Shown in pieces: positions 1 to 64,000 of a stretch of DNA of 64,000 nt. Made by a program: the position numbers and the translations under genes. The stretch comes from Terriglobia bacterium (GTDB taxonomy: Bacteria > Acidobacteriota > Terriglobia > Acidiferrales > UBA7541). The notes under the pieces are model-generated. The model was not told the DNA's origin. It saw nothing but the letters and a program-made list of their open reading frames with translations, and did not search any database. The DNA lies in contig JAIQFB010000020.1 in the NCBI GenBank assembly GCA_020073485.1, positions 1-64,000 of the forward strand, read 5' to 3'. Position 1 is the first letter of the stretch, and each line of letters opens with the position of its first letter.

Positions 1-196
1 CCGCGATCGTGATCCCGCGCTCGCGCTCTTCCGGCGCGTTGTCAATCGAATCAAACGCCCGGAACGCCACCTTCGGATTGTGCTTGCTGAGCACCTTGGT
101 GATCGCCGCCGTCAGCGTCGTCTTGCCGTGATCGATGTGCCCGATCGTCCCGATATTCAGGTGCGGCTTTGTTCGCTCGAATTTTTCCTTCGCCAT
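1..196 (-). CDS. tuf: Elongation factor Tu, N-terminal part (runs off window)
   Basis: EF-Tu is the GTPase that delivers aminoacyl-tRNA to the ribosomal A site. The reverse complement reads [20 protein letters not shown], followed by the G1 P-loop GHIDHGKTT and, near the window edge, the effector-region motif EERERGITI. Only the first 65 or so residues are present; the rest lies beyond base 1. Four tRNA genes lie just upstream on the same strand, which is the classical tRNA-tufB arrangement and suggests co-transcription. The start ATG is at 194-196. No other translational GTPase matches this N-terminus as well. Confidence 0.97.
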
Positions 197-291
197 TGCG
201 TCAAGTCCTCGTAAAGTTTGGACGACTTATACTGACGGGCTTGAAGTAAAACCCGCACCCGTTCGAGCCCACAACGGAACCCACAAAACTC

Positions 292-366
292 TGGAGCGGG
301 GGACGGGATTTGAACCCGCAACCATCGCCTTGGAAGAGCGAGACTCTACCGTTGAGTTACCCCCGC
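292..366 (-). tRNA. tRNA-Gly (anticodon TCC)
   Basis: The reverse complement folds as a 75-nt tRNA. A GCGGGGG acceptor arm pairs with CCCCCGC, the T loop reads GGTTCAAATCC, and TCC sits in the anticodon loop. An encoded CCA follows the discriminator base. It is the last tRNA before tuf. Confidence 0.95.
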
Positions 367-455
367 CCGGTCTGCTCCGCAAATCCCTGCAGCGAACTTG
401 AATTCAAGTCCGCGTCATTTCTCACGGCGGGCTTCAAGCAAAGCCCGCACCCGTC

Positions 456-531
<76 letters not shown>

Positions 532-661
532 GATTTCTGTTTGCCGCGCGCGGAACAATTTCCACTTTCGTTCAAAGATACCGCTGCGCATCGGTCCGTT
601 CACGCTTCGGGTCATCTCCTGCGGCTCGCCGCAAGCACTCGCCACGAGCGGTGCGAAAAGA

Positions 662-750
662 TGGTGGACGGGGGAGGATTCGAACCTCCGTAGCCCGCAA
701 GGAGCGGCAGATTTACAGTCTGCTGGTTTTAGCCACTCACCCACCCGTCC
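662..750 (-). tRNA. tRNA-Tyr (anticodon GTA)
   Basis: This 89-nt class II tRNA has a long variable arm, acceptor GGACGGG/CCCGTCC, anticodon GTA in loop CTGTAAA, T loop GGTTCGAATCC and an encoded ACCA end. The long variable arm and GTA anticodon identify tyrosine. Confidence 0.95.
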
Positions 751-888
751 GCACGGGGGGAATCGAACAGAGAAGCTCGCTATGCATCAGCGAAGTTTAC
801 AGAGACACAAATACACTTTCTTCGCGATGCAGGAACCTGCCTCCCGCAAACATTTGGGATTCTTCCCCTGAGCAAAAAATTTTGGCAG

Positions 889-961
889 AGCTGGCGGAGG
901 GATTTGAACCCCCGACCCTCTGATTACAAATCAGATGCTCTACCAACTGAGCTACGCCAGC
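889..961 (-). tRNA. tRNA-Thr (anticodon TGT)
   Basis: The 73-nt cloverleaf on the minus strand has acceptor GCTGGCG/CGCCAGC, anticodon TGT in loop TTTGTAA and T loop GGTTCAAATCC. Unlike the other three tRNAs here, CCA is not encoded after the discriminator base. It is the first gene of the tRNA-tuf array. Confidence 0.94.
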
Positions 962-1209
962 ACGGCGCAAACCGAGAAAATATAACAAAAGGGAACTCCA
1001 ATTGCAAGGGCACCCTGTGGAAGACCTGTGCAAACCTCGACTTTCTTCCGGCGAGCTCCGCGTAGAGCCCGCACCCGAAGCAAGCAGGCTCATTTTAGAG
1101 CCCACACCCGCTCTCGATCTTCAAGTCCGTGCTGGAAGCAATAGTCTACACCCAAGAACCGCCGAGGGGGAATAATTATATTTCAGGGCGGCGGCAAGAC
1201 CGCGCCCTG
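962..1209. other. Intergenic region before the tRNA array
   Basis: This holds the likely promoter region of the minus-strand tRNA-tuf transcript and the 3' flank of the YceI gene. Two half-copies of the 'GCCCGCACCCG' repeat (family A) lie at 1065-1077 and 1097-1110. No coding sequence can be supported. Confidence 0.6.
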
Positions 1210-1758
1210 CTATTTCTCCCTTCTCCAGGTCATTTCCACACGCACCGGGATTTCATTCTTCACGGGCATGGCCAGCAGCGAGGGCGGATCTATTTTGAAA
1301 TCGGTCAGGGTGGTTGGAATCGTTCCTGAAATTTTCGATACCGGCCCTTGCGTCAAAAGCTGGAAAGGAATATGCCTGAACTTGGCGGTCTGCCCGGAGA
1401 AGTCGATTTCCAGATCGGCGAAAATCGTTGTCGAATCCGCCGCGTCTTCCGGCAAACGGGTGCGCACGGTAAGCATGGGAAACTCGCCGCCGCGCGCCAC
1501 TTGCAGCATGTGCAGATCGCGGTTGCTGTCGCCGGAATCGAACGATTTGACCGGCACGGCAATCAGGAAATCGCATTGCCCGGCGTGGCATATGCCCTTC
1601 CCCCGGGCCGCATGGCTGACGCCGTCCACCTGATGCAGCGGGTGAGAGACGTGATAGCTGAGCGTCGATTGCTCGAGCGTCCACTGGCTGTCGGTTTGCG
1701 CGTAGGCGGGAATTGCAAGCAACGAAAGGAAAGCGAGCAAGGCTATTTTCTTTTCCAC
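1210..1758 (-). CDS. YceI-family periplasmic protein
   Basis: A 182-residue protein with a clear Sec signal peptide (MEKKIALLAFLSLLAIPAYA) followed by a YceI-like lipocalin-type beta-barrel domain. Typical YceI features are the W-T-L-E opening, the 'SFDSGDSNRDLHM' segment and alternating beta strands to the C-terminus. YceI proteins bind isoprenoid or other amphiphilic ligands in the periplasm, and some respond to stress or pH. The gene lies 20 bp downstream of a membrane protein with a b561-like domain on the same strand. That parallels the yceI-yceJ pairing in E. coli, where yceJ is a cytochrome b561 homologue. The ligand cannot be predicted. Confidence 0.85.
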   Translation of the reverse strand: MEKKIALLAFLSLLAIPAYAQTDSQWTLEQSTLSYHVSHPLHQVDGVSHAARGKGICHAGQCDFLIAVPVKSFDSGDSNRDLHMLQVARGGEFPMLTVRTRLPEDAADSTTIFADLEIDFSGQTAKFRHIPFQLLTQGPVSKISGTIPTTLTDFKIDPPSLLAMPVKNEIPVRVEMTWRREK

Positions 1759-1778
1759 GGGCCCTCTTCGATATTCGA

Positions 1779-2615
1779 TTAGAACTTAAAAGATACGGAC
1801 AGGATCGAGGCGCCATAGGCCGCCGCGGTGACGATGGCAACCGCGCCGTGGGCGCTGGCGATTCCATGGACTTTTTCGCCTTTGCTTTTTTGGTCAAACG
1901 CGATCGCCCCAAGGATGGGAGTCAGGATCATCCCGGGGCCGTGAATCCAGGCGAGCGCCTTGTGCAGCCGGATGGGCCCGCGAGTTTGCGTTCCCGGAAT
2001 GCGGGGCGCGCGAATGGCATAGTAAGCGCTCATGAAATATAAATCGCCCGCCGCCGAGCCAAGAGCCAGATGCAGGTAGCGGTCTGTGGAACTGGTGCTG
2101 CGGCCTCCGGCCTGGGTACCCGTGATGACCGAGGCGACAATCGGAACCGTGGCGATCAAGCCGAGCCTCTGGTGGATCTTCAGCATGTGAGACCGTTTGT
2201 CGAGCCGCGCCTGATCCTGAGCGCTGCCTTGCGTCTGCCCCGCGCTGAAGCCAAGATCCTGCAGAGAAAGCACGCCGGCCAGAGTCAAATTCATCGTTTG
2301 CGCGGGTCCGCCGGCCACGGTCACGTTCGACACGTTGGTGCTGAAGCCTTCCGCGAACACGGAAATTTCATAATCGCCGGGCGCGAGGCCGGGTACGCCG
2401 TAGATTCCGGATTCATTCGTTAGCGTTTGCACCGATTGGCCGGTGGCAACATTCTTGATGGACATTTTGGCGTTGGCCACGCCTTTGCCGGATGTATCGA
2501 TAATGGTGCCGGACAGCGTCGTTCCGGCGACTTGCGCCCGCACTGGAAGCACGAACAGGAAGAAAAACGCAAGAATTCCGGCCATCGATATGACTTTCGT
2601 TCGTTTCCGATTCAT
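1779..2615 (-). CDS. Carboxypeptidase-regulatory-like domain fused to b561-like membrane domain
   Basis: About 278 residues from the start MNRKRTKV at 2613-2615. An ATG-less upstream extension is open but reads like non-coding sequence. A signal peptide or first TM (about residues 8-28) leads into a beta-sandwich of the CarboxypepD_reg type (about 33-120: 'LSGTIIDTSGKGVANAKMS', 'GLAPGDYEISV'). The C-terminal half has four or five hydrophobic segments with regularly placed histidines: KIHQRLG, YLHLALG, LHKALAWIHG and VHGIASAHG. That spacing resembles di-haem cytochrome b561-type proteins, but haem binding is inferred. It precedes the YceI gene by 20 bp, so the two are probably co-transcribed and may form a membrane redox or carrier pair. 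Confidence 0.7.
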   Translation of the reverse strand: MNRKRTKVISMAGILAFFFLFVLPVRAQVAGTTLSGTIIDTSGKGVANAKMSIKNVATGQSVQTLTNESGIYGVPGLAPGDYEISVFAEGFSTNVSNVTVAGGPAQTMNLTLAGVLSLQDLGFSAGQTQGSAQDQARLDKRSHMLKIHQRLGLIATVPIVASVITGTQAGGRSTSSTDRYLHLALGSAAGDLYFMSAYYAIRAPRIPGTQTRGPIRLHKALAWIHGPGMILTPILGAIAFDQKSKGEKVHGIASAHGAVAIVTAAAYGASILSVSFKF

Positions 2616-2954
2616 TTGGGGTTTTCCCCCTCGCTCACGCGAACCGCATGGAATTCGGCGGGCAGAGATGCTGTGGCGCATTGTCGAAAATGGATCCGGC
2701 CAGGGCGATGCAACATTCCTTGACACGTGAAACAGATGCAGGCGCTAGTTGTAGGGTTGTCACTTTCATACCCTTCTCTGGCTCTTTATTTTTCCGGTAG
2801 CGGGGGCCTCGCCCCAGGCAACACCGATTTTTCTTTCTGCTTTGCAGACCCATGCCGCGCGAATCTGTCTTGCACATCGGGATCAAGTCTTGTACAAGCA
2901 CTTCGATATTGTTGCAGTACCTGCAGGGCGCATGGTGAAGAAAAAAAGGTGCCA
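2616..2954. other. Divergent promoter region
   Basis: This 339-bp space separates the divergently transcribed b561-like/YceI pair and the winged-helix/TolB gene. The plus-strand reading frame is open from 2727, but the translated stretch is Cys-rich and unlike the family, so the region is treated as untranslated. No unambiguous -35/-10 pair stands out. Confidence 0.5.
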
Positions 2955-5135
2955 ATGCCGCGGATTTACCGATTCGATGACGTGGAAATTGACCTTGCAA
3001 ACTATCGGGTGCTGAAGGCAGGAAAGGTTGTGCCGCTGGAGCCCAAGGCCCTCAGTGTGCTCACGCTGCTGGTGCAGAACGCCGGGCGGCTGGTGGAAAA
3101 GCGCGAGTTGCTCGATGCCGTCTGGAACGACACGTTCGTTACGGAAAACGTTCTGACCCGGGCCATCGGCCAATTGCGCAAGGGACTCAGCGATGATGCG
3201 AAGGAAGCCCGCTACATTGAGACCGTCCCCACGCGGGGGTACCGGTTCATTGCTGTTTTGACCGAAAGCGGAGAAGCCGATGGCAATGCCGCCGGAAATC
3301 CGATGGCGGGACCCGCGATGGCCACGCCGAATCCGACGGAGACCATGAAGCGCGCGGAGGCCACGTCCAGGAGCCGCTATATTCTTGCCGCCGGGACGTT
3401 GATCGCCGTGACGTGCCTTGCGGCAGTGGTAATATTTCTGGTCCGGCGTCGCGGCGCTTCCGAATTTCTGCAGATTCAGTCCAGCACACAGATCACAACT
3501 TCGGGCGGCCTTTCGTTCTACCCCGCCTTTTCTCCCGACAACACGCGTATCGCCTATTCCACCGATCGCGGAAAAGGGTTTGAGATTTTCGTGCGGCAGA
3601 TTGCGCCCGGCGGCAGGGAATTTCAGATCACTGCGGACGGAAATCAGAACATGCAGCCGGCGTGGTCTCCCGACGGCACGCTCATCGCGTACTACGCAAG
3701 GACCCGCGGCGGAATCTGGATCACTCCCGCTGTTGGAGGCACGGCACGAAAGCTCACCGAGTTCGGCTCTCATCCTGCCTGGTCGAGAGACGGCCAGTGG
3801 ATCGTCTTCCAATCGGCCGGCTTGAATGATCTTGGGTCGGACAGTGTGGGCGTGAATCTTCCCTCCACTATTTGGGCGATCCGGCCGGATGGGACCGGCG
3901 CGAAGAAAATCACCAGCCCGGGCCAACCCGACGGCGGACACGGCGCGCCTTCCTGGGCGCCGGACGGGAAGCACATCGTATTTGTGTCCATGTTCCACGG
4001 TCCGTCGGACTTATGGGCCATTGGAACGGACGGCGAGGGACTGGTGCGTTTGGGCGTGAGGGCCCCGGGGTATTTCGATCCGGTCTACGCGCCCGACGGG
4101 AAAAGCGTGGTCTTCGGGGCATCCGGATTGGGGCAAAATTTTGGATTGTATCAATTGCGCGTGGATCCCTTTACATCCGCCCCGATCGGGCAAGCGGCGC
4201 AGATCACCAATTCCGGCGGAGACCGGATCAAAAATCTTTCTTTTTCCTCGGACGGGAAAAAGTTGCTCTACACCTCGATTGGCATGACGGGCAGCCTGGA
4301 CTCGCTGCCGGTCGGCAAATCGTTCGCCGCAACCGGCGAACCCGTCGCGCTGACCACCGACGTCGGATGCCGAGACATTTTGCCTATGTTTTCGCCGGAC
4401 GGTTCGCGCATTGCGTTTATCTCCTGCCATGGACGGTCCGGAACAAAACAGCAACTTTGGCTGATGAAATCGGACGGCGGCGATTTGCAGCAGTTGACCT
4501 CCTCCGGGGTATCGTTCGTGAATCCCACCTGGTACCCGGACGGACACCGTATCCTGGCAGCCTCCGGGAAACAGCTGGTGGCGGTGGATGCCGATACGCG
4601 CCAGCAAGAGGCGATCGCGAATGTGGATCAGCCGTATTCTGGTTTTCAGCTCTCCGCGGATGGCAAGCAAGTTGCCATCGCACTACTGGTGCAAGGAATT
4701 CAAAACGTGTGGATCCTGGATTTGGCAAGCGGAAGCCGAAAGCAGGTTACCTTTGACAAGGAAGATGCCGGCTATCCGGCATGGTCGCCAGATGGGAAAT
4801 TCATCGCCTACCAAATCGAACGTGGCCCTGATAACAGCATTTTCGTCATGCCCAGCGCGGGCGGCGCAGCCACGCAGCTCACGCCGTTCAAGGGGCAGCA
4901 CTGGCATTACAGCTGGTCGCCGGACGGGGACAAGATCGTGTTCGCCAAAGTGGGGGAGGATTTGATCTGGAATATCTGGACCGTCTCGCGATCGACCAAG
5001 ATGGAGGAGCAACTCACGCACTATATCCAGACGAATGCGTTTGTCCGCTATCCCAGCACTTCGCCTCGCGGAAACCAAATTGTTTACGAACGCACGGAAA
5101 CCACCGGAAACATCTGGATGTTGGAATTGAAGTAA
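2955..5135 (+). CDS. Winged-helix (OmpR/CadC-type) transmembrane protein with TolB-like propeller
   Basis: A 726-residue one-component sensor-like protein. Residues about 1-100 form a Trans_reg_C winged-helix DNA-binding domain ('YRFDDVEIDL', 'LEPKALSVLTLLVQNAGRLV', 'YIETVPTRGYRF'). A short linker and a single TM helix near residue 140 (YILAAGTLIAVTCLAAVVIF) follow, then a long C-terminal region of TolB/PD40 beta-propeller repeats with recurring 'SPDG' and 'W-S-x-D-G' turns. The order predicts DNA binding in the cytoplasm and a propeller outside the membrane, as in CadC-type regulators. This architecture is expanded in Acidobacteriota. The ATG at 2955 directly precedes the winged-helix domain. 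Target genes and ligand are unknown. Confidence 0.85.
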   Translation: MPRIYRFDDVEIDLANYRVLKAGKVVPLEPKALSVLTLLVQNAGRLVEKRELLDAVWNDTFVTENVLTRAIGQLRKGLSDDAKEARYIETVPTRGYRFIAVLTESGEADGNAAGNPMAGPAMATPNPTETMKRAEATSRSRYILAAGTLIAVTCLAAVVIFLVRRRGASEFLQIQSSTQITTSGGLSFYPAFSPDNTRIAYSTDRGKGFEIFVRQIAPGGREFQITADGNQNMQPAWSPDGTLIAYYARTRGGIWITPAVGGTARKLTEFGSHPAWSRDGQWIVFQSAGLNDLGSDSVGVNLPSTIWAIRPDGTGAKKITSPGQPDGGHGAPSWAPDGKHIVFVSMFHGPSDLWAIGTDGEGLVRLGVRAPGYFDPVYAPDGKSVVFGASGLGQNFGLYQLRVDPFTSAPIGQAAQITNSGGDRIKNLSFSSDGKKLLYTSIGMTGSLDSLPVGKSFAATGEPVALTTDVGCRDILPMFSPDGSRIAFISCHGRSGTKQQLWLMKSDGGDLQQLTSSGVSFVNPTWYPDGHRILAASGKQLVAVDADTRQQEAIANVDQPYSGFQLSADGKQVAIALLVQGIQNVWILDLASGSRKQVTFDKEDAGYPAWSPDGKFIAYQIERGPDNSIFVMPSAGGAATQLTPFKGQHWHYSWSPDGDKIVFAKVGEDLIWNIWTVSRSTKMEEQLTHYIQTNAFVRYPSTSPRGNQIVYERTETTGNIWMLELK

Positions 5136-5429
5136 CGCCGGCTACGCGGATTTCTGAAAACTCGCCGCGATGGTTTGAGCCCAATGCCGCACCCCCCGAG
5201 TAGCTTCGCACAACCGACAGTGAGAGAATGAACCGACGCCGGTTGTACCGGAGAACTGAGGGCAACGCGGCAGAACAGAATTTGAAATTTCAGATTTGAA
5301 ATTTGAAACTCGAGATTTGAAATCTCAATGTTAAAATTTCAAATTTGAGATTTCAGCGGGTCCACGCGGCAGCCATGCTCTGAAACCGGGGCATGGGACC
5401 GGCCGGTGCGGCAGCAAGGAGAAACGCCA
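5136..5429. other. Intergenic region with A/T-rich inverted repeat
   Basis: The space between two plus-strand genes is unremarkable until about 5280. From there to 5356 it holds a cluster of ATTTGAAATTT-like units in both orientations (family E). No gene can be supported in either direction. Confidence 0.6.
5280..5356. repeat. Family E repeat: A/T-rich GATTTGAAATTT cluster
   Basis: Nearly 80 bp consist of overlapping GATTTGAAATTT units. The left arm is complementary to the right arm, and a small near-palindrome (GAGATTTGAAATCTC) lies at 5312-5326. Base composition differs sharply from the GC-rich flanks. A shorter member is at 28461-28483. Confidence 0.7.
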
Positions 5430-6512
5430 ATGCAGCGGTCCAGGAAAACCTTGCTGATTGCGGGCGGGCTGATCGTCTTTGTGATTGCCGGGGCGCTGCT
5501 GGTGTATTCCGGATTCGGGCGCGGCGAGTCGGCGGACTCTTCTCCAATTCCGGAATTGCTGGCGCAGGCGCCGGACGATGCGCCCACGCTGGTGTTCGCC
5601 GACCTGGCGGCGATCCGCGCGTCCGTGTTTTACCAGCAGCGGCCCGACCGCGGGCCCATCGCGCTGCCGGACCACGACTACGCGGATTTCGTGCAGTCCA
5701 CGGGCTTCGATTTTGAGAAGGATCTGGACCGCGTGGTGATTGCCTCCTGGCCGTCCGGGCTGGCCGCGGAAAAAAAGCCGACGGTGCTGATTGCCGATGG
5801 GCGCTTCGATCGTCGGAAAATCCATGATTACGCGCTGCGAAGGGGAAAGCTCGACCGGCAGGCGGGGCACGATGTGTTCCTGTTTCCCAGTGATACTAGT
5901 TCCACCGGAAATCCAGTTCCTGGAAATGCCTCCGGTGGAAAATCTTTTGCTGGCGATTCGTCCGCGAAGCAAACGAGCTGGAATTCGGTCACGTTCGTGA
6001 ACGATCACCGCATCGCCATCGTCGAAGGCGCGAGCATTGCTCCCCTGCTCAGACATGCGGAAGTCAGCGTCGCGGGCGATACGGCGCGCGAGCGTGCGGC
6101 GCGCGTGGCAGGCGCGGCCGTGATCGCGATCACGCGCGTGCCGGCAATTCCGGAAAACTATTCGCCCGGAGGGGTTCAGTCCGCGCAGTTGCTGAACCTG
6201 GCGCGTTCGGTGCAGTGGATCACGCTGGCAGCGCGGCCCGAGGGAAACGACCTGCGAGTTTCCCTGGAAGGGGAATGCCAGAGCGCGGCCGACGCTCGCC
6301 AGCTGCAGGCGGCGCTGGAATTGTTCCGCTTGATCGGGCGCGCGGGACTGGAAAGCTCCAAGACGCGGCAGTCCATGGATCCGGCAACGCTGGAGGTCCT
6401 GGAGTCGATTCTGAAAAGCGCGGACGTCAGCGCGTCGGCGGAAAGGGTTCGGATTCTGGTGGAGCTGACGCCGGACATATTGAAGCTGGGGGAGGCTCGG
6501 AAACCGCAATAA
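5430..6512 (+). CDS. Membrane-anchored protein of unknown function
   Basis: About 360 residues. The start MQRSRKTLL at 5430 is chosen because an AAGGA Shine-Dalgarno lies just upstream; an in-frame start at 5406 lacks one. A single N-terminal TM or uncleaved signal (about 5-28, LLIAGGLIVFVIAGALLVYS) is followed by a soluble, presumably extracytoplasmic domain with 'DDAPTLVFADLAAIR' and a helical C-terminus. Spacing and composition resemble acidobacterial proteins of unknown function that hold a DUF-type 'VFADL' fold. No catalytic motif is visible. It converges on the M23 peptidase gene and has no obvious operon partner. Confidence 0.7.
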   Translation: MQRSRKTLLIAGGLIVFVIAGALLVYSGFGRGESADSSPIPELLAQAPDDAPTLVFADLAAIRASVFYQQRPDRGPIALPDHDYADFVQSTGFDFEKDLDRVVIASWPSGLAAEKKPTVLIADGRFDRRKIHDYALRRGKLDRQAGHDVFLFPSDTSSTGNPVPGNASGGKSFAGDSSAKQTSWNSVTFVNDHRIAIVEGASIAPLLRHAEVSVAGDTARERAARVAGAAVIAITRVPAIPENYSPGGVQSAQLLNLARSVQWITLAARPEGNDLRVSLEGECQSAADARQLQAALELFRLIGRAGLESSKTRQSMDPATLEVLESILKSADVSASAERVRILVELTPDILKLGEARKPQ

Positions 6513-6587
6513 GGCCGCAAGTATTCCTTCGCAAAATCAAATCCCACCTTCGGGATTCTCACCAGGAAAAATTATGAACGGGGAAAA

Positions 6588-7472
6588 TTAGTCTGCGGCG
6601 GAGGCCTGGCGGAGGTAGCGCATCGGGTTGACCGGGGCGCCATTGATGCGAACTTCGTAGTGGACGTGGGGGCCAGTGGAGCGTCCGCTGACGCCGACGT
6701 TGCCGATGGTGTCGCCCCGGCGAAGTTGCTCACCGACCACGACGCTGTAGGTCGAGAGATGCCCGTACCAGGTGGTTACACCGTATCCGTGGTCCACGAC
6801 CACCAGCCGTCCGTAGCCGGCGCGTTCGTTCGCCTCAATCACCACGCCATCGGCCGCTACATGCACCGAATCGCCGTACTGAGACGAAATATCCACGCCT
6901 GTATGGAAGGCGCCTTCCCCGCTGAACGGATCCATGCGCTCGCCAAAGCTGCCGGTCAGATGACCGATCACGGGCCAGAGCGACGGGGTGGAGGTCAGAT
7001 CTCCCAGGCCGCCCGTGGAGAGCAATTGCAGGCTGCCCACCGGTAGCGCCGCGGAACCTGCATTCTTCTGCAGGAAGTTGAATTGCTCCATGGAATGCTC
7101 AAAGTCCGGGGTGGACCCGGCCGGAGCCTCATCGACGCCGAATGGGCTCTGGCGGAAGCGCATGAAGCCATAAGTCATGGCCACTTCGGTGGCCAGCGAC
7201 TGCAGGGAGTTCAACCGTTCATTGGTATCCTGCGCGCTCGATTGCAACTGCTCGTAGTTGCGCTTCAAAGTATCCTGCTGACGGCGCAGGGCATTGTAAT
7301 TGCCGACTTTCCAGAGCATCCGGGTGTAGGAACCGGCAGCGGCAAAGACCGTCATGCCTCCCACAACTGCAAGAAGGGCCAGCAGATACAGTATATACAC
7401 CGGTACGTTGATCTTCCGGAGTGTGCCCTTCCGTGTGGACGCGACGTAGACTGTATATGCTTCGGGCTTCAT
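6588..7472 (-). CDS. M23 (LytM-type) metallopeptidase, membrane-anchored
   Basis: A 294-residue cell-wall hydrolase or hydrolase-like activator. One TM helix (about 24-46) is followed by a coiled-coil stretch (about 58-95) and a C-terminal LytM domain. All zinc and catalytic residues are visible: H190 and D194 in FHTGVDI, H238 in YGHLS, and H269/H271 in GPHVHYEV. The preceding 'GHLTGSFGERMDPFSGEGAF' is the usual M23 lead-in. An intact active site suggests a real endopeptidase cleaving peptidoglycan cross-links, rather than a degenerate EnvC/NlpD-type activator. It is divergent from thiL. Confidence 0.9.
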   Translation of the reverse strand: MKPEAYTVYVASTRKGTLRKINVPVYILYLLALLAVVGGMTVFAAAGSYTRMLWKVGNYNALRRQQDTLKRNYEQLQSSAQDTNERLNSLQSLATEVAMTYGFMRFRQSPFGVDEAPAGSTPDFEHSMEQFNFLQKNAGSAALPVGSLQLLSTGGLGDLTSTPSLWPVIGHLTGSFGERMDPFSGEGAFHTGVDISSQYGDSVHVAADGVVIEANERAGYGRLVVVDHGYGVTTWYGHLSTYSVVVGEQLRRGDTIGNVGVSGRSTGPHVHYEVRINGAPVNPMRYLRQASAAD

Positions 7473-7815
7473 ATAATTAAGATTGCAAATCCTACTTTTT
7501 AAAGTCCGACGAGGTGAATGTGCCGCTTATACCCTGAGCGGCAATCTGTACTGCCAAAAGCCGTAGTGGCCGTTTGAACCGCGAGCCTTGGTTCGAAACC
7601 TCGGTAAGTCTAGTTTCACACCCTGTGCAGAGTCAACCCTTATTTCCCGCTTCAGGATGTGTAAAACTTCTTCCCGTTGGTTTCATTCCCGAAACGGTTC
7701 TAGGTGCTGCCCGTAATATCAGCGTCCCTATCGGCTGCTCCCAGATTCCTTTTCGCCATACCGTTGCGGTTCCAACTATGAGAGCATACTGAGGGGATTT
7801 CAGACAACTGTACTC
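7473..7815. other. Intergenic region between divergent M23 and thiL genes
   Basis: This 343-bp region must hold the promoters of both genes. It is more A/T-rich near 7480-7505. No clean promoter pair, repeat or small gene can be supported. Confidence 0.5.
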
Positions 7816-8811
7816 ATGGCCAATGAAGAACAGCTGATCGAACGGGTCCGCCGAACGATTCCACACCTGGCGAGTGGCCTGCGTGTGGGAATCGGGGACG
7901 ACGCGGCGGTGATGGCGCCCCGAAAAGGAACGGAATGGGTCGTTACCGTCGACGCGTTTCTGGAAGATGTGCACTTTCTCCGCAAAATCCATGCGCCGAG
8001 CGATGTTGGGTACAAGGCTTTGGCCCGCGCCACCAGTGACATCGCGGCCATGGGAGCACGGCCGCGATACTTCTTGCTGTCGCTGGCTCTTCCTACCGAT
8101 TGTGCCACGCGGTGGCTGGACGATTTTCTGGGCGGGATGTCGGCAGCCGCCCGCCGGTTCGGATTGACCCTGGCGGGGGGCGACACAACCAAATACCCTT
8201 TCGTCTTGGTCAACTTGACTGTGATCGGGGAGAGCGCCCCCGGGCGAGCGGTGCTGCGTTCCGGGGCTCGGCCCGGCGATTTGATCTTCGTCAGCGGCAC
8301 GCTGGGGGAGGCGGAACTGGGGCTGCGCCTGGTGCAGTTCGGGCTAAGCAAGAATCGTCGGTGGAGGAAACGGCTCGGGAAACATGTCCGGCCCGAGCCG
8401 AGATTGGCGTTGGGGCAGTGGCTGGCCGGCCACGGGCGGGCCAACGCGATGATCGATACCTCGGACGGCCTCTCGACCGATCTGGGGCACATCTGCAAGG
8501 CCAGCGGCGTGGGAGCAAAGGTTTTTGCGGGGAAAATTCCGCTGGTGAATGTGCCGCCTGAGTTGCGGCGGAGGGGACTCGATCCGCTGCAGCTGGCGGT
8601 CGATGGCGGAGAGGACTACGAACTCTTGTTCACGGTGCCGAAGCGGCTGGCAGGGCGGGTGCCCCAAAATGTGGCAGGCGTGCCGGTGACCGCAATCGGC
8701 GAAATCACGCGCGAAAAAGGAATCGCGCTGATCGGTTCCCGAGGCAATGCCAAGCCTCTTCGGCCCGGCGGCTGGGATCCGTTTCGTCAAAAATCGGCGG
8801 GGGCTAGATAA
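7816..8811 (+). CDS. thiL: Thiamine-monophosphate kinase
   Basis: A 331-residue protein that phosphorylates thiamine monophosphate to thiamine diphosphate, the last step of cofactor synthesis, in the cytoplasm. ThiL/PurM-superfamily hallmarks are the GIGDDAAVM nucleotide/Mg motif near the N-terminus, 'DAFLEDVHF', 'ARATSDIAAMGA', 'LAGGDTT', 'MIDTSDGLSTDLGHI' and 'GGEDYELLFTVP'. Length is normal for ThiL (about 310-340). The start ATG at 7816 gives the expected N-terminus. No other thiamine gene lies nearby. It converges with a TPR gene. Confidence 0.95.
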   Translation: MANEEQLIERVRRTIPHLASGLRVGIGDDAAVMAPRKGTEWVVTVDAFLEDVHFLRKIHAPSDVGYKALARATSDIAAMGARPRYFLLSLALPTDCATRWLDDFLGGMSAAARRFGLTLAGGDTTKYPFVLVNLTVIGESAPGRAVLRSGARPGDLIFVSGTLGEAELGLRLVQFGLSKNRRWRKRLGKHVRPEPRLALGQWLAGHGRANAMIDTSDGLSTDLGHICKASGVGAKVFAGKIPLVNVPPELRRRGLDPLQLAVDGGEDYELLFTVPKRLAGRVPQNVAGVPVTAIGEITREKGIALIGSRGNAKPLRPGGWDPFRQKSAGAR

Positions 8812-8822
8812 GTCCTCGAATT

Positions 8823-8870
8823 CCCGCCTATTTGATTCCCTGACATTTTCCTATCAGGGGGATGCGGGTT
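8823..8870. terminator. Possible bidirectional hairpin between convergent thiL and TPR genes
   Basis: The stem CCCTGA/TCAGGG (8838-8843 with 8854-8859) is enclosed by an outer pairing CCCGC/GCGGG (8823-8827 with 8864-8868). It lies in the 72-bp gap between two convergent genes. The T-tract is weak, so the role is inferred. Confidence 0.4.
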
Positions 8871-8883
8871 TACCTGCGGGGAA

Positions 8884-9921
8884 CTATTTGGTTTTTGGCT
8901 TCGGCGCGGATTCAATGGCCTGCCTGGCACGTGCGGAATCGCGGCCGTTGGGATCTTCGTCCAGATACAGGTGGTATTCCTTCAGCGCCTCGTCCGGTTG
9001 GCTTGTGGCCTCGAGGGCCCGGGCCGCAACGATGTGAACGCTGGCAAGGCCCGGATGCGGCACCGCGTGGGCGGCGCGCGCGTGGGTAATGGCCGCGTCG
9101 AAATGGTGCAACTGCAATTCCGCGTACGCGGCATAAGTCAGCGCCCAGGCGTTCAATGGTTCGCTCAGCAGGGACTTGGTGAGCAGTTCATCAATTTGCT
9201 CGAAATTGTGGTCGGCCAGAGCGAGGCGCGCCAGATTGCGGTACCCCTCGGCGAAGTGATCGTCGATCTGGACGGATTTTTCAAACGACGCGTGCGCTGC
9301 GGGCGCGTCGCCCAGCGCCATTTGTGCCACGCCCATGCCGTTGTAGGCCAGGCTGTACTTGTCGTAAAGCTCGGTGGCGCTGGAGAAATGTTTTTTCGCC
9401 GCGTCGTAGTCTTTCTTCTCCAGGGCTTTGGAACCCGCTTGGAATTCCTTCTCGGCTTTAGCGGGGATGTTAATACTTGCGGCGGAAACCACCCCCGTGC
9501 TGCCCGCCTCAGCGACGTTGAATTGCCCACTCCCGGGTTTGGACCTGACCACAATATTTTCAATCTCGCGCGATTGCTGCTGCAAGATCTCAATGGTCCG
9601 GGAAGATTCCACGATTCCGTCCCCCGTGATGCGGACCTCATGCGTTCCGGTAAGGGTATGGAAGATGACCGTACCGGATTTGTCCGTCTGCTGCGATTCC
9701 TGGTCGGTGGGGGCATTGCGGGATACGAAGGAATAGTCGCTGGAAAGTTGGACGATGATACCCGCCGGAGCTCGATTTTGCACTTCGTCGATGCTGATAT
9801 TCAGGACCAAATCGACCGGATGAGGGGCCTGCTGCCGGCCATTCGAGATATCGATGCTTTGTGCGAAGGCCGGCGGCAATATCCAACACGCGAAGAGGAG
9901 AGAAAGAATCTTGCTTCTCAT
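8884..9921 (-). CDS. Secreted TPR-repeat protein
   Basis: About 345 residues from MRSKILSLLFACW at 9921. Upstream in-frame codons encode an Arg/Ala-rich stretch that is unlikely to be translated. A signal peptide (about 1-20, cleaved after 'PAFAQ') is followed by a beta-rich domain (about 30-130) with an Ig-like or carboxypeptidase-regulatory look. From about residue 170 there are at least four tetratricopeptide repeats ('AYNGMGVAQMALGDAPAAHA', 'AEGYRNLARLALADHNFEQI'). TPR proteins mediate protein-protein contacts, here presumably in the periplasm. The partner is unknown. It is transcribed away from the TonB-dependent receptor gene, with a 460-bp shared upstream region. Confidence 0.8.
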   Translation of the reverse strand: MRSKILSLLFACWILPPAFAQSIDISNGRQQAPHPVDLVLNISIDEVQNRAPAGIIVQLSSDYSFVSRNAPTDQESQQTDKSGTVIFHTLTGTHEVRITGDGIVESSRTIEILQQQSREIENIVVRSKPGSGQFNVAEAGSTGVVSAASINIPAKAEKEFQAGSKALEKKDYDAAKKHFSSATELYDKYSLAYNGMGVAQMALGDAPAAHASFEKSVQIDDHFAEGYRNLARLALADHNFEQIDELLTKSLLSEPLNAWALTYAAYAELQLHHFDAAITHARAAHAVPHPGLASVHIVAARALEATSQPDEALKEYHLYLDEDPNGRDSARARQAIESAPKPKTK

Positions 9922-10381
9922 GGTTCGACCTCCAGGAGCCGAGGCAGCGGGCCTGGCGCGAGCCGCTCGCGCCCCCACGGGCGGTTAGCATCCCAGATCA
10001 TCCGACGGAAGGCGCGAAATCACAAGATGAAATCCGTTCTTTGGCCGCCTTTTTTCCGCTCCTGTCGCGTGCGAGGTCCGGGGGTTGCGAATGACGGTTT
10101 GATAGCCAAATAAAAAGCGAAAGTCGAATGAAAAGCAAGGATCGTAAAGGTTCATAAATATCCTCAAAGGTTGCCTGAATTCAGTTGACAGGGGGGTAAC
10201 CGGAGTGTTATTTCGCTATCACGCAGTAGGGGGGCCGAAGGAGGCGTAATCCTCCGGCGTAAGGTGTGTGTCCTAAATTCTCCTTGTTGAGAGAAGTTCC
10301 AAGCTTCGTCGCTCTGGTGCGGTAACGGGAGGTTTCCTTTTGGAGACTCCCGGGGGCATTACGAATCTCAAGGGGGTTCCT
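9922..10381. promoter_or_regulatory. Long shared upstream region / receptor leader
   Basis: This 460-bp space lies between the divergent TPR gene and the TonB-dependent receptor. Its right half (about 10200-10380) looks like a structured 5' leader: a bulged hairpin at 10234-10258 is followed by further potential pairing and a GGGGG ribosome-binding tract at about 10370-10376. No small coding gene is supported. Confidence 0.5.
10234..10258 (+). promoter_or_regulatory. Bulged hairpin in the leader of the TonB-dependent receptor
   Basis: GCC-GAA-GGAGG-CGTAAT-CCTCC-GGC forms a GGAGG/CCTCC stem with a six-base loop. A GCC/GGC outer stem is separated by a three-base bulge. It lies about 125 nt upstream of the receptor start, directly after ATCACGCAGTAGG. 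The local sequence loosely recalls GEMM-type (cyclic-dinucleotide) riboswitch cores, but the assignment is weak. Confidence 0.4.
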
Positions 10382-13300
10382 ATGAAGAGGGTGTTTGAAA
10401 GATGGAGTGTTGCTCTATTGGTGTCTTGTTTAGTGGCTGTTTTGGCTTTAGCCGTAACTCCTATGGGATTTGCCCAGGAAACCACTGGGGGCATTAAAGT
10501 CAACGTGAAGGATAAGACGGGCGCCGTCGTTCCGAAGGCGACCGTGGAACTGTCAGGCCCGGCCTTGATCGCTCCTCGGACATTGACCGCGGACGATGCC
10601 GGCTACGTATATTTCCAGCAACTGCCTCCTGGGACCTACGCCCTGGCAGCATCGGCGCCGAGCTTCCGGACCTACCGGGTGAGCGGCATCCAGCTGGATG
10701 TGGGAAAGCTGCCAACGTTTGACCTGGCATTGGAATTGGGCGAGGTGACGCAAACCATCGAAGTCACTTCCAGCGCCGTACTCATTGACGTGACGGCCAG
10801 CAATACGGCCACAGCGGTTTCTGAAGCTGTGATCGAAAACGTCCCGAAGGGGCGTTCCTACCAGTCGCTGATTCCTCTTGCCCCGGGCGCCCGCCAAGAG
10901 CCGCTGCAGAGCTCCCGCGTGGATCACGGCCGAGCCAACGGCTTCCAGATTGACGGAGCCAGCGACTCGGAGAACTCCTACATGATCGAGGGCCTCGACA
11001 CCAGCGACATTCAGAGCGGCGGCGTCAAGCAAAACGTCGTTTTTGAATTTATTCAGGAAGTGCAGATCAAGACCAGCGGGCTTGCCGCGGAATACGGTGG
11101 AGCGGCGGGCGGCGTGGTGAACGTCATCCAGAAGCGCGGTGGCAACGATTGGCACGGCGGGCTTGTGGTCCACTACCAGACCAGCGCCCTGGACTCCAAC
11201 GACGTGTGCGCGACAACGCCGCAACCCTCCTATGAGAACAACACGGCGAATACCCCGTCCACATCGCAGGTCCAATGCGGATTGCGGCAGGACCCAACCG
11301 TCAGTCTTAATACTTCAACCCGCACGGACTCCCCCGCTCAATACTACCTTGAGAAAAAGGACAATTACTCGATCGTGGAACCCGGGTATGAAATCGGGGG
11401 GCCGATCCTGAAGGACAAGTTGTGGCTGTTTTCGTCCTACATCCCCACGATCAACAGGACTTCACGAAGCATGAATTTTACGGGTGTTAATCCCGGACCG
11501 CACACTTTCTATCGCAGCTATACTGTGCATAACATGTTCAACCGGCTGGACTATCAGTTGTTCAATAAAGTGCGCATGTATGCCGGATGGCAATACGGCT
11601 ATTCCAGGGTGACCGGACAGCTTGCGACGATTCCCGATTCGGTTACAGGGCAAATCAACGCCATAGACGGCCAGGATCCTACAACTTTCCGTCCAGATAC
11701 GGGCTCGGTGAACCCTGCCAATGTCTTCACCTTCGGCGGCGATTGGACTGTAAACTCGCATGCGGTGGTGACAGCAAAATACGGCTACTTCTACTATGAC
11801 ACTTCCGATCGCGGAAAGCCGGCGGGCATCCGCTATAGCTACCAGGATTCCTTGGTCGCACCAAACCCGGGAGCGATACCACCGATTGTCGGGACAACCG
11901 ATGCGTTTAACGTTCCTCTGATCAATAGCGGGAATAGTTCCGCGGCTACCCCGTTCATACACTCGGCTGGATTCGCAAATATAGCGCCAAACCAGCAAAC
12001 CCTTTTTGATCTGTTTTCGCGCAAGCAATTCTCCACGGACTTTGCCTACACGGTGAGCAAGTGGGGAACCCATAATTTCAAGGCGGGCTATACTCTCAAC
12101 CAATTGTTCAACAACGTGAACATCGGGTATAACACCGCGCTGGTCAATGTTTTTTGGGGTGATTCGTACACCACGGTGACGGGAAACCCCTGCCCGGCAG
12201 CGATTCTTACCGCGAATAACAATAAGTGCCGTGGGCAATGGGGCTACTTTACAGTTCAGGACGGCATTAACACGGCCGGCATCGCGTCCAGCAAGAACCA
12301 CGGTATTTTCTTCCAGGACAGCTGGACAGTGGGCCACGGCCTGACGATCAACCCCGGCGTGCGCTTCGACAAGGAATACCTCCCTGCCTACGCTGCCGGA
12401 TACCCGTCCGTCAATTTCGGCTTCGGCGCCAAGGTAGCCCCGCGCATCGGAGTTGCCTATGATCTCCTGCACAACGGGAAGATCAAGATTTACGGCGACT
12501 ATGCCAAATTCTACGACATCATGAAGTTCTCCCTGCCGCGAGGTTCGTTTGGCGGCGAGTACTGGCATGATTGCACGTTCACTCTAGACACCTTCGATTT
12601 GACGAAGATCACCCCAACCGCTCCGGGCGGGCACGCCTGCGGACCCGCGCCCGGACCAGCGCCAGGCGTAACGTCGGGAACATTTATCGAGCAGAAAGAC
12701 TGGCGCGCGGCTGTTCCGCCGAGCACCGTCGATCCTGGACTTGACCCGAATATTAAGCCGACCTCCACGCACGAGTTCATTGTGGGAGGCACCTGGGCGA
12801 TTTCGCCGAACATGGAACTCGATGTGCGTTATGCCCGAAAGCGGCTGGATAACACCATCGAAGATATGTCTATCGACGACAACGTCTATTACATTGGCAA
12901 CCCGGGCAGCCAGTTTTCCAACCTCCTGCATCGGGCACTACCTTCCGCAGGGTATGGCGTCCTGTGCTCTACATGCCCGGTTCAACCGGCCGCGATTCGA
13001 CGCTACGACGGCCTTGAAACTCGCCTGACGTATCATCACGGAACCTCAATCTTCCTGCAGGGCACCTACACCTACAGCAAGCTGCGAGGGAACTATTCGG
13101 GCCTAACCGACACCGACGTGACCGACGCCAGCGGCGGCCGGCACAACGACAACAACAACCGGTCGTTCGACATTCCGGAAATGCAGTACACCACCACCGG
13201 AAAGGTAACCGATGGGCCGCTGGCCACCGACCGGCCGAACGGCTTTACGTTTGACGGGTACTACTCCCTGAAGTGGTGGCACCACATGACCACGCGCTTT

Positions 13301-13834
13301 GGCGGGACTCAGTTCATCGAACAGGGTACGCCCAAGTCTACTTGTGTTCCGGTGTATGACAGCACCTCATCGTGCCAGTATTGGGATCAGCGAGGGAATT
13401 TCGCAAATATTCACCGGGATCCCACTACCGGCAACCTGGTCCTCGACAGCGTCACCACCGGGGCGCGGACACCAATCTTTGCGCAAACTAATTTCAACAT
13501 CGCTCATGACATTGGCGTCAGCAAGACGAATGAGGCGATGAAACTCACGTTTGAATTGAACGTGATCAACCTGCTCAATAACGACTCACCGCTGGCCTAC
13601 AATCCGAATCCGTTCGCCGGCACCAGCGAATTTCTGACTTTTCAAGTTCCAAAGACGGTGAATGCCGCCGGCGTTGACTGGCCAACTGTCATGGGCGGTT
13701 ATGATCCCATAGCCGAAGGAAATAGCGAGAATGCGTCCGGAAAGGCGACCATCGTTTACAACAACCGGTATGGACTGCCGTTCCTGTTCCAAAACCGGCG
13801 GACCTTGCGTTTGAGCATGACCTTTACGTTCTAA
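10382..13834 (+). CDS. TonB-dependent receptor, Oar-like, with carboxypeptidase-regulatory domain
   Basis: A 1150-residue outer-membrane receptor. The start MKRVFERW at 10382 follows a G-rich ribosome-binding site. A signal peptide runs to about residue 35 (ending 'PMGFAQ'). A CarboxypepD_reg beta-sandwich follows (about 38-130, 'GGIKVNVKDKTGAVVPKATV', 'LPPGTYALAASAPSF'), then a plug domain (about 140-260, 'YMIEGLDTSDI', 'EYGGAAGGVVNVIQKRGGN') and a long beta-barrel ending in an aromatic residue (RLSMTFTF), the usual outer-membrane insertion signal. Such receptors take up large substrates using TonB energy; the substrate is unknown. A strong terminator follows, so it appears monocistronic. 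Confidence 0.92.
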   Translation: MKRVFERWSVALLVSCLVAVLALAVTPMGFAQETTGGIKVNVKDKTGAVVPKATVELSGPALIAPRTLTADDAGYVYFQQLPPGTYALAASAPSFRTYRVSGIQLDVGKLPTFDLALELGEVTQTIEVTSSAVLIDVTASNTATAVSEAVIENVPKGRSYQSLIPLAPGARQEPLQSSRVDHGRANGFQIDGASDSENSYMIEGLDTSDIQSGGVKQNVVFEFIQEVQIKTSGLAAEYGGAAGGVVNVIQKRGGNDWHGGLVVHYQTSALDSNDVCATTPQPSYENNTANTPSTSQVQCGLRQDPTVSLNTSTRTDSPAQYYLEKKDNYSIVEPGYEIGGPILKDKLWLFSSYIPTINRTSRSMNFTGVNPGPHTFYRSYTVHNMFNRLDYQLFNKVRMYAGWQYGYSRVTGQLATIPDSVTGQINAIDGQDPTTFRPDTGSVNPANVFTFGGDWTVNSHAVVTAKYGYFYYDTSDRGKPAGIRYSYQDSLVAPNPGAIPPIVGTTDAFNVPLINSGNSSAATPFIHSAGFANIAPNQQTLFDLFSRKQFSTDFAYTVSKWGTHNFKAGYTLNQLFNNVNIGYNTALVNVFWGDSYTTVTGNPCPAAILTANNNKCRGQWGYFTVQDGINTAGIASSKNHGIFFQDSWTVGHGLTINPGVRFDKEYLPAYAAGYPSVNFGFGAKVAPRIGVAYDLLHNGKIKIYGDYAKFYDIMKFSLPRGSFGGEYWHDCTFTLDTFDLTKITPTAPGGHACGPAPGPAPGVTSGTFIEQKDWRAAVPPSTVDPGLDPNIKPTSTHEFIVGGTWAISPNMELDVRYARKRLDNTIEDMSIDDNVYYIGNPGSQFSNLLHRALPSAGYGVLCSTCPVQPAAIRRYDGLETRLTYHHGTSIFLQGTYTYSKLRGNYSGLTDTDVTDASGGRHNDNNNRSFDIPEMQYTTTGKVTDGPLATDRPNGFTFDGYYSLKWWHHMTTRFGGTQFIEQGTPKSTCVPVYDSTSSCQYWDQRGNFANIHRDPTTGNLVLDSVTTGARTPIFAQTNFNIAHDIGVSKTNEAMKLTFELNVINLLNNDSPLAYNPNPFAGTSEFLTFQVPKTVNAAGVDWPTVMGGYDPIAEGNSENASGKATIVYNNRYGLPFLFQNRRTLRLSMTFTF

Positions 13835-13858
13835 CGCAGGATCAGGTACATGCTTCTG

Positions 13859-13900
13859 AAAGCGGGCCGGCAGCGGTTGCCGGCCCGCTTTCGTTTTTTT
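13859..13900 (+). terminator. Rho-independent terminator of the TonB-dependent receptor gene
   Basis: A perfect GC-rich stem (AAAGCGGGCCGGCA / TGCCGGCCCGCTTT, loop GCGGT) is followed by CG and seven T residues. It begins 25 bp after the stop codon. This is the clearest intrinsic terminator in the window. Confidence 0.93.
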
Positions 13901-13990
13901 AGCGCCGCCCGGATGTCAGGAAGAATTTTCTCGAAATGAACGACGGCGCGGTGCTTGGTGAAGAATGATTCGTTTTCCTCGCTTGTCAAG

Positions 13991-14022
13991 CCGGAGAGAT
14001 TCCTCACTTCGTTCGGAATGAC
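13991..14022 (-). repeat. Family F repeat: GTCATTCCGAACGAAGTGAGGAATC
   Basis: The reverse complement matches the element at 20138-20169 at almost every position over 32 bp. The same type of short element is widespread in several bacterial phyla. It lies just after the 3' end of the penicillin-binding protein gene. Confidence 0.75.
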
Positions 14023-14048
14023 GGACTATGTGGTTGGGGAATAAGACG

Positions 14049-16409
14049 TCAACTGCGCGGGACTGGCGGCGCGGTCGGGCTTTGCGCGGGAGAATTGATC
14101 TTGGAAGGAGCTTCGCCGGGAAGAGTTTTTTCCGGCGAAGGAAGATTGATTTGCGGTGTGGCTTGCGGCATCGCCGGGGCCTCCGCGCCCTCGGTGGGAG
14201 CGCTATCGGGAGTATCGACGACCACGCTCTTGGTCAGCGCGACTTTTTCCAGCGGCACGACATTCTGGAACGCCTCGATGGGTTTTCCCGCCAGCGCGCC
14301 CTGCATGAACTCGAGCCAGATGGGCAGCGCGGCTACCGCGCCGGTTTCCGGTTTGCCGAGCGATACGGCTTTGTCGTCGAAGCCGACCCAGACTCCGGCG
14401 GTGATCTCGGGCGTGAAGCCTATGAACCAGGCGTCGGTGAAATCATTGGTCGTGCCGGTCTTGCCGCCGGCGGGGCGGCCCAGGGCGCGGGCGGGCATGC
14501 CGGTGCCGAACTGCACGACGTCCTCAAGCATGGCGGTCATGGTGCGCGCGACGTCGGGCTCGATCACGTCGTGGACGGCGGGATGCGCCTGCTCGAGCAA
14601 TGCCCCGTCGTAGCTGGTGACGCGGCGGATCATGTGCGGATCGATGCGGATGCCGTCGTCCGGAAACACGGTGAACGCGGAAGTGTGCTCGAGCAAATTC
14701 AGGTCGGCGGCGCCGAGCGTGATGGGCAGGTAGGGCGGCAGCGGGCTGGTGATGCCGAAGCGGCGCGCCATGTCGATCACGTTGTTCATGCCGACTTTTT
14801 CGGCGAGCTTTACGGCAGGAACGTTGCGCGAACCTTCTAGCGCACGCCGCAGCGTGATCATGCCCTCGAATTTTTCGTCGTAGTTGTGCGGTGAGTAGGG
14901 CTGGCCGCCGCTCATGGTGGTGAACGGCGCGTCGAGGATGGTATCGAATGGAGTGAAGCCCTGTTCGACGGCGGCCGAGTAAACGTAGATCTTGAACGAA
15001 GATCCGACCTGGCGCTGCGCCTGCGTGGCGCGATTGAATTTCGATTCATCGAAGCTGTAGCCGCCGACCATGGATTTAATTTCCCCGGTGGCGTTGTCGA
15101 TCGCCACCATGGCGGCCTGCGGGCCCACATTTTGTTCGAGCTGCACGCGGGCCACGGCGCCGTTGATGTCCTTAATGCTGACCTGCACCAGATCGCCGGG
15201 CTTGAGCAGATCGGCGGGAGACTTGGCGCCGGTCCAGGCGAAATCGGGCTGGGTGAGCAGGGCTCGATACGGCCCCAGCTTGATGGTGGCGGCCTTGGAG
15301 TCGACTGCGGTGACTAGGCCTTCGACGTAATCGCCTTTGTTGATGGGCCAGCGCCAGTCGTCATCCTCGTAGGAATCCAGCGTGTCGCTCTTCTGCTGCA
15401 AAATATTGTCGAGCCTGCCGCGCCAGCCGTGGCGGCGGTCGTAGGCGTGCAAGCCGTCGCGGATGGCTTGATTTGCTGCGCGCTGCATGGCCACGTTCAG
15501 CGTGGTATAGACGCGCAGGCCGCGCTGGTGCACTGTTTCGGTGCCGTAGGTGGTCTCCAGATATTTTCGGATTTCCTCGACAAAATACGGGGCCAGCGTG
15601 TTTCGCGGCGCCTCGATATGCAGGCCCATGGGCAGCGCGGCGGCCTGGCGGCGCTGCAGCTCGGTGATTTTGCCGTCGCGCGCCATCAGCTCGAGAACGA
15701 GGTTGCGGCGCGAAAGAGAACGTTGCGCGTGCAGGATGGGCGAGTAGCTGGGGCCGCGGATCATGCCCGCCAGCAGAGCGGCTTCGTCCAGCGTCAGCTT
15801 GCCCACGGGCTTGCCGAAATAGTATTCGGATGCGGCTTCAAAGCCGTAGTTGCCGTGGGAAAGATAAATCTGATTGCAATACATCGTTAAGATCTGCTGC
15901 TTGGAATAGTGGCGTTCGATCTGTATGGCCAGCAACGCTTCCTGAATTTTCCGGCCCATGTGGCGGTCGGAGCGGTCCAGAAACAGCGTGCCGGCGAGCT
16001 GCATGGTGATGGTGCTGGCGCCCTCGACCACGCGGCGCGCCAGAATATTTCTCCAGGCGGCTCCGGCGACGCGCGTGAAATCCACGCCCCAGTGCTGCTC
16101 GAAGTGCTGGTCCTCGGTGGTGAGGATGGCGTCCTTCAGGACTTGCGGAATCTGTTCGTAGGTGAGCAGGACGCGGCGCTGCAATGCGAAATTGCCGATG
16201 ACCTGGCCATCATCCGCATAGAGTTCGGTGACGATTTCGGGACGAAAATCCTCCAGCGCGCGAACTTGCGGGAGGTCGCTCGAATAAACGAAAAGGAGGC
16301 CTGTGACCGTGCCCAAGGCAATCGCGCCAATCAGCAGCAGGGAAAAAGCGAGGCGGCCGACAACCTTGCGGCCGCGCAGGTGCAGCGTAATCGGCGGCAG
16401 ATCTACCAT
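14049..16409 (-). CDS. Class A penicillin-binding protein (PBP1-type)
   Basis: A 786-residue bifunctional peptidoglycan synthase anchored in the inner membrane. One TM helix lies at about 20-42. The GT51 glycosyltransferase domain has the catalytic motif TEDQHF (98-103). The transpeptidase domain carries SSFK (470-473, nucleophile Ser), SRN (527-529) and KTGTT (650-654). It polymerises lipid II into glycan strands and cross-links the stem peptides. The C-terminus beyond about 720 is a Pro/Ala/Glu-rich low-complexity tail. All catalytic motifs are intact. A MauE-like/DsbA-like gene pair lies upstream on the same strand, 44 bp away, and may belong to the same transcript. Confidence 0.96.
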   Translation of the reverse strand: MVDLPPITLHLRGRKVVGRLAFSLLLIGAIALGTVTGLLFVYSSDLPQVRALEDFRPEIVTELYADDGQVIGNFALQRRVLLTYEQIPQVLKDAILTTEDQHFEQHWGVDFTRVAGAAWRNILARRVVEGASTITMQLAGTLFLDRSDRHMGRKIQEALLAIQIERHYSKQQILTMYCNQIYLSHGNYGFEAASEYYFGKPVGKLTLDEAALLAGMIRGPSYSPILHAQRSLSRRNLVLELMARDGKITELQRRQAAALPMGLHIEAPRNTLAPYFVEEIRKYLETTYGTETVHQRGLRVYTTLNVAMQRAANQAIRDGLHAYDRRHGWRGRLDNILQQKSDTLDSYEDDDWRWPINKGDYVEGLVTAVDSKAATIKLGPYRALLTQPDFAWTGAKSPADLLKPGDLVQVSIKDINGAVARVQLEQNVGPQAAMVAIDNATGEIKSMVGGYSFDESKFNRATQAQRQVGSSFKIYVYSAAVEQGFTPFDTILDAPFTTMSGGQPYSPHNYDEKFEGMITLRRALEGSRNVPAVKLAEKVGMNNVIDMARRFGITSPLPPYLPITLGAADLNLLEHTSAFTVFPDDGIRIDPHMIRRVTSYDGALLEQAHPAVHDVIEPDVARTMTAMLEDVVQFGTGMPARALGRPAGGKTGTTNDFTDAWFIGFTPEITAGVWVGFDDKAVSLGKPETGAVAALPIWLEFMQGALAGKPIEAFQNVVPLEKVALTKSVVVDTPDSAPTEGAEAPAMPQATPQINLPSPEKTLPGEAPSKINSPAQSPTAPPVPRS

Positions 16410-16452
16410 GAGAGTTTCATTCTAGCGCAAATTGCAGGAGAGGATGGGGAGT

Positions 16453-16992
16453 TCAGGAAGAAACTGTTTCCTCGCGGGCTGAAAGCACAGCCCGCACCCG
16501 TTTCTCGCGTTTCTTGACGAGAAACGCGCCGATCGTCACGGCCAATGCCAGAACCAGCAAGCTGCCATCGCGGAGCAGAGTCAGCGGGCCGAGTTTCTCG
16601 CTGTTCCCGAAGCAGCCGCAAACGATTTCCAAGCCGAGAATATAGGCATGCACCATCCCGCCGATAAACGCCAGAAGCAACAGGCTAGCGACAATGCCTA
16701 CCCAGCGCAGGGCCACGCCGGAGATGAGAAAAAAGCCAAGCGCCACCTCAAACCAGGGCAATATGCGGCCCATCAACTCGACGGCCCAGAACGGCAGCAG
16801 GTTGTAGGAATTGATGGCCATGCCGAAAAAGAAATAATAGTCGCTGAAGTGCCACGCACCGTTGAAGTGCAGCTTGGTGTAGGCGGCCACTACAAATACC
16901 AGCCCCAGCGCGACGCGCCCGATGAGCAGGAGCACTCGCGGCCAAGCAGCCGGGCGCGCGGAAGTCTCGGCGGAAATCGCTGTCGTGGCCAT
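16453..16992 (-). CDS. MauE/DoxX-like membrane protein
   Basis: A 179-residue protein with four predicted TM helices of the DoxX/MauE type (about 18-38, 65-85, 90-112 and 140-165). A conserved loop 'EIVCGCFGNSEKLGPLTLLRDG' carries a Cys-Gly-Cys pair. In methylamine utilisation MauE works with the thioredoxin-like MauD in disulfide handling. Here it lies 2 bp after a DsbA-like gene, so the two probably form a periplasmic thiol-redox pair. The last 15 or so residues are encoded by a copy of the family A repeat, so the C-terminus was probably altered by repeat insertion. Function is inferred from family and context. Confidence 0.75.
   Translation of the reverse strand: MATTAISAETSARPAAWPRVLLLIGRVALGLVFVVAAYTKLHFNGAWHFSDYYFFFGMAINSYNLLPFWAVELMGRILPWFEVALGFFLISGVALRWVGIVASLLLLAFIGGMVHAYILGLEIVCGCFGNSEKLGPLTLLRDGSLLVLALAVTIGAFLVKKREKRVRAVLSAREETVSS
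16473..16500. repeat. Family A repeat inside the MauE-like gene
   Basis: CGCGGGCTGAAAGCACAGCCCGCACCCG matches copies at 235-263 and 426-454 in the tRNA spacers and half-copies at 1065-1110. GCGGGCT pairs with AGCCCGC. Here the repeat is read through as coding sequence for the C-terminus of the membrane protein. Confidence 0.7.
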
Positions 16993-16994
16993 GT

Positions 16995-17660
16995 TTATTG
17001 GCGCAGCAAATAATCGAAATATTGTTTCAGCAGTTTGTAGTCGACGCCGCCGCCCGGAAGCGCTTCGGTTTTGCCGTGCGAGGTCACGAACACGGTAGGA
17101 GTCTGGTTCACGCTGCGCTGGTTGCCGAGATTCTTGTCTCGGTCAATCGAGGCATTGATCTCCGCCAGGTGCTGCGACTCATAGGCTTGAAATTTCTTGA
17201 ATTGCGCGGGGGGAAATGAACCGGCGATCACTTCCTCAATATTTCCCTTGATGGACCACTGCTCCTGGTGATCGTAGAGAGCGCGCTCGATGGCTTCAAA
17301 TTGCCCCGACGCGGCGGCGGCGTTGGCCAGCCGCGCAGCCTGCATGGCGTAGGGGTGAATCTCCAGAGGGAAATCGCGATGAACCAGGTACACCTTGCCC
17401 GGAATCACGTAGTCGTCAATCACCTGCTTGACCGTGCCCTCGAAAAAACCGCGGCACGCCGGACATTGAAAATCTCCGAAAACTTCCATCGTGATCGGAG
17501 CGTTTGGCGAACCAATCCCTTTGCGAATCGCTCCGCCGGCAGCCAGGCCGGGAGCGTCTTTAGACGCCTGAGGATTGGGGTGCGCCGATGCTGCCAATGC
17601 TGCGGCCATCACGCAGATGAAAAACAAAATTCCGATGCGGCGGACAGGAAGCGTTTTCAC
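16995..17660 (-). CDS. DsbA-like thioredoxin-fold protein
   Basis: About 221 residues with a GTG start at 17660. That start is chosen because AAGGAGA lies seven bases upstream; an ATG at 17705 lacks a ribosome-binding site. A signal peptide (about 1-27) is followed by a DsbA/thioredoxin_4 domain with active site FQCPACRGFF (CPAC). The downstream segments 'KVYLVHRDFPLEIHPYAMQA' and 'QRSVNQTPTVFVTSHG' include the cis-Pro region TPTVFV. It probably oxidises or isomerises cysteines in exported proteins, re-oxidised by the neighbouring MauE-like protein. That partnership is inferred. Confidence 0.85.
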   Translation of the reverse strand: MKTLPVRRIGILFFICVMAAALAASAHPNPQASKDAPGLAAGGAIRKGIGSPNAPITMEVFGDFQCPACRGFFEGTVKQVIDDYVIPGKVYLVHRDFPLEIHPYAMQAARLANAAAASGQFEAIERALYDHQEQWSIKGNIEEVIAGSFPPAQFKKFQAYESQHLAEINASIDRDKNLGNQRSVNQTPTVFVTSHGKTEALPGGGVDYKLLKQYFDYLLRQ

Positions 17661-18152
17661 GCGATGCTCTCCTTGGATTTTCTGAACGGCGTATTCTAAC
17701 CCCATTCGGGCAATTTCCGCACTCTAATGAACCGAACTCTAAGGAACATAGACGCGGAAGGCGTTGACAGGGTTATCCCCAAAACACGGCCGGGACGGCC
17801 ATGTTCTGCAGCCGGATTCCCAATGACGGCAAAGCATACGCGCGAAGGGGGCGTTTGGTGAACCTTCCGAGGGAGAGAAGGAGGGGAAAGGGCACCGGAG
17901 CGGTGGCATGGGCTGGAGAAGTGATTGAGAGAGGAGGGGAAAAGGATGATATAAGTGAATGCAAATAAAGATAGATACAAGACAATCAAACTAATTGACA
18001 AAGATACACTCAATATATATACTTTCTGCGTGTGAAGCACTCATGCCGGTCTAGGCCGGACTGAGCTTGTGTCCGGGCTCTGCGGTCAGGTTGGACGTCC
18101 GAAATTATTGGGACGAGGAGACCGCCGGAATTTAGAAGGAGGGTTGGCTGCA
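17661..18152. promoter_or_regulatory. dnaK upstream region, unusually A/T-rich
   Basis: This 492-bp divergent space between the DsbA-like gene and dnaK is strikingly A/T-rich at about 17940-18025, against the GC-rich surroundings. It contains a consensus promoter and a strong Shine-Dalgarno (AAGGAGGG at 18136-18143) for dnaK. A half-site of a CIRCE operator (AGCACTC, 18036-18042) lies just past the -10 but lacks its second arm. No gene is supported. Confidence 0.6.
17995..18023 (+). promoter_or_regulatory. Consensus housekeeping promoter of dnaK
   Basis: TTGACA (17995-18000) and TATACT (18018-18023) are separated by exactly 17 bp within an A/T-rich tract. It lies 130 bp upstream of dnaK, implying a 120-nt leader. 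Transcription would start near 18030. Confidence 0.8.
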
Positions 18153-20105
<1,953 letters not shown>

Positions 20106-20137
20106 CGCGGTACGGGATTTGGCGAGGGTTGTTGCTT

Positions 20138-20228
20138 GTCATTCCGAACAAAGTGAGGAATCCCTGCGGATTTGAGGTCCAAAAGAAAGAGGGACTCCGA
20201 ATCCAAAGGAGCGGGTTCGGAATGACGA
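20138..20228. repeat. Family F repeat, inverted pair
   Basis: The left copy at 20138-20169 (GTCATTCCGAACAAAGTGAG...) matches the minus-strand element at 13991-14022. A shorter opposite-orientation copy (GGTTCGGAATGACG) closes the pair at about 20214-20227. It fills most of the dnaK-to-unknown gap and could form a stem in RNA. Confidence 0.7.
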
Positions 20229-20262
20229 TGCCTTTATTTTCTCTAACTCACAGGAGCTGCCG

Positions 20263-20646
20263 TTGACCACGTACGAGGGCATCAAGCGAGCCGGACCGCC
20301 GCAGGCGATTCAAAAGCTTCGGGAAGATTTGTACATGGTGCAGATCACGCTTTCGGAAACGCCGAGCGCGGACTGGAAGCGGCTGTTTTATGAAACCCAG
20401 CAGGCTCCGCCGCCCGACTTTCCGCCGCGCGGAGTGGACCTGAGCGCGAATTTTGCGCGGTTCCGGTCGGACGCCGCCAGCGTGGAGGCCAAGACAGCAT
20501 GGATCGACCGCTGGATCGACCGCGCCAATCAGAAGGAAGCAGCGATGGGCGGCCGGCTGGATCAGGAGCGCAAGCAAAGGCGCGAGGAACATCAGCGCGA
20601 ACAGGAGGAGTTGGCCGCGATCAACGCGCGATGGGAAAAGTTGTAA
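20263..20646 (+). CDS. Small protein of unknown function between dnaK and dnaJ
   Basis: A 127-residue cytoplasmic protein starting at TTG 20263 behind a CAGGAG Shine-Dalgarno. No signal peptide or TM is visible. The sequence is rich in charged residues, with a central 'AKTAWIDRWIDRANQKEA' helix and a strongly helical, probably coiled-coil C-terminus (Arg/Glu/Gln-rich, about 95-125). Codon usage matches its neighbours, and the conserved reading frame suggests a real gene. I do not recognise the family. Its place in the dnaK-dnaJ cluster makes a co-chaperone or regulatory role possible, but that is context only. Confidence 0.65.
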   Translation: MTTYEGIKRAGPPQAIQKLREDLYMVQITLSETPSADWKRLFYETQQAPPPDFPPRGVDLSANFARFRSDAASVEAKTAWIDRWIDRANQKEAAMGGRLDQERKQRREEHQREQEELAAINARWEKL

Positions 20647-20656
20647 GACGAACGGC

Positions 20657-20711
20657 CAGGGGCTAAAGCCCCTTTACGTTGAGGCTCTTGCAGCACGGCT
20701 GAGGCCGTGTT
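20657..20711. repeat. Family B palindromic repeats between unknown gene and dnaJ
   Basis: Two short palindromes of the GGCTNAAGCC type lie at about 20657-20673 (AGGGGCTAAAGCCCCT) and 20694-20711 (CACGGCTGAGGCCGTG). They belong to the REP-like family seen in at least seven other intergenic spaces here. Confidence 0.65.
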
Positions 20712-20890
20712 CAACAAAGCTTATTTGCCTTGTTCAAATGCATGTGTAGTCGCGGCCAAGGACAGTAGCAAATGGCGAAAATGTTGGCAGCATGAGGTGA
20801 AGTGCTGGGTTTCACGGATCGCGATTCACCCGCCCCCGGCGAGAATCGGAATTCACCAGTCACTCGTCACCAGTCACCGGTCACCAAACA

Positions 20891-22042
20891 ATGGCTACCA
20901 CGGCGAAACAAGATTACTACGATCTGCTGGGCGTCCCGCGCAAGGCGGCGCAGAAAGAAATTCGCGCGGCCTACCGGAAACTTGCGCGCAAGTATCATCC
21001 CGATCTGAATCCCGGCGACAAATCCTCGGAAGAAAAATTCAAGCAGGTGCAGGAAGCTTACGACGTCCTGTCCGACACCAAGAAACGCCAGATGTACGAT
21101 CAATTCGGATTTGAAACGCCGGGAGCGAGCGGAATGCCCAGCCCGGGCGATGGCGGAGACGTCCATTTCGATTTCGGAGGATTCGATTTCGGAGGAGGCG
21201 GCGCCGGCGCGGGCGGCGGCCCAAGCTTTCGCGATCTTTTCAGCCAGTATTTTCGCGGGGGCGGCGGCGTGGCCGAAGCGCCGACGCATGCCGAGCCGGG
21301 CTCCAGCCTGGAATATCAGATTGAAATCACATTCTGGGAGGCGGTGCGCGGAACGGTGAAGAAGCTGACCATCGCTCGCCTGGACGCCTGCACCGACTGC
21401 CACGGCACGGGGACGGTAGGACAGTCGCAGACATGCACGGCCTGCGGCGGATCGGGACAAGTGGCACAGACCAGCGGGCGCATGCGCTTCAACCTGACGT
21501 GCACGCGCTGCGGCGGCACCGGACGCCTGAAAAATATGTGCCGGCTGTGCGGCGGCGAAGGGCGCGTGCGGCGCGTGGATACGATCGAAGTTCGAATTCC
21601 CGCGGGAGTGCAAACCGGTTCGCGCGTGCGCGTCGCGGGCAAGGGGAACGCCGGAACGAACGGTGCGCCTCCGGGCGATCTCTACATCATTACGGACGTG
21701 CAGCCGCACGCATTTTTCGAACGGCGCGCCGACGACCTCTATACGACCGTGCCCATTACCGTGACCGAAGCGGCTCTGGGCGCCAAGATCGAGGTGCCCA
21801 CGGTGGACGGGCGCTCGCTGCTGCGCGTTCCCCCAGGAACCAACAGTGGGCAGAAACTCCGGCTGCGCGAAAAGGGCGTGCCGTCGGTGCGAGATCCCAG
21901 GCACCGCGGGGACCAATACGTCGAATTGCAGGTGATGGTGCCCAAGCCGATCGATGAGCGCGTGCGCGAATTGCTGAAGGAACTGGAAAAAATCGCGCCG
22001 GAAGATCCGCGCAAGGATCTTTTCGACCGAGCCAAGGCGTAA
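20891..22042 (+). CDS. dnaJ: Chaperone DnaJ (Hsp40, type I)
   Basis: A 383-residue co-chaperone that stimulates DnaK ATPase and delivers substrates. The J-domain at about 7-72 includes the invariant HPD in 'KYHPDLNPG'. It is followed by a Gly/Phe-rich region (about 85-135), then a zinc-binding domain with four CxxCxGxG-type repeats ([32 protein letters not shown]), then the C-terminal substrate-binding beta domains ('[20 protein letters not shown]'). The full type I set is intact. It lies 12 bp upstream of the hspR-like gene, so those two are co-transcribed. Confidence 0.97.
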
Positions 22043-22053
22043 GGAGCGATGCC

Positions 22054-22482
22054 ATGCCGCGCGTGAATGCAAAACGGAAAAAGGCCCGCGCTGGATACAT
22101 GATTTCCGCCGTGGCGGAGCTCTACAAGCTGCATCCACAGACGCTGCGGCTGTACGAGCGCGTGGGCTTGCTGAAACCGTCGCGTTCGCAGGGCAATACG
22201 CGGCTGTACACGGATGCGGACCTGGAGCGGCTGGAAGTGATCCTCACGCTCACGCGCGAAATGGGCGTGAACCTCGCGGGCATTGAAATCATCCTGAACA
22301 TGCGCGAAAAAATGAGTGAGATGCAGCGCCAGATGGAAGCGTTTACGTCGTTCGTGCAGCAGGAACTCTCGCGCGGCCTGCGCACGGCGGCGCGCCCGCC
22401 GGATAATGCGCTGGTGCGCGTGCCGCCGCCGAAGGTCATCCGCGTTCACAAAAGCGAATCATCCACAGATAAACATAGATGA
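22054..22482 (+). CDS. hspR: HspR-like MerR-family regulator
   Basis: A 142-residue regulator. The N-terminal MerR winged-helix (about 15-80) has 'YMISAVAELYKLHPQTLRLYERVGLL', typical of HspR, the autorepressor of dnaK operons in several phyla. A helical segment about 85-120 is probably the dimerisation coiled coil. The 12-bp spacing from dnaJ and co-orientation support assignment to the dnaK-dnaJ-hspR circuit. I do not see a clear HAIR inverted repeat upstream of dnaK, so the operator here is unverified. The final residues (SESSTDKHR) and stop codon are encoded by a copy of the family D repeat. Confidence 0.85.
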   Translation: MPRVNAKRKKARAGYMISAVAELYKLHPQTLRLYERVGLLKPSRSQGNTRLYTDADLERLEVILTLTREMGVNLAGIEIILNMREKMSEMQRQMEAFTSFVQQELSRGLRTAARPPDNALVRVPPPKVIRVHKSESSTDKHR

Positions 22483-22575
22483 ACGAACATAAGAGCGAAA
22501 AATAGATTCACAACCCCTCTTTCTTCTTTTCCTGCTTTAGCTTTTATCAGTGTTGATCTGTGTGCATCTGTGGAT
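22461..22575. repeat. Family D inverted repeat overlapping the hspR 3' end
   Basis: The left arm 22461-22490 (ATCCACAGATAAACATAGAT...) and right arm 22543-22575 (TTTATCAGTG...CTGTGGAT) are imperfect inverted copies of the same ~30-bp unit. The left arm overlaps the hspR stop codon. A near-perfect copy pair is at 29849-29977, and a single degenerate copy is at 28424-28455. Confidence 0.8.
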
Positions 22576-22661
22576 TCGATTTTTTCTTTTCCACACGCGC
22601 CACCGGTTTCCACAGGGCACGACATCTTGCGCATCTCGCGCGGCGCGCCTATGCTGGCAGC

Positions 22662-23528
22662 ATGGCGCAACCTGATTGCACGCTCTGCGGTGGGACCGGG
22701 TGGAAAACGGTCGAGCGGCTGGCGGAGGAAGAAAAGCCGAAGCGCGTTTCCTGGATCAAGCCTACCTCCGATCCCGACGTGATGAGGCGGGTGTGGGCTG
22801 TGCCATGCGATTGCACGGGCGACGACCGGGCGGCGCGGACCATGGCGCGCGCGCGCATTCCGAAGCGCTACGAGCACTGCGACTTCGACAACTTCGATAC
22901 CGACGTCTACGACGCGGCGCGGGAATCCGCCGGATGGAACCGCAGCCTCGAGCAGGCCAAACTGGTCGCGGAAGCGTTCGCCCGCGATTATCCGGCCGGC
23001 ACCGAGACCGGCTTGCTGCTGATGGGGCCGTGCGGCGCGGGCAAAACACATCTGGCGGTTTCGGCGCTGCGCCAAATTGTCCTGCGCGGGCATACCGGGC
23101 TCTTCTACGATTACCGCGAATTGTTGAAGGAAATTCAGGGAAGCTACAACGCGGAGAATCAGACCACCGAACTTGGCATCCTCGAACCGGTGCTCACTGC
23201 GGATGTCCTGCTGCTCGATGATCTGGGCGCGAGCAAGCCTTCTCCCTGGGCCCTCGAAACAGTGGGGCACATCCTGAATTCCCGGTACAACGACCGCCGC
23301 ATCACGCTGCTCACCACGAATTATCTGGACAGCGGGCCGGCAACGCCCGTCGCATCCTCGCCAAGACTTCCTTCCGGACAGTCCGTTTCCGCCGCACGCG
23401 AGGATTCGCTTGAGGACCGTCTGGGAAGGCGCATTCGCTCCCGTCTCTATGAAATGTGCCGCACGATTGAACTGTTTGCTCCGGATTACAGGCGCGAGGT
23501 TCGCCAGGCGGGACGAGTAAGATCGTGA
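22662..23528 (+). CDS. DnaC/IstB-like AAA+ ATPase with zinc-finger N-terminus
   Basis: A 288-residue protein; the start MAQPDCTLCGGTG at 22662 is chosen over an upstream open stretch. The N-terminus has two Cys pairs (CTLCGGTGW and, about 45 residues later, CDCTG) likely to bind zinc. The ATPase core has Walker A GPCGAGKTHLA (near residue 125) and Walker B VLLLDDLGASKPS (near residue 185), with sensor 'TLLTTNYLDS'. DnaC-type proteins load the replicative helicase, and IstB helps transposition. No transposase is adjacent, so a DnaC-like role is more likely. A Ser/Pro-rich insert at about 232-250 is unusual. Confidence 0.8.
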   Translation: MAQPDCTLCGGTGWKTVERLAEEEKPKRVSWIKPTSDPDVMRRVWAVPCDCTGDDRAARTMARARIPKRYEHCDFDNFDTDVYDAARESAGWNRSLEQAKLVAEAFARDYPAGTETGLLLMGPCGAGKTHLAVSALRQIVLRGHTGLFYDYRELLKEIQGSYNAENQTTELGILEPVLTADVLLLDDLGASKPSPWALETVGHILNSRYNDRRITLLTTNYLDSGPATPVASSPRLPSGQSVSAAREDSLEDRLGRRIRSRLYEMCRTIELFAPDYRREVRQAGRVRS

Positions 23529-23603
23529 TTCCCGCCGCGGGCGGGTGATTCGTAACTCGTGAGACCCCCTGCTAGCATGCGTGAGTCCTCCTCTTCCAAA
23601 GCG

Positions 23604-23665
23604 TCAGCGGCTAAAGCCCAACTGAATTTGCTGCGTTTCTGTCGCGGCTAAAGCCACGACCCACA
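23604..23665. repeat. Family B repeat pair
   Basis: CAGCGGCTAAAGCCCAAC at 23604-23622 and GTCGCGGCTAAAGCCACGAC at 23641-23660 share the GGCTAAAGCC core of the family. Confidence 0.6.
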
Positions 23666-23783
23666 AAGAGTCTGATGGTGATTCCGATGTAGCCAGGCAC
23701 ACTGCTTCGGGCGTGCCGGAGGTGCGGCATTTGGCGAAGCCCTCTGCATACTGGGCGGGGGGGGGGCAACCCGCAAGCGCAAG

Positions 23784-23816
23784 ACACGAATCACAAATCA
23801 CGATTCACAAATCACG
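23784..23816. repeat. Family C tandem repeat (ACGAATCAC units)
   Basis: Four tandem 8-9 bp units of the CACGAATCA/CACAAATCA type. Other clusters lie at 28602-28629, 41376-41407 and 41519-41537. Confidence 0.7.
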
Positions 23817-23837
23817 GCTCTACCCGCCCGGCTTTCA

Positions 23838-23867
23838 TTGACATAGGCCACGGGGCGCGGGTATCAT
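23838..23867 (+). promoter_or_regulatory. Probable sigma-70 promoter of rpsA
   Basis: TTGACA (23838-23843) and TATCAT (23862-23867) are spaced by 18 bp. The pair lies about 120 bp upstream of the rpsA start. Confidence 0.65.
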
Positions 23868-23989
23868 CGCCTCCGTGCGGCCCCTGGGTGGGAGCCGCGC
23901 GTCCTTCCTTGCACCGTCCCGTGACTCGGAAGATAACTCGTTATTGATACGTCATGGGTCAAGGCAGGACCTCACTGGAGGCCATTAAG

Positions 23990-25984
23990 ATGTTTTCCGA
24001 CAACGAAAACCCCGGCGCGGAGCTTTCCGCCGGACAGTCCGCAACCGCCGCCACACCGGCGCCGGAATCAACTTCAACGACCGAAGCGGAATCTTCCGTT
24101 CCCGTTCCTGCGCAAGCCGAGACTGCGCCGGTCGCCGCTCCTGTAGCGGTTACCTCGGAGCCGGCCGCCGTGACGGTAGCTCCGGCGGAGCCTGTTGCCG
24201 CACCGGAAGGGCCAGCGGCGATCGAACATTCTGACATTAGCGACGTGGTCGAAGCGGACGTGGAGGCGGGCGAAGCTTCCACCGAGTCGACCGCGGAGAT
24301 GGAAAAGCTGATGGAGCAGTACGCCACGCCGCACCAGGCGCCGGCCGAAGGCGAGGTCGAGTCGGGGCAGGTTGTGGCCATCACGGACTCGGGCGTCGTC
24401 GTGAATCTGGGCGGCAAGACCGAGGGATTGATCCCGGCGCAGGAATTCGCGGAACTCGATGGGCCGTTTCCTCTGGTAGTCGGACAGCCGGTGGAAATCC
24501 AGCGCACCGGCGACCATAAGGACGGCATGGTGCTGCTGTCGTACCAGCGCGTGCGGCGGCGCCAGGCGTGGGCCAAAATCGAAGAGGCCTACCGCAAGAA
24601 GGCGGACATTACCGGAAAAGTGGTGGATCACATTAAGGGCGGCCTCGTAGTGGATATCGGTGTGCGCGCGTTTTTGCCGGCGTCGCAGGCGGATATTCAT
24701 CCCGTGCGCGACCTGGACGAATGGAAAGACCGCGAGATCACCGTGCGCGTGCTGAAGATGAACCGCAAGCGCGGCAACGTGGTCGTAAGCCGGCGCGCGA
24801 TTCTGGACGAGCAGGTGGCGGCGCAGCGGCAGACCATGCTGGACAACATGGCTGAAGGCCAAGTAGTGAAGGGCGTGGTGAAAAATGTCACGGGCTACGG
24901 TGCGTTCGTGGACCTGGGCGGCATCGACGGGCTGCTGCACATTACGGACATGTCCTGGGGGCGCGTGGCCAGCCCGCTGGACGCAGTGTCGCCGGGCGAG
25001 GAAGTGGAAGTCAAGATCCTGAAGTACGATAAGGAAAAAGGGCGCGTCTCGCTGGGGCGCAAGCAATTGCTGCCCGATCCCTGGGCCTCGGTGGTGGAGC
25101 GCTACACGCCGGGCAAGAAGCTCACCGGAAAAATCATGGGGCTGACGGACTACGGCGCATTCGTGGAAGTGGAGCCGGGCATCGAAGGCCTGGTGCACGT
25201 CAGCGAGATGAGCTGGTCCAAGCGCAAGACGCATCCCTCGAAGATCGTGAAGGTGGGCGACGAGGTCGAAGTGATCGTGCTGGGCGTGGATTCCAACGAG
25301 CGGCGCATTTCGCTGGGTATGAAGCAGGCGCAGGCGGATCCCTGGCAACAGCTGGCGGACAAGTATCCGGTGGGCACGGTGGTGAGCGGAAAAATCCGCA
25401 ACCTGACCGAATTCGGCGCGTTTCTCGAAATCGAGGAAGGGTTTGACGGGCTGATCCACGTCAGCGACATTTCCTGGACCGGGCGGATCAAGAATCCGGC
25501 GGACGTCTATAAGAAGGGCGACGCGGTCGAAGCCAAGGTGCTGAAGATCGATCAAGCCACGCGCCGCGTTTCGCTGGGCGTCAAGCAGGTGAACGACATC
25601 TGGTCGTCGTGGTTTGAAAAGCACAAGGTGGGCGACCTGGTGCGGGGCAAGGTGTCGCGCGTGACCACGTTTGGCGCATTTGTCGAGCTGGCCGACGGCA
25701 TCGAAGGCCTCTGCCACATTTCCGAGATTGATGAGCGTCGCGGCAAGGGCGATAAGTCCGCTCCTCCGCCGCGGCCGGGCGTGCGCTCCAGCGGCTTGCT
25801 CGATCCGGGCCGCGACTACGAATTTAAAATCGTGAAGATTAGCCAGGACCAGCATAAAATCGGACTCAGCTACCGCGCTGCCGTGAAGCAAGCGGAACGC
25901 CGCGACATGGATGACTACCGATCGACGAAGTCTTCGGCGAAAGCCACGATCGGCGATGCCATCATGGCCAAGCGTTCGATGTAG
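23990..25984 (+). CDS. rpsA: 30S ribosomal protein S1
   Basis: A 664-residue RNA-binding protein needed for initiation on most mRNAs. The start MFSDNENPG at 23990 is preceded by GGAGG eight bases upstream; an in-frame start 36 bp earlier has no better signal. The N-terminal 110 residues or so are an Ala/Pro/Glu/Val-rich low-complexity tail that typical S1 lacks. Six S1 (OB-fold) repeats follow, visible as 'GVVVNLGGKTEGL', 'GLVVDIGVRAFL', 'GAFVDLGGIDGLLH', 'GAFVEVEPGIEGLVH', 'GAFLEIEEGFDGLIH' and 'GAFVELADGIEGLCH'. Order and number match standard six-domain S1. An HU/IHF gene follows, as in E. coli rpsA-ihfB. Confidence 0.96.
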   Translation: MFSDNENPGAELSAGQSATAATPAPESTSTTEAESSVPVPAQAETAPVAAPVAVTSEPAAVTVAPAEPVAAPEGPAAIEHSDISDVVEADVEAGEASTESTAEMEKLMEQYATPHQAPAEGEVESGQVVAITDSGVVVNLGGKTEGLIPAQEFAELDGPFPLVVGQPVEIQRTGDHKDGMVLLSYQRVRRRQAWAKIEEAYRKKADITGKVVDHIKGGLVVDIGVRAFLPASQADIHPVRDLDEWKDREITVRVLKMNRKRGNVVVSRRAILDEQVAAQRQTMLDNMAEGQVVKGVVKNVTGYGAFVDLGGIDGLLHITDMSWGRVASPLDAVSPGEEVEVKILKYDKEKGRVSLGRKQLLPDPWASVVERYTPGKKLTGKIMGLTDYGAFVEVEPGIEGLVHVSEMSWSKRKTHPSKIVKVGDEVEVIVLGVDSNERRISLGMKQAQADPWQQLADKYPVGTVVSGKIRNLTEFGAFLEIEEGFDGLIHVSDISWTGRIKNPADVYKKGDAVEAKVLKIDQATRRVSLGVKQVNDIWSSWFEKHKVGDLVRGKVSRVTTFGAFVELADGIEGLCHISEIDERRGKGDKSAPPPRPGVRSSGLLDPGRDYEFKIVKISQDQHKIGLSYRAAVKQAERRDMDDYRSTKSSAKATIGDAIMAKRSM

Positions 25985-26174
25985 CCGCTCCGGCGTCCCC
26001 CGGACCGGAGTTGGAACTTTTCATTTCCCTTAAGCCTCATTTGGTGATATGGAATTGCCACCAAAGGCTGCTCGCTGCAGGGGAGTTCTTCAGCGAGTGC
26101 ATGGCGTGTGCCCGAGACGCGCGTCGCCCGAGAACCGAGCGGGTGCAACTTAGAAACTGGCGGAGCATATATCG

Positions 26175-26546
26175 ATGACCGATTCCACCGTGACAAAAGC
26201 GGACCTCGTAGAAGAGGTTGTTCGCGTCACTGAACTTCCACGCAAAGAATCCGAGACGGTTGTGGAAACAATTTTCGAGAGCATTATCGGCGCGCTGCAA
26301 GGCGGCGACCGTATCGAAATCCGCGGGTTTGGCAGCTTCCGAACGCGCCAGCGCCGCGGCCGCACCGGGCGGAACCCGAAGACGGGCGCTAAAGTCGAAG
26401 TGCCACCCAAGAAAATTCCGTTTTTCAAGCCCAGCAAGGAACTGAAGGATCATGTCAATGGCGGCGCGTCTGCCGCTTCGGAGAAAGGCGCTTCCGACAA
26501 GGGCGCCCCCAGCACGGGAGCCGCTCCGGTTCCGCCGCACAACTGA
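26175..26546 (+). CDS. HU/IHF-family DNA-binding protein
   Basis: A 123-residue nucleoid protein starting MTDSTVTKADLVEEV. The first 93 residues or so are a canonical HU/IHF fold with the DNA-intercalating arm (GRNPKTGAKVEVPPKKIPFF). The last 30 residues are an Ala/Gly/Ser/Lys-rich tail that most HU/IHF proteins lack. It lies 190 bp downstream of rpsA, an arrangement shared with rpsA-ihfB. HU versus IHF cannot be decided here, because the family overlaps and no partner subunit is nearby. Confidence 0.93.
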   Translation: MTDSTVTKADLVEEVVRVTELPRKESETVVETIFESIIGALQGGDRIEIRGFGSFRTRQRRGRTGRNPKTGAKVEVPPKKIPFFKPSKELKDHVNGGASAASEKGASDKGAPSTGAAPVPPHN

Positions 26547-26598
26547 AGGCGCGCGCGGCGGGCCGTTTCCGCCATCTCATACGGCCACCTCATAATTT

Positions 26599-27081
26599 AT
26601 GGATTACCTTTGGACGCCCTGGCGCTACCGCTACATTGCTGAAGCCAGAAACGTTACGGGCTGCGTCTTCTGCCATCTGCCGGCGGCCAACCAGGACGAA
26701 GAGTCGCTGATTGTCCTGCGCGGCATGAAGAATTTCGTCATTCTGAACCGCTACCCGTACACCTCCGGCCACGTCATGATCGTTCCCTACGAGCACACTG
26801 CGGATTTTCCCGCTCTCGATGCGGCGACCTCCGCGGAAATGATGCAGCTCGCGCAACGCGTGCAGTCGGCGCTGCAGGGGATCTACCGTCCGGACGGATT
26901 CAATCTGGGAATGAATCTGGGGCGTTCGGCCGGCGCGGGGATCGCCGATCATCTCCATCTGCATCTGCTTCCGCGGTGGGCCGGGGACACGAACTTCATG
27001 ACCACGGTGGGAGAAACGCGGCTGGAGCCGGAAGAGCTTTCCACGACGTACGAGAAGCTGCGCAAGGCGCTGCGTTCATAA
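26599..27081 (+). CDS. HIT-family nucleotide phosphorylase/hydrolase
   Basis: A 160-residue protein starting MDYLWTPWRYRYI. It has a zinc-binding Cys pair (CVFC, residues 22-25) and the histidine-triad catalytic motif HLHLHLLPRW (H118, H120, H122). The WxPWR N-terminus and Cys pair match the Ap4A phosphorylase-like branch of the HIT superfamily, which cleaves diadenosine polyphosphates or related nucleotides. Substrate choice is inferred. It is 52 bp downstream of the HU/IHF gene, so co-transcription is possible. Confidence 0.9.
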   Translation: MDYLWTPWRYRYIAEARNVTGCVFCHLPAANQDEESLIVLRGMKNFVILNRYPYTSGHVMIVPYEHTADFPALDAATSAEMMQLAQRVQSALQGIYRPDGFNLGMNLGRSAGAGIADHLHLHLLPRWAGDTNFMTTVGETRLEPEELSTTYEKLRKALRS

Positions 27082-27091
27082 GCGATTTCGG

Positions 27092-27211
27092 AAGTCGGGG
27101 CTTCAGCCCCAACGTATCGTGAGGTCTTGGAAGGACTTTCAAGCCCTGAAGCTTCAGGGGCTAAAGCCCCGGAGGGCGCGGGCTGAAAGTCGGGGCTGAA
27201 GCCCCGACCTC
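27092..27211. repeat. Family B repeat cluster (three palindromes)
   Basis: Palindromes GTCGGGGCTTCAGCCCC (27094-27110), a GGGGCTAAAGCCCC core (27157-27170) and AGTCGGGGCTGAAGCCCCGAC (27189-27208) fill the gap between the HIT gene and the acyl-CoA dehydrogenase gene. The outer two are inverted relative to each other. This is the densest member of the family in the window. Confidence 0.75.
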
Positions 27212-27276
27212 CTGAAACCCGGCCCTATTCCACCACCAGGACACTCCCAAGCGGGTTGAGCGATCCGGAGTCACCG

Positions 27277-28422
27277 TTGAATCTCGAACTCAGCGAAGAA
27301 CAGAAGCTGCTGCAGCGGACGGTGCGCGAATTCGCCGAAAACGAAGTGAAGCCGCTGGCGCGCGAACTCGACGAGACTGGGCATTTTCCGCGAGAGACGT
27401 TTCGCAAGGCCGCCGAACTAGGACTTACCGCCGTGGCGCTGCCGGAATCGGAAGGCGGCACTGGCTTCGATCACGTTTCTTATTCCATCGTCATCGAAGA
27501 GATTTCGCGCGTGTGCGCTTCGACCGGGGTCATTCTCTCGGTGCAGAATTCGCTGTACTGCGATCCGATTCATCGCTTCGGGACCGAGGAGCAAAAGGCA
27601 AAATTCCTCGCGCCGTTCGCGCGCGGCGAAAAAATTGGCTGCTACGCTCTGACCGAGCCGCAAGCTGGGTCGAATGCGGCGGCGCTGGCGACCAGGGCGG
27701 TGCGCGACGGCGATCACTACATCGTCAACGGGGCAAAAGCGTGGATCACCAATGGTGGCGTGGCCGACGCCGCGCTGGTGTATGTGAACACCGATCCGGC
27801 GAAAAGCGAAAAAGGAATTACAGCGCTGGTGATCGAGCGCGGCACGCCCGGATTCAAAGTGGGCAAGGAAGAAAAGAAACTGGGCATTCACGCCACGGCG
27901 TGCACGGAACTTTCGTTCACCGATTGCGAAGTGCCGGCGGCGAACCGAATCGGAAACGAAGGCGAAGGATACAAAGTGGCGCTGTCGACGCTGGACGGCG
28001 GGCGGATCGGGATCGCCGCGCAGGCAGTTGGCATCGCGCAGGGCGCGTTCGAGCTGGCGCTGGCCTACGCGCGAGAGCGGCAAGCGTTCGGCCATCCCAT
28101 CGCCGATTTTCAGACCATCCAGTTCATGCTTGCCGACATGGCCACGGAAATCGACGCGGCGCGCCTGCTAGTTCGCAAGGCGGCGTGGAAGCAGGACACC
28201 GGATCGCGATTTACCACGGAGGCTTCGATCGCGAAACTGTTCGCGTCCGAACTGGCCACGCGCGTGACGCACAAGGCCATGCAGATTCATGGCGGCAACG
28301 GGTACAGCCGCGAATATGCGGTGGAACGGATGTACCGCGACGCGCGGATCACCGAGATCTACGAGGGCACGAGCGAAATTCAGCGGCTGGTGATTGCGGC
28401 GGGAGTGCTCAAAAGTTTTTGA
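27277..28422 (+). CDS. Acyl-CoA dehydrogenase (short-chain type)
   Basis: A 381-residue FAD enzyme that oxidises acyl-CoA to enoyl-CoA in beta-oxidation or related catabolism. The start TTG at 27277 is preferred because GGAG lies six bases upstream; another TTG at 27256 lacks a ribosome-binding site. Typical segments are 'EPQAGSNAAALATRA', 'VNGAKAWITNGGVADA', 'LGIHATACTELSFTDCEVP', 'HGGNGYSREYAVERMYRDA' and the catalytic-base region 'YEGTSEIQRLVIA', where Glu precedes GTSEIQ as in short-chain dehydrogenases. No electron-transfer-flavoprotein gene is adjacent. The 3' flank carries family D and E repeats. Confidence 0.94.
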   Translation: MNLELSEEQKLLQRTVREFAENEVKPLARELDETGHFPRETFRKAAELGLTAVALPESEGGTGFDHVSYSIVIEEISRVCASTGVILSVQNSLYCDPIHRFGTEEQKAKFLAPFARGEKIGCYALTEPQAGSNAAALATRAVRDGDHYIVNGAKAWITNGGVADAALVYVNTDPAKSEKGITALVIERGTPGFKVGKEEKKLGIHATACTELSFTDCEVPAANRIGNEGEGYKVALSTLDGGRIGIAAQAVGIAQGAFELALAYARERQAFGHPIADFQTIQFMLADMATEIDAARLLVRKAAWKQDTGSRFTTEASIAKLFASELATRVTHKAMQIHGGNGYSREYAVERMYRDARITEIYEGTSEIQRLVIAAGVLKSF

Positions 28423-28423
28423 A

Positions 28424-28483
28424 ACCACGGATGGACACGGATTGACACGGATAAAGGAAGAGATTTGAGATTTGAGATTCATG
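28424..28483. repeat. Family D single copy followed by family E unit
   Basis: CCACGGATGGACACGGATTGACACGGATAAA (about 28424-28455) is a degenerate family D unit starting right after the acyl-CoA dehydrogenase stop. An AGATTTGAGATTTGAGATT tract (28461-28483, family E) follows directly. Confidence 0.65.
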
Positions 28484-28601
28484 GCAACCACAACGTTGGA
28501 CCTAACCAGGAATTCGCGTCACAATGAGGTTTGTCCTGAACCCTTGATTTCCCAGTGCCGACTGCCGACTCTTTCAAATGCATAAGATGCTGTCCGCAAA
28601 G

Positions 28602-28629
28602 CACGAATCACGAATCACAAATCACGAAT
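28602..28629. repeat. Family C tandem repeat
   Basis: Three to four CACGAATCA-type units immediately upstream of the UvrC-like start codon at 28642. Confidence 0.7.
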
Positions 28630-28641
28630 TCCGCGGCGTCA

Positions 28642-29871
28642 ATGCTTGAATTCGATTCCAGCGCGGAATTCGATCCGGCGCGCGATGCGGAATGCATTGC
28701 CGCGGTTCCCGCGCGGCCCGCGGTGTTCCTGGTTGAGCCGCGCGCGGAACTGGCGGGCGCGCAGCCCTATATGTTGCGCACGGCCAATTTGCGCGAGCGG
28801 CTCAAGCGCCTGCTGGGGCCGCCGGAGCCGTCCTCCAAGCGGCTAAATTTGCGGGAATTTGCGGCGCGCATCCGCTACCGCGTCGCTGCCTCCCCGTTTG
28901 AGTTGAATTTTCTGCACTGGCAGCATGCGCGGCGGATCTGGCCGGGGAATTACCGCGAACGGGCGCGGGTGCGGCCTCCCGCCGTGTTAAAGGTGAGCCT
29001 CACGAATGCTTACCCGCGCTGTTACGCGACGCGGCGGATCGGCGCGAGCGGATTTTATTTCGGGCCGTTCCGGTCGCGGCGCGAGGCCGATGCGTTTGCC
29101 TCGGGATTTCTCGATCTCTTCAAAATCAGGCGCTGCCAGATCAAGATCCGGCGCGATCCGGAGTTTCCCGGGTGCATTTACTCGGAGATGAAGATGTGCC
29201 TGGCGCCGTGTTTCGCGGGGTGCACGAAGCAGGAGTACGATGCGGAAGTCGAGCGTGTGGTCGCATTTCTCGCGTCGAGCGGCGGATCGCTTACGGCGGA
29301 ACTGGAGCGCGAGCGCGAGGCGGCCAGCGAAGCGCTCGATTTCGAGCGCGCCGCGGCGGTTCATCGCCGCATCGAGAAAGCCGCGGAGGCGCTGCGCGGC
29401 CTGCCCGAGGTGGCCCGGAGGCTGGACGACCTCAACGCCGTGATCCTGCAGCGCGCCGTCGAGGAAAATGCGGTGGCCGTGTTCGTCGTTCGGTTAGGGC
29501 GGATCGAAGAGCCGCGCATGCTGCGTTTTTCGGCGCTGGCCAGCGAGCCGCGATCGGTCGAGCAGATTTTGCGCGAGTGGCTCGAGCCGGCCGATCGTGA
29601 AAATCCCATTTCAGCAAAGGCTTCCGCTCCGCAGCAAAGCCTTCGCGAACTCGAGGATCATTTGGGGCTGCTGGCGCGTTGGTTTTACAAAAAACCGCGC
29701 GTGGGCGAGATTTTTTTTCGCGAAGCTACGGCGCGGTCTTCCGCCGCCGGGCCGCAGGACGCTGCGAGTGCGAAGCGCAACAGCGAATGGCCGTACCGCA
29801 GGATTTTGCGGGCGTGTTCGCGATTGCTGGCGCCAGAGGAAGAAGAATCAGCCACAGATGAACACAGATAA
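28642..29871 (+). CDS. UvrC-like protein lacking recognisable nuclease motifs
   Basis: A 409-residue relative of excinuclease subunit UvrC. The start MLEFDSSAEF at 28642 follows a repeat-filled gap; an open upstream stretch is repeat sequence. The central region matches UvrC: 'SLTNAYPRCYATRRIG...GFYFGPFRS' (GPY-type motif) and the 'MKMCLAPCFAGCTKQEYDAE' Cys region. A UVR (UvrB-binding) helix pair is at about 215-250. In the N-terminal GIY-YIG domain the expected GVY and YVGK motifs read AVFLV and MLRTA. The C-terminal RNase H-like domain and HhH are missing. UvrC is usually about 600 residues. It may be a repair accessory or degenerate paralogue. The last residues (SATDEHR) come from a family D repeat. 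Confidence 0.75.
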   Translation: MLEFDSSAEFDPARDAECIAAVPARPAVFLVEPRAELAGAQPYMLRTANLRERLKRLLGPPEPSSKRLNLREFAARIRYRVAASPFELNFLHWQHARRIWPGNYRERARVRPPAVLKVSLTNAYPRCYATRRIGASGFYFGPFRSRREADAFASGFLDLFKIRRCQIKIRRDPEFPGCIYSEMKMCLAPCFAGCTKQEYDAEVERVVAFLASSGGSLTAELEREREAASEALDFERAAAVHRRIEKAAEALRGLPEVARRLDDLNAVILQRAVEENAVAVFVVRLGRIEEPRMLRFSALASEPRSVEQILREWLEPADRENPISAKASAPQQSLRELEDHLGLLARWFYKKPRVGEIFFREATARSSAAGPQDAASAKRNSEWPYRRILRACSRLLAPEEEESATDEHR

Positions 29872-29977
29872 ACACTGATAAAGGCAAAACCTTAAAACGA
29901 AATTCAAAAATCAGTCATGGACGTTTCTTTCGGTTTCTATCGGTTTTATCAGTGTTTATCTGTGTTCATCGGTGGAT
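29849..29977. repeat. Family D inverted repeat overlapping the UvrC-like 3' end
   Basis: The left arm (29849-29882, CCACAGATGAACACAGATAA...) and right arm (29944-29977) are near-perfect inverted copies over about 31 bp with a spacer of about 61 bp. The left arm spans the stop codon of the UvrC-like gene. This is the best preserved pair of the family. Confidence 0.85.
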
Positions 29978-30052
29978 TCCCGGCTCGAATGCCCTTCTCG
30001 TAGTTGCCCGTCAATTCACATATAATCGCGGCTCACGATTCTGCGAGGTGAA

Positions 30053-31162
30053 ATGGCCACGTTTGCGACTTCCGACGGCACCAGGAAATACGCGGCGCGA
30101 TTTGCGGGCAGAGCTGCCGCGGGGCACTTCCGCGAGCAGCAGGGGCTGTGGCTCTCCTCGCTCGGCATTGGCACGTATCTGGGCGAGGCGGACGAGCCCA
30201 CCGATCGGGCGTATACCGATGCCGTGGTGGCCGCGGTGGAAGCGGGCGCGAACGTGATCGATTCGGCGATCAATTACCGGTTTCAGCGCTCGGAGCGGTC
30301 GATCGGTGCGGCGCTGGCGGAACTTGCACGGCGCGGTTACTCGCGGGAAGAACTCCTGCTCTGCACCAAGGGCGGATTCTTGACTCCGGATGGCGACATG
30401 CCGGCCGATGCCAGCGAGTACTTCAATCGCGAGTACGTGGAAACGGGCATCCTGCGCGAAGGCGACGTCGCTGCCGGATGCCATTCGATGGCGCCGCGAT
30501 TCCTGGCCGACCAGCTCGAGCGCAGCCGGCGCAATCTGGGCGTCGAGACTATCGACGTCTATTACCTGCACAACCCGGAAACGCAATTGGGCGAGGTGCC
30601 CAGGGAAATGTTTCACAGCCGGGTTCGCGCGGCGTTTGAATTTCTGGAATCCGCCGTGGCTGCGGCCAAGATTCATTTCTACGGCATGGCCACGTGGAAC
30701 GCGTTTCGCCAGACGGAGAATTCCACGGACTATCTTTCGCTGGCCACCATGGAATCGCTGGCGCGCGACATTGCCGGCGGGTCGCATCACTTCCGATTCG
30801 TGCAGCTGCCGTGCAACCTGGGGATGACCGAGGCGCTCACGCGGCCGAACCAGAAACTCGACACGCGCATCGTGCCGATGGTCGAGGCCGCGAACAAGCT
30901 GGGGATCACGCTGATGGCCAGCGCGTCGATGCTCCAAGGCCAGTTGTCGCGCGGCCTGCCGTCGTTCGTGAAAGCGGCGCTGGGGATGAACACGGACGCG
31001 GAGCGCGCGCTGCAATTCGTGCGCTCGACGCCGGGAATTACCACGGCCCTCGTGGGAATGAGCCGCGCCGAACACGTGGCCGCCAATCTTTCGCTGGCGA
31101 AAGTGGAGCCCGCCTCGCAGGATCAATTTTCGAGATTATTTGAGCGCGGGCGCACCCCGTAA
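30053..31162 (+). CDS. Aldo/keto reductase family protein
   Basis: A 369-residue NAD(P)H-dependent oxidoreductase of the AKR superfamily (TIM barrel). Visible catalytic landmarks are Asp/Tyr in 'NVIDSAINYRFQRSERSIG', Lys in 'LLLCTKGGF' and His in 'YYLHNPET', the usual tetrad. Cofactor-binding segments near the C-terminus are 'MASASMLQGQLS' and 'TTALVGMSRAEHVAANL'. An insertion at about 115-150 ('GDMPADASEYFNREYVET') distinguishes it from simple AKRs and resembles the galactose-dehydrogenase-like or DUF-type AKR branch. Substrate is unknown. It is a single gene with no operon partner. Confidence 0.9.
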   Translation: MATFATSDGTRKYAARFAGRAAAGHFREQQGLWLSSLGIGTYLGEADEPTDRAYTDAVVAAVEAGANVIDSAINYRFQRSERSIGAALAELARRGYSREELLLCTKGGFLTPDGDMPADASEYFNREYVETGILREGDVAAGCHSMAPRFLADQLERSRRNLGVETIDVYYLHNPETQLGEVPREMFHSRVRAAFEFLESAVAAAKIHFYGMATWNAFRQTENSTDYLSLATMESLARDIAGGSHHFRFVQLPCNLGMTEALTRPNQKLDTRIVPMVEAANKLGITLMASASMLQGQLSRGLPSFVKAALGMNTDAERALQFVRSTPGITTALVGMSRAEHVAANLSLAKVEPASQDQFSRLFERGRTP

Positions 31163-31189
31163 GGCGCGCCCGTTCGCTCGTGGTGGTTT

Positions 31190-31765
31190 CTAGGATTGAG
31201 TTTCCTGCATTTCCTCGTTGCTTTGTTTTGCCGCTTTCTTCGCCTCGGCTTTGGCGTCGGCATCAGGTTTCAATGCCTGAATCGCTTTTCCGAGGCTGAC
31301 GGCGTTCGGTCCGGTCATCTTGTTCTGAAGGTCGGAGAACGGAATGCCCAGGTTATTGGAAACGTGCACCGCGGCCATGAACTGGCCGAAATTCTTAAAC
31401 CCGCTTGCATCTGTCTTCAGGGTGGCGAGAGCCGTGGGGCCTGAAAGCCCCAACAAGCCTTCGAGTTTTGTCGAAAGCTGCGTATTGTGATCCAACACAT
31501 CGCTCGGATTCGTGCTGGCAGCCAGAGAGCTACCGTGGGACGTGTTTCCAGAAGCGCCCATCGCGTGGGAAACCGCATTCCCCGCATTCCCATGGGCGCC
31601 AGACATGCTGCCACCCGTATTTCCCATGCCGCCGCCCATATTCCCGACGCCGCCGCCCATGGCACCAGTGCCTCCGGCATGTCCGTGCTGGGCGTACGCG
31701 TTGCCGGCGCCGGCGCAAAAAGCCGGAAGAAGAACAACTAGTGAAACTACTGTCATGCGCTTCAT
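31190..31765 (-). CDS. Secreted Gly/Met/His-rich protein of unknown function
   Basis: A 191-residue exported protein: signal peptide (about 1-26, ending 'GAGNAYAQ'), then a Gly/Met/His/Asn-rich low-complexity segment (about 27-80, repeated GGMGN-like units), then a folded helical domain with 'NTQLSTKLEGLLGLSGPTAL' and 'LGIPFSDLQNKMTGPNAVSL', and a Lys/Ala/Glu-rich tail. The Gly/Met/His segment could bind metal, but no known motif is present. It lies 24 bp downstream of an outer-membrane-type protein gene on the same strand, probably in one operon. The fold is not recognised. Confidence 0.75.
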   Translation of the reverse strand: MKRMTVVSLVVLLPAFCAGAGNAYAQHGHAGGTGAMGGGVGNMGGGMGNTGGSMSGAHGNAGNAVSHAMGASGNTSHGSSLAASTNPSDVLDHNTQLSTKLEGLLGLSGPTALATLKTDASGFKNFGQFMAAVHVSNNLGIPFSDLQNKMTGPNAVSLGKAIQALKPDADAKAEAKKAAKQSNEEMQETQS

Positions 31766-31789
31766 TTGATTCTCCTTCTTACTGATTTC

Positions 31790-32704
31790 TCATCGAGTAG
31801 AAGTCTTGCTATTCCTGGAGAAAAACGAACTGACGTTGAAACCCACGCCAAACGAGACCGTATTCAGAGCGAAATGAACGCTTCGCGTATAACCAACTTC
31901 GAGATCGAGATAGGGTTTGGGAGTAAAGTCGAGCCCTGCCGTATAGCCGTTGTCCCGCAACAGATCCGCTGTGCCAGTGGTCGTATGGCTGACTTCAAAC
32001 ACACGCCCGTGCTGTCCACCTTTTCCCACCGATCCGGCAGTCACAAACCGGCTGAACACCGTTTGCGTCCCGAATGGCAGAACATCATAGGCGGACAAAG
32101 TCAGCGTAAAGGAATGGGACAAATCCAGATCCGCGCCCGCCTCGGAGTGCAACAATGTGCCGAAGGAGGTAAAGGGTCGTTGAAAAAAGCGGGTGTCGAC
32201 GACGGAATTGGCCAGTCCCGCATCCACAAAGGGAGTCACCAAGCCGAAGTCGTGCTCCACGCGATTGTCCCAGTTCACCCCGGCGTGTCCCGTGCTGAAT
32301 CCTTTGGACGAATTACCGGTTGGCGCCGATCCGGTCAACGAAGTTCCGTAGTTCAGCAAGGGATTCTTCCAAACGCCACGCAACGATAGAAAGACGTCAC
32401 CAATTCCTGTGGTTGAAGTTGCGCCCGTCGATGACGGAGTGTGTTCAAAATAAATAGGAATCCCGAACCCTGCGCTGAAGTGATCACTAAAATTATAGGT
32501 TGCGGATGAAGTCAAACTGGTAAAGGTGCCGTCGGAATTCGTGCTCCCTTCAAACGTTTCGTTGAAGGTGAATCCGCGTTCATGTCCAGCGGGAGTTCCT
32601 GTAGCCTGGGCACGGGCGTGTTTAGATCCAGCGAGGATCATCACGATAAATAAGAATATCAAGGGTACGCGGCGCATTTTCAATGGATTGATCGTCATCT
32701 CCAT
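31790..32704 (-). CDS. Predicted outer-membrane beta-barrel protein
   Basis: About 304 residues. The start is uncertain: ATG 32704 is used, with GTG 32734 and ATG 32677 as alternatives and no clear Shine-Dalgarno for any. A signal peptide (about 10-32, ending 'KHARAQ') precedes a region of alternating hydrophobic and polar residues typical of amphipathic beta strands ('FSAGFGIPIYFEH', 'DVFLSLRGVWKNP', 'LDLEVGYTRSVHFALNTVSF'). It resembles transporter or MetA-pathway barrel proteins of unknown role. The Gly/Met/His-rich gene follows 24 bp downstream. Confidence 0.7.
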   Translation of the reverse strand: MEMTINPLKMRRVPLIFLFIVMILAGSKHARAQATGTPAGHERGFTFNETFEGSTNSDGTFTSLTSSATYNFSDHFSAGFGIPIYFEHTPSSTGATSTTGIGDVFLSLRGVWKNPLLNYGTSLTGSAPTGNSSKGFSTGHAGVNWDNRVEHDFGLVTPFVDAGLANSVVDTRFFQRPFTSFGTLLHSEAGADLDLSHSFTLTLSAYDVLPFGTQTVFSRFVTAGSVGKGGQHGRVFEVSHTTTGTADLLRDNGYTAGLDFTPKPYLDLEVGYTRSVHFALNTVSFGVGFNVSSFFSRNSKTSTR

Positions 32705-32989
32705 ATAAATTTTACGGCGATAAATGGGAATCACTTGAGTGAGAGCAACCCAAGTGCCACTCTGTAATTCCCTATTTCTGAGATGGTTAGCTGACTTTGG
32801 GGCGGGGGGAGGAGTGACTGTGACGTTACAAAATGTACCGGCAAAGCCAAAATTTATATAGGCAGGAGATGGCTCTTTGCCGTTTGTTTGCCTTTGAGAA
32901 GTTTCAACCTGAAATGCGCGCGAAAAACAGAATGCAATTCCCCCGATTTGGATTGAATGCCTAATGACCCGAAATAAAGTTCGGTTTAC
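32705..32989. other. Intergenic region, no gene seen
   Basis: This 285-bp space lies between the beta-barrel gene start and the 3' end of the alpha/beta hydrolase gene on the same strand. It is somewhat A/T-rich and must contain the promoter of the barrel operon. No repeat or small gene can be supported. Confidence 0.5.
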
Positions 32990-33694
32990 TTAGGCCATTC
33001 GTGCTCCGGATGCTCCGAGGTTCAGTTGGCGGGCGACCAGCCAATTCGCAATCGCGCTGTCCAACCCCGCAAGATGCCCGGTGAAGAAATGATCCGCGCC
33101 GCGGATGACCGCTACGCTGGTTTGCTGTTTCGATTGCGGCGGGAATTGCTCGACCAGGGCATTTAATTGATGCGGCGGGCCGTACTGGTCGAATTCGCCC
33201 GCGGCCAGCAGCTTTGGCTTGGCGCAGGCATCGAGATAGGAAAACCCGCGGTCGCCCACCAGGTCGCTCACCGGAAGTCCCAGGCCGATCAGGTGCGTCA
33301 CGCGCGCATCGGCGCAACCCACGCGCAGGCCGACCCACGAACCGAAACTGAATCCGGCGACCAGCAGCGGTGCGCCGGGATATGCCCCGGAAAGGAAATC
33401 GAGCGCTGCCGAGACGTCTTCCCGCTCGCCCAGGCCCTTGTCATGCGAGCCTTCGCTTGCTCCCACGCCGCGAAAATTGAACCGCAGGACCGGGAGGCCG
33501 AAGCGGTGCAGGGTCTTAGCCGTCTGGTACACGACTTTATTGTGCATAGTGCCGCCGAACAGCGGGTGCGGGTGGCAGACAATCGCCGCGAGAGGCACGG
33601 TGCCGTTAGGATTTTCGGCGACTGACCAGAGCAGCGATTCCAGGCGCCCGGCCGGGCCAGGCACGAATAGCGAGCGATGAAGAGGTTCCGGCAT
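32990..33694 (-). CDS. Alpha/beta hydrolase
   Basis: A 234-residue serine hydrolase. The start MPEPLHRSLFVPGP at 33694 is chosen because upstream in-frame sequence overlaps a repeat and lacks the family pattern. Motifs are 'VCHPHPLFGGTMHN' after strand 3, the nucleophile elbow GFSFGSW (Ser), an acid in 'AAGEFDQYGPP' and the catalytic His in 'IRGADHFF'. This matches the COG2945-type hydrolases. The substrate is unknown. It is divergent from the bactofilin gene. Confidence 0.88.
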   Translation of the reverse strand: MPEPLHRSLFVPGPAGRLESLLWSVAENPNGTVPLAAIVCHPHPLFGGTMHNKVVYQTAKTLHRFGLPVLRFNFRGVGASEGSHDKGLGEREDVSAALDFLSGAYPGAPLLVAGFSFGSWVGLRVGCADARVTHLIGLGLPVSDLVGDRGFSYLDACAKPKLLAAGEFDQYGPPHQLNALVEQFPPQSKQQTSVAVIRGADHFFTGHLAGLDSAIANWLVARQLNLGASGARMA

Positions 33695-33741
33695 GTGCAC
33701 TTCTATCAAACCACAGACTTGCGCCCGGGGACAAACGCGGG

Positions 33742-33770
33742 GCATAAGCGGCTGAAGCCGTGGCCCACAA
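33742..33770. repeat. Family B palindrome
   Basis: GCATAAGCGGCTGAAGCCGTGGCCCAC contains the GGCTGAAGCC core flanked by partial complementarity. It lies just upstream of the alpha/beta hydrolase gene. Confidence 0.55.
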
Positions 33771-33838
33771 GGACTTGGCGGTTCCCACACCGGGTTGGCC
33801 GCCTGGGCGGGGAGTGCGAAACTAGCAACTAGCGAACA

Positions 33839-33867
33839 AGGCCTTCCTTGCATCCCTGGGAAGGCCT
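33839..33867. terminator. Hairpin between hydrolase and bactofilin genes
   Basis: AGGCCTTCC (33839-33847) pairs with GGAAGGCCT (33859-33867) around an 11-base loop. A CCTTTAA follows on the plus strand. The site lies between divergent genes, so it is more likely a structured leader or operator than a terminator. Confidence 0.4.
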
Positions 33868-33932
33868 CCTTTAAGCTATCGATACACGATGTTTCGGCCA
33901 TTTTTAAAGCAATCGCTACCCAGGAAGGAATT

Positions 33933-34376
33933 ATGCAAATACAAAATAACGCGCAGCGCGGACCGGCGGCACCTTCGAGTGTTCCAGGCTCCAATGTACG
34001 CACCCCCTCTTACCTCGGACCTGCCCTGGAAATTAAGGGAGAAATCTCCGGGGACGAAGACTTACGGCTGGACTGCAAGGTGGAAGGACTGGTTTCCATC
34101 GGCGGCTTCCGGCTCACCGTGGGCCCCAGCGCTCACGTGACGGCCGAGATCGTGGCCCGCGAAGCGGTGATCTCCGGTGAAGTGACCGGGGACGTGCGCG
34201 CGTCCGACCGCATCGAGATCAAGAAGAATGCCTCGGTGGTGGGCGACATCAGCACGGGCAAAATCATGATTGAAGAAGGCGCGTACTTCAAGGGAACCGT
34301 CGAGATCGACAGCAAGGGCCAGCAGATCGGAACGGACCTGAACAGCTTGCTCAGCGGCGCCAAAGCCTCGGACTAA
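33933..34376 (+). CDS. Bactofilin (polymer-forming cytoskeletal protein)
   Basis: A 147-residue bactofilin starting MQIQNNAQRG at 33933 behind AAGGAA. The core (about 38-130) is a run of beta-helix strands with the pattern 'GEISGDEDLRLDCKVEGLVS', 'HVTAEIVAREAVISGEVTGD', 'IEIKKNASVVGDISTGKIMI' and 'EEGAYFKGTVEID'. Bactofilins polymerise without nucleotide and organise cell shape, stalks or envelope enzymes. Length and lack of TM are typical. Two PilZ-type proteins follow on the same strand. Confidence 0.94.
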   Translation: MQIQNNAQRGPAAPSSVPGSNVRTPSYLGPALEIKGEISGDEDLRLDCKVEGLVSIGGFRLTVGPSAHVTAEIVAREAVISGEVTGDVRASDRIEIKKNASVVGDISTGKIMIEEGAYFKGTVEIDSKGQQIGTDLNSLLSGAKASD

Positions 34377-34417
34377 GAGCAATTGACGGGCGGGCCGGCG
34401 TTGCGCGGAAATCGACG

Positions 34418-35026
34418 ATGAAAGCCACGGAACACTGCACCGCGGAGGGTTGCCAGCGAGAGGGCGTTTCGTCCATCGAGGGCAACGCTCTTTGCCGGAC
34501 CCATTTCATCGACGTCTGCTACACCCGCCTGGAACGGTACGACGAACTGCGCAAGGCGCAGAAACTAGGTGTAACGGACGCGGAATCGATGCGTCGCTTC
34601 ATTAACGAGTGCTCGCGGCAAGCGGATGAGATCGAGCAACAGGCCCAGGATCTGGATAATTTGGAGCGCGCCAAGCTGGTGGACATTATTTTGTCGGCCA
34701 GCGAACTGGGGCGCCATCTGCGGCGGAGTCCCCGGAAGGCTGCCGCCATCCCCGTGCACCTGTGCTGCGACCGGCTGGGCGGCGCCTGGGAGGAAGACAG
34801 CAAGACCGTGCTGTTGAGCCGCTATGGCGCGTCGGTGCAATGCAGCCATCCTGCAAAACCCGGCGAATGCATCGAAGTCGTGCGGTTTGACACCGGCCAA
34901 AAAGCGCACGCGCGAGTCGCTTGGCAGCGGCCCGGGGAACGGGACACGGTTCGAATCGGGGTTGAGTTTGTGGACTGCGACAACTTCTGGGGATTGGACT
35001 GGGCCGCGATCGAAGAAACAAGATAG
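34418..35026 (+). CDS. Zinc-finger and PilZ-like domain protein
   Basis: A 202-residue cytoplasmic protein. The N-terminus has a short Cys/His cluster (CTAEGCQREG...LCRTHF, a CxxxxC...CxxH pattern) likely to bind zinc. A helical coiled-coil region (about 40-105) follows, then a C-terminal PilZ-like beta-barrel starting near 'RRSPRKAAAIPVHL' and ending 'DTVRIGVEFVDCDNFWGLDW'. The c-di-GMP signature RxxxR is present in approximate form, so ligand binding is uncertain. It is 41 bp downstream of the bactofilin gene, suggesting a shared transcript. Confidence 0.75.
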   Translation: MKATEHCTAEGCQREGVSSIEGNALCRTHFIDVCYTRLERYDELRKAQKLGVTDAESMRRFINECSRQADEIEQQAQDLDNLERAKLVDIILSASELGRHLRRSPRKAAAIPVHLCCDRLGGAWEEDSKTVLLSRYGASVQCSHPAKPGECIEVVRFDTGQKAHARVAWQRPGERDTVRIGVEFVDCDNFWGLDWAAIEETR

Positions 35027-35160
35027 GCGCCGACGGCGGCGCGATGGTTCCCTCCCGCATGACATCACCAAAAACAGCTTACAATCTCAAATCGTGGCGC
35101 GCGACCCCTCCGGCATAAATTTTGAACTCGCTCAGAGAACTCAGCACCCGGCCCAAACCC

Positions 35161-35577
35161 ATGGTTGCACGGCCTGCTCCGCTTGTTTTCCATTGCGGTT
35201 TTCGAGTGGCGATGCTACGGTGTCTTGGACCTGGGACGCCCTCTTCCGGGAGAGAAAAGTTGCCATCAATCGAACGGCGAGCTTCGCGGCGATTTACGAT
35301 GACGCTGCCGTTGACGATCCGCTCCAGCGGGACCGACAGCGGTGAACGGCAAGGACAAACGCGGGACGTCAGCTTCCGCGGCCTCTACTTTTTGATCGAC
35401 GCCGAAATGCAGCCGGGCGCACCTATCGAATTTATCCTTACCCTTCCGCGCGAAATCACCATGGCCGGCGATGTGCACATCCGCTGCTTTGCCGAGATTA
35501 TCCGCGTCGAGCCGCACAATGGCCGCAAAGGCGTCGCCGCCCGCATCGACCGGTACGAATTCCTGCCTGCTGCTTGA
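35161..35577 (+). CDS. PilZ-domain protein
   Basis: About 138 residues from ATG 35161; other starts are possible, because the frame is open earlier and ATG 35212 is also plausible. The PilZ domain opens with 'ERRASRRFTMTLPLTIR', carrying the RxxxR c-di-GMP motif in good form, and continues with 'TRDVSFRGLYFLID', the D/NxSxxG motif. Both binding motifs are visible, so c-di-GMP binding is likely. It is the second PilZ-type gene after the bactofilin gene. Confidence 0.75.
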   Translation: MVARPAPLVFHCGFRVAMLRCLGPGTPSSGREKLPSIERRASRRFTMTLPLTIRSSGTDSGERQGQTRDVSFRGLYFLIDAEMQPGAPIEFILTLPREITMAGDVHIRCFAEIIRVEPHNGRKGVAARIDRYEFLPAA

Positions 35578-35691
35578 TTCTCCGAAATTTGCCGTGAAGA
35601 TCCGGCTGCGCGAAATTCCGCCGCAGGTCTTGTTCCGCTTATGCCCGGTTTCGCTGTAGAATTATTCGACCCTGCGGAGACGGGAGGAACG

Positions 35692-35919
35692 ATGGACCGC
35701 TACGATGCCAAGTCCGCGCTCGAGGAATTGAAAGAGGACGCGCTGTTGCCGCATCCGGTGCGCATGCGCGACATGATCCTGCGCATGCAATTTAACGCCG
35801 CGGACGCCCTGGAGATGAACCGCGAATTCCAGAGTTACCTGACGCATTACGGCGAAACGCAAAAAATTGCGCTCGAAATTCTGGAAAAGCTCGCGGCAGG
35901 CGTGACCGGACATTCGTAG
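35692..35919 (+). CDS. Small protein of unknown function
   Basis: A 75-residue soluble protein starting MDRYDAKSALEELK at 35692 with a GGGAGGA ribosome-binding site. It is predicted all-helical with 'RMRDMILRMQFNAADALEMN' in the centre. No motif or TM is seen and the family is not recognised. It follows the PilZ gene by 115 bp on the same strand. The Shine-Dalgarno and codon usage argue it is real. Confidence 0.65.
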   Translation: MDRYDAKSALEELKEDALLPHPVRMRDMILRMQFNAADALEMNREFQSYLTHYGETQKIALEILEKLAAGVTGHS

Positions 35920-36058
35920 ACGCTGTAGCCGCAGGCGTTCCGGGGCGCCGCGCTACGGGCCTCCTGGCGCAGGGACCGGCACTGGATCGGATTTCGCGCA
36001 TCGCTCCTCGATACTTGGATTTTGGACGGAAGGATAACGAGCCCGAACGGGCGGCCTC

Positions 36059-36745
36059 ATGCCTCGAGAAACCATCCTGATCGACGCCGACGATACCTTG
36101 TGGGAAAACAATATTTTCTTCGAGCAGACCATCGAGGAATTCCTCACCCTGCTCGAGCCGCTCGGCTTTAAGCGCGAATACGCCCGCCACATCCTGAACG
36201 AAACCGAGCGCCGCAACATCCGGCAGCACGGCTACGGCGTGCGCAGCTTCGGCCGGTCGCTCGAGGAAACCTACATGAAGCTGGCCGGGCATCAGGCCAA
36301 CCGCGAGACGGTGGAAGGAATCCACAACCGCGTGGACGATCTCGAAAAAGTTCCTCCGAACGTGCTGGACGGCGTGGTGGAGACCCTGGATTATCTTTCC
36401 GAGCGGCACCGCCTGATTTTGTTCACCAAGGGCGAGGCGGCCGAGCAAGCGGCCAAGGTCGAGCGCTCCGGATTGCAAATTCATTTTGATGCCATCGAGA
36501 TTGTTCCTGAAAAAGACGTGGCCACTTACCGCATGCTGGTGAACCGGCACCACGTGGTGAAATCGCGCGGATGGATGGTGGGCAACAGCCCGCGCAGCGA
36601 TATCAATCCGGCGCTGGAAGCGGGGCTCAATGCTGTGTTCATTCCTCATTCGGCAACGTGGGATCTGGAGCATGAGGAAGTGCGCAGTGGGGCGGGGCGG
36701 CTGCTGATTGTGCGGCAGTTCAGCGATCTGCGGGAGCATTTTTAG
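36059..36745 (+). CDS. HAD-superfamily hydrolase
   Basis: A 228-residue phosphatase-like protein. All four HAD motifs can be followed: motif I LIDADDTLW (DxDxT) at the N-terminus, motif II ILFTKGE (Thr), motif III Lys in 'IVPEKDVATY', and motif IV 'WMVGNSPRSDINPALEAG'. An alpha-helical cap lies between motifs I and II (about 20-105), as in subfamily I. Substrate is unknown; many such enzymes dephosphorylate small metabolites. It converges on the TonB-family gene. Confidence 0.92.
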   Translation: MPRETILIDADDTLWENNIFFEQTIEEFLTLLEPLGFKREYARHILNETERRNIRQHGYGVRSFGRSLEETYMKLAGHQANRETVEGIHNRVDDLEKVPPNVLDGVVETLDYLSERHRLILFTKGEAAEQAAKVERSGLQIHFDAIEIVPEKDVATYRMLVNRHHVVKSRGWMVGNSPRSDINPALEAGLNAVFIPHSATWDLEHEEVRSGAGRLLIVRQFSDLREHF

Positions 36746-36760
36746 AGGGTGGGGATTTTC

Positions 36761-36790
36761 AGTAGCACAGCCACTCCTGGCTGTGCTGCT
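36761..36790. terminator. Family B-type perfect hairpin between convergent genes
   Basis: AGTAGCACAGCCA (36761-36773) pairs with TGGCTGTGCTGCT (36778-36790) around CTCC, matching at 12 of 13 positions. The stop codon of the minus-strand TonB-family gene lies at its edge. Position between convergent stops suggests a bidirectional terminator, although T-tracts are weak. Confidence 0.6.
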
Positions 36791-38399
36791 AAAACCCGGG
36801 AGTGCGCGAGCGGAAGGGGATGTACACGACCGCTTCCAGGTCGACCGGTTCGCCGCGCTTCTCGGCGGGGCGGAATTTCCACTGCGCCAGGGCTTCCATG
36901 GCGTTGGTATCCAGCCGCGGATCGACGCTATGGACCAGCTGGATGCTGTCGACGCTGCCGTCCTTGCGGATGATCGCGTAGAGCACGACTTCTCCATCCA
37001 CATGCAGCGTGCGCAGTTCCGGAGGATACTTCGGATCTACTTTCCGGAACGGGACCGGGCCGGCGAGGTCCGCCGAATTGCCTTTCGGGTACCCGGGCGC
37101 GTCATCTTCGTTCAACTCCGCAAAATTCAGAATCCAACTGCCGGACGCGCTGGTCAGATTGGGCATGTTCACGTGCAGGGTGTAAACCTGCTTGGCACCC
37201 AGCACTTTTTCCGGCGGCACATCCAGCTTGGAAATGTCCTTCACGGAACCGGCGGAATTGAGGGGGCGGGGATGGGAATCCTCGGATGCGGCCAGCGCGC
37301 GCGACATGGGCCGCGACGGCAGCGGATTGCCGAGTCCTCGCGATGCAGCGCCGATGCCCAGGCCTGAAGTGGCGCTGGGATTGGAGGCGTTTCCGCCGCT
37401 GATGAAAATGCCATTCGGGCCGTGGCCGCCGCCGCTGATTCCCGGAGCTGCGCCGGCGCTGTTCCCTGCTGCATTTCCGCCGGGAGCACCCGGCTGCGGG
37501 CCGTCGGGAGAAATGGAAATTCGCGCGGAGAGGTTTCCGGCGGGGATCGCCGGAGGAGGCGCCGGGGCGGGCGTTGCGGAGAGTGCGATGAGTGTGGCGC
37601 TATCACCCGTGCGCCCGGAAATTTCCGGAGCGGCGGTGGTGGTGTCGCCGCGTTGCGCAGCCGCGCGCGGAGCGGACATAGAGCTGACCGGGAGCAGCGG
37701 CTTTGGCGGAGCATGCGCGGAAGCGGCAATGCTGATCGCCCCTAGATGATTGTCAGGCACGGCAAGATCGGGAGCGGAAGCGTCCGCAGCGGCAAGGTGG
37801 GAAGGTGCCGCGGGGCGCATGGCCATGAGCGCCAGCTTGGGACGCACCGGCTGGGAGCCCGCGAGCTGGACGATGTTGGGAAGCGCGGGCAAAATCTTGG
37901 GCGGCTCTTGCGGCGCTGCCGGCTGAATCAGTGTCTGCCGGGGATGCGTCGGATGCAGCGGCGTGGAAAGGATCGTTTGCCGCGGATGAAATGAGTCGGC
38001 GCCGCGATCCGGCCGCGTCTTTGGGACATTCATTTTAGGCGCGGACTTCATCCGCAGCGCTGGCGGCGAGATGGCCGGAAGATCGTGTGCGGGGCCGAAC
38101 CATGTGAATTCGGTGTCGGGCGGAGGAGCGACTACGCGCGGAGGACGCGTGCTCCAGATCGGCGGCGGAAACAAGATCAGGAGGATCTGGAGGGCAACGG
38201 CGGCTGCAAAGGCCTGCTTGGGGAAACGCTGATCGATCCAGCAGTCGCGAAAGTAGGCGCCGCCGAGGAATTTCTTGGGAGACGCCGGTTCCCGCACCAG
38301 AACCCGCAGGCTGGAAATAAACTGAGCGAGCCAGCCCGTCTTCTGCAGGGCAAGTTGGGGGACACGGGAGGGCTGGATGGACACCGGTGCGGAGACCAA
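36789..38399 (-). CDS. TonB-family energy-transducing protein with long Pro/Ala/Gly linker
   Basis: About 536 residues. The start is uncertain: TTG 38399, with GAGG six to seven bases upstream, is preferred over GTG 38384, because any earlier start overlaps the divergent AsmA-like gene. An N-terminal cytoplasmic segment precedes one TM helix (about 65-85, 'AAAVALQILLILFPPPIW'). A very long Pro/Ala/Ser-rich periplasmic linker (about 90-430) follows, with a Gly/Asn-rich stretch 'GGNAAGNSAGAAPGISGGG'. The C-terminal domain is TonB-like ('PKYPPELRTLHVDGEVVLYA', 'AMEALAQWKFRPAEKRGEPV'). It would span the periplasm and contact TonB-dependent receptors. No exbB/exbD is adjacent. Confidence 0.8.
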   Translation of the reverse strand: MVSAPVSIQPSRVPQLALQKTGWLAQFISSLRVLVREPASPKKFLGGAYFRDCWIDQRFPKQAFAAAVALQILLILFPPPIWSTRPPRVVAPPPDTEFTWFGPAHDLPAISPPALRMKSAPKMNVPKTRPDRGADSFHPRQTILSTPLHPTHPRQTLIQPAAPQEPPKILPALPNIVQLAGSQPVRPKLALMAMRPAAPSHLAAADASAPDLAVPDNHLGAISIAASAHAPPKPLLPVSSMSAPRAAAQRGDTTTAAPEISGRTGDSATLIALSATPAPAPPPAIPAGNLSARISISPDGPQPGAPGGNAAGNSAGAAPGISGGGHGPNGIFISGGNASNPSATSGLGIGAASRGLGNPLPSRPMSRALAASEDSHPRPLNSAGSVKDISKLDVPPEKVLGAKQVYTLHVNMPNLTSASGSWILNFAELNEDDAPGYPKGNSADLAGPVPFRKVDPKYPPELRTLHVDGEVVLYAIIRKDGSVDSIQLVHSVDPRLDTNAMEALAQWKFRPAEKRGEPVDLEAVVYIPFRSRTPGF

Positions 38400-38629
38400 T
38401 ACCTGCCTCAGTCGAATTTCGCCGAGTGCGAGCAAACCGAAGACCCCCGTGAAATTATACGCCCGCAGGCCTGTTTTCCGACCGAGCAAACGGATGCGGG
38501 CTGGACTTGGAACCGGCCTGAGTAGAGAACGATTGGCTTGCCGTGGGCGGCGTGATTTGCAAGGATAGGGCTGCCATTCGGGCGCCGCGCATGAAACCAG
38601 AGACGGCAGCCCGAGGAATGAGAGATCCC

Positions 38630-40474
38630 ATGGCAACTACAAATTCGCCGTCCGCGCCCAGCCGTGGTTTCCCGCTCTGGGCAAAAATTATCGTATCCCT
38701 GGTTGTGCTGCTGGCGCTCATTGCCCTAGCCGTGCCGTATTTTCTGAATGTCGACCGGTATCGCGACACGATTGCCGAGGCCATCGGGAAACAGACCGGG
38801 CGCAAGGTCACGCTGGGGCAGCTCCGCGCGCGAATCTTGCCGGGCGTCGGATTGACCGTGGGAGGCCTGCATATCGGCAACCCGGCGGGATTTCCCGAGG
38901 GTGATGTGGTTTCAGCGGATGAGATCGATGTGAACGTGGCCATCGGCCCGCTGCTCAATCGCGTCATCCACGTCAATTCGGTGAATCTGGTGCATCCGAA
39001 GGTTTCGCTGTTGACCAATGCCGGGGGCAAGGACAATTACACTTTCACTCCTGCAGCCCCGGCGCAAACTGCGCCGGCTTCGTCCTCCTCGAGCGTGTCT
39101 CTGGACCAGATCGACGCCATCAGCCTGACGAACGCGGAAGTGCTGGTGGGATCGGTATCGCGCGGCGCGGTTGTGCCGACCGCCGACACCAAAGGCATCA
39201 ACCTCACTCTGCACAATTTTGCCATCACGCCGATGCGCGTGCATGACTGGCAGGCCGAATCCCAACTATCGGGAGTTACTGTGACGCTGGCAGGCTTCAG
39301 CGAACCGGTGGCGTTTCAGTCGGGCAGAGTGTCGCTGGCGGGCGGAAAAATGGATGCGCAATTCGTGGCCGACCTGGCGAAAGCGTCCGACGTGAAGGGC
39401 ACGCTGAGCGTTGCGGACATCGAGCACCCGGAAGTTGATTTTGAATTGAGCGCGTCGCAACTCGACATCGACAAACTGATCGCCGTGGCGGGCGGAAACA
39501 CCCCTGCCGCAACTCCCGCGGCGAGCGCTCCTGCTGCCAAGGCGCCCGCCGCCAAGGCTGACCCCGCCGGCGCTCCGGCGGCGCCCGCGAAAGCGAACGA
39601 GGCAGCGGCTGCAGCCGGGCGCGGCGAACTGATCGCAAAAGGGCATATCAACGTGGAAAAAATTACCACCAAGCCCTACACCGTAGGCCCGGCGAATATC
39701 GAGATGCGCGTGTACACCGATCGCGCGGAGCTGTTTCCGATCAGCATCGGAATGTACGGAGGCACGCTGCAGATTTCGTCGCGCGTGGACCGCGCGAGCA
39801 ATCCTCCACGGTTCACGGCCAACGTGCAGATGCGCAACCTGGATGTCGCGAAAGTGCTGGACGTCACGCCGTCGGCGCGCGGAAAAATGGGCGGCACGGG
39901 TGAACTGGACGCGCAGTTGCTCGGTGGTTTGAGCGACGCGTGGAAGAAAACGCTGTCGGGTACGGGTAAATTCGCGGTGCGCAACGGCCATTTGCCGGGA
40001 GTGAATCTGGCGGGCGCGGCGCAATCACTCGCCAAGATGTCCGGCGTTGGCAGCGACACGCCCTTCACGGTTCTCGAAGGCGATTTCACGATCGCCGACC
40101 AGCGCGTCACCAGCAAACAGATTCACCTGGATTCGCAGGTTGGTATCGTGGATCTGAAAGGAAGCGTGGGCCTGGACAGTACGCTCGACTATCAGGGTTC
40201 GGCCACGGTGAATCCCGCGGAGGCGCTGGGATCGGGAACCGCGGGCAAAATCGTGGGCGGCCTGATCGGCAGCCGCGTGGGAAAAATCACGGTGCCGTTT
40301 GCGCTTGCCGGCACAATCGAAAGTCCGAAGGTGTCGCCCGGCAAGGGCGTGCCGAGTTTCGGCGCGCCCGCTTCGGCTTCCGGTTCGACGCCATCATCCG
40401 CGCCTTCCGGGCAGGCCGTTACGCCGCAGAACGCGGTGGAGACGCTGAAGGGATTGTTTGGGAAGAAGAAATGA
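38630..40474 (+). CDS. AsmA-family protein
   Basis: A 614-residue membrane-anchored protein of the AsmA type, involved in lipid or outer-membrane homeostasis in other bacteria. The start MATTNSPSAPSRGF at 38630 is preferred to in-frame ATGs at 38591 and 38618. A TM helix lies at about 17-40 (AKIIVSLVVLLALIALAVPYFL). The AsmA N-terminal signature follows ('VDRYRDTIAEAIGKQTGRKV', 'PGVGLTVGGLHIGNPAGF'). A Pro/Ala-rich insert lies at about 300-335, and the C-terminal AsmA_2 region starts near residue 410 ('KMGGTGELDAQLLGGLSDAW'). The C-terminus is a Ser/Pro-rich tail. It is divergent from the TonB-family gene. Confidence 0.88.
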   Translation: MATTNSPSAPSRGFPLWAKIIVSLVVLLALIALAVPYFLNVDRYRDTIAEAIGKQTGRKVTLGQLRARILPGVGLTVGGLHIGNPAGFPEGDVVSADEIDVNVAIGPLLNRVIHVNSVNLVHPKVSLLTNAGGKDNYTFTPAAPAQTAPASSSSSVSLDQIDAISLTNAEVLVGSVSRGAVVPTADTKGINLTLHNFAITPMRVHDWQAESQLSGVTVTLAGFSEPVAFQSGRVSLAGGKMDAQFVADLAKASDVKGTLSVADIEHPEVDFELSASQLDIDKLIAVAGGNTPAATPAASAPAAKAPAAKADPAGAPAAPAKANEAAAAAGRGELIAKGHINVEKITTKPYTVGPANIEMRVYTDRAELFPISIGMYGGTLQISSRVDRASNPPRFTANVQMRNLDVAKVLDVTPSARGKMGGTGELDAQLLGGLSDAWKKTLSGTGKFAVRNGHLPGVNLAGAAQSLAKMSGVGSDTPFTVLEGDFTIADQRVTSKQIHLDSQVGIVDLKGSVGLDSTLDYQGSATVNPAEALGSGTAGKIVGGLIGSRVGKITVPFALAGTIESPKVSPGKGVPSFGAPASASGSTPSSAPSGQAVTPQNAVETLKGLFGKKK

Positions 40475-40803
40475 CCCGGCGCGGCGCTCGTCTGGGCCGC
40501 AATTAATGCAATGCGGTTAGCGCGTGCGCTTTTTGTAGCGCCGACGTCTCGCCGGCTTTTTCCGCCCTTTCCGAGACCCCCAAGACTGCCATCGAGACGC
40601 TGGTGTCACGAAACCTTGGCCTCATTGCCGACAACATTTAATTGTAATGAAGAGAAATACTTTTTGCGGCGAGCGCGTTTCAGGGCGCAAGGCGAATTGG
40701 GATTTTGTTGGCACAGGCTTCAGCCTATGCGCTTCTTCTTCCCTTGTGAATCTAAACCGCACAGGCTGAAGCCTGTGCCACCGGGGCCTGTACAAATTGC
40801 CGG
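40475..40803. other. Convergent intergenic region with family B inverted pair
   Basis: This 329-bp space lies between the convergent AsmA and rsmD genes. Two oppositely oriented family B copies are present: GGCACAGGCTTCAGCC (40710-40725) and CACAGGCTGAAGCCTGTGCC (40760-40779), separated by about 35 bp. The pair could form a long stem in either transcript. No gene is supported. Confidence 0.65.
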
Positions 40804-41367
40804 TTACGCCGCCAGCGCCAGGCGGTAAAAACTCAGCGCGGCGTCGCCCTGGGTGACGACGCGGGCTAGCTCAAGTTCCCCAGCGCGCTCGGGCAGTGGG
40901 CACTTCTTCAAATGTTCGGCGATGACGCGGCCGCCGGGCGCGAGCAGCGGCGAGTCGCCCAGAAACTCCAGGACATTCTCATATTCCTCGGCGGCGGCGT
41001 ACGGCGGATCGAGAAAAATAAAATCGGCATGCACGTGGCGCGCTTCCAGGCGCTTCAGCCCGCGCAGGACATCCATCGCGAGAATTTCAGCTTCCCTTCC
41101 GATTCCCAGCGAGTCCAGATTGCGGCGGATCAACGCCACAGCGGGCGCGTGGCGTTCCACGAAGCACGCGCTGCGCGCGCCGCGGCTGAGCGCCTCGATG
41201 CCCACCGCGCCCGTGCCCGCGTAGAGATCGATAAACACGGCGCCTTGCACAGCCTGACCGAGGATATTGAACAGCGTCTCGCGCAAACGGTCGCTCGAGG
41301 GGCGCAGCTCCAGCCCTTTCAGGCTGCGCAGCGTGCGGCTCCGGAATTTGCCGCCGATTACGCGCAT
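40804..41367 (-). CDS. rsmD: 16S rRNA (guanine966-N2)-methyltransferase
   Basis: A 187-residue SAM-dependent methyltransferase that methylates G966 of 16S rRNA on the 30S subunit. Hallmarks are the start MRVIGGKFRSRTL, 'RPSSDRLRETLFNIL', the SAM-binding 'VFIDLYAGTGAVGIEALSRGA' and the catalytic FLDPPYA motif. Length is normal. A family C repeat at 41376-41407 ends only nine bases upstream of the start, so it must cover the ribosome-binding region. Confidence 0.96.
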   Translation of the reverse strand: MRVIGGKFRSRTLRSLKGLELRPSSDRLRETLFNILGQAVQGAVFIDLYAGTGAVGIEALSRGARSACFVERHAPAVALIRRNLDSLGIGREAEILAMDVLRGLKRLEARHVHADFIFLDPPYAAAEEYENVLEFLGDSPLLAPGGRVIAEHLKKCPLPERAGELELARVVTQGDAALSFYRLALAA

Positions 41368-41375
41368 GGGGAAAC

Positions 41376-41407
41376 GTGATTCGTGATTTGTGATTCGTGA
41401 TTCGTGA
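41376..41407. repeat. Family C tandem repeat directly upstream of rsmD
   Basis: Four GTGATTCGTGATT(TG)-type units lie immediately before the rsmD start on the minus strand. An inverted copy at 41519-41537 bounds the other side of the same spacer, close to the recG 3' end. Confidence 0.7.
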
Positions 41408-41518
41408 CGCGGGCCGCGATTTGAGAGTCGACAGTTGAGAGTTGAGAGCTGGAAAGATTTCCTATAACAGATGGCGCGCCCATTCCGTTTTCCTCCACCA
41501 ACATTCGATCGCCGGTTT

Positions 41519-41537
41519 TACACGAATCACGAATCAC
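41519..41537. repeat. Family C copy near the recG 3' end
   Basis: CACGAATCACGAATCACGC is the opposite orientation of the copy at 41376. It ends five bases before the recG stop codon at 41543. Confidence 0.65.
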
Positions 41538-41542
41538 GCGCC

Positions 41543-43660
41543 TCACCCCACCGACGCCAGCCTGTACCGCCGCTGCCATTCCTGCGGCAGCTGCGCGAGC
41601 AGGCGGCGTCGCGCGGGTTCAGCCGCGGGGGATTCGACCAGGGAAAGCGCCTCGCGGCGCGCCAGTTCGAGCAGGTCGAAATCGCGCAGAGGGTTGGCGA
41701 GGTGAAAGCCCAGTTCACCGTGCTGGCGCGTGCCGAAAAATTCTCCGGGGCCGCGGATTTTCAGGTCTGTTTCGGCGATCTCGAATCCGTTAGTGGTGCG
41801 CACCATGGTTTCCAGGCGCTCGCGGGCGTCGTCTCCCGGAGTCTTTGGAGCGATCAGAATGCAGGTTCCCTTTTCACCGCCGCGGCCAATGCGCCCGCGC
41901 AGCTGGTGAAGCTGCGAAAGGCCGAAGCGTTCGGCGTGCTCAATGACCATCACGGTGGCGTTCGGCACGTCCACGCCTACTTCGATCACCGTCGTCGCCA
42001 CCAGCAGGTCGAGTTCGCGCCGCCGGAAGCGGTCCATGACGTCTTCCTTTTCCTCGCTCTTCATGCGGCCGTGGAGCAAGCCGACTTTCTTTTCCGGGAA
42101 CACGAACTGTTTCAGCCGCTCGTATTCCACGATGGCTGCCTTCAGCGAGCGCTGCGATTCGGCGGATTTGGATTGCTCGATTACCGGGTAGACCACGTAG
42201 GCTTGCCGGCCGGCTGATATTTCGCGCCGCACAAATTCCCACACGCCGGGCAAATGCGCCTCGGACCGCCAATTCGTCTCGATGGGTACGCGGCCCGGCG
42301 GCATCTGATCGATCACGGAGATATCGAGGTCGCCGTAGAGCGTGAGCGAAAGCGTGCGCGGGATCGGCGTGGCCGTCATGACCAGCACATCGGGCGCGGC
42401 CGCCTTGTCCATGAGTTCTTTGCGCTGCAGGACGCCGAAGCGGTGCTGTTCGTCCACGATCACCAGGCCAAGCCGCGCAAATTCCACCGTGGGTTCGAGC
42501 AGCGCGTGCGTGCCGACGACCAGCTGCGCGGCGCCGGATTTCACGCGCTCGAGCGTCTCCCTTTTATCCGCTGCCTTCATCCCGCTGACCAGCAACTCGA
42601 CGTTGTACCCCGCGCGAGAAAATATTTTTCGCGCGGCCAAGTAATGCTGCCCGGCAAGAATTTCGGTGGGCGCCATGAGCGCGGCCTGATAGCCATTTTC
42701 GATGACGATCGTGGCCGCTTCCAGCGCCACGATCGTTTTACCGCTGCCGACGTCGCCTTGCAGCAGGCGGTTCATGGGTACGGGACGCTCGAGGTCGGCC
42801 GCGATTTCCGCGAGGGCGCGTTTTTGCGCGTCGGTGGGCTTGAAGGGCAGCACGCGCTTGATGGCTTCGCGGATGGTCGGCTCGCGCACGCGAAACGCGA
42901 TTCCCGGCTGCTGCTGCGCCGCTTTCTTGCGCATGGCGACGCTCAGCTGGTAAAAGAAAAACTCCTCGAAAATCAATCGCTGGTGTGACTGCGAACGAAA
43001 GGCATTCAGCGCTTCGACCGGCTCGGTGGGCGGCGGAAAATGAACGAAATGAATGGCCTCGCGCCGCGAGGGAAATTTGTAGCGCGCGAGCAGTTCGGGG
43101 GGCAAAGGATCGGGCATGGGCCCGGAAAATTTTTCCAGCGCCTGATAGATGATCCGGCGCATCACACGCGAGCTGATGCCGCCGATGGCTTCGTAGATGG
43201 GAACAATGCGCCCGACTTCGTTCGAGTCCGCTTCCTCGGCGCCGAGCAGTTCGTATTCCGGATTGATCATCTCGATGCGCCCGGGCCGGTTCGGATCGAG
43301 TTCCGCTTTTCCGTGCAGGACCATTCGCTGGCCGGGCTTCAGCTTTCCTTCCAGGTAATCCCCATGAAAAAATTTGCAGGCGAGCGAGCCAGTGTCGTCG
43401 CGCACCAGCAGGTGATACATCCCTCCCCGGGCGCGCGTGTACCTCACAAGGCTGCCGCTCGCGACTTGCGCTTGCAGTGTGTAGGTTTGGCCGGGTGCGA
43501 TGTCGCGAATTTTCGCGAAGTGGATGCGGTCTTCGTAGCGGAACGGGAGGTAGCCGAGAAGGTCTTCGAAGGTGCGCAGGCCGCGTTTGGCGAGCAACTC
43601 CGCGCGGTGCGGCCCGACTCCTTTGAGGTACATCAATTCGGTTGTGGGCGCGACCTTCAT
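41543..43660 (-). CDS. recG: ATP-dependent DNA helicase RecG
   Basis: A 705-residue helicase that reverses stalled replication forks and remodels branched DNA. The start MKVAPTTELMYLKGVG at 43660 is the usual RecG N-terminus. Motifs are a wedge/OB domain with 'LGYLPFRYEDR', Walker A LQGDVGSGKTIVAL, Walker B IVDEQHRFGVLQR, motif III 'MTATPIPRTLSLTLYGDLD', and motif VI region 'VMVIEHAERFGLSQLHQLRGRIGRG'. All are intact at normal length. It lies just upstream of rsmD on the minus strand, separated by a repeat-filled gap. Confidence 0.97.
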   Translation of the reverse strand: MKVAPTTELMYLKGVGPHRAELLAKRGLRTFEDLLGYLPFRYEDRIHFAKIRDIAPGQTYTLQAQVASGSLVRYTRARGGMYHLLVRDDTGSLACKFFHGDYLEGKLKPGQRMVLHGKAELDPNRPGRIEMINPEYELLGAEEADSNEVGRIVPIYEAIGGISSRVMRRIIYQALEKFSGPMPDPLPPELLARYKFPSRREAIHFVHFPPPTEPVEALNAFRSQSHQRLIFEEFFFYQLSVAMRKKAAQQQPGIAFRVREPTIREAIKRVLPFKPTDAQKRALAEIAADLERPVPMNRLLQGDVGSGKTIVALEAATIVIENGYQAALMAPTEILAGQHYLAARKIFSRAGYNVELLVSGMKAADKRETLERVKSGAAQLVVGTHALLEPTVEFARLGLVIVDEQHRFGVLQRKELMDKAAAPDVLVMTATPIPRTLSLTLYGDLDISVIDQMPPGRVPIETNWRSEAHLPGVWEFVRREISAGRQAYVVYPVIEQSKSAESQRSLKAAIVEYERLKQFVFPEKKVGLLHGRMKSEEKEDVMDRFRRRELDLLVATTVIEVGVDVPNATVMVIEHAERFGLSQLHQLRGRIGRGGEKGTCILIAPKTPGDDARERLETMVRTTNGFEIAETDLKIRGPGEFFGTRQHGELGFHLANPLRDFDLLELARREALSLVESPAAEPARRRLLAQLPQEWQRRYRLASVG

Positions 43661-43819
43661 CTTTAATTTAGGCGGGCTCACCTTCCTGCGTCTGGATAAG
43701 CAGGCAGAGCCAGCACCCATTCTTTATATCACCGTACACATGCCCGCGCCGAGGCTTGCAATCCCCTGCCGCATGGGAAAAGATGGTTGATCGGTGGCTG
43801 GCGTCGTCAGGAGGCGTGT

Positions 43820-46800
43820 TTGCGGCTGGAGCGGCTCGACGGGAAGGACGTTCGGGTTCTTCTGATCTGGATTCTCGCGGGCCTCATCGGCGCGGGTGTC
43901 GCCTACAAATATTTTTACCGGGCGTTTCCGGAAGCCTCGGTCGATTTCAAAGTGCCTCGCGCGGACGCCCTGGAGCAAGCCAGGCAGTTTGCCGGAGCGC
44001 AAGGCGCGCGGCTTGACGGATACGATTCGAGTATCGTCTTCGATGTAGACGACACGGCCAAGACCTACCTCGAACGCGAAGTAGGTTTGGAAGGTGCCAA
44101 CCAGATGATGCGCGGCAGTCTGCATATCTGGTACTGGCAGACGCGCTTTTTCCGGCCGCTGCAGAAGGAAGAATTCGACGTGCGCGTCGATCCCGCCGGG
44201 GGCGTCGTCGGATACACGCACGTGCTGGAGGAAACCGCGACAGGGGCTCGCCTCGAGCGCGCCGCCGCGCAGGCCGCCGCCGAATCGTTTCTGCGTGACA
44301 CCCTGCATCTGGATCTCTCGCGCTACGAGTTCCGCGAGGAAGAAGCGAATTCCACCGAGCGGCCCAACCGGCGCGACTGGAGTTTTTCCTGGGAACTCCG
44401 CGGCTTCCGCGCCAAGGATGCGCCCTACCGGCTGAACGTGACGCTCGCCGGGGACCACGTCGACGGCTACAACGAATTCCTGAAAGTGCCGGAGGCGTGG
44501 GAGCGCGATTACCAACGGCTGCGCGAATCGAACAATCTGTTCGAGTACATCGCGTTGCTTCCGTACGCGTTTCTGATCGGAGGGTGCCTCTATATCATCG
44601 TTTCGCTGGGGCGCCGCGGTTTGCTGGAATGGCGCGCGGGTCTGCTGCTGGCCGCATTTCTCGCCGTGCTGTACTTCGTCATGACCATGAACCAGTGGCC
44701 GCTGGACCGCGCCGCGTACGACACCAACACTCCGTACTCGAGCTTCTTCCTCAGCCAAGTGGGCAAGGCCGCGTTCATCAGCGTGCTCAGCGCCGTCCTG
44801 GTGCTGCTGGCCATCGTGCCGGGGGAACCTCTGTACCGCGTTTCGCAGCCGGGCAAAATCCGGCTCGGCGCTGGATTGCGGCTGCCCGGCATCCGCACGA
44901 AGGAATTTTTCAGCGCCAATGTCATCGGCGTCTGCCTGGCGGCCGCGCACACCGGATACATCACCGTCTTTTACATCTTCAGCCGCAAGCTGGGCGCGTG
45001 GGCGCCGCAGGACCTGCAATACTCGGATATTGTCAGCACGCCGCTGCCTTGGGTCTCGGCACTGTGCATCGGAATTTATGCCGCGACCAGCGAGGAATTT
45101 CTATTCCGCCTGTTCGCCATCCCCTACATGCAGCGGCTGACAAAGTCCAGATGGCTGGCCGTCGTCGTCCCCGCGTTTGCCTGGGGATTTCTGCACAGCA
45201 ACTATCCGCAGGAGCCTGCATACATCCGCGGGATAGAAGTCGGACTGATGGGCATTGTCGCGGGATTGGTGATGCTGCGCTGGGGCATCTGGGCGACGCT
45301 CACATGGCATTACACGGTGGACGCGTTTCTGATCAGCACTTCGCTGCTGCGCTCGCACGGCGCGTACCTGCGCGTTTCAGGAGCGATTGTGGGATGCGGA
45401 GCGTTGATCCCGCTGGGCGTGGCGGCATTTTTCTATTTGTCGCGCGGGGGATTTGTAGCCGATGCGGCGCTGCTGAATAGCGCGCGGCCCATCGGAGGGC
45501 CGCGGCCAGAAGCGGCACCGGGAGCGGCCGAAGAATCCGCGCCCGAAACGGTCCCCGAAACGGCGCCGGCGGAAGTTTCCAAAGGCTATGTGGCGATGTC
45601 CACGCGCGCGCTGGGCGCGCTGGTAGTTTGCGGCCTCGCGGGCCTGGCGCTGCTGGCGGGCGTGAAAAGCGAAGCGATCGGAGATTTCGTCCGATTCCAG
45701 ATCGACGAGAAACAAGCCGCGGCCCTCTCGGAGCAGGCGCTACGCGACATCAAGATCGATCCCGCAACCTACCGCCGCGTTGCGACTATTGTTTATACGT
45801 TCGATGGCTTCACCAACGAATATCTGCGGCGCGCCATCGGCATCTCCGCGGCGAACCGTGTGTATCGCGAGCAGGTCCCTTCCGCGTTCTGGAGCGTCCG
45901 CTATTTCCGCGATTCCCAGAACGAAGAGTACCGAGTGATTTTGAAGCCGGATGGAACTCTGCATTCGGTGCATCACACGCTGGACGAAAAAACGTCCGGA
46001 GCGAATCTCACCAAGGAAGAAGCCCTCGCGCGCGCGGAAGCGTATTTGCGCGACCAGAAGAAGCTGAACCTCTCCCCATGGAAATTGGTCGATGCCCAGA
46101 CCGATCAAAAACCCGCGCGAACCGACCACACCTTCGAGTGGGAACAGGCCTCCGCGCTCGATGCCGCTTCCGGCGAGCAGGGCGCGCACATCCGCGTGCA
46201 TCTTCAGGTGCAGGGCGCCGAAGTTTCCGGCTATCGCATTTTCATAAAAATTCCCCAAGCGTGGCTCGACGCCGAAAACCGCGACACTCCCGGGCAACTC
46301 GCGCAGACCTACGGCCGGGGCATCGGGATGTCCGTGATTCTTGTCGCCGTGTTGATCATTTTATTCCGCAACCTGAAGAATCCGGACCTCGCGCGCGTTC
46401 CCTGGCGCAGACTGGCCAAATGGTCGCTGTGGGTGCTGGCGGCCGCAATCGTGATTCTGGCGAACCAGATCCCGCAAGTTCTGCAGGAGTACGCCACCAC
46501 GATGCCGCTGTCGGTGTACTACGCAAGCCAGTCCATATTGCGCTTTTTCGGCCTGTCCATTGATTTGGCCGGGGCCGTTCTCTTGCTGGGGATAGCCTGG
46601 TTTTTTCTGGAACGCGCCTTTGGCCCCGGGCGCATTCCGGCGTGGACCGGGATGCCCCCGGCATACTATCGCGACGCGTTTTGCGTGGCGGCGTTCGGCT
46701 CCGCGGCGGTGATGGGGCTGGGCCACTTGCCCGGATTATTCGCGCGCTGGCCCTTGTTGCGGCACGCGCTGAGCGCGAGTGTGCCGGGAACCCTGGATAT

Positions 46801-47239
46801 GCTCAATCCAGCGTCGGCCACCGTCGCTTCGTCCCTATTGACGAGTTTTTTTACCGCGGGTTTGGTGGGGCTGGCCGCCGGTTTGATTGCCGCGTATGTT
46901 CATCCGATGTGGATGCGCAGCGGGATCCTGGTCCTTTACGCCGTGCTCATGTCCAGCAATGTGGCGACGCCCGGAGCATTTTTTCGCGAAGCGGCGTACC
47001 GCCTTGTTGCGGTGGCCGTGCTGTGGATGGGCGTGACGCGGATCGTGCGATTCAACACCATGGGTTATTTTCTGCTTTCGGCGATGATCGCGCTGGTGCC
47101 CGGCGCGGTGGATTTGTTGCAGCAGCCTAATTCCTATTTCCACGCGAACGGCTACATCGTGGTTGCGTTTGCGATCGCGACGCTGGCCTGGCCGGCGATT
47201 TGTTGGAGACGCGGTTCAACATCGGCGCAACCATCTTGA
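43820..47239 (+). CDS. Giant CPBP-type intramembrane protease with internal duplication
   Basis: About 1139 residues, far larger than ordinary CPBP proteins (200-350). The start TTG 43820 has a close AGGAGG; TTG 43787 is an alternative. The N-terminal half has one TM, an extracytoplasmic domain (about 40-235), then a multi-TM CPBP (Abi) domain. Its motifs are SEEFLFR (EExxxR type, near residue 425), FAWGFLH (His) and TWHYTVDA (His), the expected glutamyl-type active site. The C-terminal half repeats the architecture: an extracytoplasmic domain clearly related to the first ('EYLRRAIGISAANRVYRE' against 'TYLEREVGLEGANQMMRG') and another multi-TM region that lacks EExxxR. Substrate is unknown. 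Confidence 0.82.
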   Translation: MRLERLDGKDVRVLLIWILAGLIGAGVAYKYFYRAFPEASVDFKVPRADALEQARQFAGAQGARLDGYDSSIVFDVDDTAKTYLEREVGLEGANQMMRGSLHIWYWQTRFFRPLQKEEFDVRVDPAGGVVGYTHVLEETATGARLERAAAQAAAESFLRDTLHLDLSRYEFREEEANSTERPNRRDWSFSWELRGFRAKDAPYRLNVTLAGDHVDGYNEFLKVPEAWERDYQRLRESNNLFEYIALLPYAFLIGGCLYIIVSLGRRGLLEWRAGLLLAAFLAVLYFVMTMNQWPLDRAAYDTNTPYSSFFLSQVGKAAFISVLSAVLVLLAIVPGEPLYRVSQPGKIRLGAGLRLPGIRTKEFFSANVIGVCLAAAHTGYITVFYIFSRKLGAWAPQDLQYSDIVSTPLPWVSALCIGIYAATSEEFLFRLFAIPYMQRLTKSRWLAVVVPAFAWGFLHSNYPQEPAYIRGIEVGLMGIVAGLVMLRWGIWATLTWHYTVDAFLISTSLLRSHGAYLRVSGAIVGCGALIPLGVAAFFYLSRGGFVADAALLNSARPIGGPRPEAAPGAAEESAPETVPETAPAEVSKGYVAMSTRALGALVVCGLAGLALLAGVKSEAIGDFVRFQIDEKQAAALSEQALRDIKIDPATYRRVATIVYTFDGFTNEYLRRAIGISAANRVYREQVPSAFWSVRYFRDSQNEEYRVILKPDGTLHSVHHTLDEKTSGANLTKEEALARAEAYLRDQKKLNLSPWKLVDAQTDQKPARTDHTFEWEQASALDAASGEQGAHIRVHLQVQGAEVSGYRIFIKIPQAWLDAENRDTPGQLAQTYGRGIGMSVILVAVLIILFRNLKNPDLARVPWRRLAKWSLWVLAAAIVILANQIPQVLQEYATTMPLSVYYASQSILRFFGLSIDLAGAVLLLGIAWFFLERAFGPGRIPAWTGMPPAYYRDAFCVAAFGSAAVMGLGHLPGLFARWPLLRHALSASVPGTLDMLNPASATVASSLLTSFFTAGLVGLAAGLIAAYVHPMWMRSGILVLYAVLMSSNVATPGAFFREAAYRLVAVAVLWMGVTRIVRFNTMGYFLLSAMIALVPGAVDLLQQPNSYFHANGYIVVAFAIATLAWPAICWRRGSTSAQPS

Positions 47240-47308
47240 AGATTCGGACCGCGCAGCGAAGATGTCTTCCAATCTGCGACCGCACCATCTGTGGGGCCGG
47301 CACGGTTT

Positions 47309-47385
47309 GGTGGCACAGGCTTCAGCCTGCGCGGTTTTAATTTTCTGCCTCGCGGAACAGCGCACAGGCTGAGGCCTATGCCACA
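47309..47385. repeat. Family B inverted pair between convergent genes
   Basis: GGTGGCACAGGCTTCAGCCT (about 47309-47328) and CGCACAGGCTGAGGCCTATGCCAC (about 47361-47384) form an inverted pair between the CPBP gene and the permease gene. It resembles the pair at 40709-40782. Confidence 0.7.
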
Positions 47386-47395
47386 AAGACTCGCT

Positions 47396-48739
47396 TCACG
47401 TCCCTTTTTTCCGCAGGACTAACTGGCTCAGAAGATAAAATCCCGCGCCGGCTACGACGATGCCGATGCCGATGGCCAGTTCGCTGGTCGATCCGACCAG
47501 TTCGGCGCGATTGCGGGCCATGGCCGCGATCATCAACGCCATGGGCGGCACGCCGATAGCGATCGCACCCACGGTGCCGCCGGGAACGCGAAACGGCCGC
47601 GCCAGTTCCGGCTCGCGAATGCGCAGCGCCACCAGAGCCCAGAATTCCAGCAGGATGCTCAGCCCGGTCAGCAGGACGTCCAGGATGAGGCTCTTCTCAA
47701 AACCCAAAGGGAAGCAGATCGCCCAGAGAACCGCGCACACCAGGATGGCCACCCAGGGCGCGCCCTTGCGATCGATGCGCGTGAAAATGCGCGGAAGATA
47801 CCCATCTTCGGCCATCACCAGCGGCAGCCGCGTGAACGAGAGCATGAGCGCGCTGAACGATCCGATTGCGCCGATCACTCCGGCGACCGCAATGGCGATG
47901 GCCAGCGTCTCGCCTCCGATGATGTGCGCGACGTCCACCCAGCCTCCTGTCGTCCAGCTGTTTGGATCTATTCCCGTGCGCGCCACCGCGCCCACGGGCA
48001 GCACATAGCTCACGACAACCAAAATTACCGCGCCGAACATGGCGCGGGAATAGGTGCGCTGCGGCGCTTCCACTTCGCCCGCAATGGTCGAAAGATTGTC
48101 CCAGCCCATGTAATTCCACATGGCGATGAGCACGCCGCCGAGCAGGTCTACGTGGCGCAACGGAACCTGCGCGACATCGCCCGGGGCCCGCTCGATTCCC
48201 AACGCGAAAATAATCAACGCCACGAACGGCACGAGCAGGGCGATGTTGAGCCACACGGAGCCTTCGCCCACCGAATGCACACCGAAAAGATTCCACGCCG
48301 TGCACAGCGCGATCATTGCGAATCCCAGGATAAGTCCGCGGTGCCCGGAGACAAGTCCCGGCAGGAATCGCCCGATGTAGGCGATGCACAGGTTCGGGTA
48401 CAGCGCCATTTCAAAAATGCTGCCCGCCAGCGTCAGCCATGTTTCCTGAAATCCCCAGAAGCGGCCCATGCCGCGGCGCACCCAGACGTAGAAGCCGCCT
48501 TCCTCGGGAATCGCCGTCGCCAGTTCGCTGACCATCAGGGCGGTGGGCAGACTCCAAAGCAAAGGCGTGATCACCAGGATCAGGAGCGTGGCGGCGTAGC
48601 CTGTCTTTTCGACGATATCTTCGAGTCCGTACGGGCCGCCGGCGACCATGAAATAGGTAGCCGTGATCATGGGCACCACGGAAATCTTGCTCAAGGATTT
48701 CAGGCCGCTTTTTGTGGCGCCACTTTTTGGAGAGTTCAT
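47396..48739 (-). CDS. APC-family amino-acid permease
   Basis: A 447-residue inner-membrane transporter with about 12 TM helices. The N-terminus 'ISVVPMITATYFMVAGGPYG' contains the APC TM1 GGP-type substrate motif. Further landmarks are 'VSELATAIPEEGGFYVWVRR' in the TM2-TM3 region and 'MWNYMGWDNLSTIAGEVEAP' near TM6. The family carries amino acids or polyamines by cation coupling; the substrate cannot be told. It stands alone, converging with the CPBP gene. Confidence 0.92.
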   Translation of the reverse strand: MNSPKSGATKSGLKSLSKISVVPMITATYFMVAGGPYGLEDIVEKTGYAATLLILVITPLLWSLPTALMVSELATAIPEEGGFYVWVRRGMGRFWGFQETWLTLAGSIFEMALYPNLCIAYIGRFLPGLVSGHRGLILGFAMIALCTAWNLFGVHSVGEGSVWLNIALLVPFVALIIFALGIERAPGDVAQVPLRHVDLLGGVLIAMWNYMGWDNLSTIAGEVEAPQRTYSRAMFGAVILVVVSYVLPVGAVARTGIDPNSWTTGGWVDVAHIIGGETLAIAIAVAGVIGAIGSFSALMLSFTRLPLVMAEDGYLPRIFTRIDRKGAPWVAILVCAVLWAICFPLGFEKSLILDVLLTGLSILLEFWALVALRIREPELARPFRVPGGTVGAIAIGVPPMALMIAAMARNRAELVGSTSELAIGIGIVVAGAGFYLLSQLVLRKKGT

Positions 48740-48939
48740 AAAGGTCCGGTTCGATCTCAGGGCCCAATAACGCCAAAGCCGATGAGTCTTATACCATTCC
48801 CAATTCGGAAAGCGAAATGGATTGATCCTGGAGCGATTGTCTAATACATTCTGTTTGAACAGGTTAGCTGATGGAGTGGATGGACTGGCACCACCGGGAG
48901 CCGTCGCCTACCATTCCTCGCTTTCCTGCGTCTAATAAT
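48740..48939. promoter_or_regulatory. Upstream region of permease and sigma-factor genes
   Basis: A divergent space whose exact length depends on the sigma gene start. If ECF autoregulation applies, its promoter should lie here, but no clear ECF-type -35/-10 pair is recognisable to me. Confidence 0.45.
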
Positions 48940-49698
48940 ATGGAGTTCTCTGACGATCGCCGGCCGGGTTCACGAACAGTCGGGCCTTCGGGCCCGGGGT
49001 CGAACACCAAGATGGACGCTGACGGAATGACAATCGCATGGTCTGCCGACGGCTCGGGCGATACTGGGCCAGGATCCACCGCGTTCAGTTCGTCCACCAG
49101 GGCCTTGGCTGCTCCCGACGACCGCCTGCTGATCGAGCGCGCGCAGGGCGGCGACCGCGAAGCGTTTGAAGCGCTGGTGCACCGCTACGACCGCGACGTC
49201 CTGCGCATTGCCCTGAACATCCTGCACAAGCCCGACGACGCCCGCGACGTCTACCAGGAAGCCTTCCTCAAAATTTACAAGAATCTCCACCGCTTCCGCT
49301 TCGAGTGCAGCTTCTACACCTGGATGTACCGCATCGTGACCAACGTTTGCCTGGATTTCCTGCGCCGCCGCAAGAGCCGGCCGGAAGATCAGGCTCCGGA
49401 ACTTGCGATCAATCAAAAGGGAGAAGCGCCCGGCGCCGATTTTTTTGACCGGCAGCAGGACACGGGCGCGTCATCGAACCCGGAGCGGCGCCTGATGGGA
49501 ATGGAGATCGGCGCGCGAATTTCCAGGGCGCTGGAGCGGCTGACGCCGCGCGAACGCATGGTGTTTGAGATGAAGCATTACCAGGGATTGAAATTGCGTG
49601 CTATCGGAGACGCGCTTGGCACGTCTGAAGAAACGGTGAAGAACTCGTTGTTCCGCGCCACGCGCAAATTGCGCGAGCAACTGGAAGAATTGCTGTGA
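48940..49698 (+). CDS. ECF sigma factor (module 1)
   Basis: About 252 residues from ATG 48940. The start is uncertain, because in-frame ATGs at 48871, 49012 and 49027 also exist and none has a good Shine-Dalgarno. An N-terminal low-complexity stretch is followed by region 2 ('LIERAQGGDREAFEALVHRY', 'DDARDVYQEAFLKIYKNLHR') and region 4 ('LERLTPRERMVFEMKHYQGL', 'GTSEETVKNSLFRATRKLRE'). Such factors direct RNA polymerase to envelope- or stress-response promoters. A zf-HC2 anti-sigma gene overlaps its stop by the GTGA junction, a classical sigma/anti-sigma pair. Confidence 0.9.
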   Translation: MEFSDDRRPGSRTVGPSGPGSNTKMDADGMTIAWSADGSGDTGPGSTAFSSSTRALAAPDDRLLIERAQGGDREAFEALVHRYDRDVLRIALNILHKPDDARDVYQEAFLKIYKNLHRFRFECSFYTWMYRIVTNVCLDFLRRRKSRPEDQAPELAINQKGEAPGADFFDRQQDTGASSNPERRLMGMEIGARISRALERLTPRERMVFEMKHYQGLKLRAIGDALGTSEETVKNSLFRATRKLREQLEELL

Positions 49699-50777
49699 GC
49701 GAACATTTGCACAACCCGGAGGACGTGGACAACGCCTTGAACCGCGCGATGATTGTTCGCTGCGAAGACATCGAGGCGCTGGCGATCCTGTACGCGTGCG
49801 ACGATCTCGATGCGGCCGCGCGCGCGGCGCTTGAACAGCACGTGAAGCAATGCGCTGCTTGCGCCGCCGTTTTTTCGCGCGAAGCCAGGTTGTACCAGGC
49901 CATCGCGTCGTTCGACCAGCCCGCCGATTCTCTCGATCGCGCCGGCCTGCTGCTGGCCGAGTGCCGCAGCCAACTTGCGGAAGCGATTGACGATCATGAG
50001 GCCAAACGCAATCAGCCCGGCTGGCGCCCCGTGTTCTCCCCCGCGGCGTGGTGGTCGGTGGTTCGCGATACGCTGATCTATCATCCGGCGATGAGCATGG
50101 CCGCGCTGGTGATCGTAAGTTTCCTTGCGGGTGTGGCCGGCCAGCGGACGCAGGTCGCCTCCACGCCCGTTGCACCGCGGCCGGTGATGACGGTTTCCGC
50201 CGTTCCGAAAATCACCGACCAGCAACTGCATAGCGCGCAGAGCGCCAGCGTCGGCTGGGTGACGCCCTCGGATTCACGCACGCCCACCGTGCAGGTGCAG
50301 CTAATGTCGCCAACACCCACCAGCATCGAGGGCGCGCCCGAAGACGCCGACGTGGAGCGCGCGCTGACCTTTGTTTTGGAAAACAGCCGGCAATTCGATC
50401 CGGGCGCGCGCATGGATTCGCTGAATGTGCTGCGCACCCTCGCTGGCGACCCCGAAGTCCGGCGCTCGCTGTGCGGCGCGGCCCGATCGGACACCAATCC
50501 CGGCGTGCGCATGAGGGCGCTGGAATCACTTCAGGGGTTCGAGCAGGATCCGGCCGTGCGGCAGACGATTCTGGACGCGCTGCAAAACGACGCCAATTCC
50601 GGGGTGCGCGTTTCGGCCATTAATCTCTTGCTGAATTCCCTGGAAACCGGGAACGAACCCGGATCGGCGGATCCACAGACGCTGGCCGTGCTGCGCGATC
50701 GTCTGCGAAACGATTCCAACAATTACATTCGACTGCAAAGTGCCGCGGCATTGCGGGATCTCGGCGCCGGGAAGTAG
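49695..50777 (+). CDS. Anti-sigma factor with zinc finger and HEAT-like repeats
   Basis: A 360-residue single-pass membrane protein starting at GTG 49695, overlapping the sigma stop codon (GTGA). The N-terminal cytoplasmic zf-HC2 zinc-binding motif (HVKQCAAC, H-x3-C-x2-C) binds the sigma factor in this family. One TM lies at about 135-150 (MSMAALVIVSFLAGVAG). The periplasmic C-terminus has HEAT-like helical repeats (about 215-355, 'PEVRRSLCGAARSDTNPGVR', 'PAVRQTILDALQNDANSGVR'), an unusual addition that probably senses or binds a partner. A DUF4097/TonB fusion gene lies 85 bp downstream behind a family B hairpin pair. Confidence 0.85.
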   Translation: MSEHLHNPEDVDNALNRAMIVRCEDIEALAILYACDDLDAAARAALEQHVKQCAACAAVFSREARLYQAIASFDQPADSLDRAGLLLAECRSQLAEAIDDHEAKRNQPGWRPVFSPAAWWSVVRDTLIYHPAMSMAALVIVSFLAGVAGQRTQVASTPVAPRPVMTVSAVPKITDQQLHSAQSASVGWVTPSDSRTPTVQVQLMSPTPTSIEGAPEDADVERALTFVLENSRQFDPGARMDSLNVLRTLAGDPEVRRSLCGAARSDTNPGVRMRALESLQGFEQDPAVRQTILDALQNDANSGVRVSAINLLLNSLETGNEPGSADPQTLAVLRDRLRNDSNNYIRLQSAAALRDLGAGK

Positions 50778-50851
50778 GACAGGTTTCAGCCTGTCGGGTT
50801 TCATTTTGCACGGCCGGAAATCAAAAGCGACAGGCTGAAGCCTGTCCTGCT
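50775..50851. repeat. Family B inverted pair within the sigma operon
   Basis: AGGACAGGTTTCAGCCTGTC (50777-50796) and GACAGGCTGAAGCCTGTCCT (50829-50848) are inverted copies. The first begins at the TAG stop codon of the anti-sigma gene. The stem could attenuate read-through into the DUF4097 gene. Confidence 0.75.
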
Positions 50852-50862
50852 AAATTCACTCC

Positions 50863-52680
50863 ATGACGAATTGGCGAATACATTTTGGGGGAGCGATCGT
50901 GGCTCTCGCGGCCACGTCGTCTCTACTGGCTACGCCTGCGAACGCCGCGCCTGCGAACCCCTGCTTCGCCGATTCCACATTTGTCTCGCTGGAAACTGAG
51001 TTACCGGTCGATCCCGCCGATTCCGCGCCACTGCTTTCCATGGAAAGAACAGGCGCGATTCCCGTAAAACAAGGCCTTCGCATTCGAGTGAACGCCGATC
51101 CCGGCAACGTCCACATTTTCACGGACGAGACCACACAGGTTTCCTACCTGGTCCGCGTGGAAGCGGACTCCCGCGAGCCCAGCGCGCGCGAATTTCTCGA
51201 ACAGTTCAAGCTAACGGCGCGGCCCGCGCCCTGGGGCGTTTCCCTGGAGGGAAATGTGCCATGGCGCGAGTTCGGCGGGCGTTTCCGCGTGGTCTATGAG
51301 ATCCATGTCCCGCACCGGAGCAACGTCGAGGTTCACACGCTCGGCGGAAATATCGAGCTGCAGGATCTCGATGGCACCGCGGACTTGTCCACCGAGGGAG
51401 GAAATATCACGGCGGGCAGTGTGGGCCTCGCTCCGGCGGCGCCTTCCAAATCCTTGCCAAAGGCCGCGGCAAATCACGTTGCGGCAAAGCTGGAAACGAT
51501 GGGCGGGCACATCGCAATCGGCGATGTTGCCGGCACGCTGCGCGCAACCACCTCCGGCGGACACATCACTGCCGGAAATATCAGCGGCGACGCTTATCTT
51601 CACACGGACGGCGGGCTGATCCGCGCGGGCCGGATTTCGGGAGCGGCCGAACTGGAAACCGGCGGCGGCAACATCCACGTGCAAAGCGCCGCGTCGAACG
51701 TCATCGCCGATACGGCCGGCGGAGAGATTGATTTTGGCGAAACCTCCGGAACGATTCGCGCGCGCACGGGAGGCGGATCGTTGCGGATTGCGCACGTCAC
51801 CGGGGCCACGGCGGTGGAAACCAGCGGCGGAATTTTTCTGGGACAAGTGGACGCGCCCCTGCGCGTTTCGTCCACGTCGGGTAACGTCACCGCGTGGCTC
51901 GCCGATCCTTCCGGGCGCGCCGTGCCCATTGCCGCTGAAAATTCAAAAAATACGCGCAAACTTCCCGAAGCTTCTCAATTGTCGTCGGACGACGGCGATA
52001 TCGTTGTGTACATTCCGCGCGAGATGGCCGCGACGATCGACGCGGTCGTTGAAGAACGCAGCGGTGGACACAGAATTATCGCCGACCCTTCCCTGCCGCT
52101 GCAGGTCAGCTACCAGGACTCCAGCGTGGGTCCCCGCTCGATTCATTGCGCTGGCGAATTGAACGGGGGCGGAGAAGTTCTTCACCTTCGAGCGGTGTCC
52201 GGCAACATCATCTTGAGGTCCGGCGACCCTCAAACGGATGTAAGCGCCGCGCCGCCCATGCGCCGCAGGGAGCGCGAACGCGGCGATGCTTCCGCCATGC
52301 TCGCGGCCGCGAGTTCCAATGAGCCGGAAACCAACTACGACGCCTCCGGATTTTTCGCGCAAATCCGCCGCATGATTGCGGAATCCTGGTGGGGCGGCGT
52401 GCCGGTCGACGCCGATGAAATGCAGCAGCGCCTGGAACACTCGGTGGCGCCTGTCTATCCGGACGTCGCGCGCAAGGCCGGCATCGAAGGCGACGTGGTC
52501 CTGCGCGTGAGCATTTCAGAAGATGGCCGCGTGACAAACCTGGAAGTCCTCGACGGCCCGCCGGTTCTGGCGCGCGCCGCAGTGAACGCCGTGCGGCAAT
52601 GGCGCTATCGCGCATGGATTATGAATGGCCACCCGGCCGCCGTGGTGACCACGCTGGTTGTTTCGTTCCGTCTGCACTAA
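50863..52680 (+). CDS. DUF4097 adhesin-like domain fused to TonB C-terminal domain
   Basis: A 605-residue exported protein: signal peptide (about 1-28, 'LLATPANAAP'), an N-terminal part (about 70-160) with 'LRIRVNADPGNVHIFTDETT', then a DUF4097-type repetitive beta-strand region (about 160-460) with recurrent 'GGNI', 'TSGGHITAGNISGD' and 'TGGGNIHVQSA' turns that would form a beta-helix. The C-terminus (about 530-605) is a TonB C-terminal domain ('YPDVARKAGIEGDVVLRVSI', 'AAVNAVRQWRYRAWIMNGHP'). No TM follows the signal, so it cannot act as a normal TonB. The fusion suggests a periplasmic protein linked to TonB-receptor or envelope contacts, regulated by the upstream sigma pair. Confidence 0.82.
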   Translation: MTNWRIHFGGAIVALAATSSLLATPANAAPANPCFADSTFVSLETELPVDPADSAPLLSMERTGAIPVKQGLRIRVNADPGNVHIFTDETTQVSYLVRVEADSREPSAREFLEQFKLTARPAPWGVSLEGNVPWREFGGRFRVVYEIHVPHRSNVEVHTLGGNIELQDLDGTADLSTEGGNITAGSVGLAPAAPSKSLPKAAANHVAAKLETMGGHIAIGDVAGTLRATTSGGHITAGNISGDAYLHTDGGLIRAGRISGAAELETGGGNIHVQSAASNVIADTAGGEIDFGETSGTIRARTGGGSLRIAHVTGATAVETSGGIFLGQVDAPLRVSSTSGNVTAWLADPSGRAVPIAAENSKNTRKLPEASQLSSDDGDIVVYIPREMAATIDAVVEERSGGHRIIADPSLPLQVSYQDSSVGPRSIHCAGELNGGGEVLHLRAVSGNIILRSGDPQTDVSAAPPMRRRERERGDASAMLAAASSNEPETNYDASGFFAQIRRMIAESWWGGVPVDADEMQQRLEHSVAPVYPDVARKAGIEGDVVLRVSISEDGRVTNLEVLDGPPVLARAAVNAVRQWRYRAWIMNGHPAAVVTTLVVSFRLH

Positions 52681-52926
52681 GGCGCGGCAACGGATTCGAC
52701 TCCTCGCACTATCACCACATTCCAATTAAGATGACCTTTTCGGCCTCTAAAATGCGAGCGCGTGCGTCAACCATTTAAGATTTCTTGTGCGGATAAAAAA
52801 AAGCGCCCTTGAAAACCGCAAGGACGCGGCACCCAAGCTTCAAAACCAGTCTAAGGCTAACCCAGCAACGCGAATCGGTAATCGGGGGCTCGAACCACAG
52901 ATCCGAGCCCCCTTTTCATGCGCAAT
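52681..52926. other. Intergenic region with terminator and possible small RNA
   Basis: A 246-bp space between convergent genes. The stretch about 52780-52920 is GC-rich with several complementary segments and ends in a good intrinsic terminator. It could be the 3' UTR of the DUF4097/TonB gene or a small RNA. No coding frame is supported. Confidence 0.5.
52884..52916 (+). terminator. Rho-independent terminator
   Basis: GGGGGCTCG (52884-52892) pairs perfectly with CGAGCCCCC (52904-52912) around an 11-base loop, followed by TTTT on the plus strand. It terminates the DUF4097/TonB transcript or a small RNA. Confidence 0.8.
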
Positions 52927-53991
52927 CTACTTGAAGGTGATCTTGGTGACGTCCCATTCCGAGCAGGAGCCGCGAATGAGTTCGTTGTCGTTGACGGCGT
53001 AGAGTTCGTGGATAATGCAGCCGGTCTGGCCCATGCCCATTCCGGATTGGATCCAGCCGAGCAACTTACCGTCGTGATCCAGGCGGTAGATTTTGCCTGT
53101 GCCGTCGCCGCTGTAGATGTATTTGGGGGTGACCTGGACGGACCACGGCGCGCCTACTCCGCCGATGGATTTCTTGAAGTTCAGGTCGTAGTCATACACC
53201 TGGATGCGGAAATTGCCGCGATCGGCAACGTAGACGTTGCCTTGCGCGTCGGTGGCGATGCCGTGCGGCGTGCTGAACTGATTTTCGCCGTTGCCGTGCG
53301 TGCCTACCGCCTTCTGCCAAACGCCGTCCTTGGAGATCTTGACGACGCGCGAGTTGCCGTAGCCGTCGCTGATGTACATGTTGTCCTGCGGATCCCAGGC
53401 GATGTCGGTTTCGCGGTTGAATGTGCCCATGTTTCCGACCGGATAGCGTTCAGTGACTTTCTCACCCCGTTCGATATAGCGCTCCATGTAGTCGATGGCT
53501 TCGGTCTTGCGGCCGAGCGTCATGCGGACGATGCCGTTGGGATCGAACTTGACGATCATTCCGGAACCTTCGTCGACCATCCAAACGTTGTCGTACTTGT
53601 CGTTGCGCACGGAGTGAGCGAAGGACGCGGCGTAGTTGTCCGGTCCCCACATCTTGACGAATTTATAATTCTGGTCGAACTCGAACAGCTCCGCGGCCGT
53701 GCCGCCGCGCGAGCTGCCGCCCTTGCCGGTGCGCGAGTACACAAACAGGTGGCCCTTGGAGTTCAGGGAAACCCCTTCGGTTTCGCCGATGGTGTGATCG
53801 GGGATCGTGAGGGGGAGAACTTCCTCAGTGAACTTCAACTGGGGGGTCGCCGCCTCCAGGGCGAGTTGCTTGGCGATGGCCGCCTGGCGCTCCGGGCTGG
53901 GAGGGCCGAACTGAGCCTTGACCTTCAGCGCCCCGACGCCCAGCACGGCGCCAAACGCAAATAGAGACACTACCAATGAGTTACGTTTCAT
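52927..53991 (-). CDS. Secreted NHL-repeat six-bladed propeller protein
   Basis: A 354-residue exported protein starting MKRNSLVVSLFAF at 53991 behind GAGGAGA. A signal peptide (about 1-25, ending 'KVKAQ') is followed by NHL/beta-propeller repeats with 'DNVWMVDEGSGMIVKFDPNG', 'DNMYISDGYGNSRVVKISKD' and 'QGNVYVADRGNFRIQVYDYD'. Such propellers resemble the peptidylglycine amidating-lyase type, but the lyase metal ligands cannot be verified by eye. It is more likely a binding or scaffold protein. It follows the RND pump gene on the same strand, 200 bp away. Confidence 0.85.
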   Translation of the reverse strand: MKRNSLVVSLFAFGAVLGVGALKVKAQFGPPSPERQAAIAKQLALEAATPQLKFTEEVLPLTIPDHTIGETEGVSLNSKGHLFVYSRTGKGGSSRGGTAAELFEFDQNYKFVKMWGPDNYAASFAHSVRNDKYDNVWMVDEGSGMIVKFDPNGIVRMTLGRKTEAIDYMERYIERGEKVTERYPVGNMGTFNRETDIAWDPQDNMYISDGYGNSRVVKISKDGVWQKAVGTHGNGENQFSTPHGIATDAQGNVYVADRGNFRIQVYDYDLNFKKSIGGVGAPWSVQVTPKYIYSGDGTGKIYRLDHDGKLLGWIQSGMGMGQTGCIIHELYAVNDNELIRGSCSEWDVTKITFK

Positions 53992-54193
53992 ATCCTGAAT
54001 CTCCTCTCCGAGATGAGCGTCCCGCCGGAACTGGCCCGGCCGGTTCTGACCCGGATTGCCGTTTGATCCACCCGAGGCGCGCAATGCTACACCCAAATGC
54101 TCGTCCCGCGGGAATTTTTATAAACAAGCCCTCGCCGCGGAGCTTTCCGGAGGGACGGCACGGCCTGCCGCGCCTGTTGGCTAGAAATCTAAC

Positions 54194-57100
54194 TTAGACA
54201 GGCGGCATCCCTTTGATGGGCGCTGCCGAATGGGGGGATCCCTGGCCTTCGAGAAAGCCGGCGTGCTTGCGCCGCCGGAAGCGCAATTGCAGGCGGTCCA
54301 TATAGAGGTAAATTACCGGAGTCGTATAGAGAGTCAGGACCTGGCTGACCAGCAAGCCGCCCACAATGCTGATGCCAAGCGGGCGGCGCATTTCCGAGCC
54401 GGTGCCGGTCATCAGCGCCAATGGCAATCCGCCAAAAAGCGCCGCCATCGTGGTCATCATGATCGGGCGGAACCTCAGCAGGCAGGCCTGATAGATCGAT
54501 TCCTCCGGGGTCTTTCCCGTGCGCTCTTCTTCCACCGCGAAGTCGATCATCATGATGGCGTTTTTCTTGACGATGCCGATCAGCAGGATGATTCCGATGA
54601 TCGCAATCACGGTCAGTTCGGTGCGGAAGGCCAGCAAGGCCAAAAGCGCTCCCACGCCGGCCGACGGCAGCGTCGAGAGAATCGTGACCGGGTGGATATA
54701 ACTTTCATACAGCATGCCCAGGACGATGTACACGGTGATGAGCGCGGCCAGGATGAGCCACGGCTGTGTCGACAGCGAAGACTGAAAGGCCTGCGCATTT
54801 CCCTGGAAGGTCGGATGGATATCCGCCGGGAGTCCCATGTGCAGGACGGCTTGCTGGATTGTGGTCACGGCGTCGCCCAGTGCCACGCCCTCGGCAAGAT
54901 TGAACGAGATAGTTACGGCGGGAAACTGCCCCTGATGGTTCACCGAGAGCGCCGTGTTTCTGGTCTCGTAGTGGGTAAAGGCGCTGAGCGGGATCTGACT
55001 GCCATTGGACGATCTTACGTAAAGTCCGCGGATGGCGTCGGCGCTGTTGCGAAAGGCCGCGTCCACTTCCATCACCACGTGATACTGATTGAGCTGCGTG
55101 TAGATGGTGGACACCTGGCGCTGGCCGAAGGCGTCGTAGAGCGTGTTATCGATGGCTCGGGGTGAAATCCCCAATCGCGAAGCGGTGTCGCGGTCAATCG
55201 CGAGGTTCGCCTGCAAGCCGTTGGTTTGCTGGTCGCTGGCAATATCGCGCAACTGTGGTAGCTGCCTCATCTGTTCCGCCACGCGAGGCGCCCATTCCAG
55301 CAAGTCAGCGAGATTTTCGCTCGACAGAGTGAATTGATATTGCGAACTGCTGATGCGCCCGCCGACGGTGATGTCCTGATACGCACGCAGGAACAGTGTG
55401 GCCCCCGGAACCGTGGCGAGCTTGGGCCGCAGGCGCGAAATCACCTGATAGACGCTAACGTCGCGCTGGTTGAGCGGCTTGAGTTCGATCTCCATGCCGC
55501 CCGTATTTTCCGCGCCGCCCCCGGTTTCGCCGATCATGCTTTTGATCGCAGGGTCGCCTATCACGATATCGGTATACTGCTTCAACTTCTGCTGCATTGC
55601 GGGGAAGGAAGTGTCCTGCGCTCCCAGCATATTTCCGGCGATCAGCCCGGTGTCCTGCTGGGGGAAAAATCCCTTGGGGATGGCGACATACAAATAGAGG
55701 CTTAAACAGATCGTCGCGCCCGTAACGGCGAGCATGAAGGGCTGGTGGCGCAGAACCCAGCGCAGGCCCGCGGCGTAGGTCTCCACGGCCCAGAGAAACA
55801 CGCGCTCGCTGGCCTGATACAGTTTCCCGTGCTTGATTTCCCTTTCCGATTTCAGGAACTGCGCGCACATCATGGGCGTGGTAGTGAGCGACACGCACAG
55901 GGAAACGGCGATGGCCACGCTCAAGGTGACCGCGAATTCCCGGAAGAGTCTTCCGATGACACCGCCCATCAGCAAGAGCGGAATAAATACCGCGATCAGG
56001 GAAAGGCTCATCGACAGGACCGTGAATCCGATCTCGCGCGAACCCTTCATTGCCGCTTGTACGGAAGAATCCCCGGCTTCGAGATAACGGGAAATGTTTT
56101 CGATGACCACGATCGCGTCGTCCACCACGAATCCGGTGCAGATCGCCAAGGCCATGAGAGAAAGATTGTCGAGGCTGTAATGCAGCAGGGACATCACGCC
56201 GAACGTGCCAATGATGGACAGAGGCACGGCGATGCTCGGAATTATCGTGGCCCATGCATTTCGCAGGAACAGAAAAATCACCATGACCACCAGCGCGACC
56301 GTCAACAGCATGGTGAATTCGATATCCTTGACGGACGCTCGAATGGTGGTGGTGCGGTTGAAATTCGTGCCGATCTCGACCGTGGGCGGGATGGAGGCGC
56401 GCAATTCCGGAAGCAGGGCCATGATGCTGTCCACGGTTTCGATGATATTGGCGCCTGGTTGGCGTCCGATGCCCATGGTCACTGCAGTTTTGCCGTCGGC
56501 GTAGGCGGAGTTGCGAACGTCTTCGATTCCTTCCGTCACCGTCGCGATGTCGCTGAGCCGGACGGGAGCCCCATTTCTATAAGCAATAATCAGCGGCACG
56601 TACTGCTCGGGTTTGAGAAGCTGGTCGGTGTCGTTCACCAGCCAGCGGTTGGTGCCATCTTCCACACTGCCCTTCGGAGAGTTCGCATTGGCCGACCCGA
56701 GCGCGGCGCGTACTTCCTCCAAACCGATCCCATAATGCGCCAGCGCGTTCGGATTGACGTCCACACGAACCGCGGGTTTGGCTCCCCCGGAAATCCGGAC
56801 CAGTCCCACGCCGGGCACCTGGGATATTTTTTGCGCCAGGAAGGAATCGCACAAGTCATACAGGCGGCCTCTGGAAAGCGTGTCCGAGGAAACGTCCAAA
56901 TCCAGAATGTCTGATTCGGCGGGATTCACTCTGCGGTAAGTGGGCAAGGTGGGCAGTCCGGCGGGTAATTGTCCCGCGGCAGCATTGATGGCCGCCTGGA
57001 CGTCGCGCGAGGCGGCGTTGATGTCGCGATCCAGATCGAATTGCAGGACGATTCCCGTGGTGCCCAGCTGGCTGGTGGACGTCATCTGCGTGACGCCCGC

Positions 57101-57322
57101 GATGCGCCCGAACTGGCGCTCGAGCGGCGTGGCCACGGCCGAAGCCATGGTTTCCGGGCTTGCGCCCGGGAGCCCGGCGCGAACAAAAATGGTGGGGAAA
57201 TCAATGTGGGGCAGAGCTGCGACGGGAAGAAAATAGAAGCCCACGCCGCCGGCAAGCAGTATCGCAACACTCAGTAAGGAAGTGGCAATGGGCCGCCGGA
57301 TGAATGGCGCTGAGATATGCAT
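54194..57322 (-). CDS. RND-family efflux pump inner-membrane subunit (MdtB/MdtC type)
   Basis: A 1042-residue proton-driven transporter of the AcrB/MdtB family. It has 12 TM helices in the usual 1+5 and 1+5 arrangement with two large periplasmic loops. The proton-relay Asp pair sits in TM4 (VVDDAIVVIENI, D401/D402). The N-terminus (SAPFIRRPIATSLLSVAILL) and 'FPTIFVRAGLPGASPETMAS' match multidrug RND pumps. No membrane-fusion or outer-membrane channel gene is in the window, so it is an orphan or partners elsewhere. Substrate is unknown. Confidence 0.93.
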   Translation of the reverse strand: MHISAPFIRRPIATSLLSVAILLAGGVGFYFLPVAALPHIDFPTIFVRAGLPGASPETMASAVATPLERQFGRIAGVTQMTSTSQLGTTGIVLQFDLDRDINAASRDVQAAINAAAGQLPAGLPTLPTYRRVNPAESDILDLDVSSDTLSRGRLYDLCDSFLAQKISQVPGVGLVRISGGAKPAVRVDVNPNALAHYGIGLEEVRAALGSANANSPKGSVEDGTNRWLVNDTDQLLKPEQYVPLIIAYRNGAPVRLSDIATVTEGIEDVRNSAYADGKTAVTMGIGRQPGANIIETVDSIMALLPELRASIPPTVEIGTNFNRTTTIRASVKDIEFTMLLTVALVVMVIFLFLRNAWATIIPSIAVPLSIIGTFGVMSLLHYSLDNLSLMALAICTGFVVDDAIVVIENISRYLEAGDSSVQAAMKGSREIGFTVLSMSLSLIAVFIPLLLMGGVIGRLFREFAVTLSVAIAVSLCVSLTTTPMMCAQFLKSEREIKHGKLYQASERVFLWAVETYAAGLRWVLRHQPFMLAVTGATICLSLYLYVAIPKGFFPQQDTGLIAGNMLGAQDTSFPAMQQKLKQYTDIVIGDPAIKSMIGETGGGAENTGGMEIELKPLNQRDVSVYQVISRLRPKLATVPGATLFLRAYQDITVGGRISSSQYQFTLSSENLADLLEWAPRVAEQMRQLPQLRDIASDQQTNGLQANLAIDRDTASRLGISPRAIDNTLYDAFGQRQVSTIYTQLNQYHVVMEVDAAFRNSADAIRGLYVRSSNGSQIPLSAFTHYETRNTALSVNHQGQFPAVTISFNLAEGVALGDAVTTIQQAVLHMGLPADIHPTFQGNAQAFQSSLSTQPWLILAALITVYIVLGMLYESYIHPVTILSTLPSAGVGALLALLAFRTELTVIAIIGIILLIGIVKKNAIMMIDFAVEEERTGKTPEESIYQACLLRFRPIMMTTMAALFGGLPLALMTGTGSEMRRPLGISIVGGLLVSQVLTLYTTPVIYLYMDRLQLRFRRRKHAGFLEGQGSPHSAAPIKGMPPV

Positions 57323-57571
57323 GGGGGTTAACTCAGCATGTTAGTCCAGGTCCGCTTCCACAATCTAACCAAATAATTAGGATAGTCGAGATGTGAACTA
57401 ACTTTCGCATAACCGCCTCTTTGGCCCATATGTTGAGGTTCCCGACGGTCTGGGAATGGTAAGCCGTCTCCCTGAAAGTTATCTGAATTCGCGCCCGCAA
57501 TTGGAGCGCGCACTGTATTCCGTCGCCGCCGGCCAAACGAGGCGGCAAGGCTACTGATTTGGAATGGTGGG
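57323..57571. other. Upstream region of the RND pump, no gene seen
   Basis: This 249-bp space lies between the pump start and the 3' end of the aroK-linked gene on the same strand. It is relatively A/T-rich at about 57355-57395, where the pump promoter should lie. No clear motif stands out. Confidence 0.45.
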
Positions 57572-58330
57572 TTATTCCCGTTGGATAGTTACTTTTGAAA
57601 AAGGGACATCGATGCGCACCAGGCGGTGATTGGCGTCCAGGTAAAGCAGAATTTCCAGGTCCGTGGAACTGACCCGCATGGCTGTGTAGGTTGCATTTTC
57701 GACCTGCTGCGGGCCAATCGACTCCACTGAAATGCTTCCCGGAGTCAGGTCCTGCGGGATCACGACGGGAAAAGTCTGCTTTCCGCCGACCTTCCAATCG
57801 TACATTTGCGCGAGCACGGCGTACTGGTGGTAGAGATTGTTGTCGAGCACGGCGATATGCGGCGTCTCGAACTTGAAGTCCTTCATCAACGGCGAGGCCG
57901 CTCCCATGCTGGCCGAGCATTTCGCCGTGCCGTTGTCAAAATCTACGATCCCGGTGGCTTTTTTCTGCGCTTCGGCCGACCACTGGTACCGAATGGGCGA
58001 GCCGTCGGCGGAAAGTTTGAGCTGGCCGTTCGCCTTGATGTCCGTGCCTCCGGGCGCGTGCGCCGTGGTCGAGCCATGCGCCGTCCAGGTGTCGCCCGTT
58101 CGCGAAATCTCAAACTCTTCCTCGCCGAGGGCTTGGCCATCGAGCAGGATGCGGAATTTTCCCTTGTCCGGCGTAAAGACACCCGCCGCAGCAACGGCCG
58201 GCACGCTTTTTTCTTTTTGAGGGGCAGAGCGCGGGCTAGGCGCCGCGGCGATTTCCGCGATTCCAGCTGCCAGGGTGAGAACAACCAACCACACAAGCGA
58301 TGGCGTGCGAGTTGTTGTCGCGAATCTCAT
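57572..58330 (-). CDS. Exported protein of unknown function coupled to aroK
   Basis: A 252-residue protein whose start ATG (58328-58330) overlaps the aroK stop in an ATGA junction. A signal peptide (about 1-30, ending 'IAEIAAA') precedes a beta-rich domain with 'GKFRILLDGQALGEEEFEIS', 'LKLSADGSPIRYQWSAEAQK' and 'LEILLYLDANHRLVRIDVPF'. It resembles acidobacterial DUF6134-like or lipoprotein-localisation-factor-like folds, but I cannot name the family. Translational coupling suggests it is made in step with AroK. It is the last gene of the sigma module 2 operon. Confidence 0.75.
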   Translation of the reverse strand: MRFATTTRTPSLVWLVVLTLAAGIAEIAAAPSPRSAPQKEKSVPAVAAAGVFTPDKGKFRILLDGQALGEEEFEISRTGDTWTAHGSTTAHAPGGTDIKANGQLKLSADGSPIRYQWSAEAQKKATGIVDFDNGTAKCSASMGAASPLMKDFKFETPHIAVLDNNLYHQYAVLAQMYDWKVGGKQTFPVVIPQDLTPGSISVESIGPQQVENATYTAMRVSSTDLEILLYLDANHRLVRIDVPFSKVTIQRE

Positions 58331-58959
58331 ACGATCGAAGCTCCGGGCAATTTTCCGTCCGCGGGCGCGCCCGCGGAGCGGCCGAAGATACCGAGGGCGA
58401 GAATCTGCTCGACCACCCGGATGGGCTCTCCGCCGCTCGCGACGCGGTAGTCCGCCTGCTGATAATACGGCAGGCGTTCCTGATAGAGCTTGCGAAAACT
58501 GCTTTCGTCGCGGAACAAAGGCCGGCCGCCCATCAGGACGCACCGCTGCAGCAATTCCTCCATGGGGCAATCGAGCCAGACCAGGACTGCGCCGGAACCC
58601 TGCGGAGACAAACCCGATTCACGCAGCAGCGCGGCGTTGCGAGGCTGCGCAAATGTGCCACCGCCGAGCGCCAGAACCAGGCGCGTGTCGCGCTCGGATA
58701 CCGAACCCAGAATGCGTACAAGGCATTCGTGCTCGATATCGCGAAATACCGCTTCGCCTTTCTGCTCAAAAATTTGGGAAATGGGAAGGCCGGTGAGGCG
58801 CTCGATTTCGTCGTCCAGGTCGATGAAGCGCCAGGCCAACTGGGCGGCCAGCAGGCGGCCCACCGTGCTTTTGCCTGAGCCCATGAAACCGGTCAGGCAA
58901 ACCAAACGGCATTCCGGGACAGGCCCCGAGGGCTTGTATGATGGAGAAAGTTCCTGCAA
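58327..58959 (-). CDS. aroK: Shikimate kinase
   Basis: A 210-residue kinase that phosphorylates shikimate at the 3-OH in aromatic amino-acid synthesis. Motifs are Walker A GFMGSGKSTVG, the shikimate-binding 'DLDDEIE' and 'FRDIEHE', the Walker B-like 'LVLALGGGTF' and the lid 'MGGRPLF'. The C-terminal 20 residues extend beyond the usual length (about 170-180). The DUF4097 gene ends 15 bp upstream and the gene after it overlaps, so aroK lies inside an ECF sigma/anti-sigma operon, an unexpected place for a core biosynthetic gene. Confidence 0.95.
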   Translation of the reverse strand: MQELSPSYKPSGPVPECRLVCLTGFMGSGKSTVGRLLAAQLAWRFIDLDDEIERLTGLPISQIFEQKGEAVFRDIEHECLVRILGSVSERDTRLVLALGGGTFAQPRNAALLRESGLSPQGSGAVLVWLDCPMEELLQRCVLMGGRPLFRDESSFRKLYQERLPYYQQADYRVASGGEPIRVVEQILALGIFGRSAGAPADGKLPGASIV

Positions 58960-58974
58960 GCGGTTCCGAGCGCG

Positions 58975-59850
58975 CTAATCGCGCTTCAGAATTTTAATTG
59001 TACCACTAAAGGAAGTGAGCTCGACCTTGGCGTGTCCGTCGTTCATGGTGCCAAACAGGCTATGCCCGAATTTGGACTCCGCATGAGGGCTTCCGTGCGT
59101 GTCCGGCTTGAAGGAAGCCTGGTTGATCACGTCGCCCTTCAGCGAGTTGGCGCGCACGTCGAACGAATCGCTGGAGGAGAAGTGAACTTCGATGGTGCCG
59201 CTGAAATTCTTCATGATGTAAATGCCGCGGCTCAAAAAGCTGCCGTCGAACAGGATGTTTCCGGAGGAAGTCTGTACGCGCACGCTGTCGAGAGAGGGGT
59301 CGACCATCTGCATGTTGCCGCTGATGGAGTTGGCTTCCAGTTTTCCGGAGCAGCGCGTGCAGACCAGCGAGCCGTCGATGGTCTTGGCCACGATGTAGCC
59401 GTTCACGTCGGTGAGCTGCAGGTTCGCGCCGACGGTGTCGAAGGTCATGTCGCCGTGCACGCTCTCGACGGTCACGTTCCCGGAGTCGGTGCGCACGTTG
59501 AGCTCGCTCTCGACCGGAACGGTAATATCAAAATCCGTCTTGAGGTCGCTGGCGGAAACCTCTCCGGTATCCTGCGTCGCGATCTCCACGCGGTTCCCGG
59601 CCTCCTCGGTTTCCACGGCATTCTTGCCGCTGCCGTTGGTCCAGGAGACCAGAACTTCGTTCTTGGTCCAGGCCTTCACCTGAATCCGCCCGTTGGAATT
59701 CCGCACCGTGATTTTGGGTTTGGCTTGCACGACAAAATGTTTCTCGGCGCGATCGGCGGGATCGGCCTTCGCGGGAGAAGCGGACAGGACCAGCCCTGCC
59801 ATCACCAAACCGAGTGCACCAGCCTTGATAACGTTGCAAGATACGCTCAC
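58975..59850 (-). CDS. DUF4097-family exported adhesin-like protein
   Basis: A 291-residue protein starting at GTG 59850, overlapping the anti-sigma stop by GTGA. A signal peptide (about 1-29, ending 'ASPAKA') is followed by a DUF4097 beta-helix-like domain with repeated short strands ('ITVRNSNGRIQVKAWTKNEV', 'LNVRTDSGNVTVESVHGDMT', 'SGKLEANSISGNMQMVDPSL'). It is shorter than, and lacks the TonB domain of, the related protein at 50863-52680. The function of DUF4097 proteins is not established, but they recur with ECF/anti-sigma pairs. Confidence 0.88.
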   Translation of the reverse strand: MSVSCNVIKAGALGLVMAGLVLSASPAKADPADRAEKHFVVQAKPKITVRNSNGRIQVKAWTKNEVLVSWTNGSGKNAVETEEAGNRVEIATQDTGEVSASDLKTDFDITVPVESELNVRTDSGNVTVESVHGDMTFDTVGANLQLTDVNGYIVAKTIDGSLVCTRCSGKLEANSISGNMQMVDPSLDSVRVQTSSGNILFDGSFLSRGIYIMKNFSGTIEVHFSSSDSFDVRANSLKGDVINQASFKPDTHGSPHAESKFGHSLFGTMNDGHAKVELTSFSGTIKILKRD

Positions 59851-60533
59851 TGCAGTCCTCCCGTCACATTACGATTCATGGCCGTGGCCAGCAATTCGGC
59901 TTTCTGTTCATAGGCCCCGTACAGGTATTCGCGCGCCATCTCGTTGTCCGGCTGTTCGCGGACACTGTTTTCACACATGGCGATAAAATGGTCAACGACG
60001 CTCAGGTTGCGCCGGAACGAATCGGTCACGGCGGCGTTCTGCTGCCGCAATTCCGGAAGCAAGGCATTTCCGAACGCCTGAGACTCTTCCTTGAATTCTT
60101 TTTCCGCCGAGAGAATCGGAGCGCTGTCCGACAGGGGCGCCAGCGGCGAATGCACCGCCATCGGTGCGGAGCCCGATTGATAACCGACCAGGGCGGCCGC
60201 GGCAAGAATTAAGGAGAGAAAAGCGCCGGCCAGAGCGGGGCGCTGGAACGCGGCCCACCATCCGGGCTTCAGGCTTGCCGCCACCGGGCGCTGGGCGTTT
60301 TGAATTTCTTCCGCATCGATCTGGTTGCGCAGGGAAATCCACACGCGTTCGGGAACCGGAAGTTCCTCGGCGCCTAGCTCCAGCGCGGCGTCGCGAATCG
60401 CGCTGAGATCGGCGGCCAGAAAGCGGCACGATTCGCAATCCTCCATGTGGGCTAGCGCGGGTTGCGGCAGCGCGGCTTCGTCCTGCTGTTCCAGAATCCG
60501 TTCAAATTCATCGCACTTGATTTTCGTCGTCAT
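59847..60533 (-). CDS. zf-HC2 anti-sigma factor (module 2)
   Basis: A 228-residue single-pass membrane protein; the start ATGACGACG at 60533 has a CAGGAAAG ribosome-binding site, and an ATG at 60554 is less good. The N-terminal HMEDCESC (H-x3-C-x2-C) zinc motif matches zf-HC2 anti-sigma factors. The TM lies at about 100-120 (ALAGAFLSLILAAAALVGYQ). The periplasmic part is helical ('EFKEESQAFGNALLPELRQQ') without the HEAT repeats of the module 1 homologue. It lies 85 bp after the sigma gene and overlaps the DUF4097 gene. Confidence 0.9.
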   Translation of the reverse strand: MTTKIKCDEFERILEQQDEAALPQPALAHMEDCESCRFLAADLSAIRDAALELGAEELPVPERVWISLRNQIDAEEIQNAQRPVAASLKPGWWAAFQRPALAGAFLSLILAAAALVGYQSGSAPMAVHSPLAPLSDSAPILSAEKEFKEESQAFGNALLPELRQQNAAVTDSFRRNLSVVDHFIAMCENSVREQPDNEMAREYLYGAYEQKAELLATAMNRNVTGGLQ

Positions 60534-60618
60534 TGCTTTCCTGTTCCACTTCATTCCTGCATTTTTCCAATTCCGATTCCACTGCCTGGGTTCCCATTCC
60601 AGGAAATGCTCCCGAAAC

Positions 60619-61230
60619 CTAGGCGGATCCGCCGGCTTCGGATTTCGCGGCCTGGCGTTCCTGCCGCGCCTGGTTCCGCAGGGTTTCCTGCAAGAGTTCC
60701 CTCAAGCGCATGCGCGCTTTGTGCAATTGCGATTTCGAGTTTCCGATCGAGCAACTCATCAGCCCCGCGATTTCATTGTGCTCAAAGCCCTGGATATCGT
60801 GCAGCACGAACACCTGCTTGTATCCGGGCGGCAACTGTTCGATGGCGCGTTCCAGGTGCACGCGGTCAATCGAGCCGGAAAGCAGCAGATCGGGTGCGCC
60901 AAGTTCCCTGCGCGGCCCGCTGTTCTCATCGTCGGGATCGTTGGTCTCATCCAGCGGAGTCTCCGCAAGAGTTTTCTTGCGAAGCTTCATCAAGACCACG
61001 TTGACGGCCAGGCGATGCAGCCAGGTGGAAAATGCGGACTCGCCGCGAAACGTCGCGATCTTGCGATACAACTGCAGAAAGGCGTCTTGCGTGAGATCCT
61101 CGGCCTCAGCCGTGTTTCCGACCATGCGCAGACACAACGCATAAACCCGCCGGCTATGAAGCCGGTAAATGCGTTCAAACGCGCCAGCGTCGCCCTGTTG
61201 GGCGAGGCGGATGGCCTCTGCCTCAGTCAT
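60619..61230 (-). CDS. ECF sigma factor (module 2)
   Basis: About 203 residues from ATG 61230; GTG 61263 is an alternative 11 codons earlier. Region 2 has '[20 protein letters not shown]' and '[20 protein letters not shown]'. Region 4 has '[20 protein letters not shown]' and '[20 protein letters not shown]'. The C-terminus is Arg/Gln-rich. It is clearly of the same broad ECF class as the sigma at 48940 but not a close copy. It heads the sigma-anti-sigma-DUF4097-aroK-unknown operon. Confidence 0.93.
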
Positions 61231-61433
61231 ATCGCTGGTATCGGTTTGTCTCGTGCGGGTCACCGTACCCGTCGGGACGCATCCGAGTTCTGGTTGTGGG
61301 ATGCCACCCTGCCTCCGTGAGTTGCATTCATTTAGATTCGATTGTGTTGGATTGGTTTCGATTACCCGGCCTATTTGCCCCGCTTACCCTGGATAGCCCG
61401 GTTTCCGCAAACATCGCAGCCGCTATTCCGTAT

Positions 61434-62141
61434 CTAAGGCTCCCCCGGTCCTGGATCCACCGCTAGAAGCGCCGGAACCAGGGCCACCAGCCTGCGCCGG
61501 AAGGGTTCCAGTTCCTCGGCAGGCAGGGCACAGAAAAACGATTTCAGAACCACGGTCGTCTCCCCCATGCACGTGTTCAGATCATAGCCCCGGACTTCCA
61601 GTTCCCGCCAGGCGCGTTCGGAGAACAAAGGGCTTCCCTGGGCGGCTTTCACTATGATCGAACGGGTTTCCCTCTGCAATTCCCCTATGATTTCCTCCAG
61701 CGAATTCAGCTTATGGAAGAAACGGGTGCGGCTGCTGAAAACGGCCTTGGCCAGCAAGCCACTTATGGTGGATATTCTCTGCGCGGTGGCGCCCCGGAAA
61801 TTGGAAGAGGCCAATGGAGATACGTTGGGCAACGTCCCAAAATGGGAACCATGCTCTTTAATCGTGTGAACCACAAGGCTTAAGCGATTGGCGAGACGGT
61901 CGAAAAGATCCGCGAATACTTCGGAATATTCCATCGCGCGTTCAAAGTCTTTTCGCTCACAAAGAGAGAGGGCTTCGTCTAAGGTAATGTTCAGAATGAC
62001 GTTGGAGGATTCCAGGTCGCCGCGCGTGGCGTCAAAGAGCCGGTCCATCTCATTGGGCAACCAGGCGAACCAATCCTCGCGCACAGAACGGAAACGTTGC
62101 CTGGCACGCTTGGCGCCGATCACTCCCAAGGAGACCCCCAC
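61434..62141 (-). CDS. Conserved-looking protein of unknown function
   Basis: A 235-residue soluble protein, largely helical, with no signal, TM or catalytic motif that I can recognise. It contains 'LFDATRGDLESSNVILNITL', 'FADLFDRLANRLSLVVHTIK' and a C-terminal 'FFCALPAEELEPFRRRLVAL'. Codon usage matches its neighbours, which supports a real gene. It is divergent from lysS by 108 bp and lies 204 bp upstream of the sigma gene. I do not assign a function. Confidence 0.7.
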   Translation of the reverse strand: MGVSLGVIGAKRARQRFRSVREDWFAWLPNEMDRLFDATRGDLESSNVILNITLDEALSLCERKDFERAMEYSEVFADLFDRLANRLSLVVHTIKEHGSHFGTLPNVSPLASSNFRGATAQRISTISGLLAKAVFSSRTRFFHKLNSLEEIIGELQRETRSIIVKAAQGSPLFSERAWRELEVRGYDLNTCMGETTVVLKSFFCALPAEELEPFRRRLVALVPALLAVDPGPGEP

Positions 62142-62249
62142 CGACCCTGACAGGGACTCACGGGACTATATCACATTGTGCAAGGCTTGGCGTTCCTTGC
62201 CAGCCACCGGGTCACCCGCTATACTTCCGACCTTTGAGGAGAGAGCCCC

Positions 62250-63854
62250 CTGTTACCTTTTGAGCCGCTCGACCAGTATCTCCAACGTCAAAAGAAGCTT
62301 GCCGAGATCGAGGCTCGCGGGTTCGAGGCCTATCCGCACAAATTCGATTGGACGGCAACGCCGGCGGAATTGGTCGAAAAGTATGCCGCGGCGGACCACG
62401 ATGCTCTGGAGGCCGCCAAGCCTCCGGTGCGCGTCGCTGGACGCATCCTGACTCTTCGCCTGCACGGGAAGGCCGGCTTCGCGCATATTTCCGGCTCCGG
62501 CCAGCGGCTGCAGATCTACGTGAAGCTGGACATCGTGGGTGCGAAGGCGTTTGAACTGTTCCAATTGATGGACTTGGGAGACCTGATCGGCGTAAACGGC
62601 CATTTATTCCGCACCCGGACCGGTGAACTCACCGTTTGGGTTACCGAGCTTGCGCTGCTGAGCAAATCCCTGCTGCCTCTTCCGGAAAAATGGCATGGCC
62701 TTTCGGATGTCGAAATTCGGTATCGCCAGCGGTATCTCGACCTGATTTCCAATGAAAAGGCGAGAGCGATTTTCTACCGGCGCGCGCAAATCGTCCGCGA
62801 GCTGCGGCGATTTTTCGACGCGCGTGGGTACATTGAAGTCGAAACCCCGGTTATGCAGCCGATTGCCGGCGGAGCTGCGGCGCGGCCTTTTATCACTCAC
62901 CACAACACGCTTGATCTCGATCTTTATCTTCGCATCGCGCCAGAGCTCTACCTCAAGCGGCTGGTCGTCGGCGGGTTTGATCGCGTGTACGAGATCGCTC
63001 GCAATTTTCGGAATGAGGGCATCTCCACCGCACACAATCCCGAATTCACCATGCTCGAGTTCTATCAGGCTTACAGCGATTACCAGGACTTGATGGCGCT
63101 CAGTGAAGAACTCTTTGCACACCTGGCACAGGAAGTAACCGGATCGACGGTGGTGAAATACGGCGAGCACGAGCTTGATTTCGCCAAGTTCCAGCGGCTC
63201 TCGATGCGCGAGGCCGTCTGCCGCTACTGGCCGGCGGGTGCTGCTCCTGCGCCTACCGTTGCGGAACTGGCGGCGCCGGGCGGGCCGCGTTCCGCCGCCG
63301 AGCGCTACAACGGGTGGGCGCAGTCGCATGGGCGCGAGCCTCTTGCGGACCTGGCCGGACAAAAAGACGGGCAGATCACCGGACTTTTATTTGAGACTCT
63401 CGCCGAGTCTCATCTGATTCAGCCCACGATCTTGTACGATTTTCCCACCGACATTTCGCCACTCTCGAAATGCCGCCGGGACGATCCTTCGCTCGTCGAG
63501 CGCTTTGAAATCTATGTTGCTGGGATGGAACTAGGCAACGCTTTTTCCGAATTAAATGATGCCGCCGAGCAGGAACGCCGCTTCCGCCAACAGGTCGAAG
63601 CGGGCGGCGAGGAAGTGCCGCGCGAAGTGGACATGGATTACATCCGCGCGCTGGCGCACGGAATGCCGCCGACAGCCGGCGAAGGCATTGGCATCGACCG
63701 CCTCACCATGGTGCTCACCGACTCGCATTCCATTCGTGAAGTTATTTTGTTTCCGCTGCTCCGGCCGGAAATTCCGGGAGAAGGTGGCGCGGCGGGCGAA
63801 CCGGCGGATCCTTCTCCACAACTTCCCACGCATCCTCCGGACGACAAAAAATGA
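62250..63854 (+). CDS. lysS: Lysyl-tRNA synthetase (class II), apparent CTG start
   Basis: A 534-residue enzyme charging tRNA-Lys. In-frame homology ('[20 protein letters not shown]') extends back to 62250, where the only reasonable start is CTG, eight bases after GAGGAG. The frame is closed by TGA at 62235, and no ATG, GTG or TTG lies between. The next TTG (62370) would remove about 40 residues that align with LysRS. The anticodon-binding OB-fold is about 60-165. Class II motifs are '[20 protein letters not shown]' (motif 1 area), '[20 protein letters not shown]' (motif 2) and '[20 protein letters not shown]' (motif 3). The stop overlaps the next gene in an ATGA junction. Confidence 0.93.
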
Positions 63855-64000
63855 AATTTGCCTGGCTGGTTGCGCGGCGGTACTTGCGGTCGCCGTATAA
63901 GCCTGCCGTGCTGCGCCTGGTCACGGCGTTTTCCGTGGTGGGAATTGCCGCCGGCGTCGCCACGCTGGTGATCGCGCTTTCGATGAACACCGGCTTTCGC
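63851..64000 (+). CDS. LolC/LolE-type ABC transporter permease, N-terminal part
   Basis: Only the first 50 residues are present; the gene continues past the window. The start [18 protein letters not shown] at 63851 overlaps the lysS stop codon. The sequence then enters TM1 ('[20 protein letters not shown]'), the standard opening of lipoprotein-releasing permeases that extract lipoproteins from the inner membrane for LolA. LysS next to a LolC/E gene is a recurrent order in several phyla. FtsX-like or other MacB-type permeases are less likely. Confidence 0.85.

Follow-up and report, generated by a model that had tools for sequence, protein, structure and literature searches.

Layout of the locus

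The window, a 64,000-nucleotide stretch of DNA from a Terriglobia bacterium (contig JAIQFB010000020.1), contains two triplets of genes for an ECF sigma factor, an anti-sigma factor and a DUF4097 (Toastrack) protein, referred to here as module 1 and module 2 (Table 1). The open reading frames match the coordinates in the DNA. The phylum, Acidobacteriota, comprises common soil bacteria whose envelope signalling is, to our knowledge, little described.

Table 1. Features of the two modules and of the DNA between them.
Feature	Position	Strand	Remarks
sigma1-type promoter CYTACC-N16-CGTCTAA	48907..48935	+	upstream of sigma1
sigma1, ECF sigma factor	49012..49698	+	Pfam Sigma70_r2/r4; TIGR02937 125.5 bits
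Anti-sigma 1 (anti1)	49695..50777	+	zinc anti-sigma domain; one TM (131–149); HEAT repeats after TM
REP-like double palindrome	50773..50851		inverted repeat I1, between anti1 and DUF4097–TonB
DUF4097 (Toastrack) protein, modelled as a beta-helix, with C-terminal TonB_C	50863..52680	+	signal-like N-terminus; Pfam, model, hydropathy
Insert: NHL-repeat gene and RND (AcrB-like) pump gene	52927..57322	-	outside conserved locus
DUF3108-like gene	57572..58330	-	end of module 2; ATG overlaps aroK stop
aroK	58327..58959	-	Pfam SKI 130.8 bits
Module 2 DUF4097 (Toastrack)	58975..59850	-	Pfam 42.8 bits; signal-like N-terminus
Anti-sigma 2 (anti2)	59847..60533	-	zinc anti-sigma domain; one TM; C-terminal tail of ~110 residues
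sigma2, ECF sigma factor	60619..61263	-	GTG start; Pfam; TIGR02937 97.9 bits
sigma2-type promoter TGCAACTC-N14-GCATCC	61299..61326	-	inverted repeat follows

The positions originally predicted for the two triplets hold, except that both sigma starts shift. The open frame of sigma1 begins at 48871, and the start proposed earlier (48940) lies 5 bases past the −10 element; the ATG at 49012 is probably the true start, because the conserved promoter of the gene ends at 48935. For sigma2, conservation at the protein level in relatives extends upstream of 61230, which makes the GTG at 61263 the probable start. The GTGA overlaps described between sigma1 and anti1 (49695–49698) and between anti2 and DUF4097 (59847–59850) are present in the window DNA.

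The triplet of module 2 was recovered as predicted, and the run continues beyond it into aroK and the DUF3108-like gene. Of the 32 loci from relatives, 31 keep the module 2 order. The aroK gene, the sole shikimate kinase match in the genome, is found in all 32 loci, and an ortholog of the DUF3108-like gene in 30; the Pfam match to DUF3108 itself is weak (22.1 versus 26 bits). The insert between the modules is present in one of the 32 loci (L048). The REP-like unit recurs within the window (7 matches versus 0 in shuffles).

The modules had been called independent, which the relatives do not support. They are arranged convergently in 22 of the 32 relatives' loci and are therefore no accidental pair; each is also found alone within the stretches covered in relatives. 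The two sigma factors share 31% identity over 190 columns, the anti-sigma factors give no significant alignment, and the DUF4097 families are related at the profile level. On these grounds we reject the idea that one module was recently copied from the other; given such distances, the modules are related in plan and are not recent duplicates, as originally proposed.

Sigma and anti-sigma factors

Both sigma factors contain regions 2 and 4 and score above the TIGR02937 cut-off (42.9 bits), which identifies them as ECF sigma factors. The assignment of the anti-sigma factors to zf-HC2 fared less evenly. The Pfam gathering score was missed: anti1 of the window reaches 18.5 bits against a cut-off of 22.2, and anti2 has no match even at E ≤ 1, a level at which 20 of 21 anti1 and 10 of 31 anti2 members match. 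The zinc motif, a Cys followed by His-x3-Cys-x2-Cys, is nevertheless invariant, both in anti1 (C23, H49, C53 and C56; 21 of 22 sequences aligned, one left out) and in anti2 (C14, H36, C40 and C43; 31 of 32 aligned, one left out). Beyond its transmembrane segment, which was identified from hydropathy, anti1 carries HEAT repeats absent from the original prediction; Pfam finds HEAT_2 in all 21 members scanned, and the structure model (m9485aee225fe) has a mean pLDDT of 77.6 and a pTM of 0.54. The HEAT repeats of anti1 and the C-terminal tail of anti2 are both predicted to be periplasmic.

A widespread operon around module 1

Module 1 of the window is a shortened version of an operon widespread in Acidobacteriota, which in full encodes a sigma factor, a HEAT anti-sigma factor, one or two DUF4097 proteins and a tandem-PDZ protein. 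Among 80 named loci, 72 of them with at least 1.5 kb of downstream sequence, the sigma gene lies directly upstream of the HEAT anti-sigma gene in 76, and a DUF4097 gene follows the latter within 600 bases in 71. The order is kept across orders. A PDZ gene is present in 53 of the 60 loci having at least 5.5 kb downstream, and the window's own genus is without both this gene and the second DUF4097 gene. Strict co-occurrence of these two genes was considered and rejected: many loci have the PDZ gene but no second DUF4097 gene, and the reverse is seen in some. All 18 PDZ proteins scanned with Pfam contain PDZ types, and among their 12 Pfam families there is no protease domain. The last residue is Val, Leu or Ile in 42 of 45 second DUF4097 proteins and 50 of 60 PDZ proteins, so that these C-termini resemble PDZ ligands.

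The DUF4097 protein of module 1 scores 22.1 bits in the window, just short of the PF13349 cut-off (22.9 bits) that its module 2 counterpart exceeds; 17 of 20 aligned orthologs, the window protein included, match at E ≤ 0.001. Its TonB_C domain is clear (66.8 bits), and such fusions occur in 9 of the 20 aligned orthologs and in 29 of the 80 named loci. The protein was modelled as a beta-helix (mean pLDDT 79.7). In a comparison with the beta-helix fold of 4qrk/4opw, the best Foldseek match, 4qrk, has an E value of 1.4e-6, but its TM-score over the target is 0.33 (0.41 for 3pet), and rmsd values are 10–18 Å.

DUF4097 was matched in 56 of 60 genomes sampled across the phylum. An ECF sigma gene lies upstream (same strand, within 4.5 kb) in 28 of 80 DUF4097 regions, against an expectation of ~1% (P ~1e-34, or 4e-18 if 100 ECF sigmas per genome are assumed, the regions not being fully independent). 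Together with the module 1 order in 80 loci, this bears out the anticipated association of DUF4097 with sigma/anti-sigma pairs. No ECF sigma was found upstream in 52 of the regions; 12 of the 80 have less than 2.5 kb upstream.

A crude hydropathy rule, which also flags 5 of 23 orf61 proteins, calls export-like N-termini in 21/23, 15/16 and 30/33 members of the DUF4097 sets and in 17/17 PDZ proteins, compared with 1/19 and 0/32 sigma factors. By this rule the DUF4097 and PDZ proteins look exported, which agrees with the envelope-side location that had been proposed for DUF4097.

Promoter motifs and candidate targets

Each operon is preceded by its own conserved, predicted ECF-like promoter. The sigma1-type promoter was found ahead of sigma1 in all 17 stretches cut (19 sigma1 genes in all). 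At 12 bits the motif precedes 59 of 62 held-out sigma1 genes and 11 of 51 PDZ genes, versus 2 and 0, respectively, of 380 unlabelled background genes. Three module 2 genes of held-out loci, from L278 and L281, also pass the sigma1 matrix (1/8 sigma2, 1/9 DUF4097 and 1/11 DUF3108). The sigma2-type promoter is present in 27 of 32 loci, the window among them, and absent from five (L072, L074, L075, L076 and L079); an inverted repeat follows it in 24 of the 27. At 16 bits this motif precedes 8 of 8 held-out sigma2 genes versus 2 of 380 background genes, and none of 61 sigma1 genes. Two further candidates upstream of sigma2 were discarded. The block TAGACG-N17-GAAAAT, considered as a reverse ECF site, seems likelier to be a housekeeping-type promoter, and the frame of a leader peptide noticed by eye in the window and in L048 is lost in L049 and L050.

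A strict sigma1 pattern gave 16 matches in 8 genomes, of which 5 lie before HtrA-type genes. Among the rest, 4 fall at the locus, 1 precedes a BON-domain gene (in L316; L317 looks alike) and 5 lie elsewhere; three of these five were scanned (ABC transporter, MacB-type and M61 peptidase). The motif reaches at least 12 bits before 12 of the 30 best HtrA matches, taken one per relative, versus 0 of 380 background genes, and before 8 of 26 once the four relatives that prompted the idea are set aside. A sigma1 site is absent from the HtrA genes of 18 of the 30 relatives and from that of the window genome (6.5 bits). Genome-wide, strict patterns were fewer than in the reversed-pattern control (32 vs 165, 124 vs 164 and, counted by hand, 16 vs 62), and most other strict-pattern matches looked coding or unrelated. 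The sigma2 pattern, in the 30 loci examined, gave 22 matches inside open reading frames and no recurring target. A reading in which the sigma factors target themselves only, with almost no site outside the locus, was withdrawn because HtrA-type genes carry the sigma1 motif upstream. In passages of PMC8103513, htrA is described as a classic RpoE target.

A proposed envelope-response circuit

We interpret the locus as two separate, facing ECF envelope-response circuits, each with its own predicted promoter, and module 1 as an envelope quality-control circuit laid out like RpoE–RseA–RseB without being a member of that system; we give this RpoE-like reading a probability of roughly 0.6. The membrane anti-sigma factor would hold its sigma factor through the cytoplasmic zinc domain, and its outer part, the HEAT repeats in module 1 and the tail in module 2, would read a periplasmic condition. 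Once freed, the sigma factor would transcribe its own operon; sigma1 may also reach the adjacent tandem-PDZ gene in many relatives and drive the gene of an HtrA-type periplasmic protease elsewhere in the genome in some. The output would thus be an exported set of Toastrack, PDZ and HtrA proteins, hence the reading as envelope protein quality control. Our guess is that Toastrack or PDZ proteins contact the outer part of the anti-sigma factor and feed back on it, as RseB does on RseA.

The promoter evidence suggests that the circuit has DUF4097 among its outputs. The protein could be an output and nothing more, for instance an envelope or surface beta-helix protein made on demand, with sensing left to the anti-sigma factor alone. 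The location of the DUF4097 genes behind the sigma factor's own promoter would suit such an effector, as would the titles of solved relatives, which name putative adhesins or cell adhesion proteins. On the other hand, DUF4097 directly follows the anti-sigma gene, a position like that of RseB, and the conserved C-termini and the PDZ partner suggest protein–protein signalling; we regard a plain effector as a serious but rather unlikely alternative. That the genes are ordinary neighbours, forming chance triplets without joint function, could be argued from the 52 DUF4097 regions without an upstream sigma, yet the enrichment over the expected ~1% and the gene order kept across orders refute this, and we give it almost no weight.

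Toastrack might instead act as a cytoplasmic sub-membrane scaffold coupling membrane damage to the sigma factor, in the manner of PSP or Lia systems. Ravi et al. 2024 propose such a role for Toastrack generally and argue for intracellular Toastrack domains, and parts of their text name an operonically linked sigma factor (PMC11237479). Among NCBIfam families, LiaG comes closest to the module 2 DUF4097 protein, although far under the cut-off (33.8 versus 285 bits). The DUF4097 proteins described here, however, have signal-like N-termini with no later transmembrane segment, are in part fused to TonB_C, and are accompanied by no PspA, PspC or LiaF-type Pfam match among ten window proteins scanned. 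A scaffold of this kind is therefore improbable at this locus.

In its full form, module 1 might be an envelope-stress device in its own right, one that takes as its signal a free protein C-terminus, bound by PDZ and read by the HEAT anti-sigma factor. The tail of the second Toastrack protein, most often R-[S/P]-x-V, would serve as a built-in PDZ ligand. The binder would come from the circuit itself: either the tandem-PDZ protein, whose own tails are mostly T-[N/S]-I-like, or the HtrA-type protease behind the same promoter; the HEAT repeats would read the PDZ binding state. Such a device would be a counterpart of the OMP-tail/DegS sensor, separately evolved in Acidobacteriota. The nature of the signal is here a guess, and we consider this proposal speculative, with odds well below even.

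Comparison with known systems

The operon of sigma factor, HEAT anti-sigma factor, Toastrack and PDZ proteins, with its own predicted promoter and, in some relatives, an HtrA gene bearing the same motif, forms a named, testable unit. The titles and abstract openings of the literature on DUF4097/Toastrack, ECF, HEAT and PDZ with anti-sigma factors held nothing pointing to it. Like known ECF/zf-HC2 (ZAS) pairs, both modules combine a sigma factor having regions 2 and 4 with an adjacent one-TM anti-sigma factor bearing Cys...His-x3-Cys-x2-Cys; unlike them, module 1 adds predicted periplasmic HEAT repeats and conserved Toastrack and PDZ genes.

With the RpoE–RseA–RseB envelope-stress system of E. 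coli and its DegS/RseP proteases, as outlined in PMC8103513, the locus shares the order of sigma factor, membrane anti-sigma factor and (here predicted) periplasmic protein, a predicted promoter of its own, the PDZ proteins in the circuit and, in some relatives, an HtrA-type gene as predicted target. It differs in having a zinc anti-sigma domain with HEAT repeats or a tail in place of RseA, Toastrack in place of RseB, other promoter sequences, and a PDZ protein in the operon without a protease domain. RseA and RseB domains are absent from the Pfam families listed for the anti-sigma factors (the first 25 in each set, out of 38 and 27) and for the DUF4097 proteins.

The Toastrack contexts of PSP and Lia systems have the same domain by Pfam, 4qrk being the best Foldseek match at low TM-scores, and a linked sigma factor is mentioned there too, in parts of PMC11237479. 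In contrast to those contexts, Toastrack here appears to be exported and is linked to ECF/zinc anti-sigma pairs; fusion to TonB_C is frequent, as is a PDZ gene next in line. DUF4097, a domain without assigned function, thereby gains a concrete context, and its apparent export challenges the view of Toastrack as an intracellular domain.

Architecture and conservation of the two modules

The original prediction placed two ECF sigma, zinc anti-sigma and DUF4097 triplets on opposite strands, and the open reading frames in the DNA bear out their positions. In module 1, sigma1 is followed by a zinc anti-sigma with one transmembrane segment and HEAT repeats, and then by a DUF4097 protein that carries a C-terminal TonB_C domain and is predicted to fold as a beta-helix. 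In module 2, sigma2 and a tailed zinc anti-sigma are followed by DUF4097, aroK and DUF3108, all in one tight run. The HEAT anti-sigma of Terriglobia bacterium isolate SRVP_21 (JAIQFG010000005.1) is 88% identical. TonB_C-type domains match at 14 places in the window's own 5.05 Mb genome besides the module 1 protein. The REP-like palindrome GACAGGCTGAAGCCTGTC, one pair of which lies within the module 1 operon, gave seven matches at up to three mismatches, some being the same place on both strands, and none in shuffles.

Coordinates of features in the window and in two related loci
Feature	Sequence	Position	Strand
REP-like palindromes	window	40712-40777, 47314-47331, 50778-50846	
1150-aa membrane protein and permease genes, upstream of sigma1	window	43787-48739	
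Module 1	window	49012-52680	+
Module 2	window	61263-57572	-
aroK	window	58327-58959	-
Inverted repeat GCATC...GRTGC	window	61263-61305	
649-aa ORF	L048	5124-7073	
Sigma1-type site and BON-domain protein gene	L316	711-1322	

DUF4097 is matched in 56 of 60 genomes sampled evenly across the phylum. Among the 80 regions at the top of the match list from this sample, 28 have an ECF sigma gene of the same strand no more than 4.5 kb upstream, against a chance expectation of ~1% (given 24 matches to sigma region 4 per 5.05 Mb), and in 25 of those 28 a recognised zinc or HEAT anti-sigma lies in between. No such sigma precedes the other 52; 12 of the 80 have less than 2.5 kb of upstream sequence. The predicted association thus holds elsewhere in the phylum, and the link between DUF4097 and ECF sigma/anti-sigma pairs is strong, though not exclusive.

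In relatives, module 1 continues with a second, shorter DUF4097 gene (Pfam match in 15/15 aligned) and a tandem-PDZ gene (PDZ match in 18/18 aligned products). Scanning the HEAT anti-sigma alignment against named genomes gave 263 relatives; the 80 best, whose titles include Acidobacteria, Terriglobia, Acidiferrales, Terriglobales and Bryobacterales, were used. In these best 80 of 263 loci, sigma lies immediately 5' of the anti-sigma in 76, DUF4097 lies at most 600 bases beyond the anti-sigma in 71 (72 have at least 1.5 kb downstream), a TonB_C fusion is found in 29, a second DUF4097 in 46 and a converging sigma2 in 21. PDZ lies downstream in 53 of the 60 with at least 5.5 kb of downstream sequence. 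The window's genus lacks both the second DUF4097 and the tandem-PDZ gene: DUF4097 matches in the window's genome are the two known genes, and its PDZ matches elsewhere are weak and partial, one falling within an HtrA gene (L149, L340).

The module 2 DUF4097 is matched over nearly its full length (E < 1e-30) by 33 of 41 genomes, the window's own among the 33. In stretches fetched around this match from 32 relatives, shikimate kinase adjoins it in all 32, and sigma2 and anti-sigma 2 are present in 31, the contig ending in the remaining one. Module 1 genes converge on module 2 from the opposite strand in 22 of the 32; four class-level relatives (L074, L077, L078 and L079) have module 2 without module 1 within the stretches fetched. 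The gap between the last module 1 DUF4097 and DUF3108, usually 1-1.5 kb, in most cases contains the PDZ gene, which in L060 ends up only 52 bases from DUF3108. In the window and in L048, its closest relative, the gap instead contains genes for an NHL protein and an RND pump; in L050, of the same genus, it measures 296 bases. L048 also has a 649-aa exported-looking ORF after its module 1 DUF4097 gene; the window's interval from 52680 to 52927 is too short to accommodate it. Because the membrane protein and permease genes upstream of sigma1 are common to the window, L052 and L053, the conserved neighbourhood may extend further.

Promoter motifs and candidate targets

In all 17 stretches cut upstream of sigma1, a CYTACC-type box is separated by 15-16 bases from CGTCTA. 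The sigma2 gene is preceded by CAACT or CAACC and, ~15 bases further on, GCATC in 27 of 32 loci, including the window; the motif is absent from L072, L074, L075, L076 and L079. Weight matrices built from these motifs were tried on named loci of other genomes. At 12 bits, the sigma1 matrix found 59/62 sigma1 genes and 2/380 unlabelled genes, and 11/51 PDZ genes versus 0/380; three module 2 genes (sigma2, DUF4097 and DUF3108, one of each) passed it as well, owing to single sites in L278 and L281. At 16 bits, the sigma2 matrix found 8/8 sigma2 genes, 2/380 unlabelled genes and 0/61 sigma1 genes. Of 27 loci, 24 retain the inverted repeat that lies at the sigma2 -10 box and immediately beyond it (~6% by chance), a possible operator or leader hairpin. 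Since aroK, the sole shikimate kinase match genome-wide, sits in an apparently ECF-controlled operon, it may depend on an additional, constantly active promoter, for which the TAGACG-N17-GAAAAT block found 5' of sigma2 in relatives is a candidate.

Across 41 genomes, the strict sigma1 pattern gave 32 matches versus 165 for a reversed-pattern control, and the strict sigma2 pattern 124 versus 164, 21 of the 124 being its own promoter. A looser sigma1 pattern gave 16 versus 62 in eight genomes. The patterns are rarer than their controls, so perfect sites do not form a large regulon. Five of the 16 looser matches sit ~65-90 bases 5' of HtrA-type genes (trypsin plus PDZ; G006, G010, G015, G017 and G022). 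When the best HtrA match was fetched from each of 30 relatives (G017 lies outside these), a sigma1 site of at least 12 bits was found upstream in 12/30 versus 0/380, and in 8/26 after removing the four loci that prompted the idea. The window's own HtrA gene has no sigma1 site (6.5 bits). Judged from sequence alone, HtrA would be a sigma1 target in some relatives; in E. coli, RpoE is known to target it (PMC8103513). Sigma1-type sites also occur in G023 and G011, two genomes of one genus (L316, L317); that in G023 sits 49 bases 5' of a gene for a BON-domain protein, a possible further target.

Predicted export and C-terminal tails

By a simple hydropathy rule, export-like N-termini are found in 21/23, 15/16 and 30/33 members of the three DUF4097 families and in 17/17 PDZ proteins; the rule called 1/19 and 0/32 sigmas and 5/23 orf61 proteins. 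The TonB_C domain works in the periplasm, so its fusion to DUF4097 also favours export. Ravi et al. 2024 (PMC11237479) describe Toastrack (DUF4097) as predicted intracellular and, in another context, refer to a sigma factor linked by operon; the forms found here would be an exception to the topology described there.

In complete proteins of named loci, the second DUF4097 ends in V, L or I in 42 of 45 cases (V in 39), and PDZ proteins do so in 50 of 60 (I in 34). Such ends occur in 0/80 anti-sigma 1, 2/74 first DUF4097 and 0/22 module 2 DUF4097 proteins, and in 10.9% of 478 other ORFs. Clustering the second DUF4097 at 70% leaves 13 groups, whose usual last residue is V (11) or L (2). PDZ proteins end in TNI or TSI in 19 of 37 loci with a second DUF4097; where it is missing, ends are more varied (L or I in 15 of 24). 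PDZ domains are reported to bind C-terminal residues (PMC8103513), which makes a putative contact between PDZ and the C-terminal tail a concrete proposal.

Comparison with the RpoE system

The layout of parts resembles RpoE-RseA-RseB, with PDZ sensors and htrA output. In contrast to that system, RseA and RseB domains are unrecognised here among the Pfam matches listed, and the PDZ protein of the locus has no protease domain. The locus may function like RpoE-RseA-RseB, yet we do not class it as a member; it is a variant within the ECF/zinc anti-sigma kind.
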